From Thiotrichaceae bacterium (GTDB lineage: Bacteria > Pseudomonadota > Gammaproteobacteria > Thiotrichales > Thiotrichaceae): a DNA stretch of 26,964 nucleotides. Position numbers and translations under genes: made by a program. The stretch covers positions 1 to 26,964 of the forward strand of contig JALVDQ010000274.1 in NCBI GenBank assembly GCA_027008885.1, read 5' to 3'. Below the pieces are notes generated by a model. It saw nothing but the letters and a program-made list of their open reading frames with translations, did no database searches and was not told the origin of the DNA. Position 1 is the stretch's first letter, and the number at the start of each line of letters is the position of its first letter. Of the stretch, positions 1 to 26,964 are shown in pieces.

Positions 1-122
1 TGTCCGTAGGCATTGGCTTTTATGACGGCACTGATTTTTGAATTAGGTGCTGCTTTTTTTGCCCGAAGAAGATTGTGTTGTAATGATTCTGGATGAATAA
101 TTATACGGGCAGAGCGCTTCAT
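1..122 (-). CDS. alr: Alanine racemase, N-terminal part (cut by window edge)
   Basis: PLP enzyme that interconverts L- and D-alanine for peptidoglycan synthesis in the cytoplasm. Reading the minus strand from the ATG at 122 gives 40 codons beginning MKRSARIIIHPESLQHNL and reaching AVIKANAYG. That last motif carries the catalytic lysine that forms the Schiff base with PLP in this family. The rest of the gene lies beyond position 1. It is downstream of dnaB on the same strand with a 68 bp gap; dnaB-alr is a common gammaproteobacterial order. The identity rests on 40 residues, but the lysine motif and the neighbour make it strong. Confidence 0.9.
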   Translation of the reverse strand, partial: MKRSARIIIHPESLQHNLLRAKKAAPNSKISAVIKANAYG

Positions 123-130
123 TTTTCTTA

Positions 131-163
131 ACCAAAAATATGTAAAAAACAGGGGGGATGGGT
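131..163 (-). repeat. C-run/T-run dispersed repeat, copy 1
   Basis: Read on the minus strand this is ACCCATCCCCCC followed by TGTTTTTT, then ACATATTTTT. The same layout occurs on the plus strand at 8475, 8588 and 12588. This copy sits between dnaB and alr, just upstream of the alr start. It has no clear hairpin. Function unknown. Confidence 0.6.
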
Positions 164-190
164 TTGTATATACAGTATTGTGAGCAATTC

Positions 191-1603
191 TTATCCCTGA
201 AAATCAGGTGCGTAGACATCCGGCATGAAATTGTCAAAACGGGTAAACTTGCCTGTAAAGGTCAGGCGAACTTTTCCGATTGCACCGTTACGCTGCTTGC
301 CAATAATCACTTCTGCCATGCCCTTGTCGGGGCTGTCTTCATTATAGACCTCATCCCGATAGATAAACATAATGACGTCCGCATCTTGCTCAATAGCGCC
401 TGATTCACGCAGGTCAGACATGATTGGGCGCTTGTTGGGGCGTTGTTCCAGGGAACGGTTAAGCTGTGACAAGGCAATTACGGGGCACTCCATTTCTTTG
501 GCAAGTTGCTTTAGTCCCCGCGATATTTCTGAGATTTCAGCGGCACGGTTATCGGATTTATTGCCCGATTGCATGAGCTGGATATAGTCAATCACAATAA
601 GCCCGAGCTGACCATGTTCACGCGCCAGACGTCTGGTTTTGGCACGGATTTCTGTTGGTGACATGGCGGCTGTGTCATCAATAAACAGTTTGGTTTCACC
701 AAAGGTTTTGACTGCCATGCCAATTCGTGGCCAATCTTCTTCACGAATTTTTCCGGTGCGAATATCATTTAGCGGGACTCGTCCAATGGAGGCAAACATT
801 CTGAGAATGAGCTGCTCGGCGGGCATTTCCATGCTAAATATGGCAACAGGTTTTTTATCATTTATGGCAATAAATTCAGCCAGATTCATGGAGAAGGTTG
901 TTTTTCCCATGGAGGGACGACCGGCAACAATAATCAGATCACCTTTTTGCAAACCGGAGGTCATTTCATCGAGATCAGTGAAGCCGGTTTCTGCGCCTGT
1001 TATTTTGGCATCAGATTTGCTCAACTCGTCAATATGCGCGAGTGTGCTCTTCAGCAAAGACTTGATGTTTTGAAAATCCTGCTGGCGGTTTCCCTGTTCG
1101 GCTATTTCAAAAACTTTTTTTTCTGCTTCATCCAGAAGTTCTTTGCTGGGGCGATCACCCGCGTTAAAGGCATCTTCCGAAATTTCAGAACCAACGCTGA
1201 TAAGCTGGCGCAGTATGGATTTTTCGCGCACGATTTCAGCATAGGCACGAATATTGGCAGCACTTGGCGTGTCTTTTGCCAGTGTGCCCAGATAGGCAAG
1301 CCCGCCAGCATTTTCAAGTTCATCACGATCTTTTAGCCATTCGGAGAGTGTAATAATGTCAAGTGGCTTGTCACTTTCGGCAAGTACGGCAATTGAGCGA
1401 AAGATGAGGCGGTGATCCTGACGGTAAAAATCGTGTTCGGCAACGACATCGGCAACCTTGTCCCAGGCGCGGTTTTCGAGCAACAGCCCTCCCAGAACAG
1501 ACTGTTCTGCTTCAATCGAATGAGGAGGGACCTTGAGTTGTTCATAGTCCTGGGCAGGGTGCGGGTCGAATGTATCGACAGATGTGGGGAATATAGCTTG
1601 CAT
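191..1603 (-). CDS. dnaB: Replicative DNA helicase DnaB
   Basis: Hexameric helicase that unwinds DNA at the replication fork, moving 5'-3' on the lagging strand and interacting with primase and the loader. The 470 residues match the family length. The N-terminal DnaB domain covers about residues 25-130, with the typical PPHSIEAEQSVLGGLL opening. The RecA-like ATPase domain covers about 200-460, with Walker A GRPSMGKT at 228-235, a Walker B region LIVIDYIQLM, and KQRNGAIGKVRLTF near the end, where the family has its arginine finger. No intein or insertion interrupts it. A perfect DnaA-box consensus lies about 60 bp upstream of its start. Identification is firm. Confidence 0.97.
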   Translation of the reverse strand: MQAIFPTSVDTFDPHPAQDYEQLKVPPHSIEAEQSVLGGLLLENRAWDKVADVVAEHDFYRQDHRLIFRSIAVLAESDKPLDIITLSEWLKDRDELENAGGLAYLGTLAKDTPSAANIRAYAEIVREKSILRQLISVGSEISEDAFNAGDRPSKELLDEAEKKVFEIAEQGNRQQDFQNIKSLLKSTLAHIDELSKSDAKITGAETGFTDLDEMTSGLQKGDLIIVAGRPSMGKTTFSMNLAEFIAINDKKPVAIFSMEMPAEQLILRMFASIGRVPLNDIRTGKIREEDWPRIGMAVKTFGETKLFIDDTAAMSPTEIRAKTRRLAREHGQLGLIVIDYIQLMQSGNKSDNRAAEISEISRGLKQLAKEMECPVIALSQLNRSLEQRPNKRPIMSDLRESGAIEQDADVIMFIYRDEVYNEDSPDKGMAEVIIGKQRNGAIGKVRLTFTGKFTRFDNFMPDVYAPDFQG

Positions 1604-1661
1604 TCGTTTAGTTTACGTTACTTTGATTGTGGGATGATAGTAACAAAAGCCGTTGATTGTC

Positions 1662-1670
1662 TGTGGATAA
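1662..1670 (-). promoter_or_regulatory. DnaA-box consensus upstream of dnaB
   Basis: The plus strand reads TGTGGATAA, the complement of the consensus DnaA box TTATCCACA. It lies in the 78 bp spacer between the DUF423 gene and dnaB, in the probable promoter region of dnaB. It is a single copy with no cluster of boxes, so it is not an origin. DnaA control of dnaB is possible, but one 9-mer can occur by chance. Confidence 0.4.
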
Positions 1671-1681
1671 GTTGTGGGTGA

Positions 1682-2110
1682 TTAGTTTGCTGTTTCATGC
1701 ACGTTCTGAATGGCATAAATGATTAACGAAAACCAGCCTGCAATAAAACTTAAACCGCCAACTGGTGTTATTATTCCGAATATAGTACGACCAGTCAGGG
1801 TGTATAAGTAAAGGCTTCCAGAGAATAGTAAAATACCTGTTATAAAAAAGGAAGCAGCGAGTTTTAATGCTCTTGGTGTTGTATGATATTTAGCGCTTTG
1901 GCTACTGATAAATAATAGCGCGCATACATGATAAAACTGGTATTCAACGCCAGTGTGATAGCGTTGCAAGGCATGTTCAGAAAAATGCTTTTCCAGACCA
2001 TGAGCACCAAAGGCACCAAGGATTACCGCCAGCATTCCAAGGGTGGCGGTAGCTAGTACTCCAACAACATTGTATTGATGGGTACAGCGAGTCAGAAAGC
2101 GGTTAGCCAC
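1682..2110 (-). CDS. DUF423 family small membrane protein (YgdD-like)
   Basis: Small inner-membrane protein of unknown function. The family signature AVILGAFGAHGLEKH is followed by LQRYHTGVEYQFYHVCALL and three further hydrophobic segments, giving about four membrane spans. I place the start at a GTG (2108-2110) because it is preceded by AAAGGG at a six-base spacing and gives 142 residues. The reading frame stays open further upstream to a TTG near 2212, without a ribosome site. Codons upstream of about 2055 lie inside a palindromic repeat, so the native first codons appear replaced or supplied by the repeat. The first in-frame ATG (2033-2035) would cut into the first membrane span. Confidence 0.75.
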   Translation of the reverse strand: MANRFLTRCTHQYNVVGVLATATLGMLAVILGAFGAHGLEKHFSEHALQRYHTGVEYQFYHVCALLFISSQSAKYHTTPRALKLAASFFITGILLFSGSLYLYTLTGRTIFGIITPVGGLSFIAGWFSLIIYAIQNVHETAN

Positions 2111-2321
2111 TAGGCGCCCTTTGCAGGGAATGGTTGTTCCCTTTACAAAAAGGGCAACAACGTGGATGACCGCTTTCTGGCTCGCCCGAAGGGAGCAACC
2201 CAAAGCGTCCAATACGGCGTTATGGCTCTTGTCAAGGGAATAACCATTGCCTTCGAGCCATGCCTTGTCTTGAACGCTTTGGATTGCTCTGTATCCATCA
2301 ATACAATATTGCTGGAGTACT
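2055..2321. repeat. 267 bp imperfect palindromic repeat element
   Basis: Two arms of about 105 bp face each other. The left arm, read on the minus strand from about 2160 to 2055, and the right arm, read on the plus strand from about 2217 to 2321, share AAGGGAAYAACCATT, then CGCTTT, then ATCCATCAATACAAT (ACCCATCAATACAAT in the left arm), and both end in GGAGTACT. The 57 bp centre holds further partial copies of the CGCTTTCTGRCTCGC segment in both directions, so the element looks nested or duplicated. The left arm also contains a hairpin, AGGGAA-loop-TTCCCT. No transposase lies inside. It fits a non-autonomous palindromic mobile or REP-like element. It overlaps the 5' end of the DUF423 gene. 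Confidence 0.65.
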
Positions 2322-2417
2322 TAATAAAAATTTATTCATATTATAGGTTTCTCTGCTTGAATTATGCCTCCCAAGATACCATCTTAGCTGCTACAAATTA
2401 AAAACCTTTAAGATGCT

Positions 2418-3311
2418 ATGGATTATAAAGATTATTACAAAATTCTTGATATTGAACGCTCCGCAAGCAAGGCAGAAATAAAAAAAGCCTATAGAAAACT
2501 GGCGCGAAAATATCACCCGGACGTTAGCAAAGTCGCCAACGCGGAGGAGCGTTTTAAAGAAGTGAATGAAGCTTACGAAGTGCTCAGCGATGATCAAAAG
2601 CGTCAACAATACGATACGCTGGGAGCAAACTGGAAAAATGGACAACACTTTGATCCTCCACCTGGCTGGGGAGGAGGCTTTGATTTCAACCAATTTACAC
2701 AGGGTGGTCACAGCTCGGGAAGAGGCGCTGCTGGAGCTGGCTTTAGTGATTTTTTCGAATCCCTGTTCGGTGGCGGATTTCAACAGAGTGGCTTTGGACA
2801 ACAACAGCAACGCAGAAAACCACCTGCCGAGACAATGATACTTAATGTTGATCTTGAAGATATATTTTTCGGTGGCAAAAAAAAGGTACGCTTGCCGAGT
2901 GGGTCAACAATTGAAGTTAAAATACCCAAAGGTTTTGAGGAAGGAAAAAAGATACGCCTTGCAGGAAAGGCAGCAAACGGAGCAGATATACACCTTAAGA
3001 TTCAAATAAGGAAGCATCCAAAATATCGCCTGGAAGGTAAGGATATTTATCTGGATTTGCCCATTGCGCCCTGGGAAGCTGCTTTGGGAAGCAGTGTAAC
3101 CATAGAGACTCTGGCAGGGCAACTGAAGTTGAAAATCCCTGAAAACTCTGTTTCAGGCAAAAAAATGCGAATAAGAAATAAAGGCTTGCCTGGTGCTCCT
3201 AATGGTAATCTATATGTTGTATTACAGATAGTTACACCACCGGCAAAGACAGAAGCAGAAAAAAAATTCTATCAGGAAATGGCAGAGAAATTTGACTGGA
3301 CGCCACGATAG
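2418..3311 (+). CDS. cbpA: CbpA-type DnaJ co-chaperone (curved-DNA-binding protein)
   Basis: Class II J-protein that stimulates DnaK ATPase; the E. coli homologue also binds curved DNA and the nucleoid in stationary phase. The J domain covers residues 1-68 with HPD at 33-35. A Gly/Phe-rich linker follows (about 78-135, ending in a Gln-rich stretch), then two C-terminal beta-sandwich substrate domains. The four-repeat CxxCxGxG zinc module of DnaJ is absent, which separates it from DnaJ proper. The 297 residues compare with 306 in E. coli CbpA. No cbpM-like modulator follows; the next gene, 126 bp downstream, is an HtrA protease, so both may serve protein quality control. No strong ribosome site is visible before the ATG. 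Confidence 0.9.
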
Positions 3312-3437
3312 GATTATAACTAGAGTGAGACATTGGTTTTTACAAACTAAAATGTGTGAATAGCATTATAATAAAGAACACGGATAAAGAGCACAGTAAA
3401 CATTACGTTTATAAAAAAGCGAATATGGGCGGCAACA

Positions 3438-4607
3438 ATGAAACTTTCCAGGGACATTCTTCTTGTTATTCTTGTAACTTTAACGGGATATATTGGGACA
3501 TGTAGCGTCGCAAATGCACGATTGCCCGCAATAGTTAACGGGCAGGCACTTCCGTCCCTTGCTGATATGCTGGAACGTGTCACACCAGCAGTCGTTAATA
3601 TATCGACAGAAACCGGAGCGGGTTCACTTAATGATCCTGTATATCGGCACTTTTTCGGAAAAAAAATACCTGCAAAAAAACGACTTGGTACAGGCTCGGG
3701 AATTATAGTAGATGCAAGAAACGGATATATAGTAACCAATGCGCATGTTATTGAAAATGCGAAAAAAATTATTGTTACCTTAAAAGACCAGCGCCAGTTT
3801 TACGCCAAACTGGTTGGCAAAGACCTGAAAGCAGATGTTGCGGTGATTCGCATTCAGCCAGAACGCCTGACAGCCATGCGGATTGCCAACAGCAAACGTC
3901 TGAGAGTTGGTGATTTTGTTGTCGCCATTGGCAATCCCTATGGTCTGGGACAGTCTGTAACATCAGGTATTATTAGTGCCTTGGGTAGAACAGGTCTTGG
4001 AATCGAGCATTATGAAGATTTTATTCAAACAGATGCGCCTATAAATCCTGGTAATTCAGGAGGTGCTCTGGTGAATTTACGGGGCGAATTGATCGGAATT
4101 AATACTGCTATTCTCGGCGGTAAAAGTGGCGGAAATGTAGGTATTGGTTTTGCTATTCCTTCGGCAATGATAATTAATATCAAGGATCAACTGGTTAAGT
4201 ATGGAAAAGTTGAAAGAGGGCAGTTGGGCATAGAAATACGTGATATTCAACCTAATATGGTGAAGAGCTACAAGCTTGTAAATGGACGCGGTGCGCTTAT
4301 CTCTGGCGTTATAAGCAACTCCCCCGCAGAAAGAGCGGGTATTCGTGCTGGTGATGTTATTACACGGATAAATGGTGCAGTAGTTACTAATAGCTCCAAC
4401 CTGAAAAGCATGATTGGTAACTTGCGCATGGGTTCAAAAGTAAAAATGGAATATATACGCAATGGATCTGTGAGAAATTGTGTGGCAAAAGTTGGTTTTG
4501 CTAATGAGAGAAAACAGTTTAGCGTAAAAAATGGACACCGAATCAAGCCAGCAGCAAGACGTAAACCTAAAAGGAAAAATTATTTCCCGGATATATGGGA
4601 TAATTAA
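3438..4607 (+). CDS. HtrA-family (DegP/DegQ/DegS-like) periplasmic serine protease
   Basis: Trypsin-like protease of envelope quality control. An N-terminal signal or anchor segment (about residues 6-27, ending CSVANA) would place it in the periplasm. The catalytic triad is visible: His103 in TNAHVIEN, Asp133 in ADVAVIRI and Ser207 in GNSGGAL. One PDZ domain follows (about 255-345), so the architecture is nearer DegS or single-PDZ HtrA than two-PDZ DegP/DegQ. The last 40 residues form a strongly basic tail (RRKPKRK) ending in an aromatic/acidic tip, which is not typical of these proteases. It lies 126 bp after cbpA on the same strand. Protease assignment is firm; the DegS versus DegQ role is not. 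Confidence 0.92.
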   Translation: MKLSRDILLVILVTLTGYIGTCSVANARLPAIVNGQALPSLADMLERVTPAVVNISTETGAGSLNDPVYRHFFGKKIPAKKRLGTGSGIIVDARNGYIVTNAHVIENAKKIIVTLKDQRQFYAKLVGKDLKADVAVIRIQPERLTAMRIANSKRLRVGDFVVAIGNPYGLGQSVTSGIISALGRTGLGIEHYEDFIQTDAPINPGNSGGALVNLRGELIGINTAILGGKSGGNVGIGFAIPSAMIINIKDQLVKYGKVERGQLGIEIRDIQPNMVKSYKLVNGRGALISGVISNSPAERAGIRAGDVITRINGAVVTNSSNLKSMIGNLRMGSKVKMEYIRNGSVRNCVAKVGFANERKQFSVKNGHRIKPAARRKPKRKNYFPDIWDN

Positions 4608-4917
4608 GAGTTCCCGGACAGACTCCTGGGAGTTAAAAAACACAATATTTGTGCTTGCAGAAATGTAATTTGCCAGCTATTCTTTGGTCACTTTACAGGA
4701 AAGTAGCTAATTCTTGTGAAATAAGGTATTATTAAGCATATAGCTTATATAAAAGTAGCTGTGCGCTGCTAGCTACTGAGTAGCATAGCGGTGTTTTTAC
4801 AACTGTAGTGGTAATAAGGTAAATAACTGGATAGATACTGGATAGATAAATAACTGCTTAATGAGTTATTTGCTTGAAAGAAAAGTACAACTTTACCACA
4901 CGTTGGTCAGTATCCGT

Positions 4918-5005
4918 AGAAGGGGAATTTTAAATGCACTTAAGCCCGGTGCTAATTTCCCTTTGGATGACAGGTTTGGTGTCCCCAATCCAGACCTGTT
5001 TTTTT
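4918..5005 (+). ncRNA. Candidate structured small RNA ending in an intrinsic terminator
   Basis: A first hairpin is suggested by GGGGAATT...GCAC-loop-GTGC-T-AATTTCCC. A second follows: CAGGTTTGG, a 10-base loop, CCAGACCTG, then seven T. Two stacked hairpins, the last with a T tail, in a long non-coding spacer look like the 3' end of a small RNA. The 5' end and promoter are not clear. I match it to no known RNA family. It may instead be only the terminator region of a long htrA transcript. Confidence 0.35.
4971..5005 (+). terminator. Intrinsic terminator 1
   Basis: A nine-base-pair stem (CAGGTTTGG with CCAGACCTG, one G-U pair), a ten-base loop and a run of seven T on the plus strand. Confidence 0.75.
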
Positions 5006-5006
5006 A

Positions 5007-5043
5007 GCCTCACCCGGTAGCCCCCTATCTGGTGAGGCTTTTT
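5007..5043 (+). terminator. Intrinsic terminator 2
   Basis: A perfect eight-base-pair stem GCCTCACC/GGTGAGGC with a 16-base loop and five T. It follows the first terminator directly, making a tandem pair. Confidence 0.8.
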
Positions 5044-5283
5044 CATATTTCAATCCCAGGTTTTAGTGGTTATACCTACTTATTCAACCTCCTCTTGAAA
5101 GCATTCTTCTCAAGTTATCGCGTGAGTCGCTGAAGTTTATGTTACCAATCAGATTTAACCCCTGATTATGCTTGGTTTACCGAGCTGTAGCGATCCTCCC
5201 TAACTTTTTCATAAATTATACTCCTGGGCTTAAAAAAACTGAAAAGGAAAACCACAAGTTTTGTGCCTCTTTTGCTTTCTGGT

Positions 5284-5892
5284 TTAGACGTTTTCTTCTG
5301 CCTGAAGCCAACGATCCAGTTGCTTCCGTAACTCATTTAAGCCAACTCCTTTCAAGGCTGAAAATATCTGTACGCTGTTATCATTAGAGTATTTTTTTAA
5401 CTCCTGACGGGTTTTTAGAAGAGCTGTTTTTGCCTGCCCGTGTTTTAACTTGTCAGATTTATTCAGTACAATATGAACGGGCAGATTTCTTGCATCTGCC
5501 CATGCAAGCATTTTTAAATCATGTTCAAGCATCGGTCTACGTATATCCATGACAATGACCAGTCCACGCAAGGTAAAACGCCGGGTAAGATAAGATTCAA
5601 TAAACCGTTGCCACTGAAGTTTTATCTTGTCGGGTACTTTAGCGTAACCATAACCGGGAAGATCCACTAAATATTTTCCGTCAGGCAGACTGAAAAAGTT
5701 GATTAACTGGGTGCGTCCAGGTGTCTTGCTGGTACGCGCCAAACTTTTTTGCTGACAAAGGCGGTTAAGTGTACTTGATTTTCCTGAATTGGAGCGTCCT
5801 GCAAAAGCAACTTCAAATCCAAGCTCGGGAGGGAGCGTATTAATTGTGGTTGCACTTTGTAAAAAACGCGCCTGCTGATAAAAAGCACTCAT
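5284..5892 (-). CDS. engB: Ribosome-biogenesis GTP-binding protein EngB (YihA/YsxC)
   Basis: TRAFAC-class GTPase needed for assembly of the large ribosomal subunit in the cytoplasm. The motifs are all present: G1 GRSNSGKSS (about 32-40), the G2 region [10 protein letters not shown]3 DLPGYGYA, G4 NKSDKL and a G5-like SALKG near the C-terminus. The 202 residues match the family. It is divergent from the cytochrome c4 gene, an adjacency seen in many gammaproteobacteria. Identification is firm. Confidence 0.96.
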
Positions 5893-6030
5893 AAATTGAT
5901 CTCATTCTTTGCTGTATGTTGGGGGATGTGGTATAAAACGTCGCAAATTTTAATAGATAATGTTTGGCGATGTTCTGGCTTATACCAAATTCCAGAGTAT
6001 ACCGTTAGAAAGTATTTAGGAGTACTTTAA

Positions 6031-6654
6031 ATGAAAAAGGCAATTTTATTTGCACTAGCAACAAGTTTCGTGGGCACTGCAGTATTCGCAAATGAGTCGG
6101 CAAAAACCGGGGATGCAACAAAGGGCAAGACACTCAGTGCGGTGTGTGCCGCATGTCATGGCGCTGACGGGAACAGTAGTAATCCTGACTGGCCCAAGCT
6201 GGCGGGGCAGGGCGAGGCTTATATTGTCAAGCAACTGCATGACTTTAGAGAAGACAAGCGCGCAGAAGCGACGATGACACCTATGGCAAAGGGTATTGCC
6301 ACTGATGAAGATGTGCTGCATCTTGCCGCCTATTTTTCCAGCCAGAAACAAACAGGTGGAACTGCCAACAAGGATAAGGTGGCTGCCGGGGAAAAAATTT
6401 ATAGAGGCGGTATTATGGCTTCTGGTGTAGCCGCCTGCTCAGGCTGTCATGGTCCCACTGGAATGGGTAATCCCCCTGCAAAATATCCAAGAATTTCCGG
6501 GCAACATGCCAAATATATCGCCAAGCAACTGAAAGCTTTTAGATCAGGTTCGCGTACTAATGATCCAGGAAAAATGATGCGCAATATTGCTGCCAAAATG
6601 TCTGATGCAGAAATAGAAGCCGTTGCAGAATATATTGCTGGCTTACATGACTAA
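6031..6654 (+). CDS. Dihaem cytochrome c4
   Basis: Periplasmic or membrane-associated electron carrier with two c-type haems that commonly delivers electrons to terminal oxidases. A signal peptide (residues 1-20, ending TAVFA) precedes two homologous cytochrome domains. The haem-binding motifs are CAACH (39-43) and CSGCH (136-140). Methionines in MTPMAKG (first domain) and in the MM pair near GKMMRN (second domain) are candidates for the sixth ligands. The 207-residue precursor fits cytochrome c4. A strong ribosome site (AGGAG) lies before the ATG. A 26 bp perfect palindrome follows the gene. Confidence 0.93.
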   Translation: MKKAILFALATSFVGTAVFANESAKTGDATKGKTLSAVCAACHGADGNSSNPDWPKLAGQGEAYIVKQLHDFREDKRAEATMTPMAKGIATDEDVLHLAAYFSSQKQTGGTANKDKVAAGEKIYRGGIMASGVAACSGCHGPTGMGNPPAKYPRISGQHAKYIAKQLKAFRSGSRTNDPGKMMRNIAAKMSDAEIEAVAEYIAGLHD

Positions 6655-6686
6655 TTATAAAATCATTTAACATACTGTATAACTAT

Positions 6687-6712
6687 AGAGGGTGGCTTTA
6701 AAGCCACCCTCT
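6687..6712. terminator. Perfect palindrome between convergent genes, likely terminator
   Basis: A 26 bp perfect palindrome with arm AGAGGGTGGCTTT lies between the convergent cytochrome c4 and trmJ genes. It can form a strong hairpin from either strand. No long T run follows, so its efficiency as a terminator is inferred from position and stem strength. Confidence 0.65.
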
Positions 6713-6762
6713 GTTCTGCGTATAAATCACAAGCTGACTGGGTTAGGGCTTTTCTTTCTGCT

Positions 6763-7518
6763 TTAACTTCTTTTTTTGCCCTTTTGAAATGCGCGTAACA
6801 TCCCGTGCAATATGTTTATTTCACTGCGATCCAGTTTGATACGTCCATATAATCTGCGTAAACGTGTCATAAGGTATCTGGGATTTTCAGGATCAAGAAA
6901 ACCAGTGTCTGTCATTGCCTCTTCAAGGTGTTGAAAATAGCTTTCCAGATCGGCTGAAGTAACCTGGTTTTGCTTCTTGTCAGAATCATTTATCACTTTG
7001 CTCGAATCCTGATGTGCTAACCATGCCATGCGGCATTCATAACTGATAATCTGTACGGCAGCAGCAATATTCAGGGAGCTATAATCAGGGTTTGTGGGAA
7101 TAAGCAGAAGATGCTGGCATAAAGCCAGCTCCTTGTTTGTCAGACCTGAACTTTCACGCCCGAAGACGACAGCAACTTTTTGCTTTTGCGCCTGTTGAAC
7201 CAACAACTCACCACATTCCCTGGAATCTTTAATATCCCAGCTTAGCGATCTTTTTTTACGCGCGCTTGCACCAATTACAAGCTGGCAATCGGCAATAGCT
7301 GACTGCATCTTATCCACCACAACCGCCTGCTCTAAAATATCTGCGGCATTTGATGACATCGCGACTGCCTGCGGGTCAGGGAAGGATTTCGGTTGCACCA
7401 GATAGAGCTCTGATAAACCCATCGTTTTCATGGCACGCGCGGCTGCACCGATATTTCCGGGATGGGAAGTTTGAATTAATACAATCCTGATATTTGCCAA
7501 TGTGTTTCTTGTCTGCAT
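6763..7518 (-). CDS. trmJ: tRNA (cytidine/uridine-2'-O-)-methyltransferase TrmJ
   Basis: SPOUT-class, SAM-dependent methyltransferase that modifies the 2'-O of nucleotide 32 in the anticodon loop of certain tRNAs. The N-terminal RNA-binding motif reads QTSHPGNIGAAARAMKTMGL. The knotted SAM site shows VVFGRESSGLTNKEL and LLIPTNPDYSSLNIAAAVQ. The last 90 residues form the TrmJ C-terminal extension. The 251 residues compare with 246 in E. coli. It is divergent from suhB with a 93 bp spacer, an order common in gammaproteobacteria. Confidence 0.94.
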   Translation of the reverse strand: MQTRNTLANIRIVLIQTSHPGNIGAAARAMKTMGLSELYLVQPKSFPDPQAVAMSSNAADILEQAVVVDKMQSAIADCQLVIGASARKKRSLSWDIKDSRECGELLVQQAQKQKVAVVFGRESSGLTNKELALCQHLLLIPTNPDYSSLNIAAAVQIISYECRMAWLAHQDSSKVINDSDKKQNQVTSADLESYFQHLEEAMTDTGFLDPENPRYLMTRLRRLYGRIKLDRSEINILHGMLRAFQKGKKRS

Positions 7519-7611
7519 TTTCTGTTAGAATCCCGCCGCTTGCTGCTTTCATATAATTTCATTTATAACAAAGAAGCAATTATTCTTGTCTTAATTAAAG
7601 AGGTCGCTCCC

Positions 7612-8421
7612 ATGAACCCAATGCTTAATATGGCTATTAAAGCTGCCTACGAAGCCGGAAATATAATCGCTCGTAGTGCTGATAGAATCGACCAGTTACA
7701 GATTGAAAGCAAGGATAAAAATGACTTTGTTAGTGAAGTTGATCGTGCTGCAGAAGCCAGTATTATTGGCATACTAAAAAAAGCCTATCCCGAGCATGCT
7801 TTTCTTGGTGAAGAAACAGGGCAACATGAAGGTAATACAGATTCTCAGGGCATCAAATATGAATGGATCATTGATCCTCTGGATGGTACCACCAATTATC
7901 TTTATGGCATTCCGCAATATGCTGTATCCATTGCCCTGAAAAAAAATGGCAAGCTGGATCAGGCGGTTATCTATGATCCCATTAAAGATGAATTGTTTTA
8001 CGCCTCACGCGGTGGTGGTGCTTTTTTAAACAAACGCCGCATACGTGTTTCAAAACGATTTTCCCTGAGCGGAGCCTTGCTAACCACTGGTATTCCCTAC
8101 CGCCCCGATCAGGCAGATATTATTGATGTCTATTTTCAGAGCATGAAAGCATTAATAGTAGATACTGCGGGTGTACGTCGCCCTGGCGCGGCATCGCTTG
8201 ATCTTGCCTATGTAGCCGCAGGGCGTTATGACGGATTCTGGGAGTTTGGTTTACATGAATGGGATATTGCAGCCGGTTGCCTGTTAATTCAGGAAGCTGG
8301 CGGGCTGGTTGGGGATTTGCATGGCGGTAATACGCATCTGCAAACAGGTGATATTGTTGCAGCCAGCCCAAAAGTGTTTAAGGACATGATCAAGCGTCTG
8401 CACAGCGTTTTGCCAAAGTAG
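7612..8421 (+). CDS. suhB: Inositol-1-monophosphatase family protein SuhB
   Basis: Mg-dependent inositol monophosphatase fold; in E. coli SuhB also takes part in rRNA antitermination with the Nus factors. The metal-site motifs are GEETG (66-70), WIIDPLDGTTNY (about 85-96) and WDIAAGCLLIQEAGG near residue 220. I chose the ATG at 7612 because AAAGAGGT precedes it at the right spacing and MNPMLNMAIKAA matches the family start; an open upstream extension to a TTG at 7540 is less likely. The 269 residues compare with 267 in E. coli. Confidence 0.94.
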   Translation: MNPMLNMAIKAAYEAGNIIARSADRIDQLQIESKDKNDFVSEVDRAAEASIIGILKKAYPEHAFLGEETGQHEGNTDSQGIKYEWIIDPLDGTTNYLYGIPQYAVSIALKKNGKLDQAVIYDPIKDELFYASRGGGAFLNKRRIRVSKRFSLSGALLTTGIPYRPDQADIIDVYFQSMKALIVDTAGVRRPGAASLDLAYVAAGRYDGFWEFGLHEWDIAAGCLLIQEAGGLVGDLHGGNTHLQTGDIVAASPKVFKDMIKRLHSVLPK

Positions 8422-8474
8422 CTTTTTAGCAGGAAACAGTCCTGGCAGTAAAATAGGGGGTACATTTTTTAAAA

Positions 8475-8503
8475 ACCCATCCCCTCACTTTTTTATATAT
8501 TTT
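8475..8503 (+). repeat. C-run/T-run dispersed repeat, copy 2 (diverged)
   Basis: Reads ACCCATCCCC, TCAC, TTTTTT, ATATATTTT. The C run is interrupted compared with the other copies. Just upstream, GGGGGTAC then TTTTTTAAAAA makes a loose inverted arrangement with it. It lies 53 bp after suhB. Confidence 0.45.
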
Positions 8504-8552
8504 CCGCGTGTGTTGAGGAACAAAACACGGGAGCGATGCTTAAACGTGCTCT

Positions 8553-8585
8553 TCTGTCCTCTGTCATCAGTCCTCTGTCTTCTGA
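8553..8585 (+). repeat. Degenerate tandem TCCTCTGTC microrepeat
   Basis: Pyrimidine-rich stretch with two full units of TCCTCTGTC separated by ATCAG and flanked by TCTG/TTCTG fragments. It runs directly into the next C-run/T-run copy. Low-complexity spacer in the suhB-rpoZ gap. Confidence 0.5.
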
Positions 8586-8587
8586 TA

Positions 8588-8620
8588 ACCCATCCCCCCC
8601 TTTTTTTATACTTTTTTAAA
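8588..8620 (+). repeat. C-run/T-run dispersed repeat, copy 3
   Basis: Reads ACCCATCCCCCCC, TTTTTTT, ATAC, TTTTTT, AAA. It is nearly identical to the copy at 12588 and lies 80 bp before rpoZ. Confidence 0.65.
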
Positions 8621-8700
8621 ATCAGCTCCAACAAGCACTTATTTTTTTTTACCAAGCCAGCTATAATCATGGATTCCTCTTATATTTTTAGGTTTTGATA

Positions 8701-8964
8701 ATGGCTAGAGTTACAGTAGAAGATTGTCTTAAATATGTTGATACAAACTATGAACTGGTTTTAAAAGCAGCAAGACGGGCGCGTGATATTTCTGAAGGTG
8801 CGCCACCTTTGGTTGAAGAAAACGGGGATAAGCCAGTCGTTATTGCTTTGCGTGAAATTGCGGAAAATGTCAAGGCTGACGATCTTATGGAGCCTGCGGC
8901 GTCCAATGAAATGACAATGGATCAGGATCAGTCACAGGAACCTCTAGAAATCAAAGTTAACTAA
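8701..8964 (+). CDS. rpoZ: RNA polymerase omega subunit
   Basis: Small subunit that helps assemble RNA polymerase around beta-prime and forms part of a ppGpp site in proteobacteria. The 87 residues begin MARVTVEDCLKYVDTNYELV, and the core ARDI...KPVVIALREIA matches omega. The start is the ATG at 8701, preceded by AGG at a suitable spacing. The acidic C-terminal tail is normal for gammaproteobacteria. spoT follows after 17 bp, the classical rpoZ-spoT operon. Confidence 0.95.
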   Translation: MARVTVEDCLKYVDTNYELVLKAARRARDISEGAPPLVEENGDKPVVIALREIAENVKADDLMEPAASNEMTMDQDQSQEPLEIKVN

Positions 8965-8981
8965 ATTGGCAAAACCTGTTA

Positions 8982-11126
8982 ATGCCCGCTAAGGAATCTT
9001 CAATAAATTTACCGCTTACCAGCGCAACCGACCTGACAGAGCAGGTGAGCCGCTATTTGAGCGATGAAGATACCAAACGGGTATATGATGCTTTTCTTTT
9101 TGCCGGAGATGCTCATGATGGTGTCGTCCGAAAATCCGGCGAATTTTATATTTTTCACCCTATTGAAGTTGCCTCCATTCTGGCAGATTTGCACATGGAT
9201 GCTGATACCATCTGTGCTGCCCTGCTGCACGATGTGATTGAAGATACTCCGTATACCAGGGCAGACCTGGAAAAACGCTTTGGAAAAACCGTCGCTGATC
9301 TCGTTAATGGTGTAACCAAGCTTGCAGGTGGTGAGTTTACCTCCCGTCAGGAGGCTGCCGCGGCGAGTTTCCAGAAGATGATGGCAGCAGTCACACAGGA
9401 TTTTCGGGTGGTGCTGATCAAGCTGGCTGACAGGCTACATAATGTCAGAACACTGGGAGTGCGCAAGCCTGATGCCAAAAGGCGTATTGCCAGGGAAACA
9501 CTGGATATTCATGTGCCTTTGGCGCGTCGTCTGGGTATGAATTCGCTCCGCAAGGATCTGCAAGTTACCGCATTTATGCACTTGTACCCCTGGCGCTCCC
9601 GGATTTTACGTCGTGCAATGGATGATTATCGGGATGAAAACATCCATTTGCACCAGCAAATTCTTGGCAAGCTAAAGCGTTCTCTGCTGGATAATAATAT
9701 TAAGGCAGAGGTGCTTCGCTGGGATAAAAATATCTACAAACTTTATAAGCGCATGAAAGACAGCAAAGGAAAGAAACGCCTTTGTAGTAGCGCTGAAGCA
9801 CTAGAACTGAGGGTTCTGGTTAATTCTCCAATGGAGTGCTATACCGCGCTTGGTGTTATACATCAGCTTTATCAGCCGAAAATCAATTCGTTTAAAGATT
9901 TTATTGCAACGCCCAAGATATATGGTTTTCAGGCATTGCAAACCGCATTATTGACACCTCAGGGGCAGGTGATTCTGATTCAAATTCAAAGCCATGAAAT
10001 GTACCAGATCGCCCAGTATGGAATTGCTGCGCACTGGCGTTATCCCGGGCTGGCAACAAGCAAGGCAAAATCTCAGGAATATCTGCAACACTGGCTTAAG
10101 CAAGTCGAGGAAATACAGGAAGTAACCGGCGATGCAGCCGAGTTTATGGAGGATATGAAGGCGGATCTGTTCCTGAGTGAAATCTATGTTTTTACGCCTC
10201 AGGGGCAGACCAAAGTTTTACCCAAGGGAGCGACACCGCTGGATTTTGCCTACTCAATACATACCGAAGTGGGAAACAAGTGCGTGAGTGCGATTGTCGA
10301 TGGCGAGCATGCGCGTTTAAATTCAACGCTTGGCAATGGCGCGATGGTTGAAATTATCACAGATGAGATGGCTACGCCGGATCCATCCTGGGAAAATTTT
10401 GTGGTTACGGCAAAGGCGCGTTCCTCAATTCGCAGCTGGAACAATAAGCGCAAAACGCATGAATTTATTGACTTGGGAAAGCAAATTCTTGAAAAGAACT
10501 TGAGCCAGTATAATAGCTCGTTTAAATCAATTTCGCCGGAACTTGTCAGGCAGGTTATGGATACTCTGGGTCTGAAGGATGAAGATGCCCTGTTTGTGAG
10601 TCTTGCAAAAGGCAGTCAGTCTGCCGAACTGGTGGCAAGACGTTTATTGGGAAATCAAAAACTCACACCTGTCAGTGAAAACAAACAATGCCAATTGCTT
10701 ATCAAGGGTACAGAAGGGCTTGTTGTGCATTTGGAAGACTGTTGCCACCCGCTACCCGGAGATACGATTGCCGCACAGTTAAATGAGCAGCGGGGGCTGG
10801 AAGTGCATCGCACAAATTGCCCAAAACTTCCGCAAAATGGAAAAAAAACGATTACGGTTGCCTGGAGTGATGAGGCAAAAAAGGAAGGACTTTTTTTGGC
10901 ATCGCTTAATGTGCGTGCCAGAAATCGTGTGGGAGTGCTCTCGCATTTAACTCACCTGCTTGAGAAAAAACGTGTCAATATTGAAGATATTCACATAACA
11001 GGCGATGATAAAATCAAGGATTTGTATTTTTTACTTCAGGTAGAAAGTAGTAATCACCTGCGGAGAATAGCAGAGGCATTTACCAGAATGTCGCATGTGA
11101 TTGATGTCTCACGACCTTTTGCATAG
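8982..11126 (+). CDS. spoT: RelA/SpoT-family (p)ppGpp hydrolase with degenerate synthetase domain
   Basis: Long RSH protein controlling the stringent-response alarmone. The hydrolase domain looks intact: His59, His83-Asp84 with Glu87-Asp88 in LLHDVIEDT, and Asp150/Asn154 in LADRLHN. The synthetase domain (about 245-355) aligns with SpoT but key positions differ. The Asp of the DIYAFR motif is Glu272; NGYQSLH reads YGFQALQ (314-320); the catalytic Glu of VEVQIRT is Leu332 and the Arg is Gln336. TGS (about 395-455), the zinc-finger-like region with Cys-Cys and Cys, and a C-terminal ACT domain follow. I infer a hydrolase-only SpoT. The next gene downstream is ridA, not trmH as in E. coli. Confidence 0.93.
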   Translation: MPAKESSINLPLTSATDLTEQVSRYLSDEDTKRVYDAFLFAGDAHDGVVRKSGEFYIFHPIEVASILADLHMDADTICAALLHDVIEDTPYTRADLEKRFGKTVADLVNGVTKLAGGEFTSRQEAAAASFQKMMAAVTQDFRVVLIKLADRLHNVRTLGVRKPDAKRRIARETLDIHVPLARRLGMNSLRKDLQVTAFMHLYPWRSRILRRAMDDYRDENIHLHQQILGKLKRSLLDNNIKAEVLRWDKNIYKLYKRMKDSKGKKRLCSSAEALELRVLVNSPMECYTALGVIHQLYQPKINSFKDFIATPKIYGFQALQTALLTPQGQVILIQIQSHEMYQIAQYGIAAHWRYPGLATSKAKSQEYLQHWLKQVEEIQEVTGDAAEFMEDMKADLFLSEIYVFTPQGQTKVLPKGATPLDFAYSIHTEVGNKCVSAIVDGEHARLNSTLGNGAMVEIITDEMATPDPSWENFVVTAKARSSIRSWNNKRKTHEFIDLGKQILEKNLSQYNSSFKSISPELVRQVMDTLGLKDEDALFVSLAKGSQSAELVARRLLGNQKLTPVSENKQCQLLIKGTEGLVVHLEDCCHPLPGDTIAAQLNEQRGLEVHRTNCPKLPQNGKKTITVAWSDEAKKEGLFLASLNVRARNRVGVLSHLTHLLEKKRVNIEDIHITGDDKIKDLYFLLQVESSNHLRRIAEAFTRMSHVIDVSRPFA

Positions 11127-11187
11127 ATCGTATAAGAAACTGGATTAAAAAAGTTAAATATCTAACAGATAAACAAGGAAAAAGTAA

Positions 11188-12073
<886 letters not shown>

Positions 12074-12173
12074 TTCAAGTTTGTTCAAGAGCAAGGCAAA
12101 AGCGCGCAGTTTATCAGTATAAATGAAATTAGACTTGTAAAATCAATCATCTTCCATATATTGACAAAGGTTA

Positions 12174-12203
12174 ATGTTTTTTAAAACATGCCACTGCTAG
12201 AAT
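12174..12203 (+). promoter_or_regulatory. Candidate ferredoxin promoter with palindromic operator-like site
   Basis: ATGTTTT-tt-AAAACAT (12174-12189) is a perfect inverted repeat, followed six bases later by TGCTAGAAT, an extended -10 type element (12195-12203). A TTGACA hexamer lies at 12161, but its distance to the TAGAAT is too long for a standard pair. The site is 60-90 bp before the ferredoxin start. The promoter call is inference from sequence shape. Confidence 0.35.
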
Positions 12204-12211
12204 GCGCCTAA

Positions 12212-12514
<303 letters not shown>

Positions 12515-12587
12515 CAGTAGTGATTATAGCGGTATAGTGGTAGCGGGGCAGGGGGCTGTTCCCACTACTACTGTGATACCTATATAT

Positions 12588-12617
12588 ACCCATCCCCCCC
12601 TTTTTTAGTACTTTTTT
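12588..12617 (+). repeat. C-run/T-run dispersed repeat, copy 4
   Basis: Reads ACCCATCCCCCCC, TTTTTT, AGTAC, TTTTTT and then runs straight into the yaaA ATG. It is nearly identical to the copy at 8588. It occupies the position where a ribosome site would be expected. Confidence 0.65.
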
Positions 12618-13400
12618 ATGCTTGTTACTCTTTCTCCGTCAAAAGGTCAGGATTTTGATTCTCCAGCACCTTCCAGTATTTATACTGTTCCGGATCTATT
12701 GGAAGATTCCCGCCTGTTAGTTAATGAAGCCAAAAAGCTGGATGTAAAGGATATACGGGAGTTAATGGATGTCAGTGAGAATATCGCTATTCTCAATGTT
12801 GAGCGTTTTAATACCTGGCATTTACCCTTTACACCGGAAAATGCAAAACCCGCCTTGTTTGCTTTCAGGGGAGATGTGTATTCAGGCATTCAAAAAGATA
12901 AATATACGGATGATGATTTGCAATATGCGCAAGATCACCTGCGGATTTTATCGGGATTATATGGTGTCTTGCGTCCTATGGATTTAATTCAGCCGTATCG
13001 TCTGGAAATGAAAACCAGATTGAAGAACCCTCGCGGTGATAATCTTTATCAGTTTTGGGGCGATCGTATCACTGAAAAGCTAAACGAAGCGCTCAATATT
13101 CAAAGCGAAAAGGTACTGGTAAATCTTGCCTCCAATGAATATTTTAAAGCAGTCAAAACAAGGAAACTGGACGGGCGTTTGCTGAATATTGGCTTTAAGG
13201 AAACAAAAGGCGGCAAGACCAGGGTAATCGCTGTGTTTGCCAAACGCGCAAGAGGCATGATGGCGGACTTTATACTCAGGAATCGCATTGAGCATGCCGA
13301 AGACATAAAAGACTTTGGCGCTGGGGGATATGCCTTTTCAGAGCAATTATCAAGTGAAAATAACTGGGTGTTTGAACGTCCACAGCCTGTAAAGAAATGA
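12618..13400 (+). CDS. yaaA: Peroxide stress protein YaaA (DUF328)
   Basis: In E. coli YaaA limits intracellular iron and oxidative DNA damage during hydrogen peroxide stress; the protein binds DNA. The 260 residues align over the whole length: LSPSKGQDF at the start, FTPENAKPALFAFRGDVYSG, HLRILSGLYGVLRPMDLIQPYRLEM, NLYQFWGDRITEKLNEAL, LASNEYFKAV and AKRARGMMADFI. The ATG at 12618 gives the expected N-terminus (MLVTLSP), yet no Shine-Dalgarno precedes it, only the T-rich dispersed repeat. It converges on the rhombosortase gene. Confidence 0.94.
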   Translation: MLVTLSPSKGQDFDSPAPSSIYTVPDLLEDSRLLVNEAKKLDVKDIRELMDVSENIAILNVERFNTWHLPFTPENAKPALFAFRGDVYSGIQKDKYTDDDLQYAQDHLRILSGLYGVLRPMDLIQPYRLEMKTRLKNPRGDNLYQFWGDRITEKLNEALNIQSEKVLVNLASNEYFKAVKTRKLDGRLLNIGFKETKGGKTRVIAVFAKRARGMMADFILRNRIEHAEDIKDFGAGGYAFSEQLSSENNWVFERPQPVKK

Positions 13401-13457
13401 TGCAGGTTTTAGGCGGTTGCAGTTACGGGTTGCCGGGTAGTTACAGATTGTGTCAGA

Positions 13458-14045
13458 TTACACTGGGTAGTTACTTTTTTTTCTATGAAAAAAGTATAAA
13501 AAGAGACTAATCAGTAGGGCACCAGTAATTCCATACAGGTGAGCATTGACAGCCACCGGAATGCCAATGAGTTCTTCGCTGGATGTGCTTCCGCCGTTGA
13601 TTAAATCCCAGATTAATTTTCCGCTGATAAATACAATAATCGAGATGCCAGTAAAATAATCTTTGGCAATCAGGGTAGTGACTCCTCCAAGGAGGAATAA
13701 ACCATAAAGAACTCCTGAAAATCCGTAGTATTTGATAAGTTCATGGTCAAGGTAATAAAGACCAAGCCCAACGAAAAAACACATGATAAAAGAACTGACA
13801 AGGAATGTTTTGGCACTGAGGCTGTCTATAAACAGAAAAGCCATAATCCACAGTCCGCTCAAATTTAACAACAGGTGGGAAATATTGGAATGAACCAGGT
13901 TTCCGCTTATGATACGCCACCACTGACCCTGTTCAATCAAGTCACGCTGAAAGACCAGAGTGGTTTGCAGGGGTTGCAGGGTAATGAGTACGAGAGTAAC
14001 AAATACTACGGCAATAATTAATGGCTTGATTGGTGTGTGTATCAT
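13458..14045 (-). CDS. rrtA: Rhombosortase (rhomboid-family intramembrane serine protease)
   Basis: Inner-membrane protease that processes GlyGly-CTERM proteins, which are typically exported by the type II secretion system. The 195 residues hold about six membrane segments. The catalytic Ser110 sits in GFSG and His169 in NAHLYG; the WWRI...NLVHSNISHLLLN block (His52, His57, Asn61) is the rhomboid signature. The short length and lack of an extra N-terminal domain fit rhombosortase rather than GlpG. Divergent placement next to gspGHIJ supports that reading. No GlyGly-CTERM substrate is visible in this window. Confidence 0.82.
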   Translation of the reverse strand: MIHTPIKPLIIAVVFVTLVLITLQPLQTTLVFQRDLIEQGQWWRIISGNLVHSNISHLLLNLSGLWIMAFLFIDSLSAKTFLVSSFIMCFFVGLGLYYLDHELIKYYGFSGVLYGLFLLGGVTTLIAKDYFTGISIIVFISGKLIWDLINGGSTSSEELIGIPVAVNAHLYGITGALLISLFLYFFHRKKSNYPV

Positions 14046-14151
14046 TTGCTTGTTATCGTGTAAAATACGCGGGTAAAAATTTTGGTCATAAAATTGATCA
14101 TAAAAAATTTAATGAAACAGTAATTATAAACGAATATGAAAGGGATGAATT

Positions 14152-14601
14152 ATGATTCAGTCTAAAAGGGCATCGAAAGCCCGTGTTGTAGCAAAACAGC
14201 AGTCCGGTTTTACCTTGCTGGAAGTCATGGTGGTTGTCGTAATTATTGCGATTATGGCGGCGGCTATTGGTCCCAAGCTATTGGGTAATATTGAAAAAGC
14301 CAGTATCTCCAGAGCCAATACGGATATCACCAATATTGTATCAATGCTGGAGTTGTATAAGGCTGAGAATTATTCTTACCCAAGTACAGATCAGGGTCTG
14401 GAAGCCTTGGTCAGCAAGCCAAGTGGTGATCCTGTGCCAAAAAACTGGAGGCAATACGCCAAGAAAACACCGATGGATCCATGGGAAAACCCGTATAAAT
14501 ATCTTAATCCTGGAGCTCATGGTGAAATAGATGTCTATTCATTTGGACCTGATGGTATTCAGAGTGAGGATGATATTGGTAATTGGGATCTGAAAAATTA
14601 A
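14152..14601 (+). CDS. gspG: Type II secretion major pseudopilin GspG
   Basis: Major subunit of the periplasmic pseudopilus that pushes substrates through the secretin. A 17-18 residue basic leader ends in Gly before FTLLEVMVVVVIIAIM, the prepilin-peptidase site with Glu at +5. The mature part shows ANTDITNIVSMLELYKAENYSYPSTDQGLEALV and the C-terminal Asp-rich loop (PDGIQSEDDIGNWD) that binds calcium in GspG. AAAGGGATG precedes the ATG. It is the first gene of gspGHIJ; no gspC-F lie upstream here. Confidence 0.95.
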   Translation: MIQSKRASKARVVAKQQSGFTLLEVMVVVVIIAIMAAAIGPKLLGNIEKASISRANTDITNIVSMLELYKAENYSYPSTDQGLEALVSKPSGDPVPKNWRQYAKKTPMDPWENPYKYLNPGAHGEIDVYSFGPDGIQSEDDIGNWDLKN

Positions 14602-14605
14602 GCAA

Positions 14606-15112
14606 ATGGCGGGGCTTAAAAACCGGGGTTTTACATTAATTGAAATAATGGTTGTTGTTGTCATTGTGTCTATATTGATTGGCGCGGTGAGCTTGACCTT
14701 TCCCAGATCAACTGATGATTTACTCAAAGAAGATGCTGATCGTTTTACTGAACTATTGTTTCTTGCCCAGGATGAGGCTATTTTGCAATCGCGTGATTTG
14801 GCTATTGCGATAAATAATTCCGGCTACCAGTTTTTAAGCCGAAGCGACAGTGCCTGGACAGTTTTTTCAAAAGAACCTTTCAAACCGAGAAAGTTGCAGG
14901 GAAACGTACAGTCTGATCTTTATATTGATGGTGGTCCTGTCATAAAGTTAAAGGAAGCGGCAAAAACCAAACCGCAGATTGTTATTTATTCAACTGGTGA
15001 AGTGACGCCGTTTGTCTATTATTTCGGTTATAAGGATGGCAGTCAGGTAAAAATAACGGTTGATGCTGCGGGTGCCAGCAAAAAGGAATACCGCTTTGAA
15101 GACAAAAAATAA
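14606..15112 (+). CDS. gspH: Type II secretion minor pseudopilin GspH
   Basis: Minor pseudopilin, probably joining the tip complex to the GspG shaft. The short leader MAGLKNRG is followed by FTLIEIMVVVVIVSILIGAV, a prepilin-peptidase site and membrane helix. The helix continues into DRFTELLFLAQDEAILQSRDLAI, characteristic of GspH, followed by the beta-rich domain. The 168 residues fit. Four bases separate it from gspG, and its 3' end overlaps gspI by 17 bases. Confidence 0.92.
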   Translation: MAGLKNRGFTLIEIMVVVVIVSILIGAVSLTFPRSTDDLLKEDADRFTELLFLAQDEAILQSRDLAIAINNSGYQFLSRSDSAWTVFSKEPFKPRKLQGNVQSDLYIDGGPVIKLKEAAKTKPQIVIYSTGEVTPFVYYFGYKDGSQVKITVDAAGASKKEYRFEDKK

Positions 15113-15500
15113 CAAGGGTTTTACACTGCTGGAGGTTATGATTGCACTTTTTGTGGTCGCAATCGCTCTGGGTGGTGTCATTAAGGTAATGGGAAATGCA
15201 GCCATTAATACCTCTCGTTTGTCTAGTCGGACCTTTGCCCAGTGGGTTGCTTTAAATCAAATTACAAAGTTACAGATTTTGCGTAAATGGCCATCTCCTG
15301 GTGAAATAAAGGGTGATGATGAAATGGCAAATCAGGAATGGCGCTGGGTTCAAAAAACGAAAGCAATAAAAGACGAACATGATAAAGTTACCAATAATGA
15401 TATTAGACGTATAGAGGTGTCCGTTTGGAACAAGAATGATCCCGCGTCTGCCGAGCCGTATGTAACAGTCGTTGGTTTTTTGGTTAATCCAGGGATGTAA
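15096..15500 (+). CDS. gspI: Type II secretion minor pseudopilin GspI
   Basis: Tip pseudopilin that nucleates the GspI-J-K complex. I start it at a TTG (15096) inside the end of gspH: AAAAGGAA lies eight bases upstream and the leader MKTKNNKG is a normal prepilin length. Starts further upstream (ATG 15063) would give an unusually long leader inside gspH. The prepilin site is G/FTLLEVMIALFVVAIALGGV. The 134 residues show the GspI features NQITKLQILRKWPSPGEIKG and EWRWVQ. Confidence 0.9.
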   Translation: MKTKNNKGFTLLEVMIALFVVAIALGGVIKVMGNAAINTSRLSSRTFAQWVALNQITKLQILRKWPSPGEIKGDDEMANQEWRWVQKTKAIKDEHDKVTNNDIRRIEVSVWNKNDPASAEPYVTVVGFLVNPGM

Positions 15501-15504
15501 TGCC

Positions 15505-16098
15505 ATGAGAAGACATACACACAACGGTTTCACCCTGCTTGAACTGTTGATTGCAATGATCATCTTTTCTTTTATGTCGATTATGGCATACAGTGGACTG
15601 ATTAATGTCTTTAAAAGCAACAAGGCTATTTCTTCTATGGAGGACAGGCTCAAAACATTAAAACGTACCATGATGTTTTTTGAGCGAGATATGCATCAAC
15701 TGGTTTTACGGCGAAGGCACTCAGGCTATGGTTATTCTGAATATGTGCCTGCACTGGTTTCGGGGCTGGATGCAGAAGGCGTGCTTGAATTTACATCGGC
15801 TGGAGTTTCTAATCCCCTGGACTTGGTGCGTAGCTCATTGCAGCGTGTTCGCTATGTCCTGGAAGACAAAAAACTTACGAGACTAAGCTGGAAACTGGTA
15901 GATCATATGGATGCCGAGCCCGTTTCGATGATGCTACTGGATAATGTTGAGTCATTTGAGCTTCGTTTTCTGAATAAAAATGGCGTATGGCAGGATAACT
16001 GGGGAGCAAGTAATAATAAAGATTTGCCCGTAGCTGTTGAGCTAACTTTGGAGCACTCTTCCTGGGGGAAAATTAAGCGTTTAATATCGATCTATTAA
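15505..16098 (+). CDS. gspJ: Type II secretion minor pseudopilin GspJ
   Basis: Minor pseudopilin of the tip complex. The leader MRRHTHNG is followed by FTLLELLIAMIIFSFMSIMAY, the prepilin-peptidase site and helix. RLKTLKRTMMFFERDMHQLVLRR and a long beta-rich C-terminal region (ending VAVELTLEHSSWGKIKRLI) fit GspJ. The start ATG lies four bases after the gspI stop with AGGG upstream. The 197 residues fit. gspK, which normally follows, is absent; a non-coding stretch with a MITE-like element comes next. Confidence 0.92.
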   Translation: MRRHTHNGFTLLELLIAMIIFSFMSIMAYSGLINVFKSNKAISSMEDRLKTLKRTMMFFERDMHQLVLRRRHSGYGYSEYVPALVSGLDAEGVLEFTSAGVSNPLDLVRSSLQRVRYVLEDKKLTRLSWKLVDHMDAEPVSMMLLDNVESFELRFLNKNGVWQDNWGASNNKDLPVAVELTLEHSSWGKIKRLISIY

Positions 16099-16236
16099 GT
16101 GTGCCCTATAACTTAAGAGATTTTTAAATTTACTGAAAAACCAATATGTTATGCTTTTTTTTATATTAATTTCAGTGATTCAGCAAAAATTGTGAGTTTA
16201 AAAATGGTTGCTTGTCATAAGACTACAAACCCCAAA

Positions 16237-16290
16237 GACTATAGTTTCAAAGTTTTTAACTGGAATTTAAGTTTTTAAAAAGCTATAGTC
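16237..16290. repeat. Inverted repeat GACTATAG
   Basis: GACTATAG (16237-16244) and CTATAGTC (16283-16290) enclose an AT-rich 38 bp interior that holds a direct repeat AAGTTTTTAA (two copies). It could be a stem-loop or the remnant of a small element. It lies in the gene-free stretch after gspJ. Confidence 0.45.
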
Positions 16291-16375
16291 AGAGTAGCTA
16301 GGTCATACAGTATTGCAAAAGAAAAGGGGGCTTGTTTACCTCTTAGCCAATAAAAAATACTGTTTTTTCATGTTA

Positions 16376-16531
16376 GAACCTGTCTGGAATATGAGTCGTA
16401 GCGAGGGAAAGCTGATTTGAGCTGGATTTTTTCTCAATTTGAGGCGAATACTTGTTCTATTAACGAAAATTGAGAAAAATCCAGCCAAATTCAGCTTTTT
16501 CGCAGTAGGCTTACTATTTCCCGACAGGTTC
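16376..16531. mobile_element. MITE-like palindromic element (156 bp) with TTA target duplication
   Basis: The ends GAACCTGTC and GACAGGTTC are perfect inverted repeats, each flanked by TTA (16373-16375 and 16532-16534), as a 3 bp target duplication would give. Inside, long imperfect arms pair: AAAGCTGATTTGAGCTGGAT...CTCAATTT against AAATTGAG (as AAAATTGAGAAAAATCCAGC) and CAGCTTT. Nearly the whole element folds on itself. It has no coding capacity. Three-base T-N-A duplications are known for some IS5-group elements, so an IS5/IS1031-like parent is a guess. It lies between gspJ and the RND operon; the rest of the 16099-16664 gap holds nothing else recognisable except the GACTATAG repeat. Confidence 0.75.
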
Positions 16532-16664
16532 TTAATAATTCGGGCTGGTTAATTTTTTATTAGTTAACGAGTTCAGAATTTCAATATTGGGTGTGGTACT
16601 CCAGCTTTACTAATCTATGTAAGACAGAAGCGGAGTCGATGTGGATTAAAAGGAATAAAATATA

Positions 16665-17822
16665 ATGTCAAAAAACAAACATCTAAAAATGCTTGTTATA
16701 AGTTCTTTTCTGGTAATGTCTCTGGGGCTACTATTGCCAGGTTTGTCAGCAGCAGCTGAAATCATTACAGTAGGTCTGTCAAAATCGAATTCCCAGACTG
16801 TACTGGGAAGTACTGTTGTCCCCTATAAGGAAATTACCGTTACAGCAAAAATGCCAGGACAGGTTGTTGCCCTCTCAGGAGATGTTGGCTCAAGATTTAA
16901 AAAAGGTGACATCCTGGCAAAAATTGATGATGCCCAGTTATTGGCAAAGAAAAATACACTTTGGGCACAAATTACTGCTGCACAGGCTGCCTTGAGAAAC
17001 TCCCAGGCTCAATTTCAAAGAGAGATCGTGTCACCTCGCAGTAAAGATATCAGTGGTATGCCGGGCATGGGTTTACCATCAATGATGGATATTTATTTCA
17101 CCCGCCCCATGTATGACATGATGGGTAGCAGTTTTGATACCGATTATAATCGCTATTCTGATCTGGTGAGTAGCCAGAGCGGACTTAAACAGGCAGAAAG
17201 CCAGGTTATGATGGCGTGGTCACAGCTTAATGAACTGGATACCAAAATCAAGGATACGGTTTCTATAGCACCATTTGATGGAATTGTTATGGAAAAAATG
17301 GTTGAAGTCGGTGATGCAGTGCAGCCGGGTCAACCCTTGATGAGATATGGTTTTGTCGATTACCTGCGTTTAAAAGCCGATGTACCTTCGATGCTGGTTT
17401 CCAGCCTGAAAGAGGGTATGAATGTTTCAGTTCGCATTGGTAGCAGCATTTCTACTGTGGCTAAAGTTTCCCAGATTTACCCTGTTGCTGACCCTTCAAG
17501 GCATACAGTCGTCGTAAAATTCGACTTGCCTGTTGGCGTATTGGCATCTCCGGGCATGTATGCAGAGATATTTCTTCCTGATGCAGGTTCTGGTAGTAAT
17601 ACCATTGTAACTATTCCTAAAACTGCCCTGATAGAGGGACGTAGCTTGCCAACAGTGCTGGTTGTCGATGAGGCAAAAAAAACTTCTTCACTGCGCTTGG
17701 TGCGCCTTGGTGTACCTCAGGGAAATGGCATGATCGCCGTTGTTTCGGGCTTGAAAGCAGGTGAGAAAATTATTAATAATCCTCCTACGGGAGCGTCTTC
17801 AGGCTGGTACCCTGAATCCTGA
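16665..17822 (+). CDS. RND efflux membrane-fusion (periplasmic adaptor) protein with Met-rich insert
   Basis: AcrA/HlyD-type adaptor that would link the RND permease downstream to an outer-membrane channel. A signal peptide (residues 1-31, ending SAAA) has no lipobox Cys. A biotinyl-lipoyl half (ITVTAKMPGQVVAL...GDILAKIDDAQLL), a helical hairpin (about 90-190), the second lipoyl half (IAPFDGIVMEKMVEVGDAVQPGQPLM), then beta-barrel and membrane-proximal domains follow. At about residues 130-153, where the hairpin tip should be, lies a segment with seven Met (GMPGMGLPSMMDIYF...PMYDMMG). AAAAGGAAT precedes the ATG. First gene of the cluster; no TolC-like gene is nearby. Substrate unknown. Confidence 0.88.
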   Translation: MSKNKHLKMLVISSFLVMSLGLLLPGLSAAAEIITVGLSKSNSQTVLGSTVVPYKEITVTAKMPGQVVALSGDVGSRFKKGDILAKIDDAQLLAKKNTLWAQITAAQAALRNSQAQFQREIVSPRSKDISGMPGMGLPSMMDIYFTRPMYDMMGSSFDTDYNRYSDLVSSQSGLKQAESQVMMAWSQLNELDTKIKDTVSIAPFDGIVMEKMVEVGDAVQPGQPLMRYGFVDYLRLKADVPSMLVSSLKEGMNVSVRIGSSISTVAKVSQIYPVADPSRHTVVVKFDLPVGVLASPGMYAEIFLPDAGSGSNTIVTIPKTALIEGRSLPTVLVVDEAKKTSSLRLVRLGVPQGNGMIAVVSGLKAGEKIINNPPTGASSGWYPES

Positions 17823-17834
17823 TACTCGCATGAG

Positions 17835-17854
17835 TCAAGAGACAGGTGTCTTGA
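17835..17854 (+). other. Small hairpin between adaptor and permease genes
   Basis: TCAAGA and TCTTGA enclose an eight-base loop, giving a six-base-pair stem in the 74 bp spacer. There is no T run, so it is not a terminator. It could stabilise or process the mRNA between the two genes; it may also be chance. Confidence 0.3.
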
Positions 17855-17896
17855 ATTACAAAAGTAAAGAGAATAGATAGTAGCTGAAGATAGAAT

Positions 17897-20800
17897 ATGA
17901 CTGATCAAAATACATCCCAGGAAAAAAACAGAAAAATACATAAAAACTTAGGAATCGCAGGGGGGATTGCAAAGACATTTATAACCTCTCCCATTACACT
18001 TTTGCTTCTGATTGCATTTTTGGCACTGGGTATGCTGGGAATGCAAATGACTCCCCGGCAGGAAGACCCACAAATATCTGTACCAATGGTCGATATTTTT
18101 GTGAGTTACCCCGGAGCCAGTGCTGAAGAAGTTGAAAGTCAGGTAGCGCGACCGCTAGAAGGCATAATGTCGGAGATTACAGGGGTTAAGCATGTCTATT
18201 CTGCATCTTATCGGGGGCAGGCTCTTGTTACTGTTCAGTTTAAGGTTGGTGAAAACTTTGAATCTTCTATCGTCAAGTTACATGATAAAATAACCTCAAA
18301 TAAAAATAAGATGCCGCAAGGTATAGCAGGTTTTCTGGTCAAGCCTGTCGGGGTGGATGATGTTCCGGTTGTGACGGTTACATTATGGTCAAATGATGTT
18401 GATGATGCATCACTTAAACTGGTTGCACTGGATTTGTTGCAAAAACTGCGCGAGGTACCCAATGCCAGCCAAAGTTTTATTGTAGATGGTCGTACTGATC
18501 AGCTACTCATAGAAATCTTGCCAGAGCGTCTGGCTACCTTTGGGGTTTCATTAGGTCAGGTGGCAAATACGATTCGCATGGCAAATTCCGAGCGTAATGC
18601 CGGTTCGGTAGAGCCAGGAAACAAGTTTGTCAAGGTTATCACCGGTTCTTTTTTGCAATCAGCAGAAGATGTCAAGCGTTTGATGGTCGCTGTGGTCGAT
18701 GGCAGACCTGTGTATGTGCGTGATGTAGCAACAGTTACAGAAGGTCCTAGTGAAGCAACAAAAATTGTTGGTTACTACACCGGAAAGGCAAGCATAACGG
18801 CAACTGACGAGGACAATGAGAAAGAAGAAATCCAGAAAAAGAAATCTCACGAAATTGCCAATGGTGCTCCGGCAGTAACCATTGCAATTGCAAAGAAACA
18901 CGGTTCAAACGGGGTTGACGTTTCAGATGCCGTATTGGAAAAAGTCGAGTATTTAAAGGGGCGCTTGATTCCTGATAATGTACACGTTGAAATAACCCGG
19001 AATTACGGTGAAACAGCAAAAGAAAAAGTAAACGAGTTACTCTTCAAACTTGCTGAAGCAACCATGATGGTAACCGTACTGGTCTTTCTTTTTCTCGGTT
19101 GGCGAGCTTCACTGGTTACCTTTATTATCATCCCTGTTGTTATTACCGTCACTGTATTATCAGCCTGGCTTTTGGGGTTGACAATCGACCGCGTAAGCTT
19201 GTTTGCCCTGATATTTTCAATCGGTATATTAGTGGATGATGCAATTGTAATCGTTGAAAATATTTACCGGCGATGGCTTCTATCTGGAAGTCTGGATATT
19301 GATACAGCAGTTGATGCGGTGCGTGAAGTTGGAAATCCAACCATTTTAGCGACATTTACAGTCATTGCGGCACTCTTGCCAATGGGTTTTGTGAGTGGGA
19401 TGATGGGACCTTATATGTCCCCGATTCCAGTTCTGGGCTCGGTAGCAATGTTATTCTCGCTGTTTGCTGCCTTTGCATTTACTCCCTGGCTAACCAACAA
19501 GTTTAAGCCAAGCCTTGACAAGTTGGAGCAGATGGAAGAGAAAGAGCATCGTCAGGCGGCGTTTCTTGAGAGATTCTTCCGACGCCTGATAATACCGCTG
19601 GTGCGTGACAAGAGAAAAGGAAAGTTACTGCTCTATTCACTGATTGGCGTTTTATTGTTATCAATGACTTTATTCTATACCAAGGGTGTAAAAGTCAAAA
19701 TGCTGCCCCTGGACAACAAGCCCGAATTTAATATTGTAGTGAACTTTCCTGAAGGAACCTCTTTACCCACAACCGCAAATCTTATTAACCAGATTGCTAC
19801 AAAGATGCAGGCTGTTGATGAAGTTACTGCCGTTCAGACCTATGCGGGTACGGCATCACCCTTTAACTTTAACGGACTTGTGCGCCATTATTATTTGCGT
19901 GACAAGCCATGGCAGGGAGATGTACAGGTACAATTAACCAATAAACATGAACGTGAGCGTTCCAGTCACGAAATTGCTGATGAGGCAAGGGCAGTTTTAA
20001 CGCCAATGGCAAAAGCTGTCGGTGCCAGGATACAAGTGGTAGAAATGCCTCCTGGACCACCGGTATTACAATCTGTAGTGGCTGAAATATATGGACCAAG
20101 CGCAGAAACACGCAGACAGGTTGCGCGTGATCTGACTAAAGTTTTTGAAGAAGCTCCAAACCTTGCAGATGTAGATAATTTTCTTGAAGATCCCCATCAA
20201 ATATTGCGTTTCAAGGTAGATGCCGCAAAAGCTCAACGCAATGGTATTTCTGTTGAAGATATCAATTCTACCCTGGATATGGCAATGGGTGGTTATGTCC
20301 TGGGTGATATCAAGAAAAATGCCCTGATTAATCCCACGCCAATTATTATGCAGGTGCCTTTGAGTGCCCGCTCACAGATAAACCGTTTGATACAGTTACC
20401 TGTTACAAACCGCATGGGAAAAACCCTGCCCTTGTCGGAACTGGGTTATTTCGTGAAAGAACAGGCTGATCAGCCAATCTATCACAAGGATTTGCGTCCG
20501 GTAGAGTTTGTTACTGCTGAAACAGTGGGTGATCTGGCAGCACCTGTTTATGGTATGTTCCAGGTGCAGGATATATTGGCAGCAGCCAATAATGGCAAAG
20601 GTTATAAGGCACCTGATGGTACACTCGTTACCAGTGGTAGCTGGTTCGGGCGTGAAGACAAGGCAGATAAAACCAATTTTGAATGGGGTGGAGAATGGAC
20701 GGTTACATTTGAAACTTTCAGGGATATGGGTATAGCCTTTATGGCGGCGCTGGTCCTGATTTATATGCTAATTGTGGCATTATTCGGGAATTTTATACTG

Positions 20801-22051
20801 CCTGCCATTGTCATTGCACCGATTCCGTTAACTCTCATTGGAATAATACCCGGACACTGGATTTGGGGTGCTGATTTTACTGCGACATCCATGATTGGGT
20901 TTATCGCCTTGGCAGGTATTGTTGTCAGAAATTCAATATTATTAGTGGATTTCTCAAAAAATGCGGTGCTGAATGAGGGGAAAAGTGTCGTTGAAGCAGT
21001 TATACATTCCTGTGAGGCGCGTACCAGACCGATAGCCATTACAGCATTTGCGTTAATTGGAGGCTCACTGGTCATTATTACCGATCCGATATTTAAAGGT
21101 ATGGCGGTTTCCCTGGTATTTGGCGGTTTGGTATCGACACTACTTACCCTGATCGTGGTGCCTTTAGGCTGTATAAGTGCAGGCAAGGCACTTTGTATTA
21201 ATGAAGATGGTGAGTCAATTGTACCCCCTGATTTTGAAGATGATGCTTTACTGGAGTCTGATTCGGCTGATGAGCCCTCGGAATACAAAGAAAGCTTTTT
21301 TGACAAGATAAAAGATGCCATTTCAACCCTCTTTGGTATTGTTGTGACTGTGGGAGGATTAATAATAACTGGAGCAAAAGGACTATTGGCGTTTGTTTTT
21401 AGACGCACTAAAAAAGATGATGATGACTGGACTCCAAGCCCTCCGGGAAAAAAGGCAGTAAAAAGTGATGACGACTGGGTTCCTAGTCCACCCAAAAAGA
21501 GAAAAACCAAAAAGAATGATGAGTGGGTTCCCAGTCCACCCAGAAAAAGAACGCAAAAGACAGTAAAAGTCGATGCTGCTGATGATAGTGATAATGATAG
21601 TGAAGCTGCTGATGCGGGTGAGGATGTTGCTAATAAAGATACAAAGCCAGCAAGGAAAGAGGCTGATTCTACTGTTTCAGCAGCAAAACAAAAAAATAAA
21701 AAGTCTGATTCATCAAAGTCCGGGAAAAAAGATGCTAAAGTTAATAAACAAGCAGAAGATACAGAGGCAACAGAAGATGTAAAAAAACCGAAAAAGCAGG
21801 AAACAAAATCCAGGGCAAAACCGGCTACCAGGAAAAAAACACAGACAAAGGCAAAGGCAAAAACGAAGCCAAAGAGCGAGACAGGGCAAAAGACAAAGTC
21901 AACCGCCAAGTCCAAGTCTAAAGCAGCCTCAAAACCGGCGTCTGCTGCAAAGGCAAAATCCAAACCAGAGAAGAAATCCGCAACCTCTGCAAGCGGGACT
22001 AAAGCGAAAAAGTCCAAGCCCAGAGGAATACGTTTGAAAAAAGATATATAG
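17897..22051 (+). CDS. RND-family permease with long disordered C-terminal extension
   Basis: Inner-membrane proton-driven AcrB/HAE-like transporter. The core (about 1-1100) has two transmembrane halves and two large periplasmic loops (QMTPRQEDPQISVPMVDIFVSYPGA at the first). TM4 carries Asp447-Asp448 in GILVDDAIVIVEN, the proton-relay pair; TM10 has Arg1011 in GIVVRNSILLVDF, where AcrB has Lys. After the core comes an acidic stretch, a further hydrophobic segment (about 1142-1168), then three tandem 16-residue repeats centred on Trp1178, Trp1194 and Trp1210 (DDDWxPSPPxKK pattern), and about 165 residues rich in Lys, Ala, Ser and Thr. Usual RND permeases have about 1030-1060 residues; this has 1384. 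The tail should be cytoplasmic if the extra segment does not cross the membrane. Substrate unknown. Confidence 0.9.
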   Translation: MTDQNTSQEKNRKIHKNLGIAGGIAKTFITSPITLLLLIAFLALGMLGMQMTPRQEDPQISVPMVDIFVSYPGASAEEVESQVARPLEGIMSEITGVKHVYSASYRGQALVTVQFKVGENFESSIVKLHDKITSNKNKMPQGIAGFLVKPVGVDDVPVVTVTLWSNDVDDASLKLVALDLLQKLREVPNASQSFIVDGRTDQLLIEILPERLATFGVSLGQVANTIRMANSERNAGSVEPGNKFVKVITGSFLQSAEDVKRLMVAVVDGRPVYVRDVATVTEGPSEATKIVGYYTGKASITATDEDNEKEEIQKKKSHEIANGAPAVTIAIAKKHGSNGVDVSDAVLEKVEYLKGRLIPDNVHVEITRNYGETAKEKVNELLFKLAEATMMVTVLVFLFLGWRASLVTFIIIPVVITVTVLSAWLLGLTIDRVSLFALIFSIGILVDDAIVIVENIYRRWLLSGSLDIDTAVDAVREVGNPTILATFTVIAALLPMGFVSGMMGPYMSPIPVLGSVAMLFSLFAAFAFTPWLTNKFKPSLDKLEQMEEKEHRQAAFLERFFRRLIIPLVRDKRKGKLLLYSLIGVLLLSMTLFYTKGVKVKMLPLDNKPEFNIVVNFPEGTSLPTTANLINQIATKMQAVDEVTAVQTYAGTASPFNFNGLVRHYYLRDKPWQGDVQVQLTNKHERERSSHEIADEARAVLTPMAKAVGARIQVVEMPPGPPVLQSVVAEIYGPSAETRRQVARDLTKVFEEAPNLADVDNFLEDPHQILRFKVDAAKAQRNGISVEDINSTLDMAMGGYVLGDIKKNALINPTPIIMQVPLSARSQINRLIQLPVTNRMGKTLPLSELGYFVKEQADQPIYHKDLRPVEFVTAETVGDLAAPVYGMFQVQDILAAANNGKGYKAPDGTLVTSGSWFGREDKADKTNFEWGGEWTVTFETFRDMGIAFMAALVLIYMLIVALFGNFILPAIVIAPIPLTLIGIIPGHWIWGADFTATSMIGFIALAGIVVRNSILLVDFSKNAVLNEGKSVVEAVIHSCEARTRPIAITAFALIGGSLVIITDPIFKGMAVSLVFGGLVSTLLTLIVVPLGCISAGKALCINEDGESIVPPDFEDDALLESDSADEPSEYKESFFDKIKDAISTLFGIVVTVGGLIITGAKGLLAFVFRRTKKDDDDWTPSPPGKKAVKSDDDWVPSPPKKRKTKKNDEWVPSPPRKRTQKTVKVDAADDSDNDSEAADAGEDVANKDTKPARKEADSTVSAAKQKNKKSDSSKSGKKDAKVNKQAEDTEATEDVKKPKKQETKSRAKPATRKKTQTKAKAKTKPKSETGQKTKSTAKSKSKAASKPASAAKAKSKPEKKSATSASGTKAKKSKPRGIRLKKDI

Positions 22052-22065
22052 AGAGAGAATACGCA

Positions 22066-22866
22066 ATGAAAGGGTTACAAAAAAATTATTCATTACAAAT
22101 AGTTGTAGCAACCGTATTAGCTTCAGTTATGATTTTAGTTACAGGCAATGGGATTGCTGATTCACGGAATAGCAAAAACTTGTTACCGCCGCCTGGTCCA
22201 TTTGCCAATAAACTTCCCGAAGCTGAGGTAGACAGCGCTGCATCTGGAGCTGTTTCCTCTCCGCACAAACCTGTAGCACCAGTAGCTCAACAGGGGTTAA
22301 ATCAAAAAGGCATTTCAGAAAAAATGCCACATCAGCCCAAAAAACCGGAGATAGCTCATGCCATGCCAAAGCCAGGGGTGCTTCCGGCACTTGAGCTTAA
22401 GCCAGTGAATAAAGGAATCAGGCAACCAGTGCCTGGCAGGGAGCCCGAATTCAAGAGAGAAATGCCCAGTATTCCCCAGGCATTAGCTACAATCAAAGCA
22501 CCAACAGTGCCCCAGGTTTCCCAGCCTGCTACTCCCCGTATGCCAGAAGTTAAGCCCCCAGCTTTTTCTGTGAATGCACCACAGGGCGCATATCAGCCAG
22601 GATCTGCTCCGCAATTAAGTCGTCCCATGCCGCCACAACAGCCACTGATGCCAAATACACGACCTGCGATGCCGCCAGCTTACAGAGCAAATTCTGCTCA
22701 GCCAGGTTCTTATATGCGTCCGGGAGTACAGCAATATCGCTATATTCCACTTCCCGTATATCAAGCAAACTATGGTTATTCCAGGCCACCTGCCAATGGC
22801 TACTATATGCCCACACCAGGTTTTTGGGTGCCACGCAGTTCTGGCAACAAAGCTGGCAACAAATAA
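22066..22866 (+). CDS. Proline-rich exported protein, unknown function
   Basis: I do not recognise a family. The N-terminus (residues 1-31) has a hydrophobic stretch (QIVVATVLASVMILVTG) ending GIA/DS, a signal peptide or a single anchor. The remaining 235 residues are low complexity, rich in Pro, Gln and Ala, with PxxP motifs throughout and a Tyr/Pro-rich C-terminus (YRYIPLPVYQANYGYSRPP). No Cys and no predicted domain. It lies 14 bp after the permease stop, so it is probably co-transcribed. It shares a PQGAY motif with the coiled-coil protein at 24693, also in a Pro-rich setting. Likely a periplasmic spacer or scaffold; this is inference. Confidence 0.75.
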   Translation: MKGLQKNYSLQIVVATVLASVMILVTGNGIADSRNSKNLLPPPGPFANKLPEAEVDSAASGAVSSPHKPVAPVAQQGLNQKGISEKMPHQPKKPEIAHAMPKPGVLPALELKPVNKGIRQPVPGREPEFKREMPSIPQALATIKAPTVPQVSQPATPRMPEVKPPAFSVNAPQGAYQPGSAPQLSRPMPPQQPLMPNTRPAMPPAYRANSAQPGSYMRPGVQQYRYIPLPVYQANYGYSRPPANGYYMPTPGFWVPRSSGNKAGNK

Positions 22867-22900
22867 TGGAATACTCTTTACTGAATCATGGGAGGGGTAA

Positions 22901-23521
22901 ATGATAACAGTTGTAGGTAATATGAAAGGTGGTACAGGTAAAAGCACAGTTGCTTTCAATTTGTCAATTTGGGTAGCGACGAGACGTAATGTGCACGTTT
23001 CAGTTTATGACCTTGATCCGCAAGCAACAATTACTGACGCATTGGAAATCAGGACAGAAGATGGTCATGTACCTACAATTGAACCATCGAATAACGTAGA
23101 TGAACTCTCAAATGAAGGGAAACACACTGAAGTCATTATAGATATTGGTATTTCAGATAGCAAAGCGATGAATGCGGCGATAAAAAAGGCAGACCGGATT
23201 TTAATTCCGGTTGCTCCAAGTCAGGCAGATGTGTGGTCAACACAACGCTTTTTAAAACTTATTTTTGATTTGAGAAAAAAGGGCAAAAAACCGGAAATTT
23301 TAGGTTTTATGAATCGCTCGGATACACACCGCGCAGTGCGTGAAACCGACGAAGCATTTGAAGCACTTAGTACCCTTGATGAATTGAAAATGCTCAAGCC
23401 AAGGCTGTATCAGCGCACAGCATACAGGCGCTCGTTTAGTGAAGGTATGGCAGTGTTTGAGCTGGATTCAAAATCAAAAGCGGCAAAAGAGATTGAGGAA
23501 CTGGGGCAGGTATTGTATTAA
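22901..23521 (+). CDS. Orphan ParA/McdA-like partitioning ATPase
   Basis: Small ParA-family ATPase of the kind that positions protein cargo over the nucleoid. The deviant Walker A motif KGGTGKST (about residues 9-16) carries the signature lysine. YDLDPQAT is the A-prime motif, and VIIDIGIS the Walker B region. RILIPVAPSQADVWST and a short C-terminal helix follow. The 206 residues resemble cargo-positioning ParAs (McdA, PpfA type) rather than plasmid or chromosomal ParA, which usually carry N-terminal DNA-binding parts. No parB gene or obvious parS site is present. GGAGGGG precedes the ATG. Embedded in the RND/dynamin cluster, so its cargo may be a neighbour. Confidence 0.85.
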   Translation: MITVVGNMKGGTGKSTVAFNLSIWVATRRNVHVSVYDLDPQATITDALEIRTEDGHVPTIEPSNNVDELSNEGKHTEVIIDIGISDSKAMNAAIKKADRILIPVAPSQADVWSTQRFLKLIFDLRKKGKKPEILGFMNRSDTHRAVRETDEAFEALSTLDELKMLKPRLYQRTAYRRSFSEGMAVFELDSKSKAAKEIEELGQVLY

Positions 23522-23627
23522 TTTATGCCACAATAATCTTGCAAATGTGAGATAATAGGCGTAGTCAAAGTAAAACCTGAATCAGTAAGGCTGCTACGCA
23601 AGTAGAAATAAAAGAAGAGGAATATTG

Positions 23628-24653
23628 ATGTATATCGTAAGATGGTTAATGGGGCATCCAATTATTGCAACCTGGGTGTTGGGGCTTATTGCAATCTTGC
23701 TTTCAGTGGATGCGACAAATAAAAGCGCGCATAGCACAGAAGATATGGGGATATCCCATACGCTGGAATCTGTTCAAACTGAAGAACATGCAAAAGAACA
23801 TGTCACTGCGGGAACAACAGTGGAAGCTGCAGCAACAAAAGAGGATGCGGCAAAAGGAGGTGTGGCAAAAGAAAATGTAGCAAAAGAAAATGCAACAACA
23901 GGAACAACTGCCAATGGGGATAGCAGTGTAAACAGTGAGACCGCCTTAAACACGGTTATCAGTACAGCAGCTACAACAAGTGGAGAAAAATCGAATGAAA
24001 ATAAATTCGGTAGTGAGCATACCAGTACAAGCGCCACAAAAAATAATGTAGCTTCAGGCATAACAGAAGCCACGACAGTACTCAAAGAAACAGTAACAGA
24101 ATCCGTCAGGAAAACGGCGGATAAAACGGCGGATAAAGTAAACACAATGGTATCAGCCGTTAAAAAAAACTCAGATAAAGTGATAACAAAATCTGAAGCA
24201 GTTGTTTCAGACGTTAAAAATGCGATTAAGACAAAAATCAATCCAAAATCTCAACAAGATGTAGCTATAGCGGGAAGTGCAAATTTATTACAACTTAAAA
24301 AGGAAGTCGCACAGGTTCCGCCAGAGGCAAGCTCTGATTTGGAGCAGGTAAAACCAGCAGAGCTTCTGTTAATGGCAAGAGAAGCCTATTGGAATAATGG
24401 TCTTGATGAAGCTGCTGAATTATATCTGAGACTGATTAAACTGGAACCGGATGTGATAGAACACAAGGGTGAACTGGGCAATGTTTACTGGAGACAGGGC
24501 TATCCCAGGAAAGCGGCTGAACTCTATTCTGAGATAGCACTACCAATGATAAAAAATGGAAATACTGATAGAGTAGTCAATATGGTCGGATTTATCGCTT
24601 TGTTTTTTCCGGAAAAGGCGGCTGAAATCCAGCAGCAAATTCAGCAACAGTAA
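23628..24653 (+). CDS. Membrane-anchored protein with low-complexity linker and TPR-like C-terminus
   Basis: Not a named family. The start is the ATG at 23628 (an in-frame TTG precedes it directly), with AGAGG upstream. One N-terminal membrane helix (about 8-26, IIATWVLGLIAILLS) anchors it. Residues 30-225 form a long Ala/Thr/Glu/Lys linker with short internal repeats (VAKEN twice, KTADK twice) that could form an amphipathic helix around 140-210. The C-terminal part (about 242-341) has two TPR-like helical pairs (LLLMAREAYWNNGLDEAAELYLRLI and GELGNVYWRQGYPRKAAELY). The TPR part suggests a protein-docking role. It lies 106 bp after the ParA gene and 39 bp before the next. Confidence 0.75.
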   Translation: MYIVRWLMGHPIIATWVLGLIAILLSVDATNKSAHSTEDMGISHTLESVQTEEHAKEHVTAGTTVEAAATKEDAAKGGVAKENVAKENATTGTTANGDSSVNSETALNTVISTAATTSGEKSNENKFGSEHTSTSATKNNVASGITEATTVLKETVTESVRKTADKTADKVNTMVSAVKKNSDKVITKSEAVVSDVKNAIKTKINPKSQQDVAIAGSANLLQLKKEVAQVPPEASSDLEQVKPAELLLMAREAYWNNGLDEAAELYLRLIKLEPDVIEHKGELGNVYWRQGYPRKAAELYSEIALPMIKNGNTDRVVNMVGFIALFFPEKAAEIQQQIQQQ

Positions 24654-24692
24654 CAACGAAGCAAAGCACTAAAAATGGGGTAGGTAAATATT

Positions 24693-25487
24693 ATGGCAAA
24701 AAGTGATTTGCACAGAGATTATATTCTGGAGCTGGAAAGTGAGCTTCAGGAATTTGAAAAAAAAGCAGATGCAACCACTAGACGCTTGCAGATTATGGTA
24801 TACCCCGCCATGATTGCTTTTATTATTTTGGCATCATTTGGTTTTTATCTGATTTATTCGTTAACTTCTGATGTTAACCGAATGGCAGATACAATAATAC
24901 ATATGAGCAGTTCCATAGATAGAAATATGGACTCCATATCAAATACCATGGGGCATATGTCAGGCAAGATGGATTCGCTTGCAGATTCAACACATAACAT
25001 GTCCAGCAATGTTGGAATGATGTCGAGTAATGTGAGCAATATGACCGAAAATACCGTAGAAATGGTTAACAGTATCAGTGGGCTACGCGCAGCAACCTAT
25101 GACATGGCAGCCTCAACCAATAATATGCAGCGTGATATGTGGAGCCTCAACAAAAATATTTCCACCCCACTAAGTTTTATGAATAATTTTCTTCCCTGGA
25201 AGAATGATCGGAGCTTGCCATTCCAGGGCTCAAGCAGACCACTGCCACCCTCATATTTTGCCATTCCTGCAAAACAGCCCCAGGGTGCTTATGGCAATGG
25301 AAACTTGCTTCCTGCACCAGTGCCTCTTCTGCCAATGCCCGACTTATACTCAGTGCCGTCACCTGCTGCTCCTGCAGTACCAAAAAAGCCAGCAAATCCG
25401 GCAGATGTGACAGTTAAGTCTAATGATCAAAGCTCTGCTGTAAATCCTTTGCCTGGAAAGCCTGGAGAAATTATTTCACAAAGGTAA
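24693..25487 (+). CDS. Single-pass membrane protein with Met heptad coiled coil and Pro-rich tail
   Basis: Not a named family. A charged N-terminal helix (LELESELQEFEKKADATTRR) precedes one membrane segment (about 34-57). Residues 60-155 form a Ser/Asn/Met-rich coiled coil: Met recurs every seven residues (103, 110, 117, 124, then 138, 145), with an earlier run at 79, 86, 93. The final 95 residues are Pro-rich (PAPVPLLPMPDLY, VPSPAAPAVPKKP) with PQGAY at about 196-200. The coil resembles signalling-helix linkers of chemoreceptors but there is no receptor signalling tip. It probably oligomerises at the membrane; this is inference. It sits between the TPR gene and the dynamin-like gene. Confidence 0.75.
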   Translation: MAKSDLHRDYILELESELQEFEKKADATTRRLQIMVYPAMIAFIILASFGFYLIYSLTSDVNRMADTIIHMSSSIDRNMDSISNTMGHMSGKMDSLADSTHNMSSNVGMMSSNVSNMTENTVEMVNSISGLRAATYDMAASTNNMQRDMWSLNKNISTPLSFMNNFLPWKNDRSLPFQGSSRPLPPSYFAIPAKQPQGAYGNGNLLPAPVPLLPMPDLYSVPSPAAPAVPKKPANPADVTVKSNDQSSAVNPLPGKPGEIISQR

Positions 25488-25614
25488 AAGGCAAAAGGTA
25501 ATGATTCTCTTGATAGCTGACCTGCGAAAGTACTGACGCGCAATCCCTAAAGTAAGCTTTGAACTCATGGTAGTTTGCCTGCCTGTTTTAATATAATAAT
25601 GAGGTATAGTAGTA

Positions 25615-26964
25615 ATGACGACCCCTGTTAAAAGAATGCATAACCGCCTGGAGCGATTACAGGAACATTTAAATAGAGAAAGCCCCATTCTGGTTTCAGT
25701 CGTCGATCGCTTCCGCAAACTGGACTCCATCTCAAAGAAGATGGGCTTATTGCAGGCTGACGAATCTTATGCAACGCAGATTTCATGGTGGCCTCTAGTC
25801 TCGGTACTGGGAACATTCTCAGCGGGAAAATCCAGTTTTATCAACTCATACCTGGGGCTTGCTGTTCAGGATACGGGTAATCAGGCGGTTGACGACCGTT
25901 TCACTGTATTAACCTACAGTGGTGACTCAAAGGTAAGAGTCCTTCCCGGAATTGCCCTGGATGGCGATCCACGTTTCCCTTTCTATCAAATAAGCAAAGA
26001 TATTGAAGAAGTATCAGAAGGTGAAGGCGCCCGCATAGATCGCTATCTGCAAATGAAAGCTGTCCCAAGTGAGAAACTTCGTGGCAAGATACTTATAGAC
26101 TCCCCTGGTTTTGATGCAGATGAACAACGCAAGGCAACCTTGAGAATCACAGATCATATAATTGACCTGTCTGACCTGGTACTGGTTTTGTTTGATGCAA
26201 GACATCCCGAACCAGGTGCCATGCAGGACACTCTTGAGCATCTTGTGCGTGGTTCGCAACGACGTAATGATGGCAGTAAATTTCTCTTTATCCTGAATCA
26301 GATAGATACCTCTGCAAAAGAAGACAATATGGAAGAAGTTGTTGCAGCATGGCAAAAATCTCTGGTTCAAAGTGGCTTGAATGCGGGTCGTTTCTACGTT
26401 ATTTTCAATAAGGATGTGGCAACTCCGGTTGAAAATGAAGCCGTCTGGGAGCGTTATGTTAATAAAAGAGAAGCGGATTATGCCGAGATCAGCAAGCGCA
26501 TGGAAGATATTAATATTGACCGTGTTTACCGAATCATTGGCAGTCTTGAATCACTTTCAAACCAGATCGAACAACAGGCAGTGCCGCAACTTCAGCTAGC
26601 CATGCAACGCTGGAAAAAACGGGTCATAATCACTGATCTTGTGATTATTCTTCCAGTTGTTATCGGTGCCGTAGTGCTGGCAGTTATCACAGGCGCATCA
26701 GATGCGATTATGTCTACGCTGCAATCAAGCCCTTTAACTGGAATTATCGGCGGTGTAGTTGCACTACTTTTAATTTATTTGTTGCACCTGTTTATTCGCA
26801 CCAAACTGGCAAATGGAATTGCAAAAAAACTGCCCACTGAAGATACTTTTGGTAATCTTGCCAATGCTTTTAGAAAAAGCACACGCTGGTGGCGTAGCAT
26901 CTTTAGCAAAAATCCGGCTGGCTGGGGAAGTGGAGTACGCAAAAAGCTGGATGCCATTCGTAGC
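25615..26964 (+). CDS. Dynamin-like GTPase, membrane-anchored (cut by window edge)
   Basis: Large GTPase of the dynamin superfamily; members shape, tether or remodel membranes. The first 450 residues are present and the gene runs off the window. G1 is GTFSAGKSS (66-74), the probable G2 threonine is Thr97, G3 is DSPG (162-165) and G4 is NQID (228-231). Two hydrophobic segments (about 337-359 and 374-395) form a hairpin-like membrane domain, followed by a basic region. GAGGT lies ten bases before the ATG. A TATAAT hexamer at 25592 may mark a promoter in the 127 bp spacer, but no matching -35 is clear. Last gene of the cluster in view. Confidence 0.85.
   Translation, partial: MTTPVKRMHNRLERLQEHLNRESPILVSVVDRFRKLDSISKKMGLLQADESYATQISWWPLVSVLGTFSAGKSSFINSYLGLAVQDTGNQAVDDRFTVLTYSGDSKVRVLPGIALDGDPRFPFYQISKDIEEVSEGEGARIDRYLQMKAVPSEKLRGKILIDSPGFDADEQRKATLRITDHIIDLSDLVLVLFDARHPEPGAMQDTLEHLVRGSQRRNDGSKFLFILNQIDTSAKEDNMEEVVAAWQKSLVQSGLNAGRFYVIFNKDVATPVENEAVWERYVNKREADYAEISKRMEDINIDRVYRIIGSLESLSNQIEQQAVPQLQLAMQRWKKRVIITDLVIILPVVIGAVVLAVITGASDAIMSTLQSSPLTGIIGGVVALLLIYLLHLFIRTKLANGIAKKLPTEDTFGNLANAFRKSTRWWRSIFSKNPAGWGSGVRKKLDAIRS

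Follow-up and report, generated by a model that had tools for sequence, protein, structure and literature searches.

Do seven co-directional genes of a Thiotrichaceae bacterium, which bring together an RND pump, an exported proline-rich protein, a ParA-type ATPase, two single-pass membrane proteins, and a dynamin-like GTPase, belong together, and what would they do? The genes lie at the end of the stretch of DNA analyzed here (the window; 26,964 nucleotides of contig JALVDQ010000274.1, assembly GCA_027008885.1). Sulfur globules are storage inclusions of many sulfur oxidizers and their animal symbionts, and to our knowledge their building, membrane bounding, spacing, and inheritance are poorly known. 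The best explanation of the locus, which we favor with moderate confidence, is that it is a sulfur-globule cassette in which an orphan ParA would space the globules in the periplasm, with the tail of the pump as its partner.

Gene content of the locus

All seven genes are on the forward strand, and their open reading frames and translations fit the description given in the original prediction (Table 1). The GTPase reading frame is open at its 3′ end because the window ends where the contig ends. The spacers, predicted to span 14 to 127 bp, measure 74, 14, 34, 106, 39, and 127 bp; the fourth becomes 103 bp if the TPR gene is taken to begin at the listed TTG at 23625, directly after which an ATG follows.

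Table 1. Features of the cassette in the window
Feature	Position	Strand	Evidence
RND periplasmic adaptor (membrane fusion protein)	16665..17822	+	HlyD_D23, 59.6 bits; RND_mfp, 148.6 (cut-off 94.9)
RND (HAE1-type) permease with long C-terminal tail	17897..22051	+	ACR_tran, 513 bits
Permease C-terminal tail (residues ~1096-1384), Lys-rich, mostly disordered	21182..22048	+	24% K/R; pLDDT <50 over most
Extra predicted 38-residue tail helix (residues 1134-1171), membrane or in-plane	21296..21409	+	AlphaFold model, hydropathy
C-terminal motif RGIRLK (residues 1376-1381), candidate ParA docking peptide	22022..22039	+	Conservation
Exported proline-rich protein (P0003)	22066..22866	+	No Pfam match; 20% Pro in mature part
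Orphan ParA-type ATPase	22901..23521	+	CbiA, 46.7 (cut-off 25.4); KGGTGKST
Single-pass membrane protein, variable middle, C-terminal TPR	23628..24653	+	Weak TPR matches below cut-offs; neighbor conserved
Single-pass coiled-coil membrane protein	24693..25487	+	Translation; orthologs adjoin ParA/TPR
Dynamin-like GTPase, C-terminal hydrophobic pair, incomplete	25615..26964	+	Dynamin_N, 58.3 bits (cut-off 27)

The permease combines an ACR_tran core with an MFP adaptor, as in RND pumps of the HAE1 type. ParA-type ATPases are recognized by a deviant Walker A motif, KGGxGKS/T with its signature lysine, and by DxDPQ. Both are present here, and residues K9, G10, G11, G13, K14, S15, and T16 and D37, D39, P40, and Q41 are invariant across 16 aligned rows (15 distinct). 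The protein passes the Pfam CbiA cut-off and scores 130.5 bits against NCBIfam ParA_partition, below the curated cut-off of 180; five solved relatives include McdA, and ParF is the nearest. Within the window's cassette, Pfam revealed no ParB-like domain, and no McdB-like partner gene was recognized through Pfam or NCBIfam matches.

The GTPase shares a Dynamin_N G domain with bacterial dynamin-like proteins and EHD ATPases, and its best PDB profile match is EHD4 (E = 1.8e-5). Unlike the known dynamin-like proteins, it belongs to a distinct family with an invariant DARHPEPGAM; its weak similarity to LeoA (30 bits) was the sole PADLOC match.

The cassette recurs across families

The locus represents one lineage's version of a gene set that is conserved and recurs. 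In support of the original prediction, the set is found in distant genomes with its order kept. Among 39 loci around orthologs of the ParA, 22 have the RND permease upstream in the same order and on the same strand, and 31 have one or more of the TPR, DUF302, coiled-coil, and dynamin genes downstream; the other 8 have no downstream member within the stretch examined, and a number of loci stop at contig edges. In 229 genomes of the class, the cassette ParA is present in 40, the RND permease in 46, and the dynamin-like GTPase in 55, with strong co-occurrence of the three: 36 of the 40 ParA genomes carry the permease (P = 2e-28, not corrected for phylogeny), and 34 carry the dynamin-like gene. 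These counts use cut-offs set by eye, at least 130 bits for ParA (next paralog, 77) and at least 1,200 bits for RND (score gap, 1,202 versus 943; two best candidates scored per genome), and one genome (G183) was counted as RND positive on a same-clade fragment. A core of RND, DUF4412, ParA, and coiled-coil genes extends beyond the class to other genomes of the phylum.

Since the permease accompanies ParA in 36 of 40 genomes, the case in which permease pair and ParA genes occur independently of each other mostly fails. The dynamin-like gene is tied more loosely: 21 of its 55 genomes have no cassette ParA and 15 have neither ParA nor RND, and in Nitrosomonas, Granulosicoccaceae, and Competibacteraceae loci it has no cassette neighbors. 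Its membership stands in a weaker form than first proposed. That it stands alone in some genomes, and is divergent beside the adaptor in Sedimenticola-type loci, is what unrelated neighboring operons would produce; given how often ParA occurs with RND and with dynamin, and the order kept across families, we consider such operons highly improbable. The same two observations rule out a chance neighborhood. Seven genes are not the full set, since the cassettes of relatives additionally hold DUF4412, DUF302, and sulfur-globule-protein genes.

The cassette is linked to sulfur oxidation and sulfur-globule proteins

The earlier reading of the locus had proposed a joint gene set and had missed its sulfur-globule context. 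A match to dsrA, soxB, or both is present in 40 of 40 ParA-positive genomes of the class versus 64 of 189 ParA-negative genomes, although for one of the 40 (G208) the sole support is a dsrA fragment under the curated cut-off. The source genome has both genes, and in one locus (L066) soxB adjoins the cassette. Outside the class, dsrA is present in 37 of 39 ParA-positive genomes and missing from 2, in a survey whose controls are largely from one family (f196). A Competibacteraceae genome (G250) has the ParA, and neither dsrA nor PF17228 was found in it.

The sulfur-globule-protein family PF17228 follows the cassette closely. Matches occur in 34 genomes of the class (33 over the cut-off), all of which carry the cassette ParA or RND; this corresponds to 34 of 50 genomes with either gene, leaving 16 without a match, versus 0 of 179 genomes with neither. 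Within the 77 dsrA-positive genomes alone, the family is present in 30 of 43 with the cassette versus 0 of 34 without. Of 88 PF17228 places (91 rows, after three same-frame neighbor rows were merged), 17 in 15 genomes have a listed ParA or RND no more than 10 kb away. PF17228 is also present in a Thiomargarita MAG (G249) in which no cassette ParA was found.

In relatives, PF17228 genes sit between RND and ParA. The cut-off of the family was passed by 2 of 6 small exported in-cassette proteins, with a third 0.5 bits short, and by 6 of 10 and 3 of 10 in-cassette proteins in two sets chosen as most globule-protein-like. Exported low-complexity open reading frames number 73 in 79.3 kb between RND and ParA versus 4 in 176.3 kb outside cassettes (both strands; 53 loci, with the identical L035 and L103 taken once). 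A polyhydroxyalkanoate cassette, guessed from gene lengths, was dropped once in-cassette genes matched PF17228.

P0003 occupies the position at which relatives carry PF17228 genes. We rejected it as a member of that family, as it has no Pfam match and no PF17228 match was found in the source genome. Among the cassette loci compared, it matches only two close kin (L071 and L072), and its mature part has 13 PxxP motifs versus 9.2 ± 2.5 in shuffles, a weak excess. In Allochromatium vinosum, the globule proteins SgpA to SgpD are described as exported hydrophobic or proline-repeat envelope proteins; sgpD reportedly adjoins a gene for a hydrophobic/amphiphilic exporter, and SgpD localizes to globules (PMC10386293). 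The cassette is alike in having exported envelope proteins and an exporter gene, whereas the portion of that account drawn on here names no ParA, dynamin, coiled-coil membrane, or TPR partner genes (PMC10386293). P0003 can be set beside SgpD by description only.

The pump might instead belong to a complex, common in these lineages, for the efflux or secretion of something else, such as metals, hydrophobic compounds, or surface material, with the sulfur link reflecting shared ancestry. The best-matching NCBIfam RND families carry efflux-system names, and 8 of the 55 genomes with the dynamin-like gene have no dsrA or soxB match. Against this, PF17228 tracks the cassette even among dsrA-positive genomes, and its genes lie inside the cassette; we therefore think this reading quite unlikely. 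The adaptor-permease pair and ACR_tran core are those of HAE1/AcrB-type pumps, but the long motif-bearing tail and the genes for exported structural proteins and then ParA are not, and no outer-membrane factor turned up among those proteins of the window that were scanned, a further point against the alternative.

The permease tail ends in a motif associated with ParA

A second feature that had gone unnoticed is the C-terminal tail of the RND permease, which is long (about 143 to 350 residues), variable, and Lys-rich and ends in a near-invariant RGI[RKQ]LK. No tail column except those of R, G, I, and L is invariant in 38 aligned rows, and the motif lies within the last 40 residues of 58 of 66 full tails versus a mean of 0.002 in shuffles.

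The motif is kept in association with ParA: it is present in 58 of 64 ParA-positive rows by a strict count and 63 of 64 by a lax one, and in 1 of 10 ParA-negative rows. This table holds 74 of 86 rows, leaving out nine second copies, two truncated tails (L132 and L159), and the non-cassette L180. The lax count adds L041, in which the motif is in another frame, the variants L057 and L175, and L171 and L172, in which the tail ends with its contig and the motif opens another contig of the same genome. Among independent pairs, motif and ParA change the same way in 4, the opposite way in 0, and show no difference in 2 (P = 0.125, with significance out of reach at this number); leaving out Thiofilum and the named genomes gives 3 to 0. 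Single loci depart from the pattern: L153 keeps the motif with no ParA match (G088, 88% complete), in L206 a motif-less RND accompanies ParA, and L176 (G208) has a motif variant only. Outside the class, 10 of 11 RND copies carry the motif.

Which side of the membrane the motif occupies bears on its role. By hydropathy, 53 of 68 tails contain a hydrophobic segment, and an AlphaFold model of the C-terminal half of the permease has an extra helix and a disordered tail. The hydrophobic segment could be a 13th transmembrane helix, which would place the tail in the periplasm. However, the tails of L058, L059, L179, and L049 have no strong hydrophobic segment, yet ParA and the motif are both retained, an argument for placing the motif in the cytoplasm.

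A periplasmic motif would suit a sulfur-globule or export apparatus in which ParA acts through the coiled-coil, TPR, or DUF302 protein and the tail motif serves otherwise. A TPR, DUF302, coiled-coil, or dynamin neighbor is also found in more of the 39 ParA loci than RND is (31 versus 22), counts that contig ends affect in both cases. Yet ParA-less loci (L151, L152, L154, and L095 of Thiofilum) keep the TPR and coiled-coil genes and have lost the RND tail or its motif, and together with the four tails described above they make this arrangement, in our judgment, unlikely, if the most credible of the alternatives.

Discussion

The reading that we prefer is that of a sulfur-globule cassette with the pump tail as ParA partner. 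The exported Pro/Gly/Tyr-rich proteins (PF17228 members in many relatives, the proline-rich P0003 here) would coat the periplasmic globule. The membrane enclosing the globule would be formed and shaped by the adaptor/RND complex together with the two single-pass proteins (coiled-coil and TPR) and the dynamin-like GTPase. The pump's substrate may be envelope or sulfur material. The Lys-rich tail of the permease would extend into the cytoplasm, where the terminal RGI[RKQ]LK would engage and stimulate a nucleoid-bound orphan ParA, so that globules, like carboxysomes under the control of McdAB, would be kept apart and apportioned when the cell divides. We advance more tentatively, at somewhat less than an even chance, the full proposal that sulfur globules in the periplasm are positioned and partitioned by a ParA-type ATPase acting from the other side of the inner membrane, with the disordered tail of a transporter as its cargo adaptor and a cassette that also supplies coat, anchors, and a dynamin-like remodeling GTPase.

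Partners of ParA/MinD ATPases are reported to act via a positively charged disordered terminus, and McdAB likewise pairs a ParA-type ATPase with a cargo partner that has a basic disordered terminus (PMC10241942). Unlike in McdAB, the candidate partner here is the C terminus of an RND permease, the cargo would be a periplasmic inclusion, and no gene of the McdB kind was recognized. Among the matches listed in a literature search, titles and abstract openings held nothing relevant linking ParA, dynamin, or RND proteins to sulfur globules; in the part of PMC11267869 consulted, RND refers to metal pumps, and the available text of a 2025 review of organelle positioning (PMC13052382) gave no match to "globule," "sulphur," or "sulfur."

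The cassette is widespread in sulfur-oxidizing bacteria and apparently undescribed. It probably coats, shapes, and spaces their stored sulfur grains, and the positioning protein may grip the tail of a membrane pump as its handle. With a conserved cassette and a candidate docking peptide of six residues, how globules are built, bounded by membrane, spaced, and inherited can be tested directly. If the proposal is true, a ParA would act on cargo beyond a membrane via the tail of a pump.

Recurrence of the cassette in the class and gene order

Open reading frames, translations, and family scans of the window bore out the original prediction of seven neighboring genes, encoding an adaptor, an RND permease, a proline-rich exported protein, a ParA, a TPR protein, a coiled-coil protein, and a dynamin-like GTPase. 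All seven lie on the plus strand with spacers of 74, 14, 34, 106, 39, and 127 bp, and the contig end cuts the dynamin-like gene. A 566-bp gap separates the adaptor gene from gspJ, and what lies upstream is an ordinary set of genes (gspG-J, yaaA, coaD, spoT, dnaB, and others). No type II secretion genes besides gspG-H-I-J were found among the window proteins scanned.

ParA orthologues from 229 genomes of the window's class (Gammaproteobacteria) formed a set of 40 genomes, including the window's, scoring from 443 to 132 bits, with the next paralogue at 77. In the 39 neighborhoods other than the window, some of which end at contig edges, the RND gene lay upstream of ParA with order kept in 22, and a TPR, DUF302, coiled-coil, or dynamin gene lay downstream in 31; the set recurs in order. 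A dynamin alignment was also scanned against named species genomes; of 569 confirmed relatives, the 80 best were examined, and 32 of those loci, some partial, carried both RND and ParA; their hosts include Cocleimonas, Leucothrix, Thiothrix, Sedimenticola, Thiodiazotropha, Thiohalomonas, and symbionts of Lucinoma and Bathyaustriella. Sedimenticola-type loci have the dynamin gene in divergent orientation, adjoining the adaptor gene. Relatives add two further members: DUF4412 before ParA and, ahead of the coiled-coil gene, a DUF302 protein whose N terminus carries a membrane segment.

The RND orthologue occurred in 46 and dynamin in 55 of the 229 genomes, and in 36/40 (p = 2e-28) and 34/40 (p = 4e-20) of the ParA genomes, respectively, with p values that ignore phylogeny. 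The attachment of dynamin to the set is nevertheless loose, and the gene also exists outside the cassette: Nitrosomonas communis (L144) and two MAGs, one of Granulosicoccaceae (L146) and one of Competibacteraceae (L140), carry it without cassette neighbors. Five loci from Thiotrichaceae-type MAGs, two named Cocleimonas (L074, L076, L089, L093, and L097), pair TPR with dynamin, following gspGHI(J) in L074 and L097. Adaptor, RND, and coiled-coil genes were absent from the stretch examined around these pairs, and ParA had no genome-wide match at E 1e-20.

Coordinates of features in the window and in related loci
Locus	Feature	Position	Strand
Window	Pseudopilin genes gspG-H-I-J, 5' of the cassette	14152-16098	
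Window	Seven-gene cassette	16665-26964	+
L066 (G057)	soxB (779 bits) and alpha/beta hydrolase gene, directly upstream of the cassette	18332-19900	
L074	TPR and dynamin pair	5640-11434	
L151	Divergent PAS/sigma-54 activator gene (family scan), adjoining the ParA-less cassette	17122-18462	
L152	Gene resembling the L151 activator in appearance	11665-13029	

A conserved motif at the end of the permease tail

Past the core (residue ~1095), ParA-linked RND permeases carry Lys/Ala/Pro-rich, barely alignable tails of about 143-350 residues; the frame-broken L041 tail (72 residues) falls outside this range. Across 38 aligned rows, the only invariant columns were R, G, I, and L (window residues 1376, 1377, 1378, and 1380), and the flanking R and K of the motif each exceeded 90%. 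The resulting motif, RGI[RKQ]LK, a candidate ParA docking peptide, lay within the last 40 residues of 58/66 full tails, versus a mean of 0.002 in composition shuffles. Of 84 frames with the motif near their end at all loci examined, 73 matched the RND core; the remaining 11 were short pieces (62-195 residues), interpreted as the second L041 frame or as ends of RND tails lying at the edge of a contig or locus. At L171, L172, L056, and L032, the contig is broken within the repetitive tail, and annotations may miss the motif because of such breaks.

Among 74 RND copies, the motif was present in 58/64 with ParA (63/64 by a lax count) versus 1/10 without. On the RND tree, motif and ParA each change six times, and six independent pairs gave four changes in the same direction, none opposite, and two without difference (p = 0.125). 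Two ParA-less genomes (G080 and G205; loci L151 and L152) retain adaptor, RND, DUF4412, TPR, coiled-coil, and dynamin genes, with RND tails of 27-32 residues; the activator gene beside the cassette in L151 is a candidate regulator. Thiofilum flexile (L095), where ParA was unmatched genome-wide at E 1e-20, has a 77-residue tail lacking the motif, and seven second RND copies in ParA-bearing genomes (L163, L170, and L181-L185) also lack it. Counted against the link were L153, with the motif and no ParA match in an 88% complete genome, and L206, with ParA and a motif-less RND.

AlphaFold placed a single extra 38-residue helix, followed by disorder, in the permease C-terminal half (mean pLDDT, 70), and this segment was hydrophobic enough for a membrane span in 53/68 tails. 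If it does span the membrane, the motif would be periplasmic. Standard RND topology leaves the C terminus inside, and L058, L059, L179, and L049 keep the motif and ParA without a strong hydrophobic tail segment; the motif would therefore be cytoplasmic in these four. We infer that the extra helix is in-plane or re-entrant and the motif cytoplasmic.

Association with sulfur oxidation and globule proteins

In the 229 class genomes, dsrA matched in 77 (73 above the curated cutoff) and soxB in 96 (94 above). One or both matched in 40/40 ParA genomes versus 64/189 without ParA; dsrA was found in 35/40, with G208 counted on a fragment below the cutoff. The window's genome has both. In G194 (L064), soxB lies on the cassette contig, a few kilobases upstream.

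PF17228, the sulfur-globule-protein family, is matched by small exported proteins encoded in the RND-ParA gap (L052, 56 bits). In the ParA-less loci, one precedes DUF4412 (L152, 44 bits; L151, 26.2 against a cutoff of 26.7); three other small exported cassette proteins scanned alongside had no match. Hand-picked globule-protein-like cassette ORFs exceeded the cutoff in 6/10 cases, and 3/10 did so in a second hand-picked set from loci outside the class. PF17228 occurred in 34/229 class genomes (33 above the cutoff); all 34 belong to the 50 genomes that carry a cassette ParA or RND, versus 0/179 of the others. Within dsrA-positive genomes, the counts were 30/43 versus 0/34. Of 88 PF17228 places, 17 (in 15 genomes) were no more than 10 kb from a listed ParA or RND, in or beside the cassette. 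A composition filter found exported P/G/Y/N/Q-rich ORFs in the RND-ParA gap at 39/53 distinct loci, with 73 in 79.3 kb of gaps versus 4 in 176.3 kb outside cassettes (both strands). The reach of PF17228 is limited, since only 1/6 Leucothrix/Thiothrix-type genomes (G238-G243) matched. The window's genome had 0 matches, and the proline-rich exported protein occupies the globule-protein position in its cassette.

Apart from the window's own, 39 of 398 phylum genomes carried the ParA clade, all labeled as belonging to the window's phylum but outside its class. Sixteen loci there, several cut by contig ends, held RND in 11 (motif in 10), DUF4412 in 11, the coiled-coil gene in 14, and TPR and dynamin in only two. 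The RND-ParA gap of ten (L194, L196-L198, L200-L202, L204, L206, and L208) contained several exported low-complexity ORFs each, often small and of AWWG/GYNGYNG type. Outside the class, dsrA was present in 37/39 ParA genomes versus 0/41 ParA-less controls, mostly from one family. Counting against the sulfur-globule reading are the two ParA genomes lacking dsrA there, one Competibacteraceae genome with cassette ParA and neither dsrA nor PF17228, and a Thiomargarita MAG with PF17228 and no cassette ParA.

A proposed sulfur-globule apparatus

PMC10386293 describes globules as intracellular but extracytoplasmic, with exported envelope proteins, and an exporter for hydrophobic or amphiphilic substrates adjoining sgpD. 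According to PMC10241942, many ParA/MinD ATPases are orphans, and these ATPases find cargo via partners with a positively charged, disordered N terminus; here, in contrast, the candidate partner segment is the C terminus of the RND permease. Among the literature matches listed (titles and abstract starts, with most subscription papers and bioRxiv outside the scope), none described sulfur globules together with ParA, dynamin, or this RND set. In the proposed apparatus, the pump complex would sit in the membrane surrounding the globule, and its tail would engage nucleoid-bound ParA. The sulfur would be coated by the exported proteins and this coat tied to the membrane by the coiled-coil and TPR proteins; the GTPase would remodel the globule membrane.
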